64,000 nt of DNA from contig NZ_JAJONE010000006.1 of the NCBI RefSeq assembly GCF_024700075.1, positions 62,001-126,000 of the forward strand, in the 5' to 3' direction. Made by a program: the position numbers and the translations under genes. Origin of the DNA: Hymenobacter sp. J193. Its GTDB lineage: Bacteria; Bacteroidota; Bacteroidia; Cytophagales; Hymenobacteraceae. Below the pieces are notes generated by a model. That model ran no database searches and was not told the DNA's origin. It saw only the letters and a program-made list of their open reading frames with translations. Numbering within the stretch: position 1 is the stretch's first letter; each line of letters starts with the position of its first letter. Below, piece by piece: positions 1 through 64,000 of the stretch.

Positions 1-1
1 G

Positions 2-647
2 GGTCTGCACAGCTGGTACAGCATGCGGTTCTTTGAGATATTATCCGCGTTTCGGGATACCGGCTGGTGGGAAGTGTCGCTGGAGGAATACCGTCTGCTC
101 ATGGACTGCGGCCAAGAGCTGGACAAGTACGGCTCCCCCCAAAAAGGACCGGAAAGGCAACCCGGTCATGAAGCACGCCGACACCAACGAATTGATTAAA
201 AAAACGGTGCTGGGGGCACAAAAGGAGTTGGAAAGAACGCCCTGCGCCTTCGTCTACAATCCTATCCTGGAGGCTAACCGGGCCGGTAGGGGACGGAAGA
301 AGATAGTGGGCCTGCGCTTCGAGCTGCTGCACAAGCAGTCTACTGTTATCCCGGCCTCGTGGCTGGCCGACGAAATACTACGCCCGGTTATCGACCGGCT
401 GCGGGAGTTCAAAGTTACTGAACGTAACATTGCACTTTACCTAAAAGTGATGGAGGTAGTCGAAGCCCGCAAGCTATTGCGGGAGTGGCAGCTCAAAGAG
501 AACAGCCAGAAGAAGATTGACGACAAGCAGAAGTATTGCAACGCCGTTTTCGTGCGGGTCGGCAAGCAAATCAGCGAGGAGAAGAAGAAAGATGCTCTAC
601 TGGCCCGGCAGGTGGTGCAAGCCGCACTGGGGTTTGATAAAAAGTAG
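2..647 (+). pseudogene. RepB-family plasmid replication initiator, C-terminal part, frame-disrupted
   Basis: The initiator would bind iterons at the plasmid origin and start replication. Two adjoining reading frames look like one Rep_3/RepB-type protein. The first (from base 2) contains SWYSMRFFEILSAF and a WWEVSLEEYR segment typical of the winged-helix region. The second continues with NPVMKHADTNELI and a basic C-terminus that ends at 647. The switch is a +1 shift inside the run CCCCCCAAAAA near 134-145. The 5' end lies outside the window. The family call comes from recognised motifs. Whether the shift is real or a homopolymer sequencing error cannot be told from sequence alone. If real, the plasmid needs another initiator or a recoding event. 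Confidence 0.7.
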
Positions 648-793
648 CTGGCCCGTAGAATCGCATACTCGTTCCCGATAAGGCCTGGCTCCTGAACCCA
701 GTGGTGCTTATCAGCTTTCGATAATTGTATTCCCAACGCTACGAGAGGAAATACCTGTTAAAGGCCATTTCCGGTAGGCACTTCTATCGCTAT

Positions 794-1579
794 TTACTCG
801 ACCACCTCAGGGCCCCATAGCTTCCGCACCCAGTTGCGCAAGGCATAAATACGGGAGTTGACGTAGCACTCCTGGCAGTGGCTGAAGTTCCACAAGCAAT
901 CCACCGTATCCGTGAATAGGTGGAACAGCAGACCTACGGCTACAATCTGCGTCGCCGGCAGCAGGAGCAACAGCACGTATGCCGGTATGGCGTAGAAGGA
1001 GTGCAGCGGGTGATACCCAACACTGCAGCGCAGCGGGTCGAAAATGGGTTTGGCCAGCAGGTGGTCCAGGTCAATGGCCATCGTGGCCAGCATAACTAGG
1101 TAGGCGGTTTGCCACATCAGAGGAAAAAACACCAGCGCCAACACGACCGGAAAAACGAAGTGCAGGCCGTAATGCACCAGCGTTTGGGCGCTGGATAGCT
1201 TGGGGGAGGCGTAGTCGCGGGGGCTGTGCGGAGCCACCAGCTGGGTGGCATTGCACGCCGTATCCCCGGGCGTTACTTCGGCAAACCTTCTGCCCGGCTC
1301 ACCGGCCGACTTTGTCTTCTGCTTACGCCCGCTGTTTCGCATGTTTGCTACCCGAGGCCGTGCGTCGGTATTGATTCGCTGCGGCAGGGTGGGGGGATAC
1401 TGGGCGGTGACGACCGTCGCTGTGTCAACGCGCTGGGCCGGCGGCGGATGGTGGTACCCGGGGCCAGTTGCAAAACGAGGGCCGATAGCCGATGAGCGGC
1501 AACCGGTCAGTAGCAGAACCAAGCCGGCAGCAACGGATAGAATGAGTCGAAAAACAGACAACGGAAGTACAATGAACAT
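794..1579 (-). CDS. Lipoprotein-type leader joined to a DUF6122-like membrane domain
   Basis: The start at 1579 gives MFIVLPLSVF and a lipoprotein-like signal ending in LLLTGC. A longer upstream start at 1636 would bury that signal. About 120 residues of low-complexity, Pro/Arg-rich linker follow. The C-terminal ~110 residues match the DUF6122 pattern: LVHYGLHF, several membrane segments, and the polar motif IDLDHLLAKPIFDP with later HPLHSF and HLFTDTVDC. Those acidic and histidine residues sit at membrane edges and could bind metal, but the family has no established function that I know of. DUF6122 proteins are usually about 100 residues, so the lipoprotein-like extension is unusual and could reflect a gene fusion. 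Confidence 0.6.
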   Translation of the reverse strand: MFIVLPLSVFRLILSVAAGLVLLLTGCRSSAIGPRFATGPGYHHPPPAQRVDTATVVTAQYPPTLPQRINTDARPRVANMRNSGRKQKTKSAGEPGRRFAEVTPGDTACNATQLVAPHSPRDYASPKLSSAQTLVHYGLHFVFPVVLALVFFPLMWQTAYLVMLATMAIDLDHLLAKPIFDPLRCSVGYHPLHSFYAIPAYVLLLLLPATQIVAVGLLFHLFTDTVDCLWNFSHCQECYVNSRIYALRNWVRKLWGPEVVE

Positions 1580-1634
1580 TTCCACGGAACAAGCCGGCTG
1601 GTGACCCACTTGGCCCCCATCGCTCGCTGAAAGC

Positions 1635-1667
1635 AAAAAAGGCAGCTCCGCAAGAGCTGCCTTTTTT
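1635..1667. terminator. Bidirectional rho-independent terminator
   Basis: A perfect 14-bp stem (AAAAAAGGCAGCTC / GAGCTGCCTTTTTT) with a 5-base loop has an A-run on one side and a T-run on the other. It lies just downstream of the DUF305 gene on the minus strand and upstream of the DUF6122 gene. Confidence 0.85.
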
Positions 1668-1685
1668 CACGGACTAAAATCAGGG

Positions 1686-2297
1686 CTAGCGGTTACGCGT
1701 CAGCCAGCTCTGCAAGGAGGCTATTTCCTGGCGCTGGTCGGCGATGATGGCCTGGGCCAGGGCGCGGGTGGTGGTGTTGCGGCCGTATTGCAGCAGGGCC
1801 TCCGAGTTGTCGATGGCCGCCTGGTGGTGGTCCACCATAAGTTGGGCAAAGTCATAATCCGGCCGGGCCGTCATCGTGCGGGCGTCGCTGGCGGTCATCA
1901 TCTTGTCCATGTTGGTTTTCTGCACGGTGTTGAACTGCGGCACCAGGGGCTGCATGGGCTGGTGGCCGCTCGTGAAGGCGTTGAACTGCCCGATTTCGGC
2001 CCGCTGCTTGGTGATGATGTCCTGGGCAATGGTCTTCATTTCCTGGTTGCTGCCGGTGCGCAACTCTTCCTCGCTCATCTTGATGGCCGCGTCGTGGTGC
2101 AGCACCATCTGGGTGGCGTAGTCGTGGTCGGGGTCCTGGGTTTTGGCCTGCGCGTCCATCTGCGTCATCATATCCATCATGATTTTCATGTAGGCGCTAT
2201 CGTGCTTCATGTCGTCCATGTCGTGGCCTTTGGAGCAGGAAGCTGCGAAAAGCCCTAACAGAACCAGCAGTAGCAAGTGTAAACGGAGACGGTGCAT
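1686..2297 (-). CDS. DUF305 lipoprotein, two DUF305 repeats
   Basis: This 203-residue protein has a lipobox (LFAASC, Cys21) and is probably a periplasmic or outer-membrane lipoprotein. Two DUF305 halves are visible, each with a His-His helix: MVLHHDAAI around residues 64-72 and MVDHHQAAI around 154-162. DUF305 is a ferritin-like four-helix fold often found in copper-handling loci; its exact role is not established. The N-terminus is Met/His/Asp-rich (HDMDDMKH), which fits metal binding. It is a paralogue of the plus-strand DUF305 gene at 9756. A TTATGCAA-type site lies about 80 bases upstream (2373-2383), shared with other genes of the copper island, so co-regulation is likely. A strong terminator follows it. 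Confidence 0.85.
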   Translation of the reverse strand: MHRLRLHLLLLVLLGLFAASCSKGHDMDDMKHDSAYMKIMMDMMTQMDAQAKTQDPDHDYATQMVLHHDAAIKMSEEELRTGSNQEMKTIAQDIITKQRAEIGQFNAFTSGHQPMQPLVPQFNTVQKTNMDKMMTASDARTMTARPDYDFAQLMVDHHQAAIDNSEALLQYGRNTTTRALAQAIIADQRQEIASLQSWLTRNR

Positions 2298-2372
2298 GGC
2301 GTTGATGAGGTTTTTATGAACCCCAATAACACCAAATACCGCCTATTGGATTTTACAAATTCCTACCATTTC

Positions 2373-2383
2373 CTTGCATAATT
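2373..2383 (-). promoter_or_regulatory. AATTATGCAAG motif upstream of the DUF305 gene
   Basis: On the minus strand this reads AATTATGCAAG. The same or a near-identical word occurs twice upstream of copA, once upstream of the copper storage protein gene and once upstream of the CopZ-like gene. Its role as an operator is inferred from this distribution. Confidence 0.45.
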
Positions 2384-2397
2384 TCCGGCTTCGCTTA

Positions 2398-4147
2398 CTA
2401 CTCCGGCTCGTCGTCTGCGCCACGGTTGATAATGGGCAGAATCTGGTACAGCATCTCCTTGGGAATGCCCAGCATATCGCGCTTCTCTGCGTAGTTTTCC
2501 AAAAATAAGGCGAAGGGATGCACGCTCTGCATCTGCCGCTGCTCGTCCTCGGCGTCGCTGATACCGGCCCAGGCTGGGGTACGCAGGTAAGCCACGTACT
2601 CTTCCAGCACGTCTTCAAACACCAGCCGCCCATCGCGGAAGTCCTCGTGGTAGGCTAGAAGCGTATCGGCGTCAATGATAATCAGCGGGCGCACGTTGTG
2701 CACGAATAGCCCTTCCTGCTCCAGTTTGGCTAGCTCTTCCTGAAACCAGTCGTTGACAACTACGTTCAAGCCGGGCTGGTTGTAAAGCCGGTCGTGCACC
2801 ACCAGCACCGGGTATAGTATCAGCTCGGCCGGGTCGAAATCGGTATCAAAAGCCAGCTGCTTGCGGAGCAGTCGTGCTACGTTGTTGGCCAGCTGCTTCG
2901 CCGCTTTGGGGTGCTGCTTATCGTCTTCGTGAAACTTCTTTTACCTCGTCCAGGTACGTGGCAAAGTCGTGGCCCGCCTTGGCATCCTTATGCACCAGCA
3001 CGTCTTTTGACTCGAAGAGCACGGCCCGGTTATCGTTACGGAAATAGTAGTCGGGCTCTGACTGCCCTTTCAGCTGCCAGCCATCGAAGATGGCCCGGCC
3101 GCTCAGAACCAACCCCCGGCCCTGAAAAATAGCATCCAGCAGCAGATAGAGCAGGTATTGTTCTGAAAACAGGTCGCAGTAAACGGAGCGCCAATCCGGC
3201 TCCCGCTGGCCTTTTGGCAGCGTCCTATTAGCGACATTGAACTGGAAATATAGTCCCTTGTGCAGTGCTTCCAGTACCAGTACTGGATAAACCAGTGCAA
3301 AAGTACCCGGCTCCTCTTCACACAGCGGCGTAGCTCGCAGACTAGTGAAATCGGCCTGGTCTAACGGTAAGTTCTCGGGAAGAGTGAAATGCCGTAAAAA
3401 GGCGCGATTAGCCTCAAAGTCAGCATCGGGAGCTAAATCAACCGCAATTCGGCCGCGTTTCGTGGCCTGAATGACGGGCCTGATTACCCCGCCAAGCTTG
3501 CGGAAGTATTCCGGCCAATCCTGGCAGCCGAAGCGCTGCAAAAAGGCTTGCAACAGAGGATTGAATCTAGCTTCTGCCTCCATAAACTCAAAAAATCGCA
3601 CCGATTTCATGAGTTGCAGCATGGCAATATTGGGCAAGCGATGATTCACCAACTCAAAGTCAGAGAAAGTACCTGCCAGCGCTAGAGCCGCCAACCGTTT
3701 TGTTGGTAGCAACCGATTAGCATCCGCCATGGCCTGGTCCTGCTGCCGAATGTATGGGCCATTTAGCGCCAGGCAGGCCTTATAGAGGTTTCGCTCTACC
3801 TCTGGGTAGGACTGGGTGTCCGGACAATCGGGCAACTCAAAGCAGTAGCCATAAAGCTGAAGCACTACCTTGGGGTGCAAGAAATTAACCTTAGCCCCAG
3901 TGCGCTGAGCTAAGTCTCTCATTTTATGATACACGACCGTTGCAAAAGAGCGATTGTGCGGAGCAAAAATCTGCTCCATGTCCGTTTTATAGTCACGCTC
4001 CGAGGCGGGCACCTGACTTAGGTAACCTAGCAAATGTGCCACGCATTGCAAGCGTCGCAGCCGGCTGATACCCGCCAGATAAGTCTCAATGGGTAAGCTT
4101 GGGTCAGCAAATACGTCGGAAAAGTCAACGAGAAGTTGTCGGGTCAT
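2398..4147 (-). pseudogene. Putative PD-(D/E)XK nuclease-like protein, frame-disrupted
   Basis: Two frames (409 residues from 4147, then a frame ending at 2398) join into one protein of about 582 residues if one base near 2930-2942 is skipped; the joint reads DEVK-KFHEDDKQH and then runs open to the stop. I do not recognise the family. Near residue 365 it shows EPDY followed by VLFESKD. The spacing D366...E379-x-K381 is that of a PD-(D/E)XK nuclease core, preceded by a helix with SEQYLLYLLLDA that could hold the upstream acidic residue. The N-terminal ~330 residues are helical with no motif I can name. It stands alone between the DUF305 gene and the copA operon. It could be a defence or DNA-repair enzyme, or a transposon-linked TnsA-like protein, but no partner genes are visible. 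The frameshift may be genuine decay. Confidence 0.55.
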
Positions 4148-4271
4148 AACAGAGCAGGAGCCAGGAAAATAGGTGAATGGCTCCTGAATTGATGAACAGC
4201 GAAAAACTGCCCGGCGTTAATTATACTGCTGACTTTTCCCGCATATAGCCTGCTTACCCACTTACCGGCGG

Positions 4272-4895
4272 CTACAGCAGCGCGTCGAGGCTGCGCCGGG
4301 CGTGGCTGGCGGGCCCCAGCCGCTGAAACTCGGTAGGGGTGAGGCCCGTCACCTGCCGGAACTGCCGCGAGAGGTGGGCCGGGGAGCTGTAGCCCAGTTG
4401 CTCGGCCACCTGGGCCATGCTCAGTTCGCCGTAGCCAATGAGTTCCTTAGCCCGCTCCACCTTCTGACGGATAATGAACTTCTCGATGGTCAGCCCTTCC
4501 TCGGAAGAAAACAGGTGCGACAGATAGTGGTAGTCGCGCCCCAGGTGCTCCACCAGATAATCCGAGTAGTTCAGCAGGCGCGGGCCCGGTACCGGGTAGT
4601 GAATGAGCGTCACCAGCAGCGTCTTTATATGTTCCACCAACTGCGCCCGGGGGTCTTCGAGCAGGGCGAAGCCCGCATCGAGCAGGCTGCGGCGCACGGC
4701 CTCCAAGTCTGGCATCGCGCCAGCCGGAGCCGATACATCGGCCTCACCCAGCACCACGCGGTGCACCTGCAGGCCCAGGGCCGTCAGGTCTTCTTTCACC
4801 ACCCGGATGCACTGGGGGCACACCATGTTCTTAATCAGCAGCCGGTGCGTACCGGGAGCGGGCAGCGTAAAGCCGGCGCGGAGTTCAGGGTTCAT
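4272..4895 (-). CDS. AraC-family regulator with N-terminal HMA-like metal-sensing domain
   Basis: Residues about 18-85 look like a heavy-metal-associated fold: LLIKNMVCPQC with a Cys26-x-x-Cys29 pair, then alternating strands and a helix. Residues about 105-200 are an AraC-type double helix-turn-helix, with KVERAKELIGYGELSMAQVA, then GYSSPAHLSRQF and TGLTPTEF. The likely reading is a one-component copper or silver sensor that activates the resistance genes. It is the third gene after copA and the cupredoxin, 9 bases behind the latter, so it should be co-transcribed and autoregulated. A paralogue at 18109 closes the RND operon but lacks the second Cys. Metal sensing is inferred from the CxxC motif and gene context. 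Confidence 0.8.
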   Translation of the reverse strand: MNPELRAGFTLPAPGTHRLLIKNMVCPQCIRVVKEDLTALGLQVHRVVLGEADVSAPAGAMPDLEAVRRSLLDAGFALLEDPRAQLVEHIKTLLVTLIHYPVPGPRLLNYSDYLVEHLGRDYHYLSHLFSSEEGLTIEKFIIRQKVERAKELIGYGELSMAQVAEQLGYSSPAHLSRQFRQVTGLTPTEFQRLGPASHARRSLDALL

Positions 4896-4904
4896 AGGGC
4901 GGGC

Positions 4905-5282
4905 TTATTTCACTACAAGGCTGCCCCGCAGCATACCCATGCCACAGGTAAATGTGAAGGTACCCGCCTGCTGGGGCAGCAGTTCCACCAGCGTCGTTTT
5001 GAAGGCCGGCAGGTCGCGGCGAATGCTGAAATCGGGCATGAGCAGTTCCTCGGAACAGCTGTTCTCCTCGTCGCGGTAAAAGCTCAACTGCACGGGCTTG
5101 CCGCGCTCCACCTCAATCACGTCGGGCGAGTAGCCGCCCTTCACGGTGATGTCTACCTCCTGCACCCCGCTGATAGTAGAAACCGCGCTAGCCGTCTGGC
5201 GGGCGGAAAAGAAGAAGTACCAGATAACAAAGCCGCATAAGGCCAGGCCTGCCAGAGTCACGATGATTTCGGGAGTATCCAT
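4905..5282 (-). CDS. Membrane-anchored cupredoxin-domain protein
   Basis: This 125-residue protein has one N-terminal membrane segment (residues about 7-26) and a cupredoxin-like domain facing the periplasm. Copper-site candidates are Cys76 (NSCSEELLMPDF) and the C-terminal loop CGMGMLRG with Cys113, Met115 and Met117. It probably binds copper or silver delivered by, or leaving, CopA. The start at 5282 was chosen because it lies 4 bases after the copA stop and gives a proper membrane anchor. The open frame continues further upstream into copA, but those codons are a shadow. The gene sits in a tight copA-cupredoxin-AraC operon. Confidence 0.85.
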   Translation of the reverse strand: MDTPEIIVTLAGLALCGFVIWYFFFSARQTASAVSTISGVQEVDITVKGGYSPDVIEVERGKPVQLSFYRDEENSCSEELLMPDFSIRRDLPAFKTTLVELLPQQAGTFTFTCGMGMLRGSLVVK

Positions 5283-5286
5283 CACG

Positions 5287-7560
5287 TTAGTTTTTAACCG
5301 GGGAGAAGCTGCGCAGCCGCAGCGAGTTGGTGAGCACGGATACTGAGCTGAGGGCCATCGCTCCTGCCGCCAGCATGGGCGAAAGCAGGATTCCAAAGAA
5401 GGGGTACAGCAGCCCGGCCGCAATGGGAATACCCAGGGTGTTATAGATAAAGGCGAAAAACAGATTCTGCTTGATGGTGCGAATCGTCTGACGCGAGAGT
5501 TCAATGGCTGTCACCACGCCCTGCAAATCCGAGCGCATGAGCGTGATGCCGGCGGCTTCCATCGCCACGTCGGTGCCGCCACCCATCGCCAAGCCGATAT
5601 CGGCCTGGGCCAGGGCTGGCGCGTCGTTGATGCCGTCGCCGACCATCGCTACCGTGCGGCCTTCGGCCTGCAACTCCTTCACCTTGCCGGCCTTGCCGCT
5701 CGGCAATACCTCGGCGAAGTAGCGCGTGATGCCGACCTGACCGGCCACCTGGGCGGCGGTCTGGGGGTTGTCGCCGGTCATCATCACCACCTCAATGCCC
5801 ATACTCTGCAGCCGCTTGATGGCGGCAGCCGAGGTTTCGCGCACGGTGTCGGCCACCCCAATTACGCCCGCCGCCTGGCCGGCTACGGCCACGTAGAGCA
5901 CCGTTTTGGCCTGGGCCAACAGTTCGTCGGCCTGCTGGCGCACGGCCGGGGGCAGAGAGATGCCGGCTTCTTCAAGTAGACGGAAGTTGCCAATGAGCAC
6001 GGGCTGGCTGTTTACCACGGCCTGCGCACCTTTTCCTTCCACGGCCTGGAAGTCGCTGGCCGAAACCATCACCGTTTGCCGGGAGTCGGCGTAGCGCACC
6101 ACGGCTTCGGCCAATGGATGCTCACTCTGCCGCTCCACAGCGGCTACCGCTTGTAGTAGCAAACCTGCATCCTGCCCGGTCGCCGGCACGAAGTCTGTCA
6201 CGGCGGGCTCGCCGCGGGTGATGGTACCGGTTTTATCGAGCAGCACAGTATTCACCTGGTGGGCTTTCTCCAACGCCTCGGCGTTGCGGATGAGCACGCC
6301 GTGCTCGGCGCCTTTGCCGGTGCTCACCATGATGGCCGTAGGTGTAGCCAGCCCCAGAGCACAAGGGCAGGCAATGATGAGCACAGCCACGAAGTTGACC
6401 AGCGCCAGCGGTAGCCGCGCTTCCACCGGAGCCAGGTCGAACCAGAGCACGAACGTTAGGATGGCAATGACCACCACGGTGGGCACGAAGATGGCGCTGA
6501 CCTTATCGGCCAGCCGCTGGATGGGAGCACGGCTGCCCTGGGCATCCTCCACCAGCTTTACAATCTGTGAGAGCATGGTATCAGCCCCTACTTTGGTCAC
6601 GCGGAAGCGGAAGGAGCCCGTTTTGTTGAGCGTGGCCCCAAATACCGGGTCGCCGGCTTTCTTCTCCACCGGCAGGCTTTCGCCGGTGAGCATGGCCTCG
6701 TCCACGGCGGAGCTGCCCTCCAGGATGAGGCCGTCGGTGGCCACCTTTTCACCTGGCCGCACGACTACCACATCCTCCAGCTTCACCTGCTCGATGGGCA
6801 CGTCCACTTCCTGACCGTCCGACCGCACCACCCGGGCCGTTTTGGCTTGCAGCCCCATCAGGGCCTTGATGGCGGCCGACGTCTGCGTTTTGGCCCGCAG
6901 TTCCAGTAGTTTGCCCAGCAGAATCAGGGCAATGATGGTGGCTGTCGTGTCGTAGTACACCTCGGGCATAATGCCCCGGCGCATAAACCAGCCCGGCACC
7001 ACCGTGGCCGCGAGGCTATAGAGGAAGGCAGCCCCGGTGCCCACGGCAATCAGCGTATCCATGTTGGCGGCCCGATGCTTGAAGCCGTTCCAGGCCGAAG
7101 TGTAGAACTCGCGCCCACTGTAGAGCAGCACCGGCAAGGTCAGCGCGAGCAGGCCATAGTTCAGCCACTGCATATTTACGCGGGCCATCATCGCCGGCCA
7201 GAGCATGAGCATGCTCAGGGGCATAATGACGACGGCCAGCCCCGTGGCCACCCAGAAGCGACGCTTAAGCTTGACGTAGGCCAGGGCTTTCTGCTGGTCG
7301 ATTTCCGCTTGCCGGTCGGCAGCGCTGGTGTCGGGGGCGCGCTCGGTTACGCCGTAGCCGGCCTGCACAACGGCCTCTTTCAGCGTGGCCGGGCTGGCCT
7401 GGGTGGGCAGGTAGTCAACCGTGGCCTTTTCAGTGGCGAAGTTGACCACGGCCCGCTGCACGCCCGGCGTGCGGGTCAGGGACTTCTCGACGAAGGACGC
7501 GCACGAGGCGCAGGTCATGCCTTCAATATCGAGGGTTTCGGTTTTGGTGGTTGGTTCCAT
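5287..7560 (-). CDS. copA: Copper/silver-exporting P1B-type ATPase CopA
   Basis: CopA pumps Cu(I) or Ag(I) from the cytosol to the periplasm using ATP. The 757-residue protein has one N-terminal HMA domain (GMTCASC, residues 14-20), eight predicted membrane segments, the actuator loop TGES (292-295), the transport-site CPC (398-400), the phosphorylation motif DKTGT (442-446), the SEHPLA nucleotide-binding motif (His481) and GDGINDAP (641-648). All key residues are intact and the length is normal. It is the first gene of a three-gene operon with a cupredoxin and an HMA-AraC regulator. Two TTATGCAA motifs lie 120-190 bases upstream in the shared divergent region, which points to regulation together with the plus-strand efflux genes. 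Confidence 0.95.
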
Positions 7561-7940
7561 AGAAGGTTGCAGCAGGACCGCTACGTGGGGCCGGGAAACG
7601 CGTAGTTCTCAGCGCTAGAAAGTACATTACAAAGGAACGGCCACCCCGCAGCAGGGTTAGTACGGAATCCCACCCGATACTTGCATAATTTGCACGTAGC
7701 CAAGCTGGCAATGGATTTACATAATCCGGCCGTGGACTTGCATAATTTTGCGGTCTTTTACCCAGGCCTCTTACCACGAGCCCAGCGGAAAGCAGCCTGA
7801 TGCCTTTTTGAGGTCCCTTTTCCCAGGCGAAGTGCCCTCCCGACCAAACGACCCGGAAACTCTTTGCTTGGAAACGGGGTAAGTGAGCGGTACCGCCTTT
7901 TCGTAGAGAAGTCTACTTTTGCGGTTGCTTAGCGCCTGTC
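7561..7940. promoter_or_regulatory. Divergent control region between copA and the efflux operon
   Basis: This 380-base gene-free stretch separates the two arms of the metal island. On the minus strand it contains AATTATGCAAG twice (7680-7690 and 7737-7747), plus a weaker GATTATGTAA (7715-7724) between them. The right-hand copy is followed by CCACGGCCGG, which recurs beside the copy at 18737. For the plus strand, TACTTTTG at 7914-7921 matches the Bacteroidota -7 consensus TAnnTTTG and lies 20 bases before the next start codon. Operator and promoter roles are inferred. Confidence 0.55.
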
Positions 7941-8429
7941 ATGTTCCGTAGCCTGTTTCCTTTCCGCCGTTTGCTGGCGACGAGCTTCCTGCTCGTCTTC
8001 GTCAACGTGTTCGTGGGGCAGTGCTGGTGCGCGACGATAAATCCCGTGCAGGCCGCGCCCGCGCCGGTAGCCCAGACCGCTGCCTCGAAGAAGCCCACGC
8101 ACCCCGGCTGCCACGGTCACGGCAAAGCGTTGACCCAGCAGCAACCGGTTAAGACCAAGCAAGGCCACGGCCATTCCAGCTCCAAGCCCATGGGCAAGGA
8201 GGACTGCTGCAAAGACAACTCGGCGACCATTCTTAAGTCGCTCGCGACACCCGGTGAAAAGCAGCTGCTCTCGCCCGCCCCGGCCCTGCTGCCGGTCAGC
8301 AATGAGTTCTTTTTCCGGCCCGCCGCTGGCGCGTGGGACCGCACGCACTCGGTCGTTCTGGTGCTCCGTGAGCACCTACCCCCCAAAATACCCGACATCC
8401 GAATCTTTATTCAGTCCCTGACGGTCTGA
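7941..8429 (+). CDS. Secreted Cys/His-rich protein of the metal operon
   Basis: I do not recognise a named family. The 162-residue product has an N-terminal hydrophobic signal segment (residues about 11-27) followed by a His/Cys/Lys-rich stretch: HPGCHGHGKAL, then KQGHGHSSSKP and KEDCCKDN. Metal binding in the periplasm is a reasonable guess. The C-terminal part has FFFRPAAG and IPDIRIFIQSL, a pattern seen in small proteins at the head of Bacteroidota metal-resistance operons. It is the first gene of the plus-strand arm, with a TAnnTTTG promoter-like element 20 bases upstream and a hairpin terminator-like structure just after it. Confidence 0.65.
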   Translation: MFRSLFPFRRLLATSFLLVFVNVFVGQCWCATINPVQAAPAPVAQTAASKKPTHPGCHGHGKALTQQQPVKTKQGHGHSSSKPMGKEDCCKDNSATILKSLATPGEKQLLSPAPALLPVSNEFFFRPAAGAWDRTHSVVLVLREHLPPKIPDIRIFIQSLTV

Positions 8430-8445
8430 TTGATTTGACGCACCC

Positions 8446-8490
8446 AAGGCTCGCCCTGGCATAGCTCCGCTATGTCCGGGGCGGGCCTTT
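8446..8490 (+). terminator. Terminator-like hairpin after the first gene of the metal operon
   Basis: AAGGCTCGCCCTGGCATAG pairs with CTATGTCCGGGGCGGGCCTTT around a CTCCG loop, and GTTTT follows. A few mismatches suggest partial termination, which would make the first gene more abundant than the genes behind it. Confidence 0.55.
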
Positions 8491-8561
8491 GTTTTGGCGT
8501 GTCCGCCCGGCGTATCGAGCCGCTTATCTCCCTCATCTTACTGGTTTTACCTCACTCAACA

Positions 8562-8693
8562 ATGAAGAGTTGTTGCCAGGAAGCGGGCGCTCCGCCCCCG
8601 AGAGGGCCAATTCGTCGCCTGCTTTCCTACCTGCTTTATGCCGCGGTGGCCGCCGTGTTGGGCTTCGTGCTCTGGCAGCAATGGCAGGCCTAA
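8562..8693 (+). CDS. Small Cys-containing single-pass membrane protein (43 aa)
   Basis: The product begins MKSCCQEAG, continues with a Pro/Arg-rich turn and then one membrane helix (LLSYLLYAAVAAVLGFVLW) near the C-terminus. The start at 8562 was chosen because it gives the CC motif followed by a single membrane span; a longer frame from 8472 runs through the preceding hairpin. A cytosolic CC pair next to a membrane anchor fits metal handling, but this is a guess. It lies between the first gene and the heavy-metal-binding lipoprotein, in the same direction. Confidence 0.6.
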   Translation: MKSCCQEAGAPPPRGPIRRLLSYLLYAAVAAVLGFVLWQQWQA

Positions 8694-8761
8694 CCCTTCG
8701 GCAGAAACACACCGGGGCTGCTGGATTCAGCGCCCTCCAACCAAACCCCATTCCTCTTTCT

Positions 8762-9709
8762 ATGCACCGCTTACCCCTTTCCCTGCTGGCCGTTGCCAGC
8801 CTGCTCACCGCTGCCAGCTGCTCCTCCGACTCGGCCTCCAGCAGCGCCACCGACACCATTACGACGCCCACCAACGGCCCGGCTGAAGGCACCGCCGACC
8901 ACGCCGGCGGCCACACCTATGCCTGCCCCATGCACCCCGAGGTGACCAGCACCCAGGACGGCGAGAAGTGCCCCAAATGCGGCATGAAGCTGGAGCACAA
9001 CGACGCCGTTTCCAATGGCAAGACCTACGAAATGAAGCTCGTGCCCACGCCCACGCAGGTGACGGCCGGACAGCCCACCACGCTGGCTTTCACGCCTCGT
9101 GAAACCGGCAACGAATCGGCTCCCGTGCCCTTGGCCGTGGTGCATGAGAAGAAGATTCACCTCATCATTGTGAGCAAGGACCTGGGCCAGTTCTACCACG
9201 AACACCCCGAGTACACCGCCGCCGGCGACTACAAAGTGCAGTACACCTTCCCGAAGGGCGGCGACTACGTGCTGTTTCAGGACTATACACCCACCGGCTC
9301 GGGCCACCAGCTGGGCCGCCAGCCCCTCACGGTGAAAGGCACCGCCTACGCGCCGGTCAAGTTCAAAAACGACGATATGCAGTGGGAAAAGGATGGATAC
9401 CAGGCCACGCTTTCCTTCGACAAAGACCTGAAAGTGGGCCAGCTGCTGGGCATGAAAATCAACATCAGCAAAGGGGGGCAGCCAGTAACCGACCTGGACA
9501 ATTACCTCGGGGCGCTGGGCCACGTGGTGGTCATCAGCGAGGACACGCAGAACTACCTGCACGTGCATCCCAACGACCAGGCCGACAAAGGCCCCAACAT
9601 CGGCTTCAACACCAACTTCGAGAAGCCCGGCCTCTACCGCGTGTTTCTGCAGTTCAACCACGCGGGCAAAATCCACACTGGCGACTTCACCATCAACGTG
9701 AAGGCCTAG
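8762..9709 (+). CDS. Lipoprotein with heavy-metal-binding (HMBD) domain
   Basis: The start at 8762 gives a signal ending in the lipobox LTAASC (Cys20). A Ser/Thr-rich linker leads to a classic heavy-metal-binding domain: YACPMHPEV (residues 53-61) and CPKCGMKL (Cys70, Cys73). HMBD modules bind copper or silver and are commonly fused to RND adaptor proteins or CopA. The remaining ~230 residues are beta-rich, with two similar halves containing HEHPEYT and HVHPNDQ motifs, which could bind metal as well. The open frame upstream of 8762 is not the gene. It belongs to the plus-strand operon and is probably a periplasmic metal chaperone. Confidence 0.85.
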   Translation: MHRLPLSLLAVASLLTAASCSSDSASSSATDTITTPTNGPAEGTADHAGGHTYACPMHPEVTSTQDGEKCPKCGMKLEHNDAVSNGKTYEMKLVPTPTQVTAGQPTTLAFTPRETGNESAPVPLAVVHEKKIHLIIVSKDLGQFYHEHPEYTAAGDYKVQYTFPKGGDYVLFQDYTPTGSGHQLGRQPLTVKGTAYAPVKFKNDDMQWEKDGYQATLSFDKDLKVGQLLGMKINISKGGQPVTDLDNYLGALGHVVVISEDTQNYLHVHPNDQADKGPNIGFNTNFEKPGLYRVFLQFNHAGKIHTGDFTINVKA

Positions 9710-9755
9710 CCTGGCCCGGCTCCCTTTTCATTTCCCACTTATCTCCGCCAAACCC

Positions 9756-10481
9756 ATGAAAAAGTCTGCTTTTTTCCTTGCCACCCTCTGCTCGGGCTCC
9801 TTGCTGGTGGCCAGCTGCAATAGCGATAAGGCTGCCGATTCGACGGCTACGACCACAGAAACCACTACCGATGCCGCGGCTTCCGGCGATATGGCCGGCA
9901 TGGACCACTCTGCGATGGGGCACGAGGGCGCGGCTGCGGCCGGCAGCTCGCCGCAGTTGGTAGCCATGAACGAGATGATGACCAAGATGCACGCCGCGCA
10001 ACCTAAGGGCAACACCGACCACGACTTTGCCCACCACATGTTGGAGCATCACAAGGGCGCGGTAGTAATGGCTGACATCCAGCTGCGCGACGGCAAAGAC
10101 GCCACCATGCGCCGCATGGCCGAGCAAATCAAAGCCGACCAGCTCAAGGAAATCACCGCGCTGGAAACCGCCGCCACCCGCCTGGATAATGCCCCGACCA
10201 ACTACCAGCCCAATGACCCGGCAGACCCTTTCACCAGCAAGATGAAGGCTTCGATGGACGGGATGATGCAGAACATGCCCAAGGCAGTAGCCGACCCCGA
10301 CATGAACTTCAACATGCTGATGACGGTGCACCACCAGAGTGCCGTGGACATGGCCAAAGCCGAACTGGCCCACGGCAAGGACACCAAGCTCAAAGAGATG
10401 GCCCAGCAGATGATTGATGCCCAAGAAAAGGAAATCGCCGGCTTCAAGGCCTGGCACCAGCAGAACGCCGACAAGATGTAA
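9756..10481 (+). CDS. DUF305 lipoprotein
   Basis: This 241-residue lipoprotein has the lipobox LVASC (Cys21), a Thr/Asp-rich linker with DMAGMDHSAMGHE, and two DUF305 helices with HHMLEHHKGA and MTVHHQSAVDMA. It is a paralogue of the 1686-2297 gene. DUF305 proteins are ferritin-like and frequently sit in copper-resistance loci, where a periplasmic metal-binding or storage role is assumed but not proven. It follows the HMBD lipoprotein by 46 bases and is followed by a GC-rich hairpin. Confidence 0.85.
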   Translation: MKKSAFFLATLCSGSLLVASCNSDKAADSTATTTETTTDAAASGDMAGMDHSAMGHEGAAAAGSSPQLVAMNEMMTKMHAAQPKGNTDHDFAHHMLEHHKGAVVMADIQLRDGKDATMRRMAEQIKADQLKEITALETAATRLDNAPTNYQPNDPADPFTSKMKASMDGMMQNMPKAVADPDMNFNMLMTVHHQSAVDMAKAELAHGKDTKLKEMAQQMIDAQEKEIAGFKAWHQQNADKM

Positions 10482-10488
10482 TCCCTCG

Positions 10489-10531
10489 GGGGGCAGGCCG
10501 CACCGCCGGTTGGCGGCCGTGGCCTGCCCCC
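10489..10531 (+). terminator. GC-rich hairpin between two metal-binding genes
   Basis: GGGGGCAGGCC pairs with GGCCTGCCCCC, and the arms extend inward through CACCGCC/GGCGGCC. No T-run follows, so it may be an mRNA-stabilising or attenuating hairpin rather than a full terminator. Confidence 0.5.
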
Positions 10532-10563
10532 ATCATCACCCACCCCAATCATACCCGTTTCCC

Positions 10564-11115
10564 ATGAAGATTCACCACGTTCTCGCTGCCGCCCTGTTGC
10601 TGGCCGCGCCGCTATCCGCTGCGGCCCAGCATAGCCACAAGCCCGGTACTGCCGCCCACGGCCATAAGGCCGCCGGTGAAACCCACGCCCATAAATCTCC
10701 CCACGGCGGCATCGTACGCACGGCGGGCAAGTACCATGTAGAGTTGGTGCAGCAGGCCGGCCAGGTCCACGTGTACCTGCTCGATGACAACGAAAAGGCG
10801 TTGCCCGTGGACCGCGCTACCGGCACCGCTATGCTGCTCAGTACGACGGGCAAAACCAGCAGCGTGAAGCTGACTCCTACCGGTGACCACCTGGTGGCCG
10901 CCGTGCCCGTCGGCACCACCCTGCGCACGGCCATCGTGAGCCTCAAGGCCAACGGCAGCTCGCTCAACGCCCGGTTTGAGAAGCTTGACGCGGCTGCAAA
11001 AGCCGGTAAGGCCGTTTCCAATGCGTATGCCTGCCCGATGAACTGCGAAGGCAGTGCCAGCCCAGAACCCGGCAGCTGCCCCAAGTGCGGCATGGCCCTC
11101 GTGAAAAAGTCGTAG
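10564..11115 (+). CDS. Secreted His-rich protein with C-terminal heavy-metal-binding domain
   Basis: The start at 10564 gives MKIHHVLAAALLLAAP and a signal peptide cut near AAAQ. The mature N-terminus is His-rich (QHSHKP, HGHKAAGETHAHKSPHGG). A beta-rich middle domain follows. The last ~28 residues are an HMBD variant, YACPMNCEG then CPKCGMAL. Compared with the usual YxCPMHP, the conserved His is replaced by Asn-Cys, giving an extra Cys ligand. It is likely a periplasmic copper or silver chaperone feeding the efflux pump encoded just downstream. Confidence 0.8.
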   Translation: MKIHHVLAAALLLAAPLSAAAQHSHKPGTAAHGHKAAGETHAHKSPHGGIVRTAGKYHVELVQQAGQVHVYLLDDNEKALPVDRATGTAMLLSTTGKTSSVKLTPTGDHLVAAVPVGTTLRTAIVSLKANGSSLNARFEKLDAAAKAGKAVSNAYACPMNCEGSASPEPGSCPKCGMALVKKS

Positions 11116-11184
11116 GCGGGCGCCGTTTGGGCTGCCTGCTGCTGCAACAGCGGGTGGCCCACCGACTGGTTTTAACCTGATTGT

Positions 11185-12426
11185 ATGAAGTTCTTGAACG
11201 TAAAAAGCGGGTATTGTTGGCTGCTGACGCTGTTGCTGCTGGCGCTTTGCTCCGGCGCGGCGCGGGCGCAAACCACCATCAGCCTGGACAGCGCCGAGGC
11301 CCAGACCCTGCGCCGGCACCCCCGGCTGCGGCAGTCAACCCAGGAGATTGAGGAGCAGCGCGCCCTCAAGCGGGGCTCCTTTGCGCCGGCCAACCCGGAT
11401 TTTCTCTTTTCGGCACCCACGGGCGAGATGTGGGCCCCGGGCGTGGTGCAAACCATTGACCTGCCCAACGTATACCGACGGCAGCGGCAGGTGGCCGAGG
11501 CCGGTATCACGCTGGCCGAGCGCAACCGCGACGTGAGCCGGGCCAGCGTGCTGCGCGACACCCGCCTGGCCTACCTGAGCCTGCAGTTTGCTGAGGCTCA
11601 GGTGCGCCAGCTCACGTATCAGGACAGCCTGTTTCGGGTGCTGCGCCTGGCCACCGAGCGGCTGTTCACGGCCGGCGAAGTCACCTCGCTGCAGCGCATC
11701 AGCACCGACGCCGAAGCCCGGCAGGTGACCGTGCTGCTGCAACAAGCCACCGCCGACCAACAGGCCGCCCAGCGCCGGCTGGGGCTGCTGCTGGGCCGGC
11801 CCGCCGAGGCCCTGGCTACCAGCACCGACTTGAGCCGCACCGGCGCGGAGCTAGCCCAAACGGGTACTACCCTACTCAGCGGGCTGCCAGTTGAAGACAG
11901 TGCCGCCCTCGTGCGCAGCCCCACGCTGGCGGCCGCCACCCAGAACGTCGCCCTGAGCCAGTCGGGCATCAGCCTGGTGCGGGCGCGGCGCACGCCGGCT
12001 CTCACGGTGGGCTACCAAAATCAAGCATTTGAGAACTCGGCGCTCCGATACCGCTTTCAGTTTGGCGTGTCGGTGCCCGTGTGGTTCTGGACTTACCGCT
12101 CGCAGCTGCAGGCGGCCACGGCCCGCTCTCAGGCCGCCAGCTACCAGCTGCAGGCCCAGCGCCTGGAACTCAGCACCCAGTACGAGCAGGCCTTGGCGGA
12201 TACGCGCAAGTTTTCGACATCGCTGGCTTACTACGAGCAAACCGGCCTGCCCCAGTCGCGGGCCATCATCAGCCAGTCGCAGCGCCTGTTCCGGGCCGGC
12301 GAAGTGAGCTACCTGCAGCTTATTCTGAGCCTGAATCAGGCCTTTGCCATTCAGAATACTTACCTGACCACCATCCGCGACTACCGCCAGGCTTTGGTCG
12401 AGCTTAACTACCTGCGGGGCGAATAA
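11185..12426 (+). CDS. TolC-family outer-membrane efflux protein (CusC-type)
   Basis: This 413-residue protein has a signal peptide (cleavage near GAARAQ) and the long coiled-coil architecture of TolC: two related halves rich in Ala, Gln, Leu and Arg, with IISQSQRLFRAGEVSYLQLI near the C-terminus. It would form the outer-membrane channel of the tripartite metal efflux pump. The adaptor (13079) and RND permease (14884) lie downstream in the same direction, with one small membrane protein between channel and adaptor. Confidence 0.9.
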   Translation: MKFLNVKSGYCWLLTLLLLALCSGAARAQTTISLDSAEAQTLRRHPRLRQSTQEIEEQRALKRGSFAPANPDFLFSAPTGEMWAPGVVQTIDLPNVYRRQRQVAEAGITLAERNRDVSRASVLRDTRLAYLSLQFAEAQVRQLTYQDSLFRVLRLATERLFTAGEVTSLQRISTDAEARQVTVLLQQATADQQAAQRRLGLLLGRPAEALATSTDLSRTGAELAQTGTTLLSGLPVEDSAALVRSPTLAAATQNVALSQSGISLVRARRTPALTVGYQNQAFENSALRYRFQFGVSVPVWFWTYRSQLQAATARSQAASYQLQAQRLELSTQYEQALADTRKFSTSLAYYEQTGLPQSRAIISQSQRLFRAGEVSYLQLILSLNQAFAIQNTYLTTIRDYRQALVELNYLRGE

Positions 12427-12438
12427 CCGTCAACTATC

Positions 12439-13065
12439 ATGAAACAACTCCTGATTTTGCTGCTGGGTTTGCTGCTGACCAGCCCGGCTTACGCCCACGG
12501 GGGCGAAGACCACGGCGACGGGACGAAGGCGGGTACGGCGGCGGGCGCTACCTCGTTTTCGGTCGCGGCCCTCTCGGAGCAGTTCGAGGTGCTGCTGCGC
12601 TACGAGCCCCTGGAAGGCGGCCAGCCGGCCGACCTGCGCCTGTTCTTATCCGACTACGCCACCAACGCCCCTATCAAGGGCGCGAAGCTCACGCTCACCA
12701 ATCCGGAAGACGCCAACCTGAAATGGGCGGCAACCGAGCAGGAGCCGGGCATTTACCTGGTTGAGGGCCAGTTTCCGGCTAACAAGGCTTACAGCTTTGC
12801 GGTGAACATCGTGGCCGGCGAAACGGCCGATTTACTGCTGCTCGAAGGCATCAAGGTCGGGGAGAAGCTACCCGTGGCGGCTACGGCCCCCGCTGCGGCC
12901 CCGTCGCTTTTCTCATCCTGGAAAACCATTCTGGCCCTGATTGGGGCCTTTGCGCTCGGTATCGGCCTGACGGCCCTGCTGCTGCGTCGTCGTCGCCGCT
13001 CAGAATCCGTGCCGCAGACTTCGGAACAGGCGCTGACCGCCAGCCGCCGTGCCCCCTTCCCTTAA
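12439..13065 (+). CDS. Periplasmic His-rich protein with C-terminal membrane anchor, part of the metal efflux operon
   Basis: I cannot name the family with confidence. The 208-residue product has a signal peptide ending at AYA, a metal-like HGGEDHGDG segment that closely resembles the N-terminus of the next gene's product (HSGEDHGGE), a beta-sandwich-like domain (residues about 45-140), and a C-terminal membrane helix followed by a basic tail RRRRRSES. It starts 12 bases after the tolC-like stop and ends 13 bases before the adaptor start. Tight placement inside the pump operon suggests it assists delivery of metal to the pump. Confidence 0.7.
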   Translation: MKQLLILLLGLLLTSPAYAHGGEDHGDGTKAGTAAGATSFSVAALSEQFEVLLRYEPLEGGQPADLRLFLSDYATNAPIKGAKLTLTNPEDANLKWAATEQEPGIYLVEGQFPANKAYSFAVNIVAGETADLLLLEGIKVGEKLPVAATAPAAAPSLFSSWKTILALIGAFALGIGLTALLLRRRRRSESVPQTSEQALTASRRAPFP

Positions 13066-13078
13066 TGCCACTTCTGAT

Positions 13079-14224
13079 ATGAAAACCAAGCATAAATTCC
13101 TAGCCGCCACGGCCGCCTTCGGACTGGTACTAACTGTGCTGCTGCCCCCACCCAGCCTAGTGCAGGCGCACAGCGGCGAAGACCACGGCGGCGAAGCCAA
13201 AGCCAGCACCGGCGTGGCCCTCACCGACGAGGTGCTGCTGCCCAAGGAAAGCCAGTTTCTGTTCGAGGTCCGCACCAATCTGGCTGCTTATTCCACCACC
13301 TACAGCCGGGCCACCCTCTACGGCACGGTATCGGCCGCGGCCGGGGGCGAGGGGCGCGTGGTAGTGCCCCAGACCGGGCGCATCGTGAGCCTCGCTGCGC
13401 AGGTGGGCAAAACCGTGCGGGCCGGCCAGACGCTGGCCGTGATTGAGCAAACCCTCGACGCCACCCAGCAAATTGGCCTCAGCACCGAGCGCGCCAACGC
13501 TCAGGCTGAGCTGCGCGCCGCACAGCAAGACTACTCCCGCCTGCAAACCATCGCCGACATTGCCGCCCGCAAAGACGTGGTGGCCGCTGAGCTGCGCCTG
13601 CGCCAGGCCCGCCAAAACGCGGCCATCTACAACGGGCAGGCCAGCCAGCGGCGCGTGAGCATCACCTCGCCGGTGAGCGGCACCGTGGACGTGTTTAACC
13701 TAGCCGTGGGCCAGCAGGTGAACCAGGGCGACGAGCTGTTTCGGGTCATCAACCCCGGCAAGCTGCGCGTGGAAGCCCAGGTGTTTGCTCAGGATTTAGC
13801 GAAGGTGACGCCCGGGGCTTTGTTTCGGGTAGAAGGCTTGCAGGGCCAAGCGGGCGTGCCGGCCCGGCTGGTGGTGTTCAGCAACGTGGTGAACCCCGTG
13901 AACCAGGCCCGGCAGCTGGTGCTGGAACTCGATGCCACCGAAGGCAGCGCCTACCGCGCCGGCCAGGCCGTGAACGTGCAGGTGGTGGGCCAGACCGGCG
14001 GCGGCAAACCCCAACTGGTAGTGCCGACCTCGGCCATTACGGACTTGAATGGCAAGCCCGTGGTCTTCGTGCACACCGAACCCGAACACTTCAAGATTCG
14101 CTATGTGCAGCCGGGGGCCATGAATGGCCAGCAGACCGTGCTCGTGCAGGGTCAGGTCAACGAAAATGACCGGGTGGTGACGGCTGGCACCTACCAGCTT
14201 AAATCCATTTATCTCAACCAATAG
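13079..14224 (+). CDS. RND efflux periplasmic adaptor (CusB/CzcB-type)
   Basis: This 381-residue membrane-fusion protein links the RND permease to the TolC channel. It has an N-terminal hydrophobic segment, a His-rich HSGEDHGGE patch, a biotinyl-lipoyl-like domain (GRIVSLAAQVGKTVRAGQ and the later VSGTVDVFNLAVGQQV), a short helical hairpin and beta-barrel domains. The start at 13079 was preferred over 13049 because it gives a clean signal segment and does not overlap the preceding gene. Confidence 0.9.
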   Translation: MKTKHKFLAATAAFGLVLTVLLPPPSLVQAHSGEDHGGEAKASTGVALTDEVLLPKESQFLFEVRTNLAAYSTTYSRATLYGTVSAAAGGEGRVVVPQTGRIVSLAAQVGKTVRAGQTLAVIEQTLDATQQIGLSTERANAQAELRAAQQDYSRLQTIADIAARKDVVAAELRLRQARQNAAIYNGQASQRRVSITSPVSGTVDVFNLAVGQQVNQGDELFRVINPGKLRVEAQVFAQDLAKVTPGALFRVEGLQGQAGVPARLVVFSNVVNPVNQARQLVLELDATEGSAYRAGQAVNVQVVGQTGGGKPQLVVPTSAITDLNGKPVVFVHTEPEHFKIRYVQPGAMNGQQTVLVQGQVNENDRVVTAGTYQLKSIYLNQ

Positions 14225-14269
14225 CTCCGCCTCACCCGCTGGTCTTCTCGCTTCCTGCTTCTAATTCCC

Positions 14270-14782
14270 ATGAAAAACCTCCTTGCTCTCGCCACGCTGA
14301 CGGCCACGCTTCCCCTCATCACCCCGACTGCGCAGGCCCAGACGGTTCCGCCCGGCGGCTCAGCTGCTGACGAAGCCGCCGTGAAAGCGGTGCTCACCAA
14401 GTACCAGCAGGCCGTGCAAAAACTCGACACCACGGGTACTAGTCGCCTGTTCGCGGCCAATTCGCAGGTATTCGAGTCGGGCAGCGTGGAAGGCACCTAC
14501 CGGCACTACGCCGCGCACCACCTGGGCCCGGAGCTTAGGGAGTTCAGGGCCTTCACTTTCAGCGACTACAAGGCCGCCGTGCAGGTAGATGGTCCCTACG
14601 CTTTTGCGACGGAAACCTATATCTACACCATCAATCTCAAGAAAGACCCCAAGGAAAAGGAAGCCAAGGCCCCCATCGTGCGCCGTGGGGTGGCTACCTC
14701 GGTGCTGCGCAAAAACGCCTCCGGGCAGTGGCAAATCATGAGTACCCACAGTTCGGCCCGTACGCCTCGTTCTAAAAAATAG
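14270..14782 (+). CDS. Secreted NTF2/SnoaL-like protein
   Basis: The 170-residue product has a signal peptide (cleaved near AQAQ) and an NTF2-like domain: DEAAVKAVLTKYQQAVQ at the start of the fold, and later GQWQIMSTHSS, the usual closing strand. NTF2-like domains bind small ligands or act as enzymes; no catalytic residues can be assigned here. Its place between adaptor and RND permease genes implies a periplasmic role linked to the pump. Confidence 0.8.
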   Translation: MKNLLALATLTATLPLITPTAQAQTVPPGGSAADEAAVKAVLTKYQQAVQKLDTTGTSRLFAANSQVFESGSVEGTYRHYAAHHLGPELREFRAFTFSDYKAAVQVDGPYAFATETYIYTINLKKDPKEKEAKAPIVRRGVATSVLRKNASGQWQIMSTHSSARTPRSKK

Positions 14783-14883
14783 GCTACTCAACTGGCCTGG
14801 GCCACTGCCCGGAACACTCCCGAAGCCACGAGGGGAGGGGCCAACCGGCCGCTTCCGCTTCTTCCTCTTTGCGCTACTAACCG

Positions 14884-17800
14884 ATGCTTGACAAGATAAT
14901 TCGCTTCGCCCTGCAAAACCGACTGCTGATGCTGGCCTTCGCCCTGGGCCTCATCATAGCTGGCAGCTATACCGCCAGCCAGCTACCGGTGGACGTGCTA
15001 CCCGACCTAGACCGCCCCCGCGTCACCGTATTTCTGGAAGCCCCCGGCATGGCCCCGGAGGAAGTGGAAGCCCTGGTGACGCTGCCCGTGGAGACGGCCC
15101 TGAATGGGGCCACCGGCGTATCGGCAGTGCGCTCCAACTCAGCCATTGGCCTGGGCATGGTGTTCGTGGAGTTCGACTACGGCACCGACATCTTCACGGC
15201 TCGCCAGATTGTGAGTGAGAAGCTGCAAACCACCGGCGAACAGCTGCCCGAAGGCATTACGCCGGTGTTGGGGCCGATTTCCTCAGTCATGGGCCAGATT
15301 ATGCTGGTGGGCCTCTCGGGCGGGAAAGAAACCAACGCCGCCGATTTGCGCACCCTGGCCAACTACACCGTGCGGCAGCGCCTGCTCAGCATCCCGGGCG
15401 TGGCCCAGGTCATTCCTATCGGCGGCGACAACCTGCAGTACCAGGTACTGCTGGATATGCCCCGCCTGAATGCCACGGGCCTGACCGTAAACCAGGTGGA
15501 AGATGCTTTGCGCCAGTCCAACCTGAATACCACCGGCAACTTCTTCGACCGCAACGGCTCGGAGGTACTCATCCGCAACCTGGGCCGGCTGCGCTCGGTG
15601 CAGGACATTGAGAACATCATCGTGGGCTACCGCGAGCAGTCGCCCATCCGGGTAGCCGACGTGGCCAAGGTGGAGTTCGGGGCCCGCTTCAAGCGCGGCG
15701 ACGGCAGCGTGAACGGCCAGCCCGCCGTGATTCTGAGCATCGAGAAGCAGCCGGGGGCGGCCACCGTGGGCCTCACGGAAGCCGTGGAAAAAGCGCTGGT
15801 GGAACTCAAGCCCTCGCTCCCCAAAGATGTACAGGTGAACACCCGGCTGTTCAAGCAGTCGGAGTTTATTGAGTCCTCCATTAGCAATGTAGAGGAAGCC
15901 CTGCGCGACGGGGCCATTCTGGTGGTCATCGTGCTGTTTGCCTTTTTGCTGAACGTACGCACCACGTTTATTTCGCTGGTGGCCATTCCGTTGTCGCTAC
16001 TGGTTACGGCGCTGGTATTCCGCTTCGTCGGCATTTCTATCAACACCATGACGCTGGGCGGGCTGGCCATTGCTATCGGCGAGTTGGTGGATGACGCCAT
16101 CGTGGACGTAGAAAACGTGTACCGCCGCCTACGCGAAAACAAGCAACGGCCTGACCCGCAACCGGTGCTGCGGGTAATTTATGCCGCTTCGTCAGAGGTA
16201 CGCAACTCCATTGTGTACGCCACTATCATCGTGGTGCTGGTGTTCCTTCCGCTGTTCGCGCTGGAAGGTATGGAGGGCCGCATTTTCGCGCCGCTGGGCA
16301 TTGCCTACATCACCAGCATTGTGGCCTCGCTGTTTGTATCGCTCACCGTGACGCCGGTGCTGTGCTACTACCTGCTACCCCGCATGAAGCAGATGGACCA
16401 CCCCGAAACCGACGGCGGGCTGGTGCGCTGGCTCAAGAAGAAGGACACCCGACTGCTGGGCTGGGGACTTAATCACCCCAAGCTAGTGCTTACTTCTACC
16501 GCTCTGCTATTTGTCATGGCTGCGGCCATGGTGCCATTTTTCGGCACGGAGTTCCTGCCGCCCTTTAATGAAGGCTCTTTAACGGTTAACTTCTCCGCAC
16601 CCGCCGGCACCTCACTCACCGAGTCTAACCGCCTGGGCACGTTAGGCGAGCAGCAGATGCTCAAGATTCCAGAGGTGGCTTACACGGCCCGCCGCACCGG
16701 CCGCGCCGAACTGGACGAGCATGCCGAGTCGGTGAACAACTCGGAAATCGAGGTGGCTTTCAAGACCAAGGAAGAGTTGAAGAAGGAAGGCAAAACCATG
16801 CGCAGCCGCGACGAAATCCTGGCCGATATGCGCCAGAAGCTCAGCCTCATTACGGGCGTGAACGTGAACATCGGCCAGCCCATTTCTCACCGCCTCGACC
16901 ACCTGCTCTCGGGCGTGCGGGCCCAGGTGGCCATCAAGGTGTTCGGCAACGATTTGCTGGAGCTGCGCCGCTACGCCAACGAGGTGCGGGCCGCCGCGGG
17001 CACTGTGCCCGGCGTGGTGGACTTGCAGGTTGAAAAGCAGGTCCAGATTCCTCAGTTGCTCATCCGACCCAAGGATGACGCCCTGCGCGCCTATGGCATG
17101 GCACGGGGTGAAGTGGTGCGCGACCTGGAAACGCTGTTTCAGGGCGCTGTGGTCTCCCAGATGCTCGACGGGCAGAAGCGCTTCGACCTGGTAGTGAAGC
17201 TGCCCGAAGCCCAACGCAACGACATCGCGGCCATCAGCCAGACCCGCATCGAAACGCCCAGCGGCGAGATGATTCCGGTAAGTGAGGTGGCCGACGTGGT
17301 GTACGAGCCCGGCCCCAACACCGTCAACCACGAAAACACCCAGCGCCGCATCACCATTTCACTGAACGTGGCGGAGCGCGACTTGGGCTCCACCGTGAAG
17401 GAGATTCAGCAGAAAGTCAGCCAGCAGGTGAAGCTGCCGCCGGGCTACTATCTCACCTACGGCGGGCAGTTTGAGAGCCAGCAGTCGGCTTCGCAGAAGA
17501 TTCTTTGGCTGAGCTTGTTTTCGCTGGCCGGCATCTTCCTGGTGCTGTTCTCGCACTTCAAGTCCTCGCTGATGGTGGGCCAGATTATGCTCAACATTCC
17601 GCTGGCGCTTATCGGCTCGGTGGTGGCGGTGCTGCTCACGGGCGGTACGTTCAGCATTGCCTCCCTCGTGGGTTTCATCACCCTCACCGGTATTGCCTCC
17701 CGCAACGGCATCATGATGATTTCGCACTACATCCACCTCGTGGAGCACGAAGGCGAGAAATTCGGCCTCCCGATGATTATCCGCGGCTCGCTGGAACGGC

Positions 17801-18105
17801 TGGTGCCGGTGCTGATGACAGCCCTGGTGGCTGCGCTGGCCCTGGTGCCGCTCACGCTGGCCAAGGACGCGCCCGGCAAGGAAATCCTGTATCCGGTGGC
17901 CACGGTCATCCTCGGCGGCCTGCTCTCGTCCACTTTCCTCGACATCATCGTGACGCCGGTGGTGTTCTGGCTGGTGGGCGAAAAAGCCCTAGCACAATAC
18001 TTCGCCTCTCATCAGGAAACGGGCTTGGATGAGCACCCGCAGGAACTCGACGCGCAGCCGCTCACCCCGCCATCGGACCTGAATCCGGTGCTGCCCACAC
18101 GTTAG
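14884..18105 (+). CDS. RND heavy-metal efflux permease (CusA/CzcA-type)
   Basis: This is the proton-driven inner-membrane pump that expels metal ions through the adaptor and TolC channel. At 1073 residues it is normal length for the HME-RND family. Twelve membrane segments and two large periplasmic loops are visible. The proton-relay helix reads GELVDDAIVDVENVYRRL (around residues 399-416) with the paired Asp typical of the family. Copper/silver specificity is inferred from neighbours (CopA, CopZ, Csp), since the substrate residues could not be assigned reliably by eye. The HMA-AraC gene follows after 3 bases. Confidence 0.93.
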   Translation: MLDKIIRFALQNRLLMLAFALGLIIAGSYTASQLPVDVLPDLDRPRVTVFLEAPGMAPEEVEALVTLPVETALNGATGVSAVRSNSAIGLGMVFVEFDYGTDIFTARQIVSEKLQTTGEQLPEGITPVLGPISSVMGQIMLVGLSGGKETNAADLRTLANYTVRQRLLSIPGVAQVIPIGGDNLQYQVLLDMPRLNATGLTVNQVEDALRQSNLNTTGNFFDRNGSEVLIRNLGRLRSVQDIENIIVGYREQSPIRVADVAKVEFGARFKRGDGSVNGQPAVILSIEKQPGAATVGLTEAVEKALVELKPSLPKDVQVNTRLFKQSEFIESSISNVEEALRDGAILVVIVLFAFLLNVRTTFISLVAIPLSLLVTALVFRFVGISINTMTLGGLAIAIGELVDDAIVDVENVYRRLRENKQRPDPQPVLRVIYAASSEVRNSIVYATIIVVLVFLPLFALEGMEGRIFAPLGIAYITSIVASLFVSLTVTPVLCYYLLPRMKQMDHPETDGGLVRWLKKKDTRLLGWGLNHPKLVLTSTALLFVMAAAMVPFFGTEFLPPFNEGSLTVNFSAPAGTSLTESNRLGTLGEQQMLKIPEVAYTARRTGRAELDEHAESVNNSEIEVAFKTKEELKKEGKTMRSRDEILADMRQKLSLITGVNVNIGQPISHRLDHLLSGVRAQVAIKVFGNDLLELRRYANEVRAAAGTVPGVVDLQVEKQVQIPQLLIRPKDDALRAYGMARGEVVRDLETLFQGAVVSQMLDGQKRFDLVVKLPEAQRNDIAAISQTRIETPSGEMIPVSEVADVVYEPGPNTVNHENTQRRITISLNVAERDLGSTVKEIQQKVSQQVKLPPGYYLTYGGQFESQQSASQKILWLSLFSLAGIFLVLFSHFKSSLMVGQIMLNIPLALIGSVVAVLLTGGTFSIASLVGFITLTGIASRNGIMMISHYIHLVEHEGEKFGLPMIIRGSLERLVPVLMTALVAALALVPLTLAKDAPGKEILYPVATVILGGLLSSTFLDIIVTPVVFWLVGEKALAQYFASHQETGLDEHPQELDAQPLTPPSDLNPVLPTR

Positions 18106-18108
18106 GCC

Positions 18109-18738
18109 ATGTCGCTTCGCCCCGCCTCTGCTTCGCCCACCACCGTGCTGTACATCAAGTATATGGTGTGCCCGCGTGGTATCCGGGTGGTCCGGCAGGA
18201 ACTGCAGGGCATCGGGCTACAGGTGCTCGACGTGTGCCTGGGGGCGGCGACCGTCGCCGGCCGGCCGGAAGAACTCGACTGGCCCCGCCTGCGGGCCACA
18301 CTAGAAGCGGCCAAGTTTGCACTGCTCGAAACCTTCCACCAGACCTTGGTGGAACGGGTAGGCGTAGCGGTAAACCACTTACTGCGTGAGCCGACCGAGA
18401 GTCTGCGCCACCGGGCCTTCGGGGCGGCGGTGGCCCGCGAGTTGGGGATGACATACAGACAGCTCTGCCCGGCTTTTACCCGCCTGATGGGAGGCAAGAC
18501 GCTGGCAGACTACATTCTGAGCCAGCGGCTGGCCTATGCGCAGGAACTGCTGGCTTCAACTTCCCTGGGTGTTGGCCTCATTGCCCGGCGCTTGGGGTAT
18601 GCCAGCCTGGCCCACTTTTCCGGGCAGTTCCGGCGCGTGACCCGCTGCTCTCCCTCCACCTATAGGAAGCTCCTGCGCAATGAAAAGCCGACCCTAGCGG
18701 CGGATTTTCCGCCAAATGATGCAAGCGAAAGGCGCTAG
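18109..18738 (+). CDS. AraC-family regulator with degenerate HMA-like N-terminal domain
   Basis: This is a paralogue of the 4272-4895 regulator. The N-terminal motif is YIKYMVCPRGI, so the metal-binding CxxC has become Cys21-x-x-Gly24. The C-terminal AraC helix-turn-helix is complete (LAYAQELLASTSLGVGLIA, GYASLAHFSGQF, TRCSPSTYRKLL). It lies 3 bases after the RND permease gene, so it is the last gene of the efflux operon. With one Cys missing, it may bind metal differently, rely on another ligand, or not sense metal at all and compete with the intact paralogue. Confidence 0.8.
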   Translation: MSLRPASASPTTVLYIKYMVCPRGIRVVRQELQGIGLQVLDVCLGAATVAGRPEELDWPRLRATLEAAKFALLETFHQTLVERVGVAVNHLLREPTESLRHRAFGAAVARELGMTYRQLCPAFTRLMGGKTLADYILSQRLAYAQELLASTSLGVGLIARRLGYASLAHFSGQFRRVTRCSPSTYRKLLRNEKPTLAADFPPNDASERR

Positions 18739-18747
18739 TTATGCAAA
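18737..18747 (+). promoter_or_regulatory. AGTTATGCAAA motif upstream of the copper storage gene
   Basis: It reads AGTTATGCAAA, directly after the AraC stop and about 80 bases before the copper storage gene. It is followed by CTGCACGGCCGG, resembling the flank of the copA-side copy. It is one of five copies in the island. Confidence 0.45.
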
Positions 18748-18826
18748 ACTGCACGGCCGGGCCGGGGTATAAATAAAAGCTACCCTGATAAGGTCAGCTA
18801 TCCGTTTCCACCTTACCCCATTTCCC

Positions 18827-19162
18827 ATGCATACGCAAAACCAACCCCTGCTCGACGCCCTCAATGCCTGCATCGCCGCCTGCGAGCACTGTGCCACCGC
18901 CTGCCTGCACGAGGACAACGTGAAGATGATGGCCCGCTGCGTCCTGTTGGACCGGGACTGTGCAGACGTGTGTGCCCTTACTGCCCGTCTCGTGGCCCGC
19001 GGCTCGGAGCATGCTGCCCATCTGCTGAAAGAATGTGCCGAAATCTGCAAGGCCTGCGCCGACGAGTGCGAGAAGCACGGGGCCCACTCCGAACACTGCC
19101 GCGCATGCGCTGAAGCCTGCCGCCGTTGCGAGCAGGCCTGCCGTCAGGGTATCGCTGCCTAG
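18827..19162 (+). CDS. Four-helix-bundle copper storage protein (Csp-like)
   Basis: This 111-residue protein has 16 Cys arranged in CxxxC, CxxC and similar helical spacings (for example CIAACEHCATAC and CRACAEACRRCEQAC). This is the pattern of Csp-type proteins that fill a four-helix bundle with Cu(I)-thiolates. There is no signal peptide, so it is cytosolic, like Csp3. It would buffer excess cytosolic Cu(I) when the pumps are saturated. It has its own gene-free leader with a TTATGCAA motif and a terminator hairpin behind it. Confidence 0.92.
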   Translation: MHTQNQPLLDALNACIAACEHCATACLHEDNVKMMARCVLLDRDCADVCALTARLVARGSEHAAHLLKECAEICKACADECEKHGAHSEHCRACAEACRRCEQACRQGIAA

Positions 19163-19175
19163 GTATTTATTAAGT

Positions 19176-19219
19176 ACAGTAACAGCCAGCTGGTAGGTAT
19201 ACCAGTTGGCTGTTACTGT
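19176..19219 (+). terminator. Hairpin terminator after the copper storage gene
   Basis: A 20-base stem (ACAGTAACAGCCAGCTGGTA with its reverse complement, one G-T wobble) closes on a 4-base loop. Only a short T-poor tail follows, so termination may be partial. Confidence 0.7.
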
Positions 19220-19234
19220 GTTCCGGGGTCAGGA

Positions 19235-19245
19235 AATCATGCAAG
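19235..19245 (+). promoter_or_regulatory. AATCATGCAAG motif upstream of the CopZ-like gene
   Basis: It reads AATCATGCAAG, one base from the copA-side AATTATGCAAG, and lies about 100 bases before the CopZ-like start. Confidence 0.4.
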
Positions 19246-19345
19246 CCCCAGACGTAATTGTGTACCCCGGCCGGCGCACCCCGCGCTACTTTTGGGTGTT
19301 CTTATGTCGAACCCGCCCGACTTGGGCAACACCTTTTCAATCTCC

Positions 19346-19552
19346 ATGAAAACGCTTCAATTCAACACCAATATCAACTGCGGCAGTTGCATCAAGGCCG
19401 TAACGCCCACGCTCAACAACGAGCAGGACATTGCATCGTGGCAGGTGGACACTGCCAATCCCAACAAGGTGCTTACCGTAACCGGCGACATTACCGAAGC
19501 ACAGGTTTTGGCCCTGGTGGAAGACGCCGGCTTTAAGGCACAGGCAGTTTAG
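19346..19552 (+). CDS. HMA-domain copper chaperone (CopZ-like)
   Basis: This 68-residue protein is a single heavy-metal-associated domain. The metal motif is NINCGSCIKAV with Cys12 and Cys15, using GSC where classic CopZ has MTC. It should carry Cu(I) in the cytosol to CopA or a regulator. The start at 19346 gives the usual strand just before the CxxC; the longer frame from 19292 has no support. A strong terminator follows. Confidence 0.85.
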   Translation: MKTLQFNTNINCGSCIKAVTPTLNNEQDIASWQVDTANPNKVLTVTGDITEAQVLALVEDAGFKAQAV

Positions 19553-19577
19553 CGCTTCCCCCTAAACCAGCAGTGAG

Positions 19578-19612
19578 ATGGCCACCCTTTCGGGTGGCCA
19601 TTCTGTTTTTTA
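19578..19612 (+). terminator. Rho-independent terminator after the CopZ-like gene
   Basis: ATGGCCACCC and its complement GGGTGGCCAT form a 10-bp stem with a tiny TTTC loop, followed by TCTGTTTTTT. It ends the metal island just before the transposon. Confidence 0.85.
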
Positions 19613-19650
19613 GGCAGCTTCAAGCGAAATGTTATTTCCCACAGCTATTA

Positions 19651-19690
19651 GGGGTAGCACAATAGTAGGAACGGTAAACAACGGTAGGGA
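19651..19690 (+). repeat. Left terminal repeat of the composite transposon with transposase-tail remnant
   Basis: The 38-40-base Tn3-type end is followed by GAAATTCAACGAGCT, which resembles the last codons of the transposase at 29705 (reading LVEFP on the minus strand). Only this stub of that transposase copy remains here. Confidence 0.75.
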
Positions 19691-19769
19691 AATTCAACGA
19701 GCTATTCTTAGGCTCTTTACATCAGCGGGGGCTAAAACTGCTTTAAGCCCTGTGCGGCCAGCTGTGTTA

Positions 19770-20649
19770 GAGCGTGTTTGGGAATTAGTCGGCTGTTGCT
19801 CGGCGCAAGGTTATGGTCAAGTTAGCAACCAGCAGCCAAGCCGCATGGCTGCTGGTTGTGCGCTCGTAATCCATGGCCAGCCGGCGAAAGCAGTTCAGCC
19901 AGGCAAAGGTGCGCTCCACGACCCAGCGCTGGGCCACCGGCACAAACCCGCGAGTGGCACTGGGTGGCCGACTGGCTACCTGGTGCTGCCAACCCAGCCC
20001 TTGCACCTGCTGGGCGAATTGTCCGCCGTATGCTTTGTCGGTCAATATCTTGCGTAGTCGGCTAGCCCAGGCCGGGCGCAGGTGCGTGGGGGGCGGGCAG
20101 CAACGGCCGCGCCGCCCGGCTGTCATGGCCGTTAGCCGCGTGGACGTGCACGCGCCAAATGCGCCCGCCCGTGTCACAGAGCACTTGCCGTTTGCGTCCG
20201 TTGACGCGCTTGTGTGCATCAAGGCCCCGCTGCTGGCCCAGACGCGGGGCCAACTTGACGCTCTGCGCGTCAACCAGCGCCAGCGACGGGGTGGGCAAGC
20301 GCTGACTCGCCAGCCGGTCGGCGCGGTTCGCCGCCTCATTGAGCCGTTGCAGCAGGCCGGTGGCTTGCCAGCGGGCGAAATAGTAGTAGACCGCCGACCA
20401 GGGCGGAAAACACGCCGGCAAGCTGCGCCACTGGCAGCCCGTGCGGCACACGTAGCGCAGAGCGTCAACGACTTGACGCAAACACAAACGCCGCTTGCGT
20501 TGCAGGGGCAGCAATGGCACAATAACTTGCCACTGCGAGTCAGTGAGGGGATGATAGCACTCAACCATAAAGCGAACCGGAGCCTAGGAACTCCGACCGC
20601 AACTTACTGGCTCGTTTCTTTTTGCCCTACCTAATTCCCAAACACGTTC
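19770..20649. mobile_element. IS5-family insertion sequence (880 bp)
   Basis: Its ends are GAGCGTGTTTGGGAATTAG and the reverse complement of CTAATTCCCAAACACGTTC, 19 bp with one mismatch. Both sides are flanked by TA, the short target duplication usual for the IS427-like branch. It holds a single two-frame transposase gene and sits between the composite transposon's left end and the hydrolase gene. Confidence 0.85.
19785..20568 (-). CDS. IS5-family transposase, two overlapping frames
   Basis: The DDE transposase is encoded in two frames. The first (20568 to 20062) holds LTDSQWQVIVPLLP, the CQWRSLPACFPPW helix region and the first catalytic Asp (LALVDAQSVK). The second, in the +1 frame, ends at 19785 and holds the second Asp (ILTDKAYGG) and the Glu (WVVERTFAWLNCFRRL). 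The frames join at a run of six C (20088-20093, minus strand), giving about 260 residues, the usual size. Ribosomal frameshifting is common in this IS group, but an extra C from sequencing would look the same. All three catalytic residues are present. Confidence 0.85.
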
Positions 20650-20853
20650 TAAGTTGAGCGGGTGCTCAGACGTGGTCTCTCGCCGTATTACACATTGTAT
20701 TGACGAAGCGATGACCTTGCGCACTACCGCGGGTGCCGCGTCGTGGCCTAGTGTCAAGCCGCAGCCTGCTGGAAAACATTTTTTGCGGGCTGGTGTGATA
20801 TAGCGACCGGGAGCGCGAACAATTAGGCAGAACACACCAACCTGCCTGCCCTG

Positions 20854-21066
20854 ATGATGTCGCCCAAATTCGTCGCCACCTTGCTGCTAGGCCTGGGCCT
20901 TAGCACGGCTGCCCAGGCCCAGGATTTCCTGGCTTACTTCCACGGCAACCGTGACAGTCTGGTGGCCGCCGCCACCCGCATGGTGCACACCCCGCCCCCA
21001 GCGTTTACCGCCCCGCCGCCCCCCGCCGCCCTGGCACCGGCAGCCGCCGACCCAGGGTGTTGTTAA
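20854..21066 (+). pseudogene. 5' part of a secreted alpha/beta hydrolase gene, cut by a transposon
   Basis: The frame starts MMSPKFVATLLLG, has a signal peptide (cleavage near AQAQ), then DFLAYFHGNRDSLV and a Pro/Ala-rich linker. Its last three codons and stop (GGG TGT TGT TAA) are the end of the transposon at 21055. The preceding five bases, ACCCA (21050-21054), are repeated at 27561-27565. Joining 21054 directly to 27566 keeps the frame and gives one 346-residue protein: signal peptide, linker, then the hydrolase encoded at 27566-28405. The stub by itself would be a short secreted peptide with no function. Confidence 0.8.
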
Positions 21067-21095
21067 ACAAATAGGGTAAAACCTCCGACTCGGCC

Positions 21096-24000
21096 CTACG
21101 CCGGTTTGCTTGGCGGCTGCCAGGTAGCAATCAGGTCCATGTCAAACGGGGCTTCGGCCAGCAGGGGGTGGTCGGAGAAGTCGTACTCGCCGTGCAGGTT
21201 CAGGTGGCGGTAGGAGAGCACGGCGAAGGGCGAGAGCGTGGCCAGCGTAGCCGCTTGCTGCTCGGGCGGCAGCCGGGCCAGGTGCTGGGAGAGGTGCAGG
21301 TAATTCCAGCAGATGATGGCGTTCATCAACAAGCGCTTGCAGGTCTCGGCCACCAGCTGCTCGGAGCGGGTGGCGGCGTGAAACTCCTGGTTGCGGCCGT
21401 GCCAGACGGCGTGGGCCAGCCGGTGGGCGCTCTCGCCCTTGTTGAGCTGCTTCTGGATGCGCTGGCGCAGTTCCACCTGGTCAACGTAGCGCAGCAGGAA
21501 CTCGGTTTTAACCAGCCGGCCCAGCTCTTTCAGGGCCCGGTAGAGCGGGTGCTGGCGGGCGTAGGAGTTGAGGCGGCCGAACAGGCGGGAGGCCTCGCTG
21601 TGGCGCAGCTTCAGGGTGACGACCAGGCGCAGGACCTCGTCCCAGTGCCGGGCGATGCGCTCGGGGTCGAGGCGCGCGTCGGGCAGCAGGGTCTGCCCCA
21701 GTTGCCGGTGCGTGGCCACCGGCTCCCAGCTGTAGAGCTGCTGGTTGGTGAGCTGGCGGATGCGCGGCTCGTAGGCGATGCCCAGCATGCGAGTCACGGC
21801 GAAGATGACTTCGGTGTAGCCGTGCGTGTCGGTGCTGTGCACGTCGGTGGGCCGCACGGCGTGGCGCAGCAGCCCCTCCAGCAGGTGCGTGGCCTCGCGG
21901 TCGGCGGCGCTGAACACGGTCGAGTCGAAGACGAGCAGCGTTTCGTCCACGTAGGAGTAGGCCGTCAGGCCGCGGCGGTTGCCGAAATACTTGAACGAGG
22001 CACTGCCGCCGAGCGAGTCCACGGCCAGGTCATACTTCTGCCCGTCGCTGCTGCTGTGCAGCACGTCGGGGGAGCGCCGAAAGGCCTCGCGCAGGCGCAG
22101 CTGGCGGGTAAAGTTCAGAATCAGTTCATTGGCCTGGCGCAGGTTATCGAGCGAGAAATGCGTGCTAGCCAGGCGCTGCAGGGCCGCTTCGTCCACCTGG
22201 GGCGCGACTTGGGCCAAGCGGCGCAGGCCCAGGTTGCAGCCCAACCCGACCAGGGCGGCTAGCAGCTGCGACAAGGGCGGTGGCGTGCGGGCGTGTTTGC
22301 TGGGCAGCGAGCCGAAGGCCGTGTCAAACTGCGTCAGCCGGGCCACGCTGGTGAGTACCTCCCGCAAGGGTACGACCCGGTGGCGCGGAAACAGGTGGGC
22401 CGGCAGGCGCGGCTGCTCGGCCGGCAGCCGGGGCGTCGTGAGGCGGTAGCGCCCGGCCGGGGTGCGGTGCGCGTGCGGGTTGTCGGCCCCGCTCAGGTGG
22501 GCGTTCGTGGCGGCAAACTGGGCCTGCAGTTGCGCGTGTAGCGTGGCCTGCACCGTCGCAAAATCGCGCCAGGCACTCAGCCCCGCCTGCTCCAGCAAGG
22601 CCTCGTGCTGCTTGGCCCACTGCGCGGCCGGCAGCAGGTAGTGCTCAAACGCCCGGTACTGGTAACAGCACGTAAAGTTGAGTTGGCCGGACTTGATGGC
22701 CGTGGCCATCTCCATAAACAGCAGGGCTTTATAAAGGGAGGTGCGTAACCGACCTTGCGCATCGAGGACGTAGGCCCGTTGCGTGAGCGAGAGAAAGTCC
22801 AGCGGCACCTGCGCGCCCAGGTGCCCGTCGTGCTGCTGGTAGTAGTGCACGGCCCGCCACAGGTCGGCGCGGGTGGTCGCCTCGTCCACGACCAAGGCTT
22901 TGACCAACGCCCCGAGCTTGGCCTGCAGGCGCAACGAGGCAGCGGCCAGCGCCTCGTGAAACAGCGCCTCGCCCGCCTGCTGCTCGGTGGCCAGGCGCAG
23001 CTGCTCCAACTGCTGGTGGTCTTCGCTGAGCTGGGCGGCCGTGACCTGGTGGCGCTGTAGCAGGGTGTCGATGCGCGCCAGTTTCTGCTCGGCGGCCACG
23101 TCGGGCGCATCAACTAGGGCGCGAATCTGGGTAAGGGCCTGCAGGTGCCGGTAGCCCCGGCCCGTGACCTGACTCGTCAGTTGCTGGGTGGTGGTGCGCT
23201 GCTGGTAGAGCGTCTCCTTGACCTGCTCGCGGCACTGATTGGTCGTGCTGGTCACCGTTTGCAGCAACGTATCGACCAGGGCATCATCCAACTCGTAGTA
23301 CTGGTGCACCACGAAGCTGAGTAGGTAGAGGTAGCGCCGCTCGTCACGGCGGTAGAGTTGCGCGGCCTGGGCCCGCAGCACGTACTCGGCGTAGTAGGTG
23401 ATGGCCTGGTCCGAGAGGCGCAGGCGCTGCCAGAGCGGCTGCAGCTGCTCGAAGAGCTGCCGCAGGGACGCGAAATGGGTGACCCGTTCGCGGATTTCCC
23501 CGGGGCGCAGGCCCTGGCGAATGCGCTTGAGAAAGGTGAGCGGGTAGCGCCGGTCCGCCTCCGCTTCGCGGGCGTCGGGGTCGTCGGCGGCCAGCAGCCG
23601 GTCCAGCAAGCGCTGCTCGCCGGGCTGCAGGTGCTGCTGCAAGCGGTGGAGCAGCCGTTTCTCGAACGCGAGCAGGGCCCGCGTGATGAGGTCGGCCAGC
23701 GTGTTGTAGGTGGGCAGCTCCAGCCGGTGCTCGTGCAGAAACAGCACCAGGTAATCGAAGACCGACGCCGGCTTCAGGTGCTGGCTGCTTAGGCGGACCG
23801 CCTCCTGGTACAGCCGGTCCGCCGCGGCCGCCTCGAACCGCGCAATACCCAGTTGCTCGCACAAGAGCTGCTGGTGGGCATAATAGCGGGCATCGGCGTA
23901 GCGAAGCGGGTCAAAGTCGGCGGGCCCCAGGCCCAGCTGCTGGGCCACGTACGCCACATCGGCCGCGTGGTAGCGGGTGGCCACGTAGAAGCGCTGGCTA

Positions 24001-24185
24001 ATCTGGAAGTAGCCCAGCTGCAAGACAAACCCGACGCGGTTGCCCGGCGCCAGCATCCGGGCCAAGTGAACATCCGCCCAATCCGGGACGGCAAAGACCC
24101 GCGCCTGCTCGGCCGCTGGTACCAGCGGGGGCTGCTCGTAGAGCTCACGTTCCTTGCCCAGGTGAATCCGCAGGTGCGTGGCCAT
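21096..24185 (-). CDS. tnpA: Tn3-family transposase
   Basis: This 1029-residue protein has the length and order of Tn3 transposases: an N-terminal DNA-binding/DUF4158-like region, a long helical middle, and a C-terminal catalytic domain. The latter shows DSLGGSASFKYFGNRRGL, the catalytic-Asp region STDTHGYTEVIFAV, and HWDEVLRLVVTLKLRHSEAS near the end. It recognises the 38-bp ends and makes 5-bp target duplications, matching ACCCA here. No stop or frameshift is visible, so it may be active. It is divergent from the resolvase gene across a 138-base region. Confidence 0.93.
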   Translation of the reverse strand: MATHLRIHLGKERELYEQPPLVPAAEQARVFAVPDWADVHLARMLAPGNRVGFVLQLGYFQISQRFYVATRYHAADVAYVAQQLGLGPADFDPLRYADARYYAHQQLLCEQLGIARFEAAAADRLYQEAVRLSSQHLKPASVFDYLVLFLHEHRLELPTYNTLADLITRALLAFEKRLLHRLQQHLQPGEQRLLDRLLAADDPDAREAEADRRYPLTFLKRIRQGLRPGEIRERVTHFASLRQLFEQLQPLWQRLRLSDQAITYYAEYVLRAQAAQLYRRDERRYLYLLSFVVHQYYELDDALVDTLLQTVTSTTNQCREQVKETLYQQRTTTQQLTSQVTGRGYRHLQALTQIRALVDAPDVAAEQKLARIDTLLQRHQVTAAQLSEDHQQLEQLRLATEQQAGEALFHEALAAASLRLQAKLGALVKALVVDEATTRADLWRAVHYYQQHDGHLGAQVPLDFLSLTQRAYVLDAQGRLRTSLYKALLFMEMATAIKSGQLNFTCCYQYRAFEHYLLPAAQWAKQHEALLEQAGLSAWRDFATVQATLHAQLQAQFAATNAHLSGADNPHAHRTPAGRYRLTTPRLPAEQPRLPAHLFPRHRVVPLREVLTSVARLTQFDTAFGSLPSKHARTPPPLSQLLAALVGLGCNLGLRRLAQVAPQVDEAALQRLASTHFSLDNLRQANELILNFTRQLRLREAFRRSPDVLHSSSDGQKYDLAVDSLGGSASFKYFGNRRGLTAYSYVDETLLVFDSTVFSAADREATHLLEGLLRHAVRPTDVHSTDTHGYTEVIFAVTRMLGIAYEPRIRQLTNQQLYSWEPVATHRQLGQTLLPDARLDPERIARHWDEVLRLVVTLKLRHSEASRLFGRLNSYARQHPLYRALKELGRLVKTEFLLRYVDQVELRQRIQKQLNKGESAHRLAHAVWHGRNQEFHAATRSEQLVAETCKRLLMNAIICWNYLHLSQHLARLPPEQQAATLATLSPFAVLSYRHLNLHGEYDFSDHPLLAEAPFDMDLIATWQPPSKPA

Positions 24186-24323
24186 AAGCTACCCAAAAGG
24201 CGATGGTGTAAACGACCGTTATTTCTACCCACCAATGATAGCGTTAACGTCCATGTAAAGGTATCGAAAACCGGTACCTTTACGAAGCGCATTTACCTTA
24301 TCGCTAACCTGCCCGTTTTGCCC
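24186..24323. promoter_or_regulatory. Divergent promoter and putative res site between transposase and resolvase
   Basis: The region contains the dyad GTAAAGGTA (24255-24263) and TACCTTTAC (24275-24283), separated by 11 bases, a plausible resolvase-binding subsite. The divergent Tn3-type arrangement normally places res here. Confidence 0.5.
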
Positions 24324-24938
24324 ATGCTATTTGGCTACGTCCGCGTCTCCACGAGCGCCCAATCGGCCGAGAGCCAGAAGAGCCTCATCGCCCGCTATCT
24401 GGTCGAGCACCGCTGGACCCTCGACGAGTGGATTGAAGTAGAAATGTCTTCCCGCCGCACCGCCGGGCAGCGCCGCCTGCCCGAGCTGCTGGCCAAGGTT
24501 GCTGCCGGCGATACGGTCATCGTCTCCGAGCTCTCCCGGCTGGGCCGCTCGCTGCGCGAAGTGCTGGGCCTGATTGAAGAGTTGATTCACCAGAAGCGGT
24601 GCCGGCTGATTCTGGTCAAGCAGGGCCTGGACCTGGACCCGCAGAATCACCGCGACATGACCCACAAAATCCTGCTCACCATTTTCGCCATGCTGGCCGA
24701 GCTGGAGCGGGACTTCGTTTCCGAGCGCACGAAGGAAGGCTTGCGGGCGCGGCGCGAGCAGGGCATCGTGCTGGGCAAGCCCAAGGGTGTGGTGCAGCCC
24801 TCCATGTACGACGCCGACCGCGAGCGGATTCTGCACCTGCACGCGCTGGGCGTACCGCTCACCACCATCGTGGACGTGCACCTGAAGTACGGCAAGTACC
24901 TCTCCCTGAAAAACTACCTGGCCAAACTGCAGCGGTAA
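24324..24938 (+). CDS. tnpR: Serine recombinase / resolvase of the Tn3-family element
   Basis: This 204-residue protein starts MLFGYVRVST with the catalytic Ser9, has the VSELSRLGRSLREVL and LAELERDFVSERTKEGL helices, and a C-terminal helix-turn-helix-like region (LHLHALGVPLTTIV). It would resolve cointegrates at res. The start at 24324 was chosen because it gives the canonical resolvase N-terminus; the open frame continues far upstream but over the transposase. It is divergent from tnpA, as in the Tn3 subgroup. Confidence 0.9.
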   Translation: MLFGYVRVSTSAQSAESQKSLIARYLVEHRWTLDEWIEVEMSSRRTAGQRRLPELLAKVAAGDTVIVSELSRLGRSLREVLGLIEELIHQKRCRLILVKQGLDLDPQNHRDMTHKILLTIFAMLAELERDFVSERTKEGLRARREQGIVLGKPKGVVQPSMYDADRERILHLHALGVPLTTIVDVHLKYGKYLSLKNYLAKLQR

Positions 24939-24967
24939 CCGAGCCGAAATGCCGCCCCCTAACCGGA

Positions 24968-25004
24968 CGACTCGGAGGTTTTACCCTATTTGTTTAACAC
25001 CACC
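24968..25004 (-). repeat. Internal copy of the transposon's right end
   Basis: Reverse-complemented, it reads AGGTGGTGTTAAACAAATAG and continues through the same TIR sequence, differing from the true end at 27560 by two bases near the tip. It marks the probable border of an older, shorter transposon (21055-25004). Confidence 0.75.
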
Positions 25005-25146
25005 TAAATTACCTATATAATTATAATTTTTTTATATACTATGCGCCGTATGGGGTCTCTTTGGGAGCCAGCAGCCTATAGAAGAAAGCCTGCGGTCTGG
25101 TTGAGAAAAACGATTTCTCCAGCCAAACGCTAGCAGCTCAACAGCG

Positions 25147-26028
25147 CTAGCTTTCTTCTGCTTTTGCGAACCCAACTGATTCACGAAAAAACTGCGGCGA
25201 TACGGCCGTATTTTTCTTGAAGAAGCGGCTGAAATAGTATTCATCCCCGAAGCCCAGCGCGAAGGCGATAGCCTTGACGGATTGACTGGTTAGGTACAGT
25301 TCGCGCTTGGCCTCCATAATGATTCGCTCCGTGATGAGTTGGCTGAGCGTCTTCTGATAATGGGACTTGACTAGGCGCGTTAGGCTTCGGGCGGGAACTC
25401 GTAACAGGTCGGCATACTCCCCGGCCGTGTGCAGGTGGCGGTAGTGCGTATTGATGGCATCTTGAAGTTGCTGCAGAAGCCAGGGCTCCCGGCCAGACGG
25501 GTTCTGCTCGGTGCCTAACGCGGGCTGTGCAGTACGAATTCGGATAGCTTTCAGCAAAAAGAGCTTCAGATATAATACGATGGACTCTTGTTGTGCTACC
25601 TCTTGACGCCGTACTTCCTCTTGCATCACAGCTGCCAGGGCGGCAAATTCACGCACCGCCTCTGTTGTAACCGGGAAGAAGGGCGGCTCAAAAATTGTGT
25701 TGAACAAGATGCCATTGCTAGCTACCTCCTGCTGATGCCGGTAGATGCAGAAAAAGTCGGCATGAAAATCCAGGACCAGGCCCGCTACAGCGGTGCTGGC
25801 TTGGATAGTGTAAGGTTGGTAAGGGCCAAAACAACACAGCGTACTGCCAGCAAACAGGTAGGTGGCAAAGTTGGCGCGTAGCTCGCCGCTGCCCTGCGTA
25901 AGCAGAATGAGGGAGTAATAATTATTGCGTTGTAAGTAATTAAACGGGGTGTCGTCGCTAAAGGAGTAGCTTCGAAACGCTAATTCACCCGTGTGCGGAT
26001 GAGTTAGCAGGAGACAGTCAATCGCCAT
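25147..26028 (-). CDS. AraC-family transcriptional regulator (transposon passenger)
   Basis: The protein has an N-terminal cupin-like sensing domain (NNYYSLILLTQGSGELR, then FHADFFCIYRHQ) and a C-terminal AraC helix-turn-helix (EAKRELYLTSQSVKAIAFALGFGDEYYFSRFFKK). The preferred start gives MAIDCLLLTH; a start nine codons upstream (26055) is also open. It resembles the regulators that Bacteroidota pair with small oxidative-metabolism genes. It follows the monooxygenase-fold gene on the same strand across a very stable hairpin, so it probably controls that gene. Confidence 0.85.
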   Translation of the reverse strand: MAIDCLLLTHPHTGELAFRSYSFSDDTPFNYLQRNNYYSLILLTQGSGELRANFATYLFAGSTLCCFGPYQPYTIQASTAVAGLVLDFHADFFCIYRHQQEVASNGILFNTIFEPPFFPVTTEAVREFAALAAVMQEEVRRQEVAQQESIVLYLKLFLLKAIRIRTAQPALGTEQNPSGREPWLLQQLQDAINTHYRHLHTAGEYADLLRVPARSLTRLVKSHYQKTLSQLITERIIMEAKRELYLTSQSVKAIAFALGFGDEYYFSRFFKKNTAVSPQFFRESVGFAKAEES

Positions 26029-26071
26029 CGCGTGAGAAGAATAGCAGCTAGCCAACCGGACTAACTGCCCG

Positions 26072-26121
26072 CCAGCCCCTAAAGCGACCTATGCCCAGGC
26101 ATAGGTCGCTTTAGGGGCTGG
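26072..26121. terminator. 24-bp perfect inverted repeat between monooxygenase and AraC genes
   Basis: CCAGCCCCTAAAGCGACCTA and following bases pair perfectly for 24 bp with a 2-base loop. No T-run follows on the minus strand. It may be a terminator or processing site, or a palindromic binding or insertion site. Confidence 0.5.
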
Positions 26122-26124
26122 TAA

Positions 26125-26418
26125 TTATTTGGCAGCCAAGATAGCTACTTGTTCAATGACAGGCGGCACGGCCAGCAAGTCGGCCGCATGGGCCATCAAC
26201 GCAGCGGCAATAGGGCCGTTCAGATGCGCCTGCCGGCCTGCTTCATCCGGAAAGGTATCAAAGATACCGAAGGTGGCCGGCGCCAGCTGAATAGCATACC
26301 AGGTTATGGTAGCCGGCTCTTGCTGAGCCAGGGGCAGAGCGCCCGTCAAAAAATCGAGTACTGCCTGCTCTTTACCGGGCTTCGCTTCGAGCCGGACCAG
26401 CAATCCTACATTCTTCAT
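26125..26418 (-). CDS. Antibiotic-biosynthesis-monooxygenase-fold protein (putative quinol monooxygenase)
   Basis: This 97-residue protein has the ABM dimeric alpha/beta-barrel pattern: VGLLVRLEAKPGKEQAVLDF at the start, TWYAIQLAPATFGIFDTFPD in the middle and a closing helix and strand with HLNGPIAAAL. Such proteins oxidise quinols or bind small aromatic compounds without cofactors. It is a passenger of the 6.5-kb transposon, beside its probable AraC regulator. The substrate cannot be inferred. Confidence 0.8.
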   Translation of the reverse strand: MKNVGLLVRLEAKPGKEQAVLDFLTGALPLAQQEPATITWYAIQLAPATFGIFDTFPDEAGRQAHLNGPIAAALMAHAADLLAVPPVIEQVAILAAK

Positions 26419-26719
26419 GGAAGTGGGGGTTAGGTAAATTGATATAACAAAGGTGCTGCCTCTCTGAAAGGATTAACATGGACGGACGCAACTAGTGGCT
26501 GGACAAAAAGACCATGGCCGCTTCAAACCAGTATGTGAGCTCGTGTATCATGGTTTAACTGGCCCCGAATGGTGCAGTGGCTGTTGCAGAACTCGGCACG
26601 ATGCAAAACGTGAAGGGCTTGAGGCTTCGAGCCAGGCTAGAAAAGAACATGAGCAGGCCGTTCATCTAGGCTCAGTAACTATTATACGTAGTTGCTGAGC
26701 TGCCTTGAGAATTCTGTAA
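26419..26719. other. Gene-free stretch inside the transposon
   Basis: About 300 bases between the monooxygenase gene and the miniature element. The left part should hold the monooxygenase promoter. No convincing coding frame, repeat or RNA gene was seen. Confidence 0.5.
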
Positions 26720-27512
26720 GGGGTTCTTTTGCCAAAAGGGCGGATTTACACGCTAAGCCCGGTTATCAAAGAGGGTTATAGTACTGCCTGAGAAAGACTG
26801 ATTCTACGCTGTAGAGCGGGTGCGTGCTGCCTATCAACAAGGAACTCCTTTTTGATAACCTCCGATGCCCGCCAACCCGACCGACCAGCCCACCCGCGTG
26901 GCGCTCTATGCCCGCGTCTCCACCCTCGACAAAGGGCAGGCCCCGGAGACGCAGCTGCGCCCCCTGCGCGAGTACGCCCAGCGCCGCGGCTTTGCCGTTG
27001 TCGATGAATACGTGGACTAGGCCTCGGGTACCAGCGAGGAATGAACTCAGTACAAACGGATGATGGCGGCGGCCAAGAACCGGTAGCTCGACGCGGTGCT
27101 GGTCCGGCGCTACGACCGCTTTGCCCGCTCGACCCAGGCGCTGGTCAACGCGCCGAAGGAATTCCAGAGCCTAGGGGTGGACTTCGTCTCCTACCAGGAA
27201 AATATCGACACCACCACGCCCACGGGCGAGTTGGTGTTCCACGTCATGGCTTCGCTGGCCCTGTTTGAGAGCACGCTCATCAGCCAGCGCGTGCGCGCCG
27301 GCATGGCCCGGGCCAAAGCCCAGGGCAAGCATGTGGCCCGGCCGCCACTGGCCCAGTCTAAGCAGGAGGCCATTGCGCAGCTTCTGCGCAATGGCTTATC
27401 TATGAATCAAGTCATCAAGCAGTTAGACCTGGCCTATGGCACCGTCTACAATTACGCCCAGAAGCTAAAAAGTGCTTAGCGTGTAAATCCGCCCTTTGGG
27501 AAGAAGAACCCC
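26720..27512. mobile_element. Miniature Tn3-like element with inverted repeats and a dead recombinase
   Basis: The ends are GGGGTTCTTTTGCCAAAAGG... (26720) and the reverse complement beginning GGGGTTCTTCTTCCCAAAGG (27512); 36 of 39 positions match. Between them lie a dyad GGTTATCAAA (26761-26770) / TTTGATAACC (26851-26860), which looks like a res site, and a serine recombinase with three stop codons. There is no transposase, so it resembles TIME-type elements mobilised in trans. No matching 5-bp flanks were found. Confidence 0.7.
26865..27479 (+). pseudogene. Serine recombinase pseudogene with three nonsense codons
   Basis: One frame runs from MPANPTDQPTRVALYARVST (catalytic Ser in ARVS) through RRYDRFARSTQALVNA, GELVFHVMASLALFES and the C-terminal helix-turn-helix (LSMNQVIKQLDLAYGTVYNY). 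It is interrupted by TAG, TGA and TAG at roughly codons 52-72. The rest of the frame is well kept, so inactivation is recent. It would have been the resolvase of the miniature element. Confidence 0.85.
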
Positions 27513-27520
27513 TTTTAGCC

Positions 27521-28405
27521 ATGGACTCGGAGGTTTTACCCTATTTGTTTAACAACACCCACCCACTGCGGCACCGCTACTTCAAGGCCCGCGACGGGGG
27601 GCGTCTGCACACCGCCCGGTACGGCCGCCGCTCTCCCCATACCATCCTGTTGCTGCACGGCGTGGGGGCCAGTGGTGCCGCGCTGCACGAGGCCGCCGGC
27701 CGACTGCAGCAAGCGACCGGTGCCGAAGTGTACGCCCTCGACCTGCGCGGGCATGGCCGCTCGGCCGGCCGGGCCGGCGATGTGGACTACATCGGGCAGT
27801 ACGCCGATGACGTAGCCGACGTGGCGGCGGCCCTCCGGCGCGACAAGCCCCGGGGCAAGCTCGTGCTGGCCGGGCACAGCATGGGCGGGGGCATTGCCCT
27901 GCTCTACGGGCAGCAGGCCAGCCCCCGGGTAGACGGCCTGCTGCTGCTGGCCCCGCTGCTGGGCCACGACTCGCCGGCCTTGGCCGCCGCGCTCCCGCCG
28001 GCTGGCCCCGACAGCGCCAACGCCAGCGGCCCCGATTTGATGCACGTACATATCGGGCGTATCATTGGGCTGAAAATGCTGAACAGCGTGCAGTTGCACC
28101 AGCACGATAGCCTGCCCGTGCTCTTCCTGAATGTACCGCCCGCCGCGCCGCTGCGGCACTATTCGTACCGCGCCAACGCCAGCATGGCCCCCGAGCACTA
28201 CGCCGCCGGCCTGCGGGCCGTGACCGGGCCCCTGCTGGTGCTGGTGGGCGGGCAGGACGAGGTGTTTGCCGCCGAGGCCCAGCACCGGGCCGTGCAGGCC
28301 CACAGCCGCGGACAGGTGGAAGTGGTGGCCGGGGCCAGCCACAACGGCCTTTGCCGCGAGGCCCGCACGTTCCAGGTGGTCCGGGAGTGGTTTGCCCGCC
28401 TGTAG
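27521..28405 (+). CDS. Alpha/beta hydrolase (monoacylglycerol lipase / S33-like), N-terminus replaced by transposon end
   Basis: The catalytic domain is complete: oxyanion region LLLHGVGASG, YALDLRGHGRSAG, nucleophile elbow GHSMGGG, Asp in VGGQDEVF and His in ASHNGLC. The substrate is probably a small ester or lipid. The first 15 codons (MDSEVLPYLFNN...) are read from the transposon's terminal repeat. The native protein started at 20854 with a signal peptide and runs in frame from 21054 to 27566. The present product, if made, is cytosolic because the signal peptide is gone. The sigma factor gene starts 3 bases after it, suggesting one operon. Confidence 0.85.
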   Translation: MDSEVLPYLFNNTHPLRHRYFKARDGGRLHTARYGRRSPHTILLLHGVGASGAALHEAAGRLQQATGAEVYALDLRGHGRSAGRAGDVDYIGQYADDVADVAAALRRDKPRGKLVLAGHSMGGGIALLYGQQASPRVDGLLLLAPLLGHDSPALAAALPPAGPDSANASGPDLMHVHIGRIIGLKMLNSVQLHQHDSLPVLFLNVPPAAPLRHYSYRANASMAPEHYAAGLRAVTGPLLVLVGGQDEVFAAEAQHRAVQAHSRGQVEVVAGASHNGLCREARTFQVVREWFARL

Positions 28406-28408
28406 CCC

Positions 28409-28918
28409 ATGACCGCCGCCCCCACTCCGCAGCAGTTCCCGGCCTGGCTGGCGCAGCACCGCGGCATCTTGCACAAAGTAGCCCGCGCCTACTGCCGGGA
28501 CGAAGACGACCGGCAGGACTTATTGCAGGAAATGCTGCTGCGGCTGTGGCAGGCGCTGCCGCGCTACAACCCGGCCCAAGCGGCCGCCTCCACCTGGGTG
28601 TACCGGGTGGCGCTGAACACGGCCATCTCGTTCTACCGTCAGCACGCCGCCCGCCGCGCCGCCCGCGCCCCCCTGCCCGCCGAGTTGCCGCAGCCCTCCG
28701 AGGCGGAGGCCCCCGAGCGGGAGCAGCAGCTGCGCCAGCTGGAGCAGTTCATCGACGAGTTGCGCGAGCTGGACAAGGCGCTGATGCTGCTGTACCTGGA
28801 AAGCAAGAGCCACGCCGATATTGCCGACATCCTGGGCATTTCGGTGAGCAACGTGGCCACCAAAGTGAGCCGAATCAAAGAGCACCTGCGCCAACGCTTC
28901 GCGCGCCAACCCGCCTGA
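28409..28918 (+). CDS. ECF-type RNA polymerase sigma factor
   Basis: This 169-residue protein has sigma region 2 (DDRQDLLQEMLLRLWQALPRY) and region 4 (LESKSHADIADILGISVSNVATKVSRIKEH), joined by a Pro/Glu-rich linker, the standard sigma-70 ECF layout. It overlaps the operon formed by the hydrolase upstream and a membrane protein downstream. That membrane protein is the obvious candidate anti-sigma or modulating factor. Confidence 0.9.
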   Translation: MTAAPTPQQFPAWLAQHRGILHKVARAYCRDEDDRQDLLQEMLLRLWQALPRYNPAQAAASTWVYRVALNTAISFYRQHAARRAARAPLPAELPQPSEAEAPEREQQLRQLEQFIDELRELDKALMLLYLESKSHADIADILGISVSNVATKVSRIKEHLRQRFARQPA

Positions 28919-28923
28919 CGACC

Positions 28924-29592
28924 ATGCAAAACGACGATTTTCAACACCTCTGGCAGCAAACTCAGGCCGCTGCCGATGCTCCGCTGCCCGCCCTGCCCCC
29001 GTCGGCAGCGGTCCTGCCGCCCCTGGCCCGCGTGCTGGGGCCGCTGCGACCGGCCAAGCTGGTGGGCGTGCTGCTGGGCCTGGTCTGGGTGGCCGCCGTT
29101 GACCTGCTGCTCTACCGCGTCTGGGCAGTCGCCAGCCCATTTTTCCTGACATCAGCCGCCGTGCAGGTGCTGCTGACCAAGCTGATGGTGGGCCTCTATC
29201 TGTACCAGCTGGTGCTGGTGCAGTGCGTCGACGCGGGGCAGTCGGTGGTGACGGCGCAGCGGCGGGTGGCCCGACTGCAAGCCTCCACGCTGTGGGTGGT
29301 GCGCCTGGGCTTTCTGCAGCTGCCCGCCTGGACGACGTTCTTCTGGACCGAGGGGCTGCTACGGGCGGCTGCCCCCTGGCAACTGGCGCTGCTGCTGGGC
29401 ACCACGCTGCTGTTCACCCTGGCCGCCGGCTGGCTGTTCGTCAACGTGCGCTACCAAAACCGTCACCGGCGCTGGTTCCGGCTGCTGTTCCGTGGCCCTG
29501 AGTGGGACCCACTCGTACGAGCCATGCACCTGCTCGAACAAACCGAAGATTACCCAGCGGCCCCTTCGGCCAACCCCAGCCGCCAGGGCTGA
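28924..29592 (+). CDS. Membrane protein, candidate partner of the ECF sigma factor
   Basis: This 222-residue protein has a Pro/Ala-rich cytosolic N-terminus (MQNDDFQHLWQQTQ) and four likely membrane helices (about 40-200), with a basic stretch RYQNRHRRWFRLLF before the tail. I do not recognise a zinc-binding anti-sigma motif. The N-terminal QNDDFQHLWQQT pattern is common in small membrane proteins that follow ECF sigma genes in Bacteroidota. It starts 5 bases after the sigma stop, so co-translation is likely. Confidence 0.7.
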   Translation: MQNDDFQHLWQQTQAAADAPLPALPPSAAVLPPLARVLGPLRPAKLVGVLLGLVWVAAVDLLLYRVWAVASPFFLTSAAVQVLLTKLMVGLYLYQLVLVQCVDAGQSVVTAQRRVARLQASTLWVVRLGFLQLPAWTTFFWTEGLLRAAAPWQLALLLGTTLLFTLAAGWLFVNVRYQNRHRRWFRLLFRGPEWDPLVRAMHLLEQTEDYPAAPSANPSRQG

Positions 29593-29704
29593 CGGGCAGG
29601 GAGCGCCCCGGAGCTGACATCGGAGGTCGGCGCGTTGGGACCGGGTAGTGCCCGTTGCCGCCGGATACGGGGTCGCACAATAATAGTAGGAACGGAAAAC
29701 AACG

Positions 29705-32700
29705 TTAGGGAAATTCAACCAGCTGTTCCTGCCAGTTGGCCAGGTTGCGGAGCGGCCGCAGCTCACCGGCTGCCACGCGTTCGGGCAGGGTAAAATCGTA
29801 GCGACCCAGCATGTTGATGTGCTCGTGCAGCAAGGGCGAGAGCCGGGCCACGTCGCCCGGTTCTGGGGCTCCTTCCGTGGCCTGGTGCTCTTCCAGGGCT
29901 TGTTGCAGGTACCGGGCGTTCCACAGCACCAGGGCGTTGACGACCAGACCCAGGGCGCCCAGCTGGTCTTCCATGCCCTCGCGGTAGCGCTGGCGCAGTT
30001 CGCCCTTCTTGCCGTGGAAGACGGCCCGGGCTACGGCGTGCCGCCCCTCGCCCCGGTTGAGCTGCACCAGGATGCGCCGGCGGTAGGCCTCGTCCTGCAC
30101 GTACGCCAGCAGGTACAGCGTTTTCTCCACCCGACCCAGCTCCGCGACGGCCCGTCCGAGGCCCGAGAGGGCACCCGCCCGTTGCAGCGTGCGCATGACG
30201 GCGGTGGCTTTGACCTTGCCGAGTTTGAGCGAGCCGGCCAAGCGGAGCATGTCGTCCCAGTGGTCGTGAATCAGCCGGGCGTTGACGAGGTGGCGACCCA
30301 ACTCGTTGAGGGGACCGTAGTCGTCCTCCTTTTCCAACCGCCAGAAGCGCTGGTCGGCCAGGTCCGCCAGGCGGGGGCTAAAGCGGTAGCCCAGTAGGGC
30401 AAACAAGCCGAACACCACTTCGCTAAAGCCGTGCGTGTCGGTCATGATTTCGCGCGGGTCCAGGCTGGTTTGCTGTTCCAGGAGCCCGGCCAGCAGGAAC
30501 AGGGAGTCGCGCAGGGTGCCGGGAATCACGATGCCGTGAAAGCCGGAGAACTGGTCGCTGGTGAAGTTGTAGTAGGTGATGCCGCGCTCGGCCGCGTAGT
30601 ATTTGCGGTTCCAGCCCGCGTGAATCGTGCGCACGGGTACCACGAAACGCATGCCGTCGGCCGAGGCGACCTCCCCGCCGCCCCAGGCCTGGGCCAGGGG
30701 CAACTGCGCCTGGGCGTCGACCAGCCGGGCGTTGGCGGCCGTAAGCGTTTCCACCCGCAGGTAGTTGTGCTGCACCCAAACCAAGTGTGGCAGCGTTAGG
30801 GCCGGCACCTCGGGCCGGGCGACGCTTTTCAGGCCGATGTTGCAGGCCTGCGCCAGCAGGACCGCGCAGAGGCTGAGCGGCAGGTCGGCGGCGGCCGGCT
30901 GGCCGTCGGCTAGGTGCGTGAAGGCCCCGGTAAAGTCGGTAAAGGCCGCCACTTCCAGCAGCAGGGCCGCCAGCTCGACGGGGGGCAGGCGGGCACTCAG
31001 TTGCTGGCGCAGGCGCGCCAGGCCAGCCGATTCGGCTTGCGCGGCCAGGGGGGTGAGCACGATGTAGGGCTGCCCGTCTTCTTCCAGCACTTGCAAGGCG
31101 GTGTTATCGACCAGGTTCGCACCCACTTCTTGGTAAGCGGCGCGCACCTGCTGGCGAAGGCGGTTCAGTTCCACGGCCGGGTCGGTGGAGCGGTCCAGGG
31201 CGCGGGCCACGGCCTCGCGGGCGGCTTCCCAAGCCTCGCCGCGCAGCAATTCGGCCCGCGGGTCCCCATACCGCTCACTGGTGGGCGCAAACACCTCGCG
31301 ACGGCGCAAGGCTTGGTGCAGTCGGTCGAGCACGCACAGGGTGTAGGCGTGCGGATTCACCTCGCCTTTGGCCGGAAACACCCGCCGCGCCCAACTTTTA
31401 GGCACCACCGCCCGCGGGGCCATCGCCCACTTGGGCCGGCTCCGGCCGCCGGCTTCCTGGGCTTGCAGAAAGTACCAGGCCGCGAGCAGGGGCTGGGCCG
31501 AGGGCGTTCCCTCCAAGGAAATGCCCGCCAGCAGCGCCGGCAGAAAGCGCCGGACCGAGGCGTAGCTGCCGCTGAGCACTTGCAGGGCGGGGTCCTCGTC
31601 GCTGGCCAGGTGTTGCACGACCTCGGCGGCGGCCCTCAATTGGGCTTCGCCCACCGTATCGAGCACCTGCTGGCGCAGGGACGCGGCCGGCACCCCGTCG
31701 TCGAGCAGCAGCTGCACGGCCTGCTGCAAGACCAGCGCTGCCGCGTCCAGGTCTTTGAGCGTGCGCAGCCGCTCGCGGCGGCGGCGGGTCTCCCCGCGCA
31801 GGGCCAGCGTGGTCATCAAGTTGTCGAACAGGTCGAGCACGTCGTCGGTGGCCGTGCGCTCCAGCGTTTGCACAAACACGAGCAGCGTGGCGTGGCGGCG
31901 CTCCTCGCCCAGGCGTCCCAGCGGCTGGGCCCAAGCCAGTTGGGCGTGCCGAGCCAGGCGCGCCAACCGCGCTTCCGGCAAATCTTGCACCGGCACCGTG
32001 CTTACGCCCACCGCCCGAATTTGGTCCAGGCGCCGCAGAGCGGCCACCAGGGCTGGGGCCGATACGCGGGTAGGCGGAGTGCGCAGCACCTCCAACGGGG
32101 TCAGCCGCTCCCCGGGCGAGGCGACCAGCAGTGCATCCAACTGGTCGCGCTGCGCGCCGCTGAGGCGCGCCTGCAGCTGGCGGTAGAGCGACCGGCCCGT
32201 GCGTTCCCGCACCCGCGCAATGAGCCGAGCCAGCAGCGAGACGCCCGGTAACACTATGCGCTGGGCCACCAGGTGCGCGGTCGCCAGGTCAAACAGCACG
32301 CCGGGCCGCAGGGTGCTCGTGCTCACCTGGGCGTAGAGCCAGCGGGTCAAGCCGAAGGCCGGCCGGCCCTCGAAGACCCGGTAGTCCAGGTAGGCCACCA
32401 GCTGCGCCTGGTGGTCATAAATCGTGTTGGGCCGCGTGTAGCGGGTGTGCCAGTCGTCGCTAGGCACCTGCAACTGCTCGGCCAGCGTACGCACGACCAC
32501 GGCCGGCACCTGGGTGGGTGCCGGCAGAAAGGTGCCCAGAAACCGCAGCGTGCAGAGCTGCACGGCGCAGCCGAGCCGGGTATGTGGCAGGCGGTAAGGG
32601 GCCAGAAACTGGACATCCGCTGGACTCAGGTAAAAGAAGCGGGCGAGCTGCTCTGGGCTGGGCTCGGAGTGGTAGCGCCCGTAGCGGGCAGCTTGCTCGT

Positions 32701-32722
32701 CGCTGAGAAATTCGACCGGCAT
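29705..32722 (-). CDS. tnpA: Tn3-family transposase
   Basis: This 1005-residue protein has the Tn3 layout: N-terminal LSDEQAARYGRYHSEPSPEQ region, a long helical middle and the catalytic domain with ASADGMRFVVPVRTIHAG, EIMTDTHGFSEVVFGLF and HWDDMLRLAGSLKLGKVKAT. It ends NWQEQLVEFP, 36 bases inside the left terminal repeat. It differs clearly from the transposase at 21096. No disruption is visible. The recombinase gene ends 3 bases before its start, so both are read as one unit. Confidence 0.92.
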   Translation of the reverse strand: MPVEFLSDEQAARYGRYHSEPSPEQLARFFYLSPADVQFLAPYRLPHTRLGCAVQLCTLRFLGTFLPAPTQVPAVVVRTLAEQLQVPSDDWHTRYTRPNTIYDHQAQLVAYLDYRVFEGRPAFGLTRWLYAQVSTSTLRPGVLFDLATAHLVAQRIVLPGVSLLARLIARVRERTGRSLYRQLQARLSGAQRDQLDALLVASPGERLTPLEVLRTPPTRVSAPALVAALRRLDQIRAVGVSTVPVQDLPEARLARLARHAQLAWAQPLGRLGEERRHATLLVFVQTLERTATDDVLDLFDNLMTTLALRGETRRRRERLRTLKDLDAAALVLQQAVQLLLDDGVPAASLRQQVLDTVGEAQLRAAAEVVQHLASDEDPALQVLSGSYASVRRFLPALLAGISLEGTPSAQPLLAAWYFLQAQEAGGRSRPKWAMAPRAVVPKSWARRVFPAKGEVNPHAYTLCVLDRLHQALRRREVFAPTSERYGDPRAELLRGEAWEAAREAVARALDRSTDPAVELNRLRQQVRAAYQEVGANLVDNTALQVLEEDGQPYIVLTPLAAQAESAGLARLRQQLSARLPPVELAALLLEVAAFTDFTGAFTHLADGQPAAADLPLSLCAVLLAQACNIGLKSVARPEVPALTLPHLVWVQHNYLRVETLTAANARLVDAQAQLPLAQAWGGGEVASADGMRFVVPVRTIHAGWNRKYYAAERGITYYNFTSDQFSGFHGIVIPGTLRDSLFLLAGLLEQQTSLDPREIMTDTHGFSEVVFGLFALLGYRFSPRLADLADQRFWRLEKEDDYGPLNELGRHLVNARLIHDHWDDMLRLAGSLKLGKVKATAVMRTLQRAGALSGLGRAVAELGRVEKTLYLLAYVQDEAYRRRILVQLNRGEGRHAVARAVFHGKKGELRQRYREGMEDQLGALGLVVNALVLWNARYLQQALEEHQATEGAPEPGDVARLSPLLHEHINMLGRYDFTLPERVAAGELRPLRNLANWQEQLVEFP

Positions 32723-32725
32723 CGG

Positions 32726-33318
32726 CTAGGGCTGCGTGACGCCTAGGTTACCGGTCGGTACGCCCAAGTGGGCGAGGTAACGGTAAATCGTGGCCCGACC
32801 TACGCTCAGCAGCAGGCCGATTTCGGCCACGGTTTTGTCTTGCTGCAGGTAGAGCGTCTTGGCGGCCTGGGCCTTGGAGAGTGCTTCTTTCGACAAGCCT
32901 TTGGGCCGCCCGCCCTGCCGGCCCCGCGCCCGCGCTGCCGTGAGCCCGGCCTTGGTGCGCTCGCGGATAATGTCGCGCTCAAACTCGGCCAGCGAGGCGA
33001 ACAGGTTAAACATAAGCCGGCCCTGTGCCGTGGTCGTGTCCAGTGGTCGTGCAGGCTCACGAAATGGATACCCTTCTCCTGAAAGCCTGTGACCAGCGTC
33101 ACCAAGTCTTTGAGCGAGCGGCCCAGTCGGTCAAGCTTCCAGACCACCAGGGTATCGCCGGCCCGCAGCCGGGTTAGCAGTATCTGCAGCTGTGGCCGGT
33201 CCTTGGAAGAAGACGCTTTTTCCTGGACAATGTCGGCGCAGCCGGACGCCTGCAGGGCATCGACTTGTAAATGCAACTGCTGGTCCTGGGTACTGACGCG
33301 GGCGTAACCGACTTTCAT
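32726..33318 (-). pseudogene. Serine recombinase of the Tn3 module, frame-disrupted
   Basis: The first frame (from 33318) starts MKVGYARVSTQDQQLHLQVD with the catalytic Ser9 and runs to IHFVSLHDH. The second frame (ending at 32726) resumes at LDTTTAQGRLMFNL and holds the E-helix (FERDIIRERTKAGL) and helix-turn-helix (TVAEIGLLLSVGRATIYRYL). One missing C near 33039 explains the break. The full protein would be about 198 residues. If the deletion is real, cointegrates of this element would not be resolved, which could favour composite structures like the present one. Confidence 0.8.
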
Positions 33319-33325
33319 GAGCTTT

Positions 33326-33390
33326 TGTCTTATAAAGTCACGGCGGCGAAGATACGCGAACGTAGTTTCGTGAGACCAACTAATAAGACA
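33326..33390. promoter_or_regulatory. Putative resolution site upstream of the recombinase
   Basis: TGTCTTAT (33326-33333) and ATAAGACA (33383-33390) form an inverted pair about 50 bases apart in an AT-rich stretch just before the recombinase start. Confidence 0.45.
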
Positions 33391-33507
33391 TTTTTTCCGG
33401 CAGCTTATCCGGTCTTTGCACCGGAAGTTGGCGTCGCTCAAAAACGGTCGTTTTCTGAGACGCCCCGACCGCCACAAACTCAAGTCCACCCCAACCCGGC
33501 CGGCGCT

Positions 33508-33546
33508 CCCTACCGTTGTTTTCCGTTCCTACTATTGTGCGACCCC
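33508..33546 (-). repeat. Right terminal repeat of the composite transposon
   Basis: Reverse-complemented, it starts GGGGTCGCACAATAGTAGGA and matches the end at 19651 with two differences over ~40 bases. It is followed outside by TATTA, the same five bases that precede 19651. Confidence 0.85.
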
Positions 33547-33585
33547 TATTACGGGGGTTTCGATACAACTGGGCGAAAGATTACG

Positions 33586-33966
33586 CTAAGCCGTTTCAGC
33601 ATCCATCTGCTGCAGGAAGGTCCAATCCTCGACCGAGAGTAGTTGCTGCATGAAGGCCGCGTAGCCGAGGTCGCGGCGTTCGAGCACGTGTCGTCGAAAA
33701 GCCCAACTGCTATTTGCCGCCGCGAAACCGGCGGCAGTCATCGCCTGACGCATCCGGGGCGGCAGCCCGGCCAGCCAGTGCTGAAAGTCGGCCTCCGTGA
33801 GGCGGCTATCCGCTAATTGGTGGTAGCGATACGCGGCATTGCCCACGCGCAACAACTGCGCCTGCTCGGCACGTTCCGTTTCCGGCATTTGCTGCAACGC
33901 CTGCACCTGCTATTCGTGCAGGCGCGGGAGGGGGTGCCGGGGAACTAACAGGTCGTCAAGGTTCAT
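33586..33966 (-). pseudogene. Small plasmid protein with an amber codon at position 19
   Basis: The frame from 33966 starts MNLDDLLVPRHPLPRLHE, hits TAG (33910-33912), then continues QVQALQQMPETERAEQ to the stop at 33586. The original protein would be about 126 residues, helical, with no named domain. CAG to TAG is the likely change. A shorter start at 33906 could still make 106 residues. Confidence 0.55.
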
Positions 33967-33980
33967 CGCAGCACAAGATG

Positions 33981-34298
33981 TTACTCGGCCTTATTGAGTG
34001 GCGTTTTACGAGCGTTGGGGTCGGCCGCGCACTCTTGGTACACTAGCTTGGCAATATCTAAGTAAGGCACTTTCAGAGCGGCAGCAAGCTTGTGTAGCTC
34101 GTCCTGGGTCATGCCACCCGGCTGGTCATGACGCTTATCGTAGGTGCGCGGGTTGATGTTCCATAGGGCGACAATATCCTTTTTCAGCATCCGGGTTCCA
34201 TCCAGCAGTTCCGCCAGCGTCGAAGCTTTGATGGTCAGGTCGGTGTTATCTAACGTAACCTTAAAGGAAATGGGCGCGGGCGCGGAAGTCGATGCCAT
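33981..34298 (-). CDS. Small protein with a helix-turn-helix-like region
   Basis: I do not recognise the family. The 105-residue product has a beta-like N-terminus (ISFKVTLDNTDLTIKAS) and a helical core, MLKKDIVALWNINPRTYDKR then MTQDELHKLAAALKVPYLDI, which resembles a Cro/XRE-type DNA-binding fold. It could be a plasmid regulator. It lies 14 bases before the start of the interrupted gene at 33966. Confidence 0.55.
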   Translation of the reverse strand: MASTSAPAPISFKVTLDNTDLTIKASTLAELLDGTRMLKKDIVALWNINPRTYDKRHDQPGGMTQDELHKLAAALKVPYLDIAKLVYQECAADPNARKTPLNKAE

Positions 34299-34526
34299 AA
34301 GGAGAATGAAGGGTAATACCAGCCGGAAAGTTACCTCTTTGCTTGATGCGCTGGTAAATTCGTCATTGGGGAGTACGGCAAAATATGGCCCGTTGGCGCA
34401 GTTGCCCGAACAAATTACCTCACTCAGTGCTATCGGACCTCAACTGCAGTCTGTTTCCGGCCATCATTGTATAAGTAAGTAGTCGCGCCCCCATTCCTTA
34501 GCGAACAAAATAGGGGCAGTGGGGAA

Positions 34527-34570
34527 GAAAAAATTGGCCCAACTCCCGGTCTGTGCGGGGGATGGGCCAG
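34527..34570 (-). terminator. Terminator after the 250-residue protein gene
   Basis: TGGCCCATCCCCC pairs with GGGAGTTGGGCCA on the minus strand and is followed by ATTTTTT. It closes the 35639-34576 unit. Confidence 0.7.
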
Positions 34571-34575
34571 TTTGG

Positions 34576-35328
34576 TTAGACCGTCGGCGGGGCGTAGGGC
34601 GTGAACCGGAAATCATACCAGCTACGCACCTCCGCTGGCGTGTGGGCCACGAGATAGGGAAAGGCGTGGCCCTTAGTGGGCGCAATTTCGACGTAGTACC
34701 GCTGCGCCCCGTCTGGCTGCTGCCACAGGGTCACGGTGCCGTAGCCCTGGCCCTGTTCCGGGGTAGCGCGCTTGCCGGAATGGTAGGCGTACGAATCGTG
34801 CGGATAGGTGCCCAAGTTCAACTCTACCGGCTCCCACGGGCATTCCCCGCTGCCGCCCATCTCTTCCTCAAACGCAAACCACCGGAGTAGTTCACCCTGC
34901 GCCACGATGCGCCCCCGGTATTGCGCGGGCTGGGGCTTCATTTCAGCGGCCAGGTCGCTCAGCGTCGCGTACTCGTCGGCCTGGTCAGTGGCCGTGAAGG
35001 GTACCCGCCCCGGAATACGAAAAGGGCCGGGGTGCTGAGCGGTAACGTCCTTCACCTGGTCTACGGTGCCCGCGACGAGTTCAAAAATCCGCGGTGCCCC
35101 TTCGGCGGGCACTTCCAAGTACAAGAAGTCAGTAAGGTCTTGCCAGTTGCCAACATCGGCCCGCTGCGCGGCATCCTGTTGGTCGGTGCCAGCAAACTCT
35201 TCTATATCATAAAAGCCGTAGAAATCGGACAACTCGCCCCGGACTACAATAAGGCTACCGTTCTCGTGGTGCTGGAAATGGTAAACTGGCTGGTTGGAAG
35301 CGGGCATTTCTGGTCTGGTCTTTTTCAT
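34576..35328 (-). CDS. Conserved plasmid protein of unknown function (250 aa)
   Basis: No known domain is visible. The protein has mixed strands and many acidic residues and reads like a soluble cytosolic protein (PVYHFQHHENGSLIVVRGEL, RWFAFEEEMGG, KGHAFPYLVAHTPAEVR). It follows the 95-residue gene by 23 bases, so the two are probably co-transcribed from the shared upstream element at 35678. The location next to antirestriction and DUF3846 genes suggests an establishment or plasmid-housekeeping role. Confidence 0.6.
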   Translation of the reverse strand: MKKTRPEMPASNQPVYHFQHHENGSLIVVRGELSDFYGFYDIEEFAGTDQQDAAQRADVGNWQDLTDFLYLEVPAEGAPRIFELVAGTVDQVKDVTAQHPGPFRIPGRVPFTATDQADEYATLSDLAAEMKPQPAQYRGRIVAQGELLRWFAFEEEMGGSGECPWEPVELNLGTYPHDSYAYHSGKRATPEQGQGYGTVTLWQQPDGAQRYYVEIAPTKGHAFPYLVAHTPAEVRSWYDFRFTPYAPPTV

Positions 35329-35351
35329 CGGAGTAAGGACTTGGGTAGGGA

Positions 35352-35639
35352 CTAATAGAGGTAGTTGGGGTGAGCGGCTGGGCCTAACTCACGGGCTTCT
35401 TTCTCAAGCTGAGTGTCTTCCCATTTCTCGCTCTCGGCAATGGCCAGGGCCTTCCACTTCATCAGTTGGGCCGCGTCAGTGGATTTGCTAATCAGGTCCT
35501 CGGCCTTCTGGCGGCGCTCCGGCGTGAAAGCCGGGTGGTTCAGCACGCGCCGTAGGTTGCTGCGGGCTGACTGTACCATCAGCATCAGGCCAGCATTGGA
35601 AAGCGTGGCAACGGAGGCGGGAGTGGGGGCGGTCAGCAT
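35352..35639 (-). CDS. Small helical plasmid protein (95 aa)
   Basis: The product is mostly helical (NLRRVLNHPAFTPERRQKAE, AESEKWEDTQLEKEAREL). No family recognised. It is the first gene behind the repeated upstream element, whose proximal edge lies 38 bases before the start codon. Confidence 0.6.
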   Translation of the reverse strand: MLTAPTPASVATLSNAGLMLMVQSARSNLRRVLNHPAFTPERRQKAEDLISKSTDAAQLMKWKALAIAESEKWEDTQLEKEARELGPAAHPNYLY

Positions 35640-35677
35640 AGAAAGAAGGCTAAAGGGTGAGCAGCTTTGCTATACTT

Positions 35678-35729
35678 GTTAAACGTAAATCATACCTAAA
35701 TATATGTACTTTGTACATTTATTTATGCG
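35678..35729 (-). promoter_or_regulatory. Shared upstream element, copy 1
   Basis: It starts TTGTTAAACGTAAATCATAC and holds the dyad TGTAC-TTT-GTACA. Near-identical copies occur at 36495 and 39009, each 34-38 bases before a minus-strand start codon. Promoter/operator function is inferred. Confidence 0.7.
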
Positions 35730-35763
35730 TTTTTTATCGGCAAGTTTTTGCGGAACGGGCACG

Positions 35764-35793
35764 AAAAAAGCCGCCCGGTTGGGGGCGGCTTTC
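35764..35793 (-). terminator. Terminator after the DUF3846-like gene
   Basis: AGCCGCCC pairs with GGGCGGCT and the minus-strand transcript ends in TTTTTTCG. It lies 14 bases after the stop of the next gene upstream. Confidence 0.75.
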
Positions 35794-35806
35794 TTACCTG
35801 AAGTAA

Positions 35807-36460
35807 CTAGCGCAGCTGCTCGGATTTCATTAGAACAACGGTGCCGACTACTACATCAATCGGGCTGTACTGCTCGGGCGGGTAGGTATCAAACCAAGCG
35901 GCCGTAGCCAGCATATTGAGCGCGGCCCCGCTGTATTTGCCGTTGTCGTCGATTACCAGAATATAGCCGGCAAGCGGGCCGTGCTGGAAATAGTGAATGT
36001 CCAGCGTATCAGCGCCGATAAGGGGCCGTAGCTGGTCGAACTTGAAGTTTTTGCCTTTGGTCGGGCGTATCCCGGTCAGGCTCCCGTCCAGTCTCAGCAC
36101 CGTGGCAGTGCCCTCGGCCGGCACCATTGCGGAACGCTGGGCCAACAGGTACTCGCCTAGCTCCCGGACGGTAGAAAACACGCGTTCGGTGCCCTCGATG
36201 CGGAACGGGCCTAAGTAGCAAGCCGGCGTCGTCACCACCTGGCCGCGGGCGGTTACGCCGACCATCGTTGCCAACAAGGCCGCGCCGCGCTGGGTGACTT
36301 GCAGAAACACGGTAGCGGGGAGCTTCTTCCACCATGCGGCCACGGTCAGGGCGGCACCGGCACCGCTGTAGAACATCTGCACATTGGACAGATTGAAAAG
36401 GTGCGGGCCAACCAGAACGATAGGGTGCGCAGCGGGCTGGGGAACGGGGGTAATTTCCAT
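35807..36460 (-). CDS. Protein with C-terminal DUF3846-like domain
   Basis: Residues about 120-215 fit the DUF3846 pattern: VLRLDGSLTGIRPTKGKNFKFDQL, then IDIHYFQ-like strand, ILVIDDNGKYSGAALNMLAT and DVVVGTVVLM. DUF3846 proteins are common on conjugative elements, but their function is unknown. The N-terminal ~110 residues are hydrophobic in places (GAGAALTVAAWW) without a clear membrane helix. It sits directly behind copy 2 of the shared upstream element. Confidence 0.7.
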   Translation of the reverse strand: MEITPVPQPAAHPIVLVGPHLFNLSNVQMFYSGAGAALTVAAWWKKLPATVFLQVTQRGAALLATMVGVTARGQVVTTPACYLGPFRIEGTERVFSTVRELGEYLLAQRSAMVPAEGTATVLRLDGSLTGIRPTKGKNFKFDQLRPLIGADTLDIHYFQHGPLAGYILVIDDNGKYSGAALNMLATAAWFDTYPPEQYSPIDVVVGTVVLMKSEQLR

Positions 36461-36494
36461 ATCAGAAAGGGTTTTAGGTACGTTTCCTACTTAT

Positions 36495-36578
36495 TTATTA
36501 AACGTAAATCATACATAAATAGATGCACTTTGTACATTTATAATAACGCATTTTACATCTACTTTTCCCCACTGCCCC
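36495..36578 (-). promoter_or_regulatory. Shared upstream element, copy 2 (extended)
   Basis: Core TTATTAAACGTAAATCATAC and GCACTTTGTACATTTAT are aligned to copies 1 and 3. A second block TTTTCCCCACTGCCCC at 36563-36578 is also shared with copy 3 (39090-39105). The edge lies 34 bases before the start codon at 36460. Confidence 0.7.
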
Positions 36579-36591
36579 TGCTGGAATGGGC

Positions 36592-36628
36592 AAAAAAGAG
36601 CGCAACAACCGGGAAGGCTGCTGCGCTC
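36592..36628 (-). terminator. Terminator after the 140-residue protein gene
   Basis: GAGCGCAGCA pairs with TGTTGCGCTC on the minus strand, followed by TTTTTTG. Confidence 0.75.
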
Positions 36629-36681
36629 GGTGGCTTGATGGCGGCGGGGCTACTCGTGTAGTATGCACGCCACGCGCTCAG

Positions 36682-37104
36682 TCATCGCGTAGGGGTGCTG
36701 GTAGTGATTGGAACCCCGGCAACGGGCAAGCCCTGCTCGGTGCGGATGCTGCGGCGGGGGCCGCTGGGCACCCTGGGCTCGAACCAATCCCGGTAGGCCG
36801 TGGTCAGCCGGTCAGCGACGACGGCCAGCCGTTCCGGGCCGCGCTGCCCGGCGTCGGCCGGGGTACGCTTAATCCAGATGTGGCAACTGCCGCACCCTAT
36901 TTGGTAAGCGTCACCCATCAGTTCCCGGATTGCGCCGGCTAGGTCGCGCAAATCATTCTGGTGGCTGTGGGCCTGCACATAGCGGCGCGCCTGCTCCAGC
37001 AACTGCTTTTCGGCCTTATTGCGGGGTTGCTGCTCAATGACTAAATATGCCTGCTGCGCAGCGTAAGTCCGGGGGGTGGGGTCGAATTTCTCGGCTTGGC
37101 TCAT
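36682..37104 (-). CDS. Small plasmid protein (140 aa), unknown function
   Basis: The helical N-terminus (YAAQQAYLVIEQQPRNKAEK) leads to a CGSCHIWIKR segment (two Cys and a His, possibly metal-binding) and a Pro/Arg-rich tail. No family recognised. It is the last gene of the 37821-36682 run. Confidence 0.55.
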   Translation of the reverse strand: MSQAEKFDPTPRTYAAQQAYLVIEQQPRNKAEKQLLEQARRYVQAHSHQNDLRDLAGAIRELMGDAYQIGCGSCHIWIKRTPADAGQRGPERLAVVADRLTTAYRDWFEPRVPSGPRRSIRTEQGLPVAGVPITTSTPTR

Positions 37105-37160
37105 CGGGGTACTGGTTAGGGATGAAGTAGCGGCCGGGCTAGTCAGGCGCGGCCGGCGGC

Positions 37161-37496
37161 CTAGCGCTGCGGGGCGCTGGCTAATGTGCGCGAGAGGTGC
37201 AGGACGTGGGCGTTGTGGAAGGCCTCGGCAAACACGCCGCGCCGGAAGTCGCCGGCCAGCTGGCCGACGTCAGCAAATTCGTAGCGCAGGCCCGTATCAC
37301 CCAGCGGCACCAAGTATAGGTCAGCCTCCTCGGCATTAAAGCCGCCCACGTTGCGCCCGTCGCTCAGCAGCAGCGAAACGCCGGGCCGGTGGTCGGGTCC
37401 GTCAACGAACGTATAGGTTTCATAAATCAGCCCTACCGCCTTCTCAAAGGGGTAATACACGGCCTCGCCTACGGCTAAATCCTTATATTCTGGCAT
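37161..37496 (-). CDS. Small plasmid protein (111 aa), unknown function
   Basis: A beta-rich N-terminus (DLAVGEAVYYPFEKAVGLIY, VSLLLSDGRNVGGFNAEEAD) suggests a small SH3- or Tudor-like barrel, followed by a helix. No family recognised. It is co-oriented with its neighbours, 34 bases behind the 96-residue gene. Confidence 0.55.
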   Translation of the reverse strand: MPEYKDLAVGEAVYYPFEKAVGLIYETYTFVDGPDHRPGVSLLLSDGRNVGGFNAEEADLYLVPLGDTGLRYEFADVGQLAGDFRRGVFAEAFHNAHVLHLSRTLASAPQR

Positions 37497-37530
37497 GGGT
37501 AGGTAGCATAAGATGGAAAGGAGAAGGGAA

Positions 37531-37821
37531 TCATACGAGAAGCAAGGCGTACTGGCCTCCCTGCTCCTCGCGGGTCATGCGCAGGCCCTCGCGGGCTATT
37601 GCCCGGGTCGCCCGAACCAGCTTTAGCAGCGCCTCGTACGCCTCGGGCGTGTCTATTTCCATCATCAGGCGCTCGGCTACCTCCTCGGTCAGCACCTCGC
37701 TGTTAATGCCTTTGCCAAGCTGCTGCATCATTACCTCCACATCGGCGATGGCGGCTATTATCCGGTTGCGGTACTGGTTCCAGTTGGGGTGCTGAATGGT
37801 GGGGGCTTCGCTGGCTTTCAT
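37531..37821 (-). CDS. Small helical plasmid protein (96 aa), unknown function
   Basis: The product is all-helical (YRNRIIAAIADVEVMMQQL, EAYEALLKLVRATRAIA). No family recognised. Its leader holds a cluster of CTAG-containing short repeats. Confidence 0.55.
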   Translation of the reverse strand: MKASEAPTIQHPNWNQYRNRIIAAIADVEVMMQQLGKGINSEVLTEEVAERLMMEIDTPEAYEALLKLVRATRAIAREGLRMTREEQGGQYALLLV

Positions 37822-37831
37822 CAGGAAAGAG

Positions 37832-37875
37832 ACTAGAATTAGAGCTAGGGCTAGAGTTATGGCTAGAGCTAGGAG
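37832..37875. repeat. CTAG-rich short repeats in the leader of the 37821 gene
   Basis: CTAGAA, CTAGGG, CTAGAG, CTAGAG and CTAGGA occur within 44 bases, about 6-12 bases apart, between the ArdC gene's hairpin and the next start codon. Confidence 0.5.
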
Positions 37876-37880
37876 CTTTA

Positions 37881-37906
37881 GGGTAGCAGCGGCTTTGCTG
37901 CTACCC
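37881..37906. terminator. Hairpin after the ArdC-like gene
   Basis: GGGTAGCAGC and GCTGCTACCC form a perfect 10-bp stem with a 6-base loop, 13 bases after the stop at 37919. No T-run follows. Confidence 0.55.
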
Positions 37907-37918
37907 CGGCCCTGAGAG

Positions 37919-38974
37919 CTAAGCGGCGGCTAGCCAGCTCAACTCCGCGGCGGCGTACTCGCGGCCGATGGCATCAAGCTCGGGCGCTGCCTCGCTCGTG
38001 GCGGCCACCATCACCGCGCCGGGCGCCGGCTGCTGCAACTGCTCGGCGGGCTGCTCCTGAACCTGCGGCTCGTCCGGCTCGGTGGTGTGACCCAGAATCA
38101 GCTCGGCGGCTTTCTGGGCCTTGCTGGCGGCTTTGATGACTAGCTGCTTATCATTTTTCAGCCGCTCCAACCAACTTTGGATATAGGCCACGGCGTTTTC
38201 CTCGGTCTGCTCGGTGGCAATGCCGGCGGCGGCACTCAGGAACGAAGCACCCATTTCGGCGGTCAACTCCTCGCGGGCATAGCTCAGGCTTTGCTTGCCT
38301 TCGCCGGCGGTCAGGTCGGCGCGGTCAAGGCGGGCCTTGTGGCCGGTGCTGTGGGTCAACTCGTGGAAAAGCGTTTGGTAGTAGCCTTCTGACGTGGTGA
38401 ACGTCTCCGGCTTGGGCATATTCACAAAGTCCAGCGAAGGAGAGTAATAGGCGCGCTGGTGCAGGTGCTGAATGGCGGGCTTACCGTCCCACGCCTCCAC
38501 AATACCTTCGGCTACCTCGCTGGGGGTGAATTCGCGCTTCTCCACTTTGGGCAAATCGAACGCAATGCCTTCGATATCCTCCACCGAAAACACGGTGTAA
38601 TACTTTAGAAAGGGCATTTTTTCCTCTTTGCCGGTTTGCTTGTTCTCGCGGGTGGAAACGTTGTAATACACCACCTGATGGCCTTTGGCCCCCTTGCGGA
38701 CATTACCGCCCATTTCGAGGGCCTGCTTGAACGTCATGAAAAACGGCAGGGCACCGCTGAAATGCAGCAAAAACAGGTTGATACCACTATAAACGCGGCC
38801 GGTGGCGTAGTTGCGGGGCAAGCCGTAAACCGCGTTCCACGGCTTGCGCCACGGAATAATGCCGCCTTCGAGGGCCGAAATGATGCGGTCGGTTACAATC
38901 TGGTAAACGTCGGGGCGGGTGGTGGTGGTCTTGCTGGTGGCTTTCTTGGCGGCGGCTTTCGTGGTCTTTTTCAT
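37919..38974 (-). CDS. ArdC-like antirestriction protein (ssDNA-binding plus metallopeptidase-like domain)
   Basis: The N-terminal domain (residues about 20-130: DVYQIVTDRIISALEGGIIPW, YSGINLFLL, FKQALEMGGNVRKGAKG) is the ArdC ssDNA-binding module. The C-terminal domain has a zincin motif HELTHSTGH (204-212). ArdC proteins coat incoming single-stranded plasmid DNA and protect it from restriction during conjugation. The long basic N-terminal tail and acidic Gln/Pro-rich C-terminus are typical. It is preceded by copy 3 of the shared upstream element, consistent with early expression in the recipient. Confidence 0.88.
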   Translation of the reverse strand: MKKTTKAAAKKATSKTTTTRPDVYQIVTDRIISALEGGIIPWRKPWNAVYGLPRNYATGRVYSGINLFLLHFSGALPFFMTFKQALEMGGNVRKGAKGHQVVYYNVSTRENKQTGKEEKMPFLKYYTVFSVEDIEGIAFDLPKVEKREFTPSEVAEGIVEAWDGKPAIQHLHQRAYYSPSLDFVNMPKPETFTTSEGYYQTLFHELTHSTGHKARLDRADLTAGEGKQSLSYAREELTAEMGASFLSAAAGIATEQTEENAVAYIQSWLERLKNDKQLVIKAASKAQKAAELILGHTTEPDEPQVQEQPAEQLQQPAPGAVMVAATSEAAPELDAIGREYAAAELSWLAAA

Positions 38975-39008
38975 GATAAGCGGTTGCTGTTGTGTGTGTT
39001 GCTATATA

Positions 39009-39105
39009 CTTATTAAACGCAAATCATGCCTTTATTGTTGCATTATTTACATTTATTAACGCGCATTTTACATAGATTTATTCCGCTTTTTTTCCCCACT
39101 GCCCC
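39009..39105 (-). promoter_or_regulatory. Shared upstream element, copy 3 (extended)
   Basis: Core TTATTAAACGCAAATCATGC and TTTACATTTAT match copies 1 and 2 at the same spacing, 34 bases before the ArdC start. The outer block TTTTCCCCACTGCCCC (39090-39105) is shared with copy 2. The rest of the 38975-39275 gap holds only the leader of nhaA. Confidence 0.7.
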
Positions 39106-39275
39106 AATCGTTGCTCCTTTGTTGAGTCGGTAATGGAATAAGGACCGATGCTTATTCATCTGCCTCTTGTTGTCGGTCCTGACGCAACGCTTTCAATAAG
39201 TTTAGCCCTCTGCTGCTGTCGCTGCATCTTATTTTGGTGTTGTAGCACGTATGAACAGCTACTTATACCTTGTTC

Positions 39276-40601
39276 ATGATGGTTGTCAAATCACTTGTCC
39301 GTCCATTGGTGCGGCCTTTTGCTGAGTTTTTTCGCCGCGAAGCTGCTAGCGGCATTGTCCTGATGATAAGTGCCATACTGGCGCTGGTGCTGGCCAATAC
39401 CGATTGGGGGCCGGCCCGCTACTTCCCCGCCATCTGGGACCAGCACCTGCGCCTGGCCGTGAACGGCTACGCCCTCGACCACACGGTAGTGGAATGGATA
39501 AACGACGGGCTGATGACCGTGTTTTTCCTCATCGTGGGCCTGGAAATCAAGCGAGAAGTGCTTGACGGCGAGCTGTCCTCACCGCGCCAGGCCGCGCTGC
39601 CTATCGCCGGGGCCCTCGGCGGCATGCTTATGCCCGCACTGCTGTTTACCGTCTTCAATCACGGCACACCCACTGCCGGGGGCTGGGGCATTCCCATGGC
39701 CACCGACATTGCCTTTGCGCTGGCCGTGCTGCAGTTGCTGGGCCCACGGGTGCCGCTTGGCCTGAAAGTATTTCTGACCGCGCTGGCCATCGTCGATGAC
39801 CTGGGCGCGGTGCTGGTTATTGCCGGTTTCTATACGACGGAGCTGCATCTGCACTACCTGTACCTGGCGCTGGGGACCTGGGCGGTGCTGCTGGCCTTCA
39901 ACTGGCTGCGCATACGCAGCTTGAGGGCCTACCTGCCGCTGGGCGCGGTGCTGTGGTTTTTTATGCTCAAATCGGGTATTCATGCCACCCTGGCCGGGGT
40001 ACTGCTGGCGGCGGCCATCCCGTTTCGCATTCCCTTCTCGCGGCCGGAGCTGCTGCGCCGCGTGGACGAGCGGCTGGCCCTGCTGCGCGAGAAAACTCAG
40101 GAGCCCGAGGCAACCCCACGCGTCATCAGCGAGGAATTGGAGTTTCTTTACCTGCGCAGCAGCTCGCCCGCGCAGCGGCTGGAGCAACAGTTGCACTCGG
40201 TGGTGAGCTTTGGTATCATTCCCTTGTTTGCCTTCGCCAACACCAGCCTGGTGATTGAGCCGTCGGCCGTGCGTGGGCTGCTTTCGCCGCTGGGGCTGGG
40301 CATTCTGGCCGGGCTCGTGGTAGGCAAGCCGCTGGGCATTGCAGCGCTGAGTTGGCTCACGGTGCGCCTGGGCTGGGCCGAGTTGCCGCCCGGCGTAAGC
40401 TGGCGGCAACTCTGGGGTGCTGGCATCCTGGCCGGCATTGGGTTTACCATGTCCATCTTCGTCACGCTGCTGGCCCTGGGGGAGCATTCGGCCGGCACCG
40501 ATGTGGCCAAGCTGGCTATTCTGGTGGCATCGCTCACGGCGGGCACGCTGGGGTTTGGGCTGCTGCGCACGGCTCCCACCGGGCCGACCATTGAGCCCTG
40601 A
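39276..40601 (+). CDS. nhaA: Na+/H+ antiporter NhaA
   Basis: NhaA exports sodium in exchange for protons and helps with salt and alkaline stress. The ~441-residue protein has the family's twelve helices and the key motifs VEWINDGLMTVFFLIVGLEIKRE, MATDIAFALAVL (Asp144) and ALAIVDDLGAVLVIA (Asp174-Asp175, the transport site). The start ATG at 39276 was preferred over an upstream TTG. It and the SulP gene appear to be cargo between plasmid modules. Confidence 0.95.
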   Translation: MMVVKSLVRPLVRPFAEFFRREAASGIVLMISAILALVLANTDWGPARYFPAIWDQHLRLAVNGYALDHTVVEWINDGLMTVFFLIVGLEIKREVLDGELSSPRQAALPIAGALGGMLMPALLFTVFNHGTPTAGGWGIPMATDIAFALAVLQLLGPRVPLGLKVFLTALAIVDDLGAVLVIAGFYTTELHLHYLYLALGTWAVLLAFNWLRIRSLRAYLPLGAVLWFFMLKSGIHATLAGVLLAAAIPFRIPFSRPELLRRVDERLALLREKTQEPEATPRVISEELEFLYLRSSSPAQRLEQQLHSVVSFGIIPLFAFANTSLVIEPSAVRGLLSPLGLGILAGLVVGKPLGIAALSWLTVRLGWAELPPGVSWRQLWGAGILAGIGFTMSIFVTLLALGEHSAGTDVAKLAILVASLTAGTLGFGLLRTAPTGPTIEP

Positions 40602-40637
40602 AAGGGTGAGTAAAGCCTGCCATTAACTGATTTAGCG

Positions 40638-40757
40638 TACCTTTGCCCCTGTAATGCCCTTTTTCCCTTCTCCTACTTTCAAGCTCACCCCACCCTGACG
40701 ACCGGCTTAGAATGACCCGGCCGCCCCATCCTGCTGGATGAGTGCGGCTTTTCTTTT
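40638..40757 (+). promoter_or_regulatory. Promoter-like element and hairpin in the SulP leader
   Basis: TACCTTTG (40638-40645) matches TAnnTTTG. At 40720-40748, GCCGCCCCATCC pairs with GGATGAGTGCGGC, followed by TTTTCTTTT. The hairpin may terminate nhaA transcripts, or act as an attenuator in the SulP leader if the promoter at 40638 is used. Confidence 0.5.
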
Positions 40758-40778
40758 GCCCATTTTTCAGTGTGATTC

Positions 40779-42323
40779 ATGCAACAAGTAGTTCAGTACT
40801 TCAGCCAGTACAAAGTCAGTTACAAAAACGAAATTCTCTCGGGCCTCACGGTGGCCCTGGCCTTGGTGCCAGAGGCCGTAGCCTTTTCCCTCATTGCCGG
40901 ACTCTCGCCCCTGGTGGGTCTGTATGCGGCCTTCGTCATGGGCTTGGTTACCTCGCTCATCGGCGGCCGGCCGGGCATGATTTCCGGCGCCACCGGGGCT
41001 ATTGCCGTGGTGCTGCTGGCTCTGGCCAAGAGCCACGGCGTGGAATACATCTTCGCCACCGTCATCTTGGCGGGCGTGCTGCAGGTAGTCGCCGGCTTGC
41101 TGCGTCTGGGCAAGTTCATTCGGTTGGTGCCGCACTCGGTCATGTTTGGCTTCGTCAATGGACTGGCTATTATTATCTTCCTCTCGCAGCTGGTGCAGTT
41201 CCAGACCGTGGACGCGGCCGGCGCGCACCAGTGGCTCACGGGCTCAGCCCTCTACACCATGCTGGGGCTGGTAGGCCTCACTATCCTTATCATTGCCGGG
41301 CTGCCGCGCCTCACCAAAGTGGTACCGGCCTCGCTGGTGGCCATTCTGGTAGTGTCCGGGCTGGTAATTGGGCTGGGCATTTCGACCAAAACCGTGGGCG
41401 ACATTGCCTCCATTAAGGGCGGGTTTCCGCCGTTCCACATCCCGGCCGTGCCGCTGACGCTGGCCACGCTGGGCATCATTTTTCCCTACGCGGCCATCAT
41501 GGCCGGGGTGGGACTGATTGAGAGCCTGCTCACGCTCAACCTGATTGACGAAATCACCGAGACGCGGGGCAGCACCAACCGCGAGTGCGTGGCGCAGGGC
41601 GCGGCCAACATCGCCTCGGGCTTTCTCTTCGGCATGGGCGGTTGCGCCATGATTGGCCAGAGCCTGATTAACATCTCCTCCGGGGCGCGGGCGCGGCTCT
41701 CGGGCATCGTGGCGGCTGTCATGCTGCTCGTGTTCATCATGTTTGGCGCGTCACTCATCGAGCGGGTACCGATGGCGGCCCTTACCGGCCTCATGATTAT
41801 GGTGGCCGTGGGCACATTCGAGTGGGCCTCGCTGAAAACCTTCGGCAAGATGCCGGTGTCGGACCTCATCGTCATGGTGCTCGTAACGGCCATCACCGTG
41901 CTGCTGCACAACCTGGCTCTGGCCGTGCTCATCGGCGTGATTATCGCCGCCCTGGTCTTTGCCTGGGAGAATGCCAAACGCATCCGCGCCCGCAAATACG
42001 TGGACGAGGTCGGCGTGCGCCACTACGAGATTTACGGACCGCTGTTCTTCGGCTCAGCCCAGGCCTTCGGCGAGAAGTTCGACGTGCTGGACGACCCCAG
42101 TGAAGTCATCATTGATTTCAAGGAAAGCCGCGTGGCTGACATGTCGGCCATTGAGGCCCTGAACAAGCTCACCGAACGCTACCACCGGGCCGGTAAAACT
42201 GTGCACCTGCGCCACCTCAGCCCCGACTGCCGCCGTCTGTTGGGCAAAGCCGATTCCATCATCGAGGTCAATATTATGGAAGACCCGCTCTACACCGTGG
42301 CCGGAGCCAACGTCATGTATTAA
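40779..42323 (+). CDS. SulP-family inorganic anion transporter
   Basis: The 514-residue protein has the SulP membrane domain (LTVALALVPEAVAFSLIAGL, GLYAAFVMGLVTSLIGGRPG, VPHSVMFGFVNGLAIII) and a C-terminal STAS domain (residues about 410-505, EVIIDFKESRVADMSAIEAL). SulP proteins carry sulfate, bicarbonate or related anions. Next to NhaA, a sodium-coupled bicarbonate role (BicA-like) is possible, but the substrate cannot be read from sequence. Confidence 0.92.
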   Translation: MQQVVQYFSQYKVSYKNEILSGLTVALALVPEAVAFSLIAGLSPLVGLYAAFVMGLVTSLIGGRPGMISGATGAIAVVLLALAKSHGVEYIFATVILAGVLQVVAGLLRLGKFIRLVPHSVMFGFVNGLAIIIFLSQLVQFQTVDAAGAHQWLTGSALYTMLGLVGLTILIIAGLPRLTKVVPASLVAILVVSGLVIGLGISTKTVGDIASIKGGFPPFHIPAVPLTLATLGIIFPYAAIMAGVGLIESLLTLNLIDEITETRGSTNRECVAQGAANIASGFLFGMGGCAMIGQSLINISSGARARLSGIVAAVMLLVFIMFGASLIERVPMAALTGLMIMVAVGTFEWASLKTFGKMPVSDLIVMVLVTAITVLLHNLALAVLIGVIIAALVFAWENAKRIRARKYVDEVGVRHYEIYGPLFFGSAQAFGEKFDVLDDPSEVIIDFKESRVADMSAIEALNKLTERYHRAGKTVHLRHLSPDCRRLLGKADSIIEVNIMEDPLYTVAGANVMY

Positions 42324-42326
42324 CAC

Positions 42327-42393
42327 CTAACTGGCCACAACGAAAAACACCGCTCTGCAAATCAGGGCGGTGTTTTTCGTTGTGGCCAGTTAG
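42327..42393. terminator. Strong bidirectional terminator between SulP and the Toprim operon
   Basis: A perfect 27-bp stem (CTAACTGGCCACAACGAAAA...) with a 13-base loop separates two converging units. A-runs and T-runs lie inside the stem. Confidence 0.85.
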
Positions 42394-42416
42394 TTAGCTG
42401 GGCGCGAAGCGCCCGG

Positions 42417-43277
42417 CTACCGGGTGATTTCCTGGGTACGCTGCGGCTGGGCCATTTCGTAGCCCTTGCTGATTTCGCGGCGCTCGGCCCGGTCGCTGCT
42501 GTGCTCAATCACACTGCTGCCCTGCTGGCTGGCCACGGCATCGAGCGTTTGGCTGATTCGGGCAATTTCGGGCTGGTCTGTTCGGTACGAAACCTTCATC
42601 TCCGAGTGGCGGATGCCCTGCCCATCAGTCGTACTCTGAATATCGCCGGTCTTCGCGCCGCTGCCGGCCACGGCTTCTTTCACGGCTTCGGCTTGGCCAC
42701 GGGCACCCGGCGCTGGCGTAACCTCGTCCACCTTGATAACGACCTGCTTCTCGTCGCCCTGCGGCGCGGGGACTGCTCCGGCGGCCCGGGGCTCCGGCGC
42801 CCCCTCGGCTGCCGGCGTGGCCGATGCCTGGTCCATGCTCCGGTCGCGGTTGTGGGGCTGAATGGCGGCGGCCTCGGCGACTACTTGGCGTACTGCACGG
42901 TCGGCCTCGCTCTCACTGACGCTAACGCCGGCATATACTTCCTGGCCGGCCTCAGCCCGGGCGTTGGTGTTCGTAATGATGGCGTGGATGATGGCAATAT
43001 CGGGCTGGTCGTTGCGGTAGGTCATATCGAACTCCGCGCGACGGATGCCCTGCTCGTCAATCGTGCTTCGGATTTCGCTCGTCTTGTAGCTGTACGAACT
43101 GTTATCCAGCACCTCCTTCCAAGCCTCGGCGCGGCCGGTGGTGTTGGGGGCAACTTCGTCAATCTTCCACGTCGCGGTTTTCTCTTCAGCGGCCGGCGCG
43201 GTGGCCAGCGCCTGGGCTGGGTTTCGTTCGACGTAGCGCGCCCGGTCACGGTTCTCCTGCTGCTCGGTTTCATCCAC
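42417..43277 (-). CDS. Protein with two copies of an unnamed ~90-residue domain
   Basis: Residues about 38-128 and 182-268 are clearly related. Both contain K[IV]DEV.P, GRAEA.KE or GQAEAVKE, a KT.[DE]I.ST.D.QGIR segment and [ST]YR.DQP[DE]IA. A Pro/Ala/Glu-rich linker joins them. I do not recognise the domain. The start overlaps the end of the Toprim gene by 8 bases, so the two are translationally coupled and probably act together on DNA during transfer or replication. Confidence 0.7.
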   Translation of the reverse strand: MDETEQQENRDRARYVERNPAQALATAPAAEEKTATWKIDEVAPNTTGRAEAWKEVLDNSSYSYKTSEIRSTIDEQGIRRAEFDMTYRNDQPDIAIIHAIITNTNARAEAGQEVYAGVSVSESEADRAVRQVVAEAAAIQPHNRDRSMDQASATPAAEGAPEPRAAGAVPAPQGDEKQVVIKVDEVTPAPGARGQAEAVKEAVAGSGAKTGDIQSTTDGQGIRHSEMKVSYRTDQPEIARISQTLDAVASQQGSSVIEHSSDRAERREISKGYEMAQPQRTQEITR

Positions 43278-45015
43278 CTTGCGGCCGGTGGGGGGCGGGG
43301 TTGTCGTTGATGTACTCCTTCAGCAAAATCAGCCCCGCATCGCGGGCATGCACAAACTGCGCGGTATGCGCGGCGGCTTCTTGCTCGGACTGGTAGGAGC
43401 GGAACGGGCGCGACTCCGGCTCCGCGCCAGGACTAGCCACGGCCGCGCCCAGCACGGCCTGATTGAATCGGCGGTCGTCCGCCTCGCGCTGCTCTTGCGC
43501 TTCCGGGGTGTTCTCGCGGCGCTGCTGCTCCTGCTGGCGCGCCAGTTGGCGCTGCTCCTGCTCCTGGCGGTGCTGCTCGGCAAGGCGCTGCTGCCGCTCC
43601 GCTTCGCGCTGCTGCTCGTCGCGCTGGGCCTGGGCGCGGATTTGCTCGGCATTCAGGCCCTGCCGGGTTAACTCCAGGTCGCGGTTCCAGTCTTTTGCTA
43701 CCGGATAATCTACCCGCAGGAACGTCTCCTGCTGGCGCTCCGGCTCCGGGCGTAGCTGTTCGCGCTGCCGGTATAGCTCGTGGGTCAGCACCTCCAGCTG
43801 CGCGGTGTCGGCTTTGGCCACCGACAACCGCAGTACCGTTTCCCGGTCAGAGCTGCGCTGCACCTCCAGGGCAATGGTGGGGCCGGCTTCCTGGGTGCCG
43901 TTCATCTGGCCTACCCGGTCGCTAAGCTGCTGCACCTGCTGCGCGCCGGCTTCGGCCGAGTCGTGGTGATAGGTCACTTTCAAGCCCGTGTGGTACTTGT
44001 CGCTGGTGGCGTGCCACTCCACCGGCCGCGTTGGCTCTTTGTAGGCTTCCTGCTCGGCCACGGGCACCAGCGGCCGGGCCGGGTGCAGCTCGTTCAGGTA
44101 GTTCATGTTGAACTGCCGCCCCCCGGCGTCGCGGTCGTTGGCCAACACGACCTCCCGGGGCTCCTGCTTGTCAATCACCCGCTGAATCAGGGCTACCTGG
44201 GCCTCGGTCGGCGTGCCGCTGGTAGCAATGTAGATGGTGTTTTTCTGGTCCTGGCCGCTTTTCAGCTGGTGGTGGGACAACGAATCAATGGCCGACTCAC
44301 TGACGATGATGCGCTCTACCTGAGTGCCTTTCCCCTCGGTGGGGTGGGATACCCAAATGCCGTTTTTAGGCAATGGAAGCAGGTTCTTGTAGTGCTCATT
44401 CTTCTGCTCGACGCTGGCCAGCCCCTCGGCGTTGTATAAGGGAAAGGCCGTGTTCTTATGCTCGTTCTGCTGCGCGGTGAAGATGCGGCCCTGAAAGGCC
44501 GGGCTGTCAATAGTCTGGTCCTCGATGCCCCGGCCGTGCAGGTACGTGCGGTCGGTCAGTTCCCGCTTCACGCCCAGCACCTCGGAAATCAGCCGCGTCC
44601 GGCGGTCTTCCTCGGCCTGGCGCTCGTGGTCGGGGTTGCCAACGGACAACGCGTTCAGCCGGGTCACGTCGGCGGCCGGGGCATAGGCACGAGTTGGGGC
44701 AGGCCCGTCATTCAGATACTCGCGTAGCTGCTGGCGGACCTGCCCCAAATTCAGCCCGTGGCCATCACCGCCCCGGGTTTTCGCAAAATCAATGACGCTG
44801 CCCTTGTCCCGGTCGTCGCCGGTATTGAGGTACACCTGATGGTCATCTTTGCGCGTGACGATGAGCACCTCCCCGTCTTTTTCGAGCTGGTGCCAGTCGC
44901 CGCGCTTGCCTTCCTTTTTTATCTGGTAGCCCTGCCGCTCGGCGTAGTCTACGAGGTCAATATCACGCTTGAACCGGTCAAGCTCGTTGGGGTCGTTCTC
45001 ACGGGGTGCATTCAT
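43270..45015 (-). CDS. Toprim-domain primase-like protein (DUF3991/Toprim type)
   Basis: The N-terminal ~110 residues (RFKRDIDLVDYAERQGYQI, KDDHQVYLNTGDDRDKGSVI) resemble the zinc-free primase-like entry domain found in mobile-element primases. A DUF3991-like part and a Toprim domain follow (RIIVSESAIDSLSHHQL and VVLANDRDAGGRQFN, the acidic Toprim residues). The C-terminus is a long Gln/Arg/Glu-rich coiled coil (residues about 455-530). The protein would prime lagging-strand synthesis or modify transferred DNA. It is 581 residues, normal for TraP-like mobile-element primases. Confidence 0.82.
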   Translation of the reverse strand: MNAPRENDPNELDRFKRDIDLVDYAERQGYQIKKEGKRGDWHQLEKDGEVLIVTRKDDHQVYLNTGDDRDKGSVIDFAKTRGGDGHGLNLGQVRQQLREYLNDGPAPTRAYAPAADVTRLNALSVGNPDHERQAEEDRRTRLISEVLGVKRELTDRTYLHGRGIEDQTIDSPAFQGRIFTAQQNEHKNTAFPLYNAEGLASVEQKNEHYKNLLPLPKNGIWVSHPTEGKGTQVERIIVSESAIDSLSHHQLKSGQDQKNTIYIATSGTPTEAQVALIQRVIDKQEPREVVLANDRDAGGRQFNMNYLNELHPARPLVPVAEQEAYKEPTRPVEWHATSDKYHTGLKVTYHHDSAEAGAQQVQQLSDRVGQMNGTQEAGPTIALEVQRSSDRETVLRLSVAKADTAQLEVLTHELYRQREQLRPEPERQQETFLRVDYPVAKDWNRDLELTRQGLNAEQIRAQAQRDEQQREAERQQRLAEQHRQEQEQRQLARQQEQQRRENTPEAQEQREADDRRFNQAVLGAAVASPGAEPESRPFRSYQSEQEAAAHTAQFVHARDAGLILLKEYINDNPAPHRPQGG

Positions 45016-45119
45016 CGCGGGTAGCTTACTGGTGGTCTTAAATGACCAGTAGCTCCGGGCGGGGAAAGAAAAGCGGTGAGAAGTACCGCTCGGCTACCAG
45101 GAAGGCTATCCGGTCGTGG

Positions 45120-45530
45120 TTACGGGGTAGGGGATTCCGCGCCGCCTGTGGGGGCTTCGGATTCGGGAAGGGGAGGGTTGCCACTGTCAAAGCATTTGAG
45201 CTGCTGCTGAAAAGTGGTCAGGGCTTCTACCGTGGGAAACAGGAAGCGGGGACTCTGGCTGTTGGGGGGGATGCGGATTACCTCTGTATCGACGGCCAGG
45301 CTGCGGAGCAGGCGCTGCAGTAAGCGCGGCTCTTCGCGTTTGAGGGAGTTGTTTTTCAGGCCCACGATGCTGGTGTAGGGAAGCTCGTGCTGTTCGCAGA
45401 ACGACTTCAACTCCCCTTTGGCCAGCATCAACAGGCGAAATTGGGCGTAGCGGATGGCGTCGGCATAGGGGACGGAAAGCTTTAGGTCGGGGAAGCCCAG
45501 CGGGGCCGAAATGTGTGGAGATGGTACCAT
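45120..45530 (-). CDS. Small regulator-like protein (136 aa)
   Basis: The central part (YAQFRLLMLAKGELKSFCEQH, SIVGLKNNSLKREEPRLLQRLL) looks like a phage-repressor-type helix-turn-helix; the C-terminus is Pro/Glu-rich. The start at 45530 was chosen as the first Met behind an AT-rich leader; the frame extends further upstream without support. It is divergent from the conjugation operon and may control it. Confidence 0.55.
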   Translation of the reverse strand: MVPSPHISAPLGFPDLKLSVPYADAIRYAQFRLLMLAKGELKSFCEQHELPYTSIVGLKNNSLKREEPRLLQRLLRSLAVDTEVIRIPPNSQSPRFLFPTVEALTTFQQQLKCFDSGNPPLPESEAPTGGAESPTP

Positions 45531-45798
45531 GTAAACAGTTGGTGTTATAGTGCAAAAGGTGTGAGTGGACAGATGCTTACGCAAAGAATCCACAAAGACA
45601 CAAATTGCAGCTAAACGCTGCAAACAGGTAACTCAAAAAGCCAAAATAGTACGATTAGCCGTCGGTCAGCTTAATAGGTGCGGAGGCTGCGGAAACGGAC
45701 TACTGCGGCTAACGCAGAAACTCTTAAGAAGTTTAAAAGAATTACTTTAGAAATCTTTCAGAACTTTATCAGAACACAGGGCGTAAAGCATCGCCAGT
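45531..45798. promoter_or_regulatory. AT-rich divergent region with a perfect dyad (control region or oriT candidate)
   Basis: A 268-base stretch with lower GC than its surroundings separates the regulator-like gene from the conjugation operon. It holds the perfect dyad TTGCAGC (45605-45611) TAAAC GCTGCAA (45617-45623). Repressor operator or transfer origin are both possible. Confidence 0.45.
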
Positions 45799-46572
45799 AT
45801 GCAAGCTGCCCTGTTCTTCCTGCTGGTACTTCTGCCCCTCGCGGCCCTATTGGGGTTGGTGTGGTGGCGCTTCACCGGCAGCGGGAAGGGCAAGCCGGTG
45901 GCGCTGGTCGCCACCAGCAACCACCGGTCGGTGCGCTCCTTTCACTATGGGCCAAAGCCAACGCCCGCGCCGGCCGAAGCCGCGCCGCCCTTGTCGGCCG
46001 ACAACCCCATCTCGCGCTTGATGCCCGAAGAGGATTTTCGGGCCAAGGAGGAGCAGGAGCTGCAGGCGGAAGCGGACCGCATGGAAGCCGACCAAATCAC
46101 GGCGCGGGAGCTGGCGGCTACGGAATCTGCGGTGGATGCTGCAGCTGAGAATGAGGCCGCTATACCAGCAGAAGTGCCGGCCACTGAGGAGACAGAGGCC
46201 ACGCCGGCCGATGCTGCGCCACCGGTAGTCTCTTCGGTTCACGCGCTAGGTACGGCGGCAGTGTCGGTTTTTGATAGGCTGGGTATAGACGAGCCGGAAA
46301 GCCCGACCACTGCGGGCATGGAAGCAGCGGCAGTTCCAGCTACTGAAACGGCCACTGCGGCTGACACTGCACATTCAGCCCCGGTAGCTGCGGCAGATGA
46401 TGCCGTGCCGGAATCCCTCTATGACAACCCGATTACGACGGCCGCCCCGACCAAGAACGACCAAGCCAATCAACTGAAGCAGGTAGAGCTACGCCAGCGC
46501 AAGCGGGCAGCCCTCGCGGCCAAGAATGCCAGCCAGAAAGCGGCGCTGACAGGGCTGTATCCCGGAAAGTAA
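45799..46572 (+). CDS. Membrane-anchored Ala/Glu-rich protein at the head of the conjugation operon
   Basis: The 257-residue product has one N-terminal membrane helix (FFLLVLLPLAALLGLVWW), then a long low-complexity acidic Ala/Glu/Thr/Pro-rich region and a basic C-terminus (RQRKRAALAAKNASQKAALT). No family recognised. Its position before traE and the anchor suggest an accessory role in the transfer apparatus. Confidence 0.6.
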   Translation: MQAALFFLLVLLPLAALLGLVWWRFTGSGKGKPVALVATSNHRSVRSFHYGPKPTPAPAEAAPPLSADNPISRLMPEEDFRAKEEQELQAEADRMEADQITARELAATESAVDAAAENEAAIPAEVPATEETEATPADAAPPVVSSVHALGTAAVSVFDRLGIDEPESPTTAGMEAAAVPATETATAADTAHSAPVAAADDAVPESLYDNPITTAAPTKNDQANQLKQVELRQRKRAALAAKNASQKAALTGLYPGK

Positions 46573-46887
46573 GCCGGCCCCGGCGGCCGGCACCCGACCT
46601 ACTTATGAGCACGCTACCCCATCCTCATTTCTACCCTCCCGCTATGCTACCTCACTCATCCCCGCTACCCGCCGCCCCAGTCTTCCCACTTCTTCCAGTG
46701 CCCGCCCCAGCCGCCCCCAGCTGCTTTTAAGACCGGGCCAGACCTGTCTGGCCGGGGCACTGCCGCGTGCCAGCCCTGCGCCAGCCAGCCAGCCAGCCAG
46801 CCAGCTGCTGCGCTGCGCCCAATCCGTTTTCCACCGCTTCCGGGGAGATAAGCGCCCCCACACTCCATTTCCAACACCCTTTCCCCC
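46573..46887 (+). other. Leader of the tra operon with (CCAG)6 tract
   Basis: These 315 bases before traE contain no convincing gene. They include the tetranucleotide tract CCAG x6 at 46781-46804. The very 3' part is the traE ribosome-binding region. Confidence 0.5.
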
Positions 46888-47268
46888 ATGTTCACCAACC
46901 CCCTTTCCCTGGCCAAGAAATTGGCTGTTGCCGGACACGCCTACCAACCATCCAAAGCAGAGAAACGCGCCTACGCCATGCTGACGGCCCTGGCGTTGTC
47001 CAACCGGGCGGCTTTTGCCCAAAGCGGTAGCGCCCAAGGTGCCCTCGAAGGGGTACAGGAAACTGTCGTGGGCATCGTGCAGGTCATCTTCGCCATTATC
47101 CTGATTATCGGCCTGATTCGCGTGGTAATGAAGTTCGTGCAGGGTGCCCCGGATGCGCTCGGCTCCCTGGGCTGGCTCGTCGGCGGGGTCATCCTGTGGT
47201 TCGGCTTCCAGCTGTTCAAGGACGACTTGGTAGGGGCCGTAGGCGGCGGCGAAGGGGGCGTACGCTAA
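46888..47268 (+). CDS. traE: Conjugation protein TraE (DUF4134)
   Basis: This 126-residue protein has a signal-like N-terminus and two membrane helices (IVQVIFAIILIIGLIRVVM; GWLVGGVILWFGFQLF) separated by a short PDALGSL turn. That is the DUF4134 layout of CTnDOT TraE, a pilin-like VirB2 counterpart. It is the first core gene of the operon, followed by traF after 19 bases. Confidence 0.85.
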   Translation: MFTNPLSLAKKLAVAGHAYQPSKAEKRAYAMLTALALSNRAAFAQSGSAQGALEGVQETVVGIVQVIFAIILIIGLIRVVMKFVQGAPDALGSLGWLVGGVILWFGFQLFKDDLVGAVGGGEGGVR

Positions 47269-47287
47269 GCCCTGAGTTTCCGCTCTC

Positions 47288-47614
47288 ATGCGCTCCTACA
47301 AGTCTATTGAGCGACCAGCCCAGGTCCTGGGCATGAATATTCAGGACCTGGGCATCATGGTTGGCCTGTTCATCGGTTCCGTGCTGCTGCTCGGATTTCT
47401 GGGGATGGCAGTCAAAATTCCCCGCATTATCTACCTGCTCGTCATCGTCGTGGAACTGGGCCTCATCATGGGCCTGCGCTACCTGAGCCGCAAGCAAGCG
47501 CCCGGCTTCCTGATGGGGTGGCTCTCCTTCACCTTCATTCAGCCCCGCCGCCTGGCCGTGGGGCCTTTACCAACTCCCGCTCATGACAAAAAAGCCAAAA
47601 ACCACCGCGTTTAG
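47288..47614 (+). CDS. traF: Conjugation protein TraF (DUF4133)
   Basis: The 108-residue protein starts YKSIERPAQVLGMNIQDLGI and has two membrane helices, the DUF4133/TraF pattern (VirB3-like). It overlaps the start of traG by 32 bases, so translation is coupled. Confidence 0.85.
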   Translation: MRSYKSIERPAQVLGMNIQDLGIMVGLFIGSVLLLGFLGMAVKIPRIIYLLVIVVELGLIMGLRYLSRKQAPGFLMGWLSFTFIQPRRLAVGPLPTPAHDKKAKNHRV

Positions 47615-50258
47615 CGCGGTGATGCCGGTGCATAGCTTCGAGGGCGACAAGGTCGTGTTCAAGGATGGGCGCGTCGGCGTGGGCTTCCTGGTCGAGCCGG
47701 CCGAAATGGAAAGCTGGACCATTGAAGACTACGAGGCCTTCCAGGCCGCCCTCGTCGGGGTGCTGCGGGCGCTGCCGGTGGGCAGCATCGTGCAGAAAAC
47801 CGACATCTACTACGACCGGCCTTATCGGGAAGACAAAACCCAGCAGACCTACTTTGAGAACAAGATGAACAAGCACTTCTATGAACGGCTGGTGCTGTTC
47901 CAGAAGTCCTACTTGTTCATCTCGTTTGCGCCGGCGGCGGTAAAGTCGCCCAAAACCAACGCGGTGAATGCCCTGGTGGCCCGCGCCGGCGAGGCCGTGC
48001 TCAAGAATCCGTTTGCGCAGCTGGTGCAAACCCTGGAGGTGGCCGAAAGCGGCGCGGTCGAATTCATTCAGGGCATCAAGAACCTGGGCGGCGTCACCTT
48101 CGAGCGGCTCAGCAGCCAGGAAATCCACCAGCTGTACCTGCAGTACTTCAATCTCAATTTCGACGGCCAGCCCACCCGGCAGGAGCGCGAGATGGGCAAC
48201 GATATGGGCACGTTCAGCGTGGGGGAGCAGAAGGTTAATGTCCTGTCGATGGTGGGGCAGGGCTCGGACGCTTACCCGGCCGTGAAAAACAGCTACGGCG
48301 TTACCGCGCCCATGCTCTACCCGCTCACGCATATTCTCCAGTGCCCGCACGTCCTCACGCAGGCCCTGATGATTCAGGATACCCGCGCTGAGCTAAGCAG
48401 TCTGGATACCGACCGCAAGCTGAATGCCTCGCTCTCCTTCCTGGCCACCCAGGATAACCACCTGCGGGCGGCCGAAGTCGAGGAGTTTACCGCCGAGGTG
48501 CGGGCCGAAAACAAGCAGATTGTGGGCCTGCACCTCTCGGTTATGCTGTGGGATACCAACGATACCAGCCGGCGGGAAAACGTCGAGCGGGCCACGGCCG
48601 CTTTCCGCTACATGTTCGGCACGGAAAGCGTCGTGGAAAGCTACCTGGCCCTGCCGGTGTTCTTCGGCCTGCTGCCGGGCAACGCCAACCAGGTACCCGA
48701 CCGCTGGCTGACCACCACCGCTGACCGGGGGGCCTGCTACATGCACTGGACCGCGACCTACAAGACGGACCCGGTAGGGGAATACCTCACTGACCGGTTC
48801 CGCAATCTGGTGCAGGTGAACCTGTTCAACACGGCGCTGGACAATCAGAATGCCATGGTTATCGGGCCTTCCGGCTCGGGCAAGTCCTACACTTTCGGCA
48901 ACCTGATTGTGCAGCGCTACGAGAAAGGAGCGCGGCAGATTATCATGGACGTGGGCGGCACCTACCGCAACGTGCTGCAGTCCCTGAACGGGGAGGATTT
49001 CGACAACACCTACTTCGAGTACGACCCGCAGCGGCCCATCGAGTTCAACCCCTTCATCGTGCCCCGAGACAAAGCCAACGGGAACAAGTGGCTCTACAAC
49101 GATGAGAAAACCAACTTCCACCTGGCCCTGATTGCTGCCCTCTGGAAAGGGGGCAAGGATACGGGCCTGGATAAGTCGGAGCGCACCATCCTCAGCCGGT
49201 TTCTGATTGAATACTACGTGTATCTCAACGAGCACGACAAGCTGGGGCAGAAGGATGAGGAGTTTCCCGGCATGGAAAGCTTCTACCGCTTCGTGGAGCG
49301 CTACGACGCCGATATGCAAAAGCCGGTGTCGGTACCCGGCGAAGGGCAGGAAGCAGACCCGTTGGACGGCGCGCGCCGGCAGTATCAGAAAAACATGAAG
49401 TACATCGACATGCACCAGTTCTTCCTGGTGCTGGGTCAGTACATCAGCGGCGGGCGCTACGAGCGGGTGCTCAACGCCAAGCGCGACGTGGATTTGAGCG
49501 AGTACCGGCTTATCTGCTTCGACCTGGCCAAAGTGCAGGCCGACCCCGACCTGTACCCGGTGGTGGCCATGCTCATCACCGAGCTGAGCCTGGACCTGTT
49601 CCGCAAGTTCCCGGATGACGTGAAGTACATCGCCCTGGACGAAGCCTGGACGATGCTTAGCGGGGTGCTCTCGGAATTCATCGAATCCATGTACCGCACG
49701 ATTCGGAAGACCAACGGCTCGGTGACCATCATCACCCAGGGCATCACCGAGATTACCAGCAGCAAGATTGGCCCGGCCATCATCAACAACTCGGCTACCA
49801 AAATTATCCTGCGCCACATCAACCCGGACTCGCTGGCCCAGCTGCAGGCCCCGCTCGGCCTGACGGGCCACGAGATGGACTTAATTAAGTCGGTGCGCTC
49901 TACCGATGCTCTGCGCGAGTTCTTCATCAAGCAGGGAGCAAAAGGGAAGGTATTTGCCCTGGAGGCCTCGCCCCAGCTCGATGCCATCCTGACTTCCAAG
50001 CCGGTGGAGCGCAACCACCTCAATAAGCTGGTGAAGTTCTACCAGCAGACCAACCGCCGCCCCAAAGTGGACAAGGCTGGCCAGCTCGTGGTCGGCACCG
50101 ATGGGGAGATACAGTACGAGGACGTGAAAGTGCAGCGCCTCGACTACGCCGTGGACCAGTTTGTCGAAGATAAGCAGAGCCGCAAGCTCGGGGGAAATGA
50201 TGAGCAACTTTCTAATGGTGGCCTACGGCATCGACCCGGGGTTTCTGCGCGCCTGTGA
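47583..50258 (+). CDS. traG: Conjugation ATPase TraG (VirB4-type)
   Basis: The VirB4-type ATPase powers pilus and channel assembly. The 891-residue protein has an N-terminal VirB4 domain and a C-terminal AAA-type ATPase with Walker A GPSGSGKS (428-435) and Walker B YIALDEAW (682-689), followed by FIESMYRTIRKTNGSVTI and the TQGITEI segment. The domain order and length match Bacteroidota TraG. It overlaps traF at the start and traJ at the end. Confidence 0.93.
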   Translation: MTKKPKTTAFSAVMPVHSFEGDKVVFKDGRVGVGFLVEPAEMESWTIEDYEAFQAALVGVLRALPVGSIVQKTDIYYDRPYREDKTQQTYFENKMNKHFYERLVLFQKSYLFISFAPAAVKSPKTNAVNALVARAGEAVLKNPFAQLVQTLEVAESGAVEFIQGIKNLGGVTFERLSSQEIHQLYLQYFNLNFDGQPTRQEREMGNDMGTFSVGEQKVNVLSMVGQGSDAYPAVKNSYGVTAPMLYPLTHILQCPHVLTQALMIQDTRAELSSLDTDRKLNASLSFLATQDNHLRAAEVEEFTAEVRAENKQIVGLHLSVMLWDTNDTSRRENVERATAAFRYMFGTESVVESYLALPVFFGLLPGNANQVPDRWLTTTADRGACYMHWTATYKTDPVGEYLTDRFRNLVQVNLFNTALDNQNAMVIGPSGSGKSYTFGNLIVQRYEKGARQIIMDVGGTYRNVLQSLNGEDFDNTYFEYDPQRPIEFNPFIVPRDKANGNKWLYNDEKTNFHLALIAALWKGGKDTGLDKSERTILSRFLIEYYVYLNEHDKLGQKDEEFPGMESFYRFVERYDADMQKPVSVPGEGQEADPLDGARRQYQKNMKYIDMHQFFLVLGQYISGGRYERVLNAKRDVDLSEYRLICFDLAKVQADPDLYPVVAMLITELSLDLFRKFPDDVKYIALDEAWTMLSGVLSEFIESMYRTIRKTNGSVTIITQGITEITSSKIGPAIINNSATKIILRHINPDSLAQLQAPLGLTGHEMDLIKSVRSTDALREFFIKQGAKGKVFALEASPQLDAILTSKPVERNHLNKLVKFYQQTNRRPKVDKAGQLVVGTDGEIQYEDVKVQRLDYAVDQFVEDKQSRKLGGNDEQLSNGGLRHRPGVSARL

Positions 50259-51339
50259 CCAGACCTTAGCCATTGTGCTCACGGCCTGTCGGTTTCTGAC
50301 GCCCTCGCTAATGGGCATCGCCCTGCTCTACACCATCGGGCGTGGCTTTATCAGCGGTAGCGGCCTGGCAATGGACTGGGGGCCGATTATCAAGGCTACC
50401 TGGATATTCTTCCTGCTCTTTTTCTACCAGAGCCTGATTGATACCCTGGGTACCGGCATAGCGGCCTTTACGGCCCTGTTTTCTACCGACCAATCCGCGG
50501 CCGAAGCCCTCAGCGCCCTGACCACGCCGCCGGCGGTGGCGGCAGCGGCCAGTAATGACAATATCGGGATGGGCGACATTGTATCGGGGGCGGCCGCCAT
50601 GATTAGCAGCATCTCCGATACGCTCAGCTCCTTCACCTTCTCGGGCATTATGACGCGGCTTTTCACGGCCACCACCGTGCTTATCGTCCGGGAAATAATG
50701 ACGTTCCTGCAACAGTTCATTCTGGGCTTCCTCTACGTTTCCGGGCCTATCGCCATGACGCTCTCCGTCATTCCGGCCTTCGGTCAGTTGGCCATGAAGT
50801 GGCTGCAGAACTTCATCGCCGTCCAGATGTGGGGGCTCACGTTCGTGCTGCTGGATACCATGTACGGCTTTTTTGCCGATACCCAGCGGGTCGCGGGTGG
50901 CATCCTGGCCAGCGGCGGGCCGGCCCAATCGGTGGATGACACCAAGTTCATGCTCATGTCAGTGGCCTTCGTGATGCTCTACATCATCGTGCCCTACCTC
51001 ACGTCCATGTTCATCGGCTCCTCGGCCGTGCAGGGCTTTGCCGGCCAGATGGCCGGTATGGCAATGGGCGCGGCGACGACCGTGGCCGGGGTTGCGGCTC
51101 CCGGCGGGGGCGGTCTGGCCTCGGCCGTGGGCCGGGCAATGGGCAACGCTGGCGGCGGTAGTAGCAGTGGCGGCAGCGGTGGCGGCAGCGCAGGCAGCTC
51201 CAGTGGCGGCGGAAGTAGCAGCAGCGGAGGTGGCGGCGAAGCAAGTAGTTCCGCCTCCTCGGGCTTGCCCTCCATTACCATGTCGGACGCGCTGAACCCT
51301 TCCTACCGGCAGCGGGCCTCGGGCCTCTGGACTACCTAA
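50197..51339 (+). CDS. traJ: Conjugation inner-membrane protein TraJ (VirB6-like) with Gly/Ser tail
   Basis: The protein has several membrane helices (ACRFLTPSLMGIALLYTIGRG; ATWIFFLLFFYQSLIDTL; EIMTFLQQFILGFLYVSGPI; FVMLYIIVPYLTSMFIG) and fits the TraJ/VirB6 family. The start at 50197 (or 50200) overlaps the end of traG. The last ~60 residues are an unusual Gly/Ser-rich stretch (GGGSSSGGSGGGSAG...), likely a disordered linker. Confidence 0.82.
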   Translation: MMSNFLMVAYGIDPGFLRACDQTLAIVLTACRFLTPSLMGIALLYTIGRGFISGSGLAMDWGPIIKATWIFFLLFFYQSLIDTLGTGIAAFTALFSTDQSAAEALSALTTPPAVAAAASNDNIGMGDIVSGAAAMISSISDTLSSFTFSGIMTRLFTATTVLIVREIMTFLQQFILGFLYVSGPIAMTLSVIPAFGQLAMKWLQNFIAVQMWGLTFVLLDTMYGFFADTQRVAGGILASGGPAQSVDDTKFMLMSVAFVMLYIIVPYLTSMFIGSSAVQGFAGQMAGMAMGAATTVAGVAAPGGGGLASAVGRAMGNAGGGSSSGGSGGGSAGSSSGGGSSSSGGGGEASSSASSGLPSITMSDALNPSYRQRASGLWTT

Positions 51340-51453
51340 ATCCCCTCTTCTGAAAGGGTCTTTTCTGCTGCTCACTCAAGGGGGCGGTAGGGCAGAAAAT
51401 GCCCAAACGACCTGATTTCAACCTTCCCGCCTGACTTTCTAACCAGTTATACG

Positions 51454-52203
51454 ATGGATTCCGCCAAAGATTTGAGTACCTCCTTCTCCACCATGCGCAA
51501 CCTGGCGCTGGGGAGCGTTATAGCCCTGCTGCTGGTCGCCCTGGCCTCGGGCTTCCTGGTGTACCGGGCCTACGAGAACAGCGGTAAGCGCGTGTACGTC
51601 GTCTCGCAAACCGGCTCGGTGGCGGCCCTTTCGGCCGGCACGGATGCCCACACCGCCTACGAGGCCCGCAACCTGGTGCGCCAGTTCATGCAAACCATGT
51701 TCGGCCACGACCAATACACTTACAAGGCCAACCTGGACGCAGCCCTGCCGCTGATTGAGGGCCGCGGGGGCCGCCGGATTTACGAGGGCTTCACGCGGGG
51801 CCAAGTGCTGCAGAACTACGAGCGGTACGCCGCCCGCAACGTCGTGACGGTGGATAGTGTGCTCGTGGACATGAGCAAGCGCCCCTGGGCCGGTCAGGTC
51901 TACATCAAGCAGCGCATTTTCATCGGGGGCCAGCAGAAAGAGCCGCTGCCGCTGGCAGCCAAGTTCAACCTGGAAGAAACTAACCGCTCGGATGCCAACC
52001 CCTACGGGCTGCTGATTACCAACTTCGACTACATCCCCTACACGCCCACGCTGACGCGGGAAGAAACTGAGTTGCTGCAGTCGCAGGAAGCCGACCGGCA
52101 ACGTCGCCTACAGGAAGCGCAAAGTGGCTTGGCCCCGGCCCCCGATGAGGCCCCGGCTCCGGCTGCTGCCACTCGCGCGCCGGCTGGCCCGGCTCCTCGC
52201 TAA
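51454..52203 (+). CDS. traK: Conjugation protein TraK (VirB8-like)
   Basis: The 249-residue protein has an N-terminal membrane helix (LALGSVIALLLVALASGFLVY) and a periplasmic NTF2-like domain (NLVRQFMQTMFGHDQYTYKAN, GQVYIKQRIFIGG), the VirB8 arrangement. The C-terminus is Pro/Ala-rich. It follows traJ in the usual order. Confidence 0.85.
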   Translation: MDSAKDLSTSFSTMRNLALGSVIALLLVALASGFLVYRAYENSGKRVYVVSQTGSVAALSAGTDAHTAYEARNLVRQFMQTMFGHDQYTYKANLDAALPLIEGRGGRRIYEGFTRGQVLQNYERYAARNVVTVDSVLVDMSKRPWAGQVYIKQRIFIGGQQKEPLPLAAKFNLEETNRSDANPYGLLITNFDYIPYTPTLTREETELLQSQEADRQRRLQEAQSGLAPAPDEAPAPAAATRAPAGPAPR

Positions 52204-52215
52204 CCCCTAAACCTG

Positions 52216-53118
52216 ATGTCAATCATGCCTAATTATATCCTGCCGGCCCTGCTGGGCCTACTTTTTTCCGCTGCCGGGGCCTCAGCCCAAACTGCCCGCC
52301 CGCAGCGCCCGCCTTCCTCGGTGGTAGTAGCCAATGAAACCCTGCTGGACGTGGCCGTTTCGGACAGCTCCACTACCTACCTCGTGTTCGGTGGCCCGGT
52401 GTCGCTCGTCGATGTGGGCATGGCCAATAACTACCTGGTCAAAATCGAAGCAAATGCCGTGTTCGTGCGCGCCAAACGCAAGAATGCGCCCCCTACGCCC
52501 ATGCTCATTCGCTACGGCTCGAAGTATTGGATGGGGCGTCTCGTGTTTGTCAACCGGCCGGTTCTGCAACTCTATGACTTTCAGAAGGACGGGGCCCTGG
52601 GCATGAGCGGCACCGGCACGGCGGCCGGCTCGGCTCCGGAAAACGAGTTGGCGCTGGATAAGGAAGAGGAGAAGAAAAGCAGGGTCGAGGGCAAGCTCAG
52701 CCAGCTGCGCAAAGCCAAGGAAGAGCATCAGGCGGTAGCCGTGGTGGATAATGACCTGGTACTGTCGCTGGCCAACGTGCGCAACGACAAGGATTTCACC
52801 TACCTGCGCTTCAAGGTCATTAATAAGACCAACATCGACTACAACGTCGATTTCACCGACTTCCAGTTGGTGGAAAACGCCCAGAGGAAGTTTCTGGCCC
52901 GCAAAAAGAACGAAGCGCGCCGGCCGCTGGCTCCTTCGGGCGGGCTGGCCAACCAGATTATCACCGGCCGCACCACCGGCTACCTGACCTACGCCATTCC
53001 CCTGTACGCGGCCACGGAACGCGGCTACCTGGAAGTAACCCTGCGCGAACTCAACGGGGCGCGGGTGCTGGTGCTGCCGGTACCCTCGCGGGTGATTAAC
53101 CGCGCCTCCACCATTTAA
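52216..53118 (+). CDS. traN: Conjugation protein TraN (DUF4138, VirB9-like)
   Basis: The 300-residue protein has a signal peptide (GASAQT), an N-terminal beta domain (VSDSSTTYLVFGGPVSLVDV), an acidic linker and a C-terminal beta domain (DKDFTYLRFKVINKTNIDYN), the DUF4138/TraN pattern. It would be the outer-membrane-side core component. Here it precedes traM, whereas in CTnDOT it follows it. Confidence 0.85.
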   Translation: MSIMPNYILPALLGLLFSAAGASAQTARPQRPPSSVVVANETLLDVAVSDSSTTYLVFGGPVSLVDVGMANNYLVKIEANAVFVRAKRKNAPPTPMLIRYGSKYWMGRLVFVNRPVLQLYDFQKDGALGMSGTGTAAGSAPENELALDKEEEKKSRVEGKLSQLRKAKEEHQAVAVVDNDLVLSLANVRNDKDFTYLRFKVINKTNIDYNVDFTDFQLVENAQRKFLARKKNEARRPLAPSGGLANQIITGRTTGYLTYAIPLYAATERGYLEVTLRELNGARVLVLPVPSRVINRASTI

Positions 53119-53138
53119 GGCCGCCGGCCCCTATCCCT

Positions 53139-54543
53139 ATGGAACCCATCACCTCCCCAAATCAGCCGGCCGTTCGGCCGCCGAACCCCGATAATGAGCA
53201 GGAGCAGCGGTCAGCGGCCGCGGTTGAGAAACGTACGCCCACCGAAATTCTGCGCACCAACTGGATGGCTTTTGCCGGCCTGCTGCTGGTGCTCGTGGTC
53301 GGGGGCCTTTTCCTATGGCTTAAGTCCGCGAAGGAAGCCGCCCAACAGGAAAAGGAGCCGGTAGCGGCGGCCTCGGCCAATATTGAGCCGGAAATTGCTT
53401 CGCCCGAAACCTCGCCGGTTTCGCCCGTCGCCTCGCCTTCGGCCCAAATTGAGGCCCAGCGCCGCGCCGAGATGGACGCCAAATCGGCCCCGGCGACCCC
53501 AACCGATGAAGATGTGGTTGATGTGTTTGCCGTCGATACGACCGGGCAGGCGCTGCGTCGGCGGCGGCGCGCTCAGGCTTTCTCGCAGGCGGCAGCCCGT
53601 CGCGCCGAGGCCGCCCGCGTGGCCGCGGCCGACGTGGATACTATCGAGACGACTATTCAGGACCCAAGTACCGGCTCTTACCGCTCGGAAACGCTGGTGG
53701 TGCCTCGTCGCCGTAACACGGCCAGCGGCGGCGGTGGCCGGCGGCGCACCTCTTCGGCTGCTGCCCATAGCCTGGTGCCGGCGCGGGACGCGGACGGTAC
53801 CCCGTTTGAAACCGACCCGGACGTGTTGGCGATGCTGGCCAGCTCCCCGCCCGAAACCCGCGCTGCCTACGAGCGCATGACGGGCAAACGCTACCGCGAC
53901 CCCAACCAGACCGCGCAGCTGCTGGCCAACCGGATGAATGCCCCCGGCATGGATGGCTTCAATACCGTCAAGGTGGGCAACTCCTCGCGCATGATGGCGC
54001 AGGGCAACTACCAGCAGCAACAGCAGCTCACTCCCGACGTGTTTTTTAAGTGCGTCATCAACGGGGAGCAGAAAGTTCGCACCGGCTCGGTGGTCATTCT
54101 GCGCCTGCTGGAAGATGCCGTGGTCAGCGGCGTAACCTTCCCCCAAAAACATGGTCTTCGCGGCCGTGGCCACGGTGGGCAATAACAACGTGACGCTGGA
54201 AGTCAACCGCCTTGGGCCCACGCGAGTCGAGGCTGACATTTACGACTTCAACTACATGCCCGGCATCATGATTGACCCGGTGAAGCGCATTGCCAAAGAT
54301 GCCTCCATGGCCGGCAGCGACCTGCAGCAGCAGACCACGCAGGAACTCAGTACCGCCATCGACCGCTCGGCCTCGGCCGCTAACTCGGTGGTGGGCGTCG
54401 GGGGCCGTGTCGCGGCGACGGTGCTCTCCCGGCCCAAAACGCGCACCAAGCTGCGCGACGTGCTGCTCCCCGATGGCTACCCCATCCTGATTACCACGGC
54501 GGCGGCCGGCCAGTTGGGGCCGGAAGCCGCGAGTGGCCGCTGA
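53139..54543 (+). pseudogene. traM: Conjugation protein TraM (VirB10-like), frame-disrupted
   Basis: The first frame gives an N-terminal cytosolic tail, one membrane helix (WMAFAGLLLVLVVGGLFLWL) and a long linker up to VVILRLLEDAVVSGVTFP. The second frame resumes at KNMVFAAVATVGNNNVTLEV and runs to 54543. The break is a +1 shift in the run CCCCCAAAAA at about 54138-54148. The full protein (about 468 residues) is the TraM scaffold of the transfer channel. A real frameshift would abolish conjugation unless recoded; an extra C from sequencing is equally possible. Confidence 0.8.
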
Positions 54544-54568
54544 TTCCTTTCCGTTCACCTAAAAGCTT

Positions 54569-55462
54569 ATGACTATGAAAAAGCTCCTTTTGCCCGCTTT
54601 GCTGGCCGTTGCGCTGGTTTTCTCCACCAAGGAGGCCTCCGCGCAAGCCGTGGTAAATGACCCGCTGCACATGGGCATTCACATTGGTGACTTCGCCAAA
54701 CGGCTGGCCCAGTGGACCGAAACCGTCAAGAACTACCAGGTAGTAAAAGATGCCCGGCAGATTGCCGGCGTCACCAAGGATATTACCGGTCAGGTAAAGG
54801 ACATTACCGACCAGACGCTGCAGCTGCAGCGGCAGGTGCAGGCCGACTTACGGAAGGTACAAAGCATTCAGGATTTGCGCCTCTCTAACCCGCAGGAGCT
54901 GTTTGCGCGGGCGCTGTCCATGTCGGGCCGGGGCCAGAGCAACCAGTATATGCCGGTGTTTCAGAAAGCCGAACGCCTGCGGCAGGCCCTGCAGCTTAAC
55001 AATCCCCAGCAGGACCTGAACACCGTGTACGACGTGTTTTCCCGCTTTGGCGCGGGGGCCACGGCCGGCAACAACCGCATGAGTTCCTCCCAGTATCAGG
55101 CCAAGCGCGAAGAAGCCGCCGTTTCGACCTTCGCCTACGAGGAGATGATGCAGAAGAAGAAGATTGCTACTGCCTTCGGCTACTACAAGATTGCCGACGA
55201 AATGACGCAGCAAAGCATTGAAATGAATGCCACGCTGAAGAATCCGGGCCGGTACGCCATGACGGAAGGCGAGCGGATGGCCGCCCTCAACTCGTCGAAC
55301 GACAACATGATTAAGGCCATGCAGCTGCGCCAGGAAGCCGACCGGCTGTTGGCCGAATCCTCGCAGCCCGGTCCCTCGCGCCAGGCGGCGGAGCTGGTGT
55401 ACGCCGACGTGTTGGTTCAACAGTCACTCATTAAAATGGACCGCGCCCGTCCCCGTCGCTAA
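54569..55462 (+). CDS. Conjugation protein, TraI/VirB5-like (DUF4141-type)
   Basis: The 297-residue protein has a signal peptide (KEASAQ) and then an all-helical domain (FAKRLAQWTETVKNYQVVKD, GVTKDITGQVKDITDQTLQL), the DUF4141/VirB5-like coiled-coil pattern. It probably forms part of the pilus tip or assembly complex. In CTnDOT the TraI gene precedes TraJ; here it comes after TraM. Confidence 0.7.
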   Translation: MTMKKLLLPALLAVALVFSTKEASAQAVVNDPLHMGIHIGDFAKRLAQWTETVKNYQVVKDARQIAGVTKDITGQVKDITDQTLQLQRQVQADLRKVQSIQDLRLSNPQELFARALSMSGRGQSNQYMPVFQKAERLRQALQLNNPQQDLNTVYDVFSRFGAGATAGNNRMSSSQYQAKREEAAVSTFAYEEMMQKKKIATAFGYYKIADEMTQQSIEMNATLKNPGRYAMTEGERMAALNSSNDNMIKAMQLRQEADRLLAESSQPGPSRQAAELVYADVLVQQSLIKMDRARPRR

Positions 55463-55468
55463 TCCCGC

Positions 55469-56008
55469 ATGAAAAAGCTCCTGCTTGTGGCGCTTGCAAT
55501 GGCTGGGGCCGGCACATCGCCGGCCCTGGCTCAACGCCACGTTAAACACATCTCCAGCTGGGGTGCCCACCTCGGGCGCTCTGAAAAGGGCGACTACTAC
55601 GAGTTGAGCTACAACTCCATGCTCACCGATAAGCTGGCCCTGCGGGCCAGTGGCCTGCGGGATGCCGGCAACCTCCGCACCCAGGGTGAATACTCGACCT
55701 ATCAGGGCCGGCTGTTCATCGCCCCACAACTGTTCCGCATTGGGGAGTTTGCCTACGTGCATCTGCTCATCGGGGCGGGGGCCGGCTACGAGCGCACCAA
55801 CGAGAATCGCACGGGCGAGCTGGCTGCCGATGCCAGCGAGCCGCAACGCTTCACCTACGGCCCGCAAGCCGGGGCCGAAGTTGATTTCTTCCTGGGCAAC
55901 CGCCTTTCCCTCGTGGCTACCGGCACGAAAGGCTACCTGTTCAACAACCCTCTCATCGACCAATTGCCCGGCAACGCGAGTGCCGGCCTGCGGTATCACT
56001 TCCGCTAA
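55469..56008 (+). CDS. traO: Conjugation protein TraO
   Basis: The 179-residue protein has a signal peptide (SPALAQ) and an outer-membrane-type beta-barrel pattern (alternating strands, ending GLRYHFR with a terminal aromatic-x-Arg). This matches the TraO family of CTnDOT-type elements. It follows the TraI-like gene by 6 bases. Confidence 0.8.
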   Translation: MKKLLLVALAMAGAGTSPALAQRHVKHISSWGAHLGRSEKGDYYELSYNSMLTDKLALRASGLRDAGNLRTQGEYSTYQGRLFIAPQLFRIGEFAYVHLLIGAGAGYERTNENRTGELAADASEPQRFTYGPQAGAEVDFFLGNRLSLVATGTKGYLFNNPLIDQLPGNASAGLRYHFR

Positions 56009-56024
56009 TCACCCTTTCTGACCT

Positions 56025-56408
56025 ATGAAACGACTTGCTTATTTACTGCTGAGCTGCGCGGCCCTGGCCACCAGCTGCTCGAAAGACAACGATGCTACGC
56101 CCTCGGGGCCAAAAGAGTATCAGGTAGAATACAAGGTTACCTCCAATGCCCCGGTATCGGATTACCTGAGCTACACCAACGAAAGCGGTGGCAGCACGAC
56201 GCTCAGCAACACGCCCCTGCCAGCAAACTACAAGTTTAAGCGCACCATGAAGCAGGGCGACAACCTGACCATTCTGGCCAGCATCGACGGCGGCACGGCG
56301 GCCTCGGAAATCACCTGCTCCATCCTGCTGGATGGCAAAGAGGTCAAGAAGGAAACCGGCCGGGGAGTCGACGCGCAGGCCGTGCCGGTGTACGTCATCG
56401 GAGAATAG
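56025..56408 (+). CDS. Small lipoprotein at the end of the tra operon
   Basis: The 127-residue protein has a lipobox (LATSCS, Cys18) and one beta-sandwich domain (EYQVEYKVTSNAPVSDYLSY, GGSTTLSNTPLPANYKFKRT) that resembles MmpS-like or similar small extracellular domains. It could be a surface-exclusion or stabilising lipoprotein. No family is certain. A strong terminator follows. Confidence 0.65.
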   Translation: MKRLAYLLLSCAALATSCSKDNDATPSGPKEYQVEYKVTSNAPVSDYLSYTNESGGSTTLSNTPLPANYKFKRTMKQGDNLTILASIDGGTAASEITCSILLDGKEVKKETGRGVDAQAVPVYVIGE

Positions 56409-56428
56409 TTCTTTCAGTACGTCACCCT

Positions 56429-56473
56429 TAAAACAAGCGGCCCAACCAGTAACTGGTTGGGCCGCTTGTTTTA
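56429..56473. terminator. Strong terminator after the tra operon
   Basis: A 20-bp perfect stem (TAAAACAAGCGGCCCAACCA) with a 5-base loop separates the tra operon from the converging tlpA-like gene. Confidence 0.85.
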
Positions 56474-56527
56474 GGCCAGCCGGCAGAATTTACCGACTGG
56501 CATTTAAAGCATTTTGGCTGGTTCGCT

Positions 56528-57121
56528 TTACTTGGCCAGCTTCTCCAAAGCAGCTTTGAATTCGGGCGTATCGTACTCGGCCATGCCGTTGTGGCGAGCC
56601 GCTACCTGCCCATCCGGGCCGAGAATTACCGTGGACGGAATGGAGTTGGAGTCGAATGGTGGGGCCAAGGGGCCAGCGGGGAAATACACCGGGAAGGTGT
56701 AGCCCTGGCGCCTGAGCATCGCCTGCGCCTTGGCTGGGTTTTCATCCAGCGAGAGCATCACGAAAGCTACTTTCTTCGGGTCCATCTTTTTGTAGAGCGC
56801 GTGAATGCCGGGCATCTCGGCCACGCAGGGCGGGCACCAGCTGGCCCACAGATTCACGAACACCACCTTGCCTCTCAGGTCGCTCAGATTCGCGGGTTTC
56901 CCGTCGAGCGTAGTCAAGGGCAGATTGTGCGGATAAGCGGCGCTGCTGGTAAGCACAACCGGCGCTTTAGCAGGAACCAAGGCAGGTACTTCGGCTTTCC
57001 AAAGGCCGGTGGCCAACAAGCCGCGCTGCACGCCGCCCAGCACGATGGGCCGCAAGGGCGTGAACAGAACGAGTGCAAAAAGAGCTGGTGGCAGCCAGGA
57101 AATGATGGATTTACGAGTCAT
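56528..57121 (-). CDS. TlpA-like thioredoxin-fold protein
   Basis: The 197-residue protein has a signal/anchor segment and a thioredoxin fold with WCPPC (Cys96, Cys99) and a downstream cis-Pro in NSIPSTVIL. It reduces or oxidises disulfides in the periplasm. The start at 57121 was preferred because it gives a normal N-terminus; an upstream Met at 57169 would include the operator. A perfect dyad 34 bases upstream (57155-57176) resembles the sequence before arsR, so it is probably part of the same regulon. Confidence 0.85.
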   Translation of the reverse strand: MTRKSIISWLPPALFALVLFTPLRPIVLGGVQRGLLATGLWKAEVPALVPAKAPVVLTSSAAYPHNLPLTTLDGKPANLSDLRGKVVFVNLWASWCPPCVAEMPGIHALYKKMDPKKVAFVMLSLDENPAKAQAMLRRQGYTFPVYFPAGPLAPPFDSNSIPSTVILGPDGQVAARHNGMAEYDTPEFKAALEKLAK

Positions 57122-57154
57122 GGGAACTGAGTTGAGCGGAGGACAAATCTTATA

Positions 57155-57176
57155 TGAACAAAGTTTCATTTGTTCA
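57155..57176. promoter_or_regulatory. Operator-like dyad upstream of the tlpA-like gene
   Basis: TGAACAAA (57155-57162) and TTTGTTCA (57169-57176) are perfectly inverted around 6 bases. The words ATGAACAA and ACAAATG recur upstream of arsR and the TauE gene. Confidence 0.65.
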
Positions 57177-57355
57177 GCAATAACATAAACCCGCTATCCG
57201 GTCAGGAGCCGGGTAGTGGATACTTCTCAGGAAGGGGAGGAGCGGCAGCAGCAGGGCAGCGCCATGGGACTGGCAGGGACGCGAAAAAACCGGCTACTGG
57301 CCTTGAATCGAGCACAGCTAGCCGGAGACAGGCCCAGCTTGCGCTACACGCTTTC

Positions 57356-57727
57356 CTAAGAAAAACGGATGGGCGGCGCTTTGTTAGGATGGTTGGCCAG
57401 TGCCTGCGCGGGGCCAATGCTGGGCCCACGAACAGGAGTGGGCGCGGGCTGGCAAGCCGGGAACAGCAGACCAAAGTAGAGGGCCGCGAAGTCACCGCTC
57501 AGGCTCCCATCCAGCGGCAGTAGCTTGGCCTTGGCTTGACGGACAGATTCGACCGGCGGGGTGGCCTGCACCGTTTGCAGCTTCTTCCGGCAAAGAGTAC
57601 CGCCGCGTTGCTCCTGCTGGTGGCTGCCGGCCGTGGCCGTCCCGTTCGCCCGCGTAGACAGCGGCTGACAATGCAGGTAAATACCGGCATAAAGCAGCAA
57701 CAGCAAATGAGACAGCAGACGGGACAT
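57356..57727 (-). CDS. Small secreted protein, unknown function
   Basis: The 123-residue frame from 57727 has a hydrophobic signal-like N-terminus (LLSHLLLLLYAGIYLH) followed by a Gln/Thr/Pro-rich region. Cys residues occur (CQPL, LCRKKL, PACQP). No domain recognised. Coding status is uncertain. Confidence 0.4.
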   Translation of the reverse strand: MSRLLSHLLLLLYAGIYLHCQPLSTRANGTATAGSHQQEQRGGTLCRKKLQTVQATPPVESVRQAKAKLLPLDGSLSGDFAALYFGLLFPACQPAPTPVRGPSIGPAQALANHPNKAPPIRFS

Positions 57728-57817
57728 AGCTAGTGGTAACGACTGCAAAGGTGCGCTCTTTTGCCGGAAAGTGAGCCTTTGGTACCTCTCTCTGCCTACT
57801 GGCAGTCCCAGTTGCCT

Positions 57818-58507
57818 CTAGGGCGTCACATTGAAAAAAGTACCTACCACGGCTGACAAAGCCATGGCCAGCACTCCCCAGAAGGTTACCCGGGCGGCAG
57901 CTTTCAATACACTGGAGCCGCCCACGTACGCGGCCAACCCGCCCAGGGCAGCCAGAAACAACAGGGAGGTAATGGAAACCGTCCAGCTCAGATACGCAGC
58001 CGGGGCTACCAGGATGACCAGCAGCGGCAGCGCCGCGCCCACGGTAAAAGTAGCGGCCGACGCCAGCGCGGCCTGAATGGGGTTGGCACTCATGGTTTCG
58101 GAAATACCCAGTTCCTCCCGGGCGTGGGTGCCCAGCGCGTCATGGGCCATCAGTTGCTCGGCCACCTTCGCGGCCAGGTTCGGGTCCACTCCGCGCTCCA
58201 CGTAGATGGCGGTGAGTTCTTGGTGCTCCGCGGCGGCATCCGTCTTCAACTCTTCCTGCTCCCGGGCAAGGTCCGCCGCTTCCGTATCGGCCTGCGAGCT
58301 GACGGAAACGTATTCGCCCGTCGCCATCGACATGGCTCCCGCCACCAGCCCGGCCACGCCGGCCACCAGCACACTTTCCTGCGTGGCGCTGGCCGCGGCT
58401 ACCCCCACCACCAGGCTGGCCGTGGAAATAATGCCGTCGTTGGCCCCGAGCACGGCGGCCCGTAGCCAACCAATCCGATGCGTGCGATGCTGCTCCAGGT
58501 GTCTCAT
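57818..58507 (-). CDS. VIT1/CCC1-family transporter
   Basis: The protein has the VIT/CCC1 layout: MRHLEQHRTHRIGWLRAAVLGANDGIISTASLVVGV, a cytosolic helical Glu-rich region (QADTEAADLAREQEELKTDA), then three more membrane helices. Members move iron or manganese across membranes. The start at 58507 gives the usual N-terminus; the frame could start 15 codons earlier. Confidence 0.9.
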   Translation of the reverse strand: MRHLEQHRTHRIGWLRAAVLGANDGIISTASLVVGVAAASATQESVLVAGVAGLVAGAMSMATGEYVSVSSQADTEAADLAREQEELKTDAAAEHQELTAIYVERGVDPNLAAKVAEQLMAHDALGTHAREELGISETMSANPIQAALASAATFTVGAALPLLVILVAPAAYLSWTVSITSLLFLAALGGLAAYVGGSSVLKAAARVTFWGVLAMALSAVVGTFFNVTP

Positions 58508-58888
58508 GAGATAAGGGTAACGGCGTGAGGCCTTCTGTACGCAGGTGCACAAACGGAGGGTATTGCCAACCGCCGCCGGGGTACATGAAGCCGACTCCCA
58601 GAAAGGTAGTAGCGCTGCCGGGGCTCACGGCGAAGGGCCGGTGCCGACCGTGAGCATCGTTGGCGCGCAGAACGGTGAACAAGTCGCTAGCCGAAGTCGC
58701 CTCCTAGCGGGTGGAAGAACCCGGGCATCTGCTTATTTCCCCGGCCGCCAGCAAGTAATAACCAACTTGTACCACGCAGCGCAAGGAGCGTAAAAACCGG
58801 ATAGAGAGGCCGAATGGGTACTTATCCAGAGAAGAGCACACACTGAAATGAATTATTTGGGAACCAATAGACGAAGCAAGTTTGTATA
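58508..58888. other. Gene-free stretch between the transporter and arsR
   Basis: About 380 bases with no convincing gene. The part next to arsR becomes AT-rich toward its operator. An open frame at 58545-58793 shows no domain or leader and is taken as spurious. Confidence 0.5.
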
Positions 58889-58913
58889 CATGAACAAATG
58901 AACATACATTTGT
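58889..58913 (+). promoter_or_regulatory. arsR promoter and operator-like dyad
   Basis: The dyad ACAAATG (58894-58900) AACATA CATTTGT (58907-58913) overlaps TACATTTG (58905-58912), an exact TAnnTTTG -7 match, so a bound repressor would block the promoter. ATGAACAA also occurs here, as at the other two sites. Confidence 0.65.
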
Positions 58914-58921
58914 AGCACCTT

Positions 58922-59245
58922 ATGAAAACGACCACTGCCACCGCTCCTGCTGACCTGAACCTGACCACTGAGAAGATGGAGAAGGTGGCGTTTATCCTCA
59001 AGACCACGGCTCATCCGACGCGCATCGCCATCGTGCAGCTGCTCGCCAACCAGGAGAGCCTGTCCGTGACCGAACTCAGCGAGGAATTGAATATCGAGCA
59101 GAGCTTAGTGTCCCACCACTTGACCGGCATGAAGCTTAAAGGCATCCTGAGCAGCCACCGTGACGGCAAGAATATCTTTTACGCGCTGAAGATGCGCGAA
59201 GTAGTGGACGTGATTCAGTGCCTGGCCGGCTGCACGTTCCTGTAA
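58922..59245 (+). CDS. ArsR/SmtB-family repressor of the sulfur operon
   Basis: The 107-residue protein has a winged helix-turn-helix (LKTTAHPTRIAIVQLLANQE, LSVTELSEELNIEQSLVSHHL, HRDGKNIFYALK). The C-terminal Cys100-x3-Cys104 (VIQCLAGCTF) could sense reactive sulfur or a metal, as in BigR/SqrR-type regulators, although the Cys positions differ from those. It is the first gene of the sulfur operon and probably represses itself, the TauE gene and the tlpA-like gene. Its 5' leader is very short. Confidence 0.85.
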   Translation: MKTTTATAPADLNLTTEKMEKVAFILKTTAHPTRIAIVQLLANQESLSVTELSEELNIEQSLVSHHLTGMKLKGILSSHRDGKNIFYALKMREVVDVIQCLAGCTFL

Positions 59246-59263
59246 CGAGAGCCGGCTTTTTTT
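59226..59263 (+). terminator. Terminator/attenuator overlapping the 3' end of arsR
   Basis: GCCGGC (59226-59231) pairs with GCCGGC (59251-59256), followed by TTTTTTTT. It would limit read-through from arsR into the operon. Confidence 0.65.
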
Positions 59264-59271
59264 TCACCGAA

Positions 59272-59306
59272 TACATGAACAACCTTTCATAATTACATAC
59301 GTTCAC
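59272..59306 (+). promoter_or_regulatory. Operator-like sequence before the TauE gene
   Basis: It holds ACATGAACAACC and a distal GTTCA, echoing the dyads at 57155 and 58889. It probably binds the same ArsR. Confidence 0.5.
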
Positions 59307-59316
59307 CCGTTCCCGC

Positions 59317-60135
59317 ATGTTTCACTACCTCGGTTACTTCGCGGCTATCTTCATTGGCCTTTCGCTCGGCATTATGGGCGGGGGCGGCTCCATCCTCACC
59401 GTGCCGGTGCTGGTGTACCTGATGGGCGTGAGTCCGGTGCTGAGCACGGCCTACTCGCTGTTCGTGGTGGGCTCTACCTCCGTAGTAGGCGCCTGGGGCT
59501 ACTTCCGCAAGGGGCTGGTGTCGCTGAAAACGGCCGTGGTCTTTCTGCTGCCCTCACTGCTGGCCGTGTTTGCGGTGCGCAAGCTGCTGATGCCCGCCAT
59601 CCCGCACAAACTGTTCACGCTGGGCAGCATCGTGTTCACCAAGGACCTGCTGGTGCTGGTATCCTTTGCCGTGCTGATGGTCGTAGCCGCTGTCTCCATG
59701 ATTCGCAGCAAGCAGGCCGAGGTCGTGCTCGACGAGGAGTTGCACCGGAAGCACGCCTTCAACTATCCGCTCGTGCTGGGAATTGGCCTGGTGGTGGGCA
59801 CGCTCACGGGCTTTGTGGGCGCGGGTGGCGGCTTCCTGATTATTCCGGCCCTGGTGCTGGGGGCCCGCCTGCCCATGAAGCTGGCGGTGGGCACCTCGCT
59901 GGCCATCATTGCCCTGAACTCCCTAATAGGTTTCACCGGCGACCTGAGCGCGGGCACGCCCATTGCCTGGTCGTTTCTGGCGGGCTTCCTGGCCTTCGCC
60001 CTCGGCGGCATCGTTTTGGGAACCTACCTGGCCCGCTTCATTCCGGGGGCCAAATTGAAGCCCGCTTTCGGCTGGTTCACGCTGGCGATGGGCACGTTTA
60101 TTCTCACCAAAGAGCTGCTGTTTCATCATCCCTAA
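59317..60135 (+). CDS. TauE/SafE-family sulfite/thiosulfate exporter
   Basis: The 272-residue protein has eight membrane segments and the family's [20 protein letters not shown] and [19 protein letters not shown] repeats. It probably exports sulfite or thiosulfate, the product of persulfide oxidation by the next gene. It starts 71 bases after arsR. Confidence 0.9.
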
Positions 60136-60180
60136 CTACTCTCCATTCCACTTTCTCTCACCCGTTTTTTCGTCCCAACC

Positions 60181-61536
60181 ATGAAAATCGAACAGTTTGA
60201 AGACAAAGGCCTGGCTCACTTTTCCTACGCCATCCTGAGCGAGTGCGCCCGCGAAATCGTGCTCATCGACCCGGCCCGCAACCCGCAGCCCTACTACGAC
60301 TACGCGAAGGCGAATGACGCCAAAATCGTCAGCATCATCGAAACGCACCCCCACGCCGACTTTGTGAGCAGCCACCTGGAAATTGCCCAGGCCACCGGCG
60401 CCGTCATCCGCGTGAGTAAGCTGCTGGGGGCCGATTACGCCCACGAAGCCTTTGATGAAGGCCAGGAGTTCACGGTGGGCAAGCTCACGTTCCGCGCCCT
60501 GAACACCCCCGGCCACTCGCCCGACTCTATCAGCATCGTGCTCAGCCGAGAAGGCAAGGACGAAGCCGTCTTCACCGGCGACACGCTCTTTATCGGCGAC
60601 GTGGGCCGCCCCGACCTGCGCGAAAGCGCCGGCAACATGACCGCCAAGCGCGAAGAGCTGGCAGGGCAGATGTACCACTCGCTGCGCGACAAGCTCATGC
60701 CCCTGGCCGGCACGGTGCTGGTATACCCCGCCCACGGCGCGGGCAGCCTCTGCGGCAAGGCCCTGAGCGGGGCCAACAGCAGCACGATTGCTGACGAGAA
60801 GTTTGGCAACCCCATGCTGCGGGAGCTGAGCGAAGCGGAATTTGTACAAGAGCTGCTGGCCGACCAGCCCTTCATCCCCAAATACTTCGGCTACGACGTG
60901 GCCCTGAATAAGGCCGGCGCGCCCGACTACGCGCCCAGTGTGCAGCGGGTGCCGCGCCTGGCCGCCGGCACGACGCTGGAAACCGGTGCGGTTGTCATCG
61001 ACACCCGTCCCGAAGCCGAGTTCAAAAAGGGGCACGCGGACGGAGCCATCAACATTCAGCAGGGCGGCAAATTTGAAACCTGGCTGGGCTCCATCGTGGG
61101 ACCGGAAGAGTTGTTCTACCTCATTGCGGCCGACGAGGCCACGCTCGAAGACCTGATTCAGAAAACCGCCAAAATCGGCTACGAGCCGCTGATTAAGGGC
61201 GCGCTGGTAGGAACCCCCGCTACCGAGGCCACCATGCCCATGCTGGACGTGGCGCAGTTCCGCCAGCACCCGGAGCAGTACACCATCGTGGACATCCGCA
61301 ACGCCACCGAGCACCGCGACGAGCCCATTTTTGCCGGCTCCCTCAACATTCCGCTGCCCGAGCTGCGCGAGCGGGCCAGCGAGATTCCGACCGATAAGCC
61401 GGTGGTGGTGCATTGCGCGGGTGGCTACCGCTCGGCGGCCGGCAGCAGCATTGTGGCTGACGCCCTGCCCGGCACCAAAGTGCTGGACTTGAGCGAGGCC
61501 GTGAAATCCTTTCAGCCCGCTTCGGCAACCCACTAA
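60181..61536 (+). CDS. Persulfide dioxygenase-type MBL protein fused to two rhodanese domains
   Basis: Residues about 1-240 are a metallo-beta-lactamase-fold persulfide dioxygenase: HPHAD (His56, His58, Asp60), NTPGHSPDS (His112), GDTLFIGDVGRPD and YPAHGAGS. It oxidises glutathione or other persulfides to sulfite. Two rhodanese domains follow. The first (about 260-340) lacks the catalytic Cys. The second has HCAGGYRSA with Cys412. The 451-residue fusion would pass sulfur directly between the enzymes. Confidence 0.92.
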   Translation: MKIEQFEDKGLAHFSYAILSECAREIVLIDPARNPQPYYDYAKANDAKIVSIIETHPHADFVSSHLEIAQATGAVIRVSKLLGADYAHEAFDEGQEFTVGKLTFRALNTPGHSPDSISIVLSREGKDEAVFTGDTLFIGDVGRPDLRESAGNMTAKREELAGQMYHSLRDKLMPLAGTVLVYPAHGAGSLCGKALSGANSSTIADEKFGNPMLRELSEAEFVQELLADQPFIPKYFGYDVALNKAGAPDYAPSVQRVPRLAAGTTLETGAVVIDTRPEAEFKKGHADGAINIQQGGKFETWLGSIVGPEELFYLIAADEATLEDLIQKTAKIGYEPLIKGALVGTPATEATMPMLDVAQFRQHPEQYTIVDIRNATEHRDEPIFAGSLNIPLPELRERASEIPTDKPVVVHCAGGYRSAAGSSIVADALPGTKVLDLSEAVKSFQPASATH

Positions 61537-61629
61537 TCCCTTTGACGGGTTGGCTCCGGCAGCCGTGCCGGGGCCCCTATCCGCTCATTCTCACACTTTC
61601 CGTTTCCCTCCCACTCAAATTCCTCCGCC

Positions 61630-61971
61630 ATGTTCGGTTTCAATAAATCCGCCGCTCCTGCTTTTCAAAACCTGACGCCCGCGCAGTTTGCCGAGGGCCT
61701 GCGCCAGCCCGGTGCGGTGCTGCTGGACGTGCGCCGGCCCGACGAATTCGCCGCCGGCCACCTGCCCGGCGCGGTCAATATTGAAGTCACCGCGCCCGAC
61801 TTCGGCCAGCGCGTGGCGGCCCTGGATAAAACCAAGCCCACCTACGTGTACTGCCGCAGCGGAGCCCGCTCGGCCAATGCCGCTGGTCAGCTTACCAGCG
61901 CCGGCTTCGCGCAGGTCAGTAACCTGCTCGGCGGCGTGCTCGACTGGCCGGGACAACTCACTACTAAATAA
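61630..61971 (+). CDS. Single-domain rhodanese
   Basis: The 113-residue protein is one rhodanese domain with [21 protein letters not shown] and the active-site loop CRSGARS (Cys75). It transfers sulfane sulfur to or from thiols. It sits between the persulfide dioxygenase and the YeeE gene. Confidence 0.93.
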
Positions 61972-62001
61972 GTACGCTTCTTCATCTCGACTTCTGTTTT
62001 C

Positions 62002-62562
62002 ATGCTTGAACTCCTGCAACAACCCTGGCCCTGGTACGTGGCTGGCCCTTTGATTGGCCTGACGGTGCCCGCGCTGCTGCTCGTAGGCAACAAGGCCCTG
62101 GGTATCAGCTCCTCGCTGCGTCATGTCTGCGCCGCCTGCGTGCCGGCCGGCATCCCTTTTCTGACCTATAACTGGCGGGCCGAAATCTGGAACCTGGTGT
62201 TCGTGCTCGGCATTGCGCTGGGCGGCTTCATCGGCTACCGCGTGCTGGGCCACCCCGACGTTATCGGCATCTCGGCCGCCACCGTGCGCGACCTGAAAGC
62301 CGAGATGCACCTGACCGACTTCTCCGGCCTGCTGCCCCGCGAGTTGTTCGCCCTGGAAAATCTGGCCAACTGGAAAGGCTGGGTGTTCCTAGTGCTGGGC
62401 GGCTTTCTGGTGGGCTTCGGCACGCGCTACGCCGGCGGCTGCACCTCGGGCCACGCCATTTCGGGCCTATCGAACCTGCAATGGGTGTCGCTGGTGGCCG
62501 TCATCGGGTTCTTTGCCGGTGGCCTACTGATGACCTGGATTATTTACCCGATGCTGTTCTAA
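62002..62562 (+). CDS. YeeE/YedE-family sulfur transporter, large half
   Basis: The 186-residue membrane protein has [16 protein letters not shown] (Cys147) and an HVCAAC segment (Cys43, Cys46) that fit the YeeE/TsuA family (thiosulfate or sulfur transport). The smaller partner half is encoded at 63223, so the two may form one transporter. The methyltransferase gene lies between them. Confidence 0.88.
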
Positions 62563-62581
62563 TCCTCCTCAATTCTCGTTC

Positions 62582-63226
62582 ATGGAAGCTTTTGCGCCAA
62601 GTGCCGTCGATTTCTGGGATGCCCGCTACGCGGAGGAGGCCTATGCTTACGGCACCGAGCCGAACACCTACTTCCGCCAGCAGTTGGATGCGCTGCCGCC
62701 CGGCCGCCTGCTGCTGCTGGCCGAAGGCGAAGGCCGCAACGCGGTGTACGCCGCCAAGCGCGGCTGGGAAGTAACGGCCGTGGATTTCAGCGACGAAGGC
62801 CGCTCCAAAGCCCTGCGCCTGGCCGTAAGTCAGCGCGTGCGACTCCAGTACCGAGTAGCTGACCTCACCGCCCTCGCGTGGCAGCAGGCCGGCTACTATG
62901 ATGCAGTGGGCCTCATTTACGCCCATTTTTCCCCGGTTGACCGCCAGGCGGTTCACGCCGCCGCCGCCAGCCTGGCCCCCGGCGGACACCTTTTACTCGA
63001 AGCCTTTAGCCCCCGGCAGCTTGGTCTGCCCTCGGGCGGCCCCAAGTCCGCCGAACTGCTTTACGAGCCGGCTACGCTGGCCACCGACTTTGCCGGGCTG
63101 ACGCTACTCGAAAACCACGAGTTGGGCGTGGTGCTGCACGAAGGCAGCTTCCACGCCGGCCCCGCCAACGTGGTGCGCCTGCTGGCCACCCGCCCTTCCA
63201 CCCCCGAATCCACCAACTCCCTATGA
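62582..63226 (+). CDS. SAM-dependent methyltransferase (TehB/thiopurine-like)
   Basis: The 214-residue class I methyltransferase has the SAM-binding LLLLAEGEGRNAVYAAKRGW and VDFSDEGRSKAL, and Asp in YDAVGLIYAHF. The N-terminal YAEEAYAYGTEPNTYF is common to small methyltransferases of sulfur and tellurite loci. It probably methylates a small thiol or sulfide. Its stop overlaps the next start by 4 bases (ATGA). Confidence 0.88.
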   Translation: MEAFAPSAVDFWDARYAEEAYAYGTEPNTYFRQQLDALPPGRLLLLAEGEGRNAVYAAKRGWEVTAVDFSDEGRSKALRLAVSQRVRLQYRVADLTALAWQQAGYYDAVGLIYAHFSPVDRQAVHAAAASLAPGGHLLLEAFSPRQLGLPSGGPKSAELLYEPATLATDFAGLTLLENHELGVVLHEGSFHAGPANVVRLLATRPSTPESTNSL

Positions 63227-63633
63227 AATACCTCAAATACCTAGTGCTGGGCACACTGTTCGGCATTATTCTCACCAAAAGCGAAGTTGTCAGCTGGTTT
63301 CGGATTCAGGAAATGTTCCGCTTCCAGAGCTTCCACATGTACGGCGTCATCGGCTCGGCCATTCTGGTGGGCATGATTTCCATTCAACTCATCAAGCGCA
63401 ACCGCCTCAAGTCGATTGACGGGGAGGAAATCAAGATTACCGACAAGAAATTCAACCACGGCATCTGGATTGGGGGCTTCATCTTCGGCCTCGGCTGGGC
63501 GCTCACCGGGGCCTGTCCTGGCCCGCTGTTCGCGCAGCTGGGCAGTGGCATTGGCTCGGCGGCTGTCCTGATTCTGGCCGCGCTGGCCGGCACCTGGACC
63601 TACAGCGCCCTGCGCGAAAAGCTTCCCTACTAA
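63223..63633 (+). CDS. YeeE/YedE-like small half (DUF6691 type)
   Basis: The 136-residue membrane protein has GACPGPLFAQLGSG (Cys98) and four membrane segments. It pairs with the gene at 62002 as the second half of a split YeeE-type transporter. The start overlaps the methyltransferase stop. Confidence 0.85.
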   Translation: MKYLKYLVLGTLFGIILTKSEVVSWFRIQEMFRFQSFHMYGVIGSAILVGMISIQLIKRNRLKSIDGEEIKITDKKFNHGIWIGGFIFGLGWALTGACPGPLFAQLGSGIGSAAVLILAALAGTWTYSALREKLPY

Positions 63634-63653
63634 CCCTTTCCGCCACGCCCGTC

Positions 63654-64000
63654 ATGCTTCCCCGCTGGCTCCTGCCGGGCGTTGCGCTACTCATCGGCGC
63701 ACGGCCCGCTCATGCCCAATCCGCTCCACCTGATACGCTGCTGCGGCACGCTGCCCCGGCGGCTATCGCTGCGCCTCCGGCCCCGTTGGCAGCCGATTCC
63801 ACCGCCCCGCTTAGCTTACCCCAGGCCCTGCACCGGGGTACCTTCAGCGGCCACATCCGCACCGTGTTCATGGCCACGCTCAACCGCAGCACTGCCCCCG
63901 ACTATTACGCCCACGGCGTGGGGGCCGGCCTACGCTACGAAACCCAAGCCTGGCACGGCTTGCAGGTGGGCCTAGAAGGCTTCTTTCTGAAAAAGCTGTA
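63654..64000 (+). CDS. Outer-membrane porin-like protein (OprD-type), 5' part
   Basis: The frame starts MLPRWLLPGVALLIG with a signal peptide (HAQSAP) and continues into beta-barrel strands (GTFSGHIRTVFMATLN, YAHGVGAGLRYET, GLQVGLEGFF), an OprD-like pattern of Bacteroidota porins. It runs past the window edge. It could let sulfur compounds enter or leave the periplasm alongside the YeeE pair. Confidence 0.75.
   Translation, partial: MLPRWLLPGVALLIGARPAHAQSAPPDTLLRHAAPAAIAAPPAPLAADSTAPLSLPQALHRGTFSGHIRTVFMATLNRSTAPDYYAHGVGAGLRYETQAWHGLQVGLEGFFLKKL

Follow-up and report, generated by a model that had tools for sequence, protein, structure and literature searches.

Transposons of the Tn3 family have terminal inverted repeats of about 38 bp that begin with GGGG. 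According to a section of PMC9579193, the transposase of this family recognises its 38-bp ends, in which a conserved tip (box A) lies at the cleavage site and further boxes lie inside. Tn1721, as described in excerpts of two reports, consists of a core with two repeats and captured genes bounded by a third repeat, which has the same orientation as the inner one and adjoins a truncated tnpA; insertion of the whole generates 5-bp duplications, the two same-side repeats are identical, and Tn1722 is able to move alone (PMC5736529, PMC5756416). In one of these excerpts, Tn1721 is proposed to have arisen when two Tn1722 copies lay around the tet region and part of one was then deleted (PMC5736529). 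Passages on toxin-antitoxin cargo (PMC7157771) and on the formation of Tn1721 (PMC5736529) call the way in which Tn3 transposons acquire their cargo unclear. Our literature search found no paper on Tn3 transposons of Hymenobacter (judged by title, among the matches listed) and listed none on Tn3 elements that combine a passenger with a third, additional or internal inverted repeat.

We analysed a 64,000-nt stretch of Hymenobacter DNA, hereafter the window, which represents positions 62001-126000 of contig C6 (G000:C6). Contig C6 is an over-assembled circle, in which 1-92478 equals 102636-195109 at 99.8%, the two passes differing at 0.2%. Because the contig repeats itself, the molecule appears to be a plasmid of about 102.6 kb, and an apparent second copy of the composite at C6:184283 was rejected as contig overlap. 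We find that 19651..33546 (13,896 nt, window coordinates), designated composite A, is very probably a three-ended, Tn1721-like Tn3 transposon, whose outer pair of ends moved core and cargo together and into which a second transposon, element B, and an IS5-like element were inserted later (Table 1).

Table 1. Features of composite A and of the elements nested in it (window coordinates; L017 is the related H. guriensis locus)
Feature	Position	Strand	Evidence or remark
Left target duplication TATTA, composite A	19646..19650	+	Sequence reading
Composite A distant (third) end, Tn3-type 38-bp repeat	19651..19688	+	Same end in L017 at 15170-15207
tnpA 3'-end stub (about 20 nt), probably left from a second copy of the core	19689..19709	+	Direct repeat with 29682-29728
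IS5-like insertion in composite A, transposase in two frames	19767..20652	-	22-nt inverted repeats; PF13340 (IS4/5 family), PF01609; L017 aligns across
Captured alpha/beta-hydrolase gene, 5' part, cut by element B	20854..21054	+	Translation; 344-aa ORF in L017 at 13853-14887
Left target duplication ACCCA, element B	21050..21054	+	Single ACCCA in L017
Element B tnpA-side end	21055..21091	+	Sequence comparison
Element B tnpA, 1029 aa, Tn3 transposase	21096..24185	-	PF01526, E 2.4e-108
Element B tnpR, serine resolvase	24324..24938	+	PF00239 on enclosing ORF 23853-24938; start mapped from GOD-10R annotation
Element B inner (tnpR-side) end, AGGTG with A for the terminal G; flank unmatched	24969..25005	-	Sequence comparison
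Element B cargo, AraC-family regulator	25147..26055	-	PF12833
Element B cargo, small protein, weak ABM-family match	26125..26418	-	PF03992, E 0.032, 14.8 bits, below cutoff 23.1
Element D, miniature and Tn3-type, with 38-bp ends and a truncated resolvase (27096-27479)	26720..27512	.	Flanks not matching
Element B distant (third) end	27524..27560	-	Sequence comparison
Right target duplication ACCCA, element B	27561..27565	+	Sequence reading; L017
Hydrolase gene, 3' part	27561..28405	+	PF12146 on ORF 27521-28405; L017
Composite A cargo, ECF-type sigma factor	28409..28918	+	PF04542, PF08281
Composite A cargo, 222-aa protein, putative membrane protein from its sequence	28924..29592	+	No Pfam match
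Composite A inner end, 3-nt insertion, flank GATAC	29669..29709	+	Sequence comparison
Composite A tnpA, 1005 aa, Tn3 transposase	29705..32722	-	PF01526, E 6.3e-146
Composite A tnpR, two frames (32806-33489 and 32726-33013)	32726..33489	-	Broken or misread
Composite A tnpR-side end	33509..33546	-	Sequence comparison
Right target duplication TATTA, composite A	33547..33551	+	Sequence reading

Ends and target duplications of composite A

By its transposase, its repeats, its stub and its outer duplication, composite A fits a Tn3-family, Tn1721-type three-ended composite. Both tnpA genes of the window match PF01526, the Tn3 DDE transposase of about 1000 aa, across almost the whole profile, and Pfam found serine-resolvase domains; the tnpR of A appears split over two reading frames and may be either broken or misread. 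The ends of A begin with GGGGT, which fits the family, and those of B with GGGTG, a diverged form. The layout of complete core, cargo and third repeat was present in A, in B and in a Hymenobacter lapidarius locus (L045). The third repeat is accompanied in A by a tnpA remnant of about 20 nt, in the B copy of GOD-10R by a 138-bp duplicate of tnpA-side sequence, and in L045 by a tnpR-side remnant. The outermost pair is flanked by duplications of TATTA in A, ACCCA in B, CATTA in L045 and AACAAT in GOD-10R, and a duplication is absent from the B copy of H. nivis (L194). Thus A resembles Tn1721/Tn1722, as far as the excerpts describe these, in its core, its cargo, a third repeat next to truncated tnpA and an outer 5-bp duplication. 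In contrast to Tn1721, the host of A and B is Hymenobacter (Bacteroidota), the cargo of A is a hydrolase operon rather than tet, no more than about 20 nt of tnpA remain as the stub, and the inner repeat of A carries a lesion, whereas the same-side repeats of Tn1721 are described in those excerpts as identical.

A sequence-only reading of the window had described the ends at 19651 and 33546 as one Tn3-type repeat in inverted orientation with identical 5-base flanks. Our comparison bore this out, in that 19651-19688 (+) and 33509-33546 (-) are identical at 36/38 positions, share the tip GGGGT and have TATTA on both outer sides. The same reading had ascribed a 3-base insertion and a non-matching flank to the end at 29669, and we likewise found that this end (29669 onward, +) contains AATAATA where the other two have AATA. 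The insertion lies between the tip and the body of the repeat and leaves both in place, so that 30/38 positions match ungapped. It was present in both contig passes (91660 and 194297) and in the G031 assembly, that of a second genome, and is therefore no sequencing slip. This inner end borders tnpA, its flank GATAC has no partner, and among the three ends the TATTA match is limited to the outermost pair.

The probability of such a match by chance was estimated from 38 loci with related ends, by comparing facing pairs within a locus with pairs across loci. All five flank bases were common to 9/20 facing pairs, or to 8/19 distinct pairs, as L026 and L027 look like one insertion site in two genomes; 5-bp duplications are thus usual among loci with ends related to those of A. 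Across loci, 8/778 pairs matched at 5/5 bases, and in five of these eight the two loci belong to the same insertion site or the same genome (L021/L022, L023/L024, L026/L027 twice, L029/L083), leaving 3/778 upon their removal. The TATTA match would accordingly be expected by chance in 0.4 to 1.0% of cases. With a chance of 1% or less, the earlier proposal that the active pair consists of the right end and the distant left end is likely.

An intact site with one TATTA, which the sequence-only reading had named as a check, was not found: a 27-nt pattern with up to 3 mismatches had 0/120 hits to an uninterrupted site among Hymenobacter genomes. The right flank matched most strongly in five genomes (G040, G119, G059, G021, G095), where the left-flank matches, among those listed, lay on other contigs or about 48 kb away, and 0/39 matching plasmid records held at least 80% of a 22-kb query. 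The left flank (14009-19553) is a block of RND efflux, AraC and four-helix copper-binding genes common to many Hymenobacter plasmids at roughly 80-89%. One base beyond the right TATTA is a solo Tn3-type end of another element (33553-33590, GGGGGTTTC...TTACGCTAAG), for which no partner was found in the plasmid. From 33580-33583 onward, the sequence is homologous to loci of two other genomes (L096, L097).

In L045 (tnpA 94%), the core occupies 9172-13051, the cargo is a 580-aa ORF and the distant end lies at 15931-15968. Its inner end differs at 8/38 positions, and its third end adjoins a 126-bp stretch resembling the tnpR side (82.5%). L045 represents a third three-ended composite with a divergent inner end. 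As its remnant is from the tnpR side and the stub of A from the tnpA side, third ends seem to be derived from either side of a core. Related two-ended transposons were also found (L016, L036, L039), which span 9 to 11 kb inside matching duplications and contain extra DNA. In L016, an A-type transposon (3733-13258, TTAGC duplications) lies just inside two B-type ends, so that the families are nested again. Another contig of the genome to which the window belongs (L015, 9164 and 17496; G000:C3) carries a Tn3-type relative with unmatched flanks, its tnpA being about 80% alike.

Cargo of composite A and order of insertions

The analysis supports the hydrolase, sigma-factor and membrane-protein block as the cargo of the outer end pair. 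Beside the distant end, the stub (GAAATTCAACGAGCTATTC versus GAAATTCAACCAGCTGTTC, about 20 nt) had been taken to hint at an earlier copy; it is real and fits a second core that was mostly deleted. The full-length cargo query matched in 2/120 genomes, its own and G031, and the lesion-bearing end of A was found in the same 2/120 genomes, once in each apart from the contig overlap. No core-only offspring of A was thus seen in the 120 genomes. As a candidate chromosomal source of the cargo operon we considered 23 loci (L143-L165, each the match plus about 1.5 kb on either side, drawn from 63 genomes with a cargo match); the sigma factor matched in all 23 and the hydrolase and membrane protein in 0/23, and the candidate was rejected. 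No Rfam match was found in the window at the gathering threshold, and no resistance gene was noticed in the composites.

A relative, locus L017 of H. guriensis BT594, aligns to 19651-19770, 20652-21054 and 27561-32254 of the window at 95-98%. The two loci have in common the distant end and stub, the same cargo and the same 3-nt lesion of the inner end, and L017 is without the IS5-like element and element B. Its hydrolase ORF is uninterrupted (344 aa), and ACCCA, which brackets B in the window, occurs there once, representing the empty site of B. Its distant end has a flank other than TATTA; L017 lacks the part past tnpA residue 155, the tnpR-side end included, so that it offers no target duplication for comparison. 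Because the same cargo, stub and lesion occur at a different flank, the composite predates at least one of the two insertions. On this evidence, composite A has occupied two sites and was enlarged in the window by two insertions. Subtracting 6,511 and about 0.9 kb from 13,896, in keeping with the L017 alignment, gives an older composite of about 6.5 kb. The earlier suggestion that the passenger block moved together with later insertions therefore holds in part: the block is cargo, and the later insertions are present, as an IS5-like element and a complete second three-ended transposon, but the whole did not move in a single step, the older unit being about 6.5 kb.

Element B and the inner ends of its copies

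Element B (21055-27560, about 6.5 kb) is bounded by ACCCA and combines a tnpA/tnpR core with an inner end that is altered (25005) and a distant end (27560). Plasmid NZ_CP141185 of GOD-10R contains the B core with the AraC and small-protein cargo at 97.6%, and has a different third end, which consists of the inverted 138-bp tnpA-side copy and has flanks matching over 6 bp; no such tnpA-side remnant lies beside the third end of B in the window. In H. sublimis, the small cargo protein is labelled antibiotic biosynthesis monooxygenase. The AraC and small-protein genes are separated by a perfect inverted repeat of 24 nt (26072-26121, loop of 2 nt), which is conserved in other B copies. Among core-only B pairs with both ends, three BRD128 plasmid copies carry 6-bp duplications and 3/6 (H. 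monticola L136, L239, L241) have no matching flanks. The duplication of B is thus a 5-bp match in the window, compared with 6 bp in GOD-10R and the three BRD128 copies.

The inner end of B was surveyed with 24240-25005 as query, which matched in 26/120 genomes (42 rows, 30 of which were made into loci). Where the inner end borders cargo, it reads AGGTG in 16/16 loci, equal to 15/15 places in 14 genomes when our own plasmid is counted once; without cargo, it reads GGGTG in 8/8 loci with a visible end. The remaining 6/30 loci had no visible end within the mismatch limit. Cargo copies of two further genomes (L194, L195) also have AGGTG. By its first 14 nt the inner end has three forms in the 30-locus survey, and H. 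nivis (L194) adds a fourth. Among the cargo copies examined, all nine in which the tnpA-side end was found keep the first 14 nt of that end intact (window, L192-L194, L200-L202, L204, L244); L203 has only a diverged end upstream, which may belong to another element. The third end is intact in 6/6 copies where it was found (window, L191, L192, L194-L196). The H. nivis copy has both outer ends with unmatched flanks, AATAAGAA and TACCTAGC. The cargo-bearing copies probably descend from one capture, so that 15/15 should not be read as 15 independent events.

In five genomes (L200-L204), a 4-kb stretch that is 99.9% identical follows the B cargo after window position 26515. The four of these loci that keep the left end have two different left flanks, the third end was not found within the retrieved stretch, and GCAAAGTA stands to the left of B and again about 320 bp past the cargo break. 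This repetition prompted us to consider one-ended transposition as the origin of these variants; the idea was dropped, since L201 and L202 share the right-hand sequence and have a different left flank.

Element D, near the distant end of B, resembles Tn3-derived miniature elements (TIMEs) in having two Tn3-type 38-bp ends and a resolvase remnant without tnpA. In H. sublimis (L140), two direct D copies (6224-7016 and 9232-10024) flank 2.2 kb, similar to a TIME-COMP as described in parts of PMC4133298 and PMC13367494. Unlike TIMEs, D, a putative mobile element, has flanks in the window that do not match. A simple insertion of D was rejected because its flanks, TGTAA and TTTTA, differ. Given two copies in H. 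sublimis and one with mixed flanks in the window, it is likely that deletion between two D copies produced the single copy.

Proposed history and its alternatives

In the history that we propose, two tnpA/tnpR core copies would have flanked the hydrolase, sigma-factor and membrane-protein operon, and a deletion would then have reduced the left core to its terminal repeat and some 20 nt of tnpA. Such a two-core deletion origin fits the orientation of the stub and of the inner end of A. The transposase would next have paired the distant repeat with the tnpR-side repeat and carried core and cargo (about 6.5 kb) into TATTA, a step supported by the TATTA duplication and by H. guriensis, in which this composite occupies another site. 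The inner repeat, with 3 nt inserted between tip and body, was probably unused, which would have locked the cargo in. Element B (6.5 kb, at ACCCA) and the IS5-like element entered the cargo later, as the uninterrupted relative L017 shows. Cleavage would presumably be hindered by nucleotides inserted between tip and body, as in A, or by the change of the terminal G, as in B; with an intact distant end present, the transposase would pair that end with the other core end and carry the cargo along. Thus, the inner end of A is probably disabled, so that core and cargo would move only together.

It is possible, but unlikely, that A is fully Tn1721-like, with a usable inner end and a core that is mobile alone or with cargo. 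This behaviour is described for Tn1721 in part of PMC5736529, and the lesion of A spares tip and body, with most positions still matching ungapped; against it, the 120 genomes contained no core-only copy with the A lesion, and the inner end of B was altered in all 15 places, in three different forms.

Two other explanations concern the outer pair. The composite could have been built in place, from a two-ended transposon at TATTA into which cargo entered later by recombination, without ever moving as a whole. The long two-ended relatives within matching duplications (L016, L036, L039) are in its favour, but the same cargo, stub and lesion at another flank in H. guriensis largely refute it, and we regard it as very improbable. 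Still less credible is that the flanks match by chance, 19651 being a leftover solo repeat and the region having arrived in pieces or by homologous recombination. A solo Tn3-type repeat does lie nearby, and the exact empty TATTA site was not found in the 120 genomes; the low frequency of 5/5 matches by chance and the recurrence of three-ended layouts in L017 and L045 nevertheless argue against it.

Returning to the three-ended transposon with a disabled inner end, we tentatively suggest that loss of the inner end could be a recurrent second step of cargo capture (A, B and L045, with third ends from either core side), and that the locked B may then have spread to at least 16/120 genomes (14 in the 30-locus survey plus L194 and L195). 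The three-ended design is already known from Tn1721; what may be new is that the inner end has decayed repeatedly. The relatives show the states side by side, as core only, core and cargo with a third end, and nested copies with an uninterrupted relative. Because several states are preserved, the steps of capture can be put in sequence and the part played by the inner end can be tested in an environmental genus.
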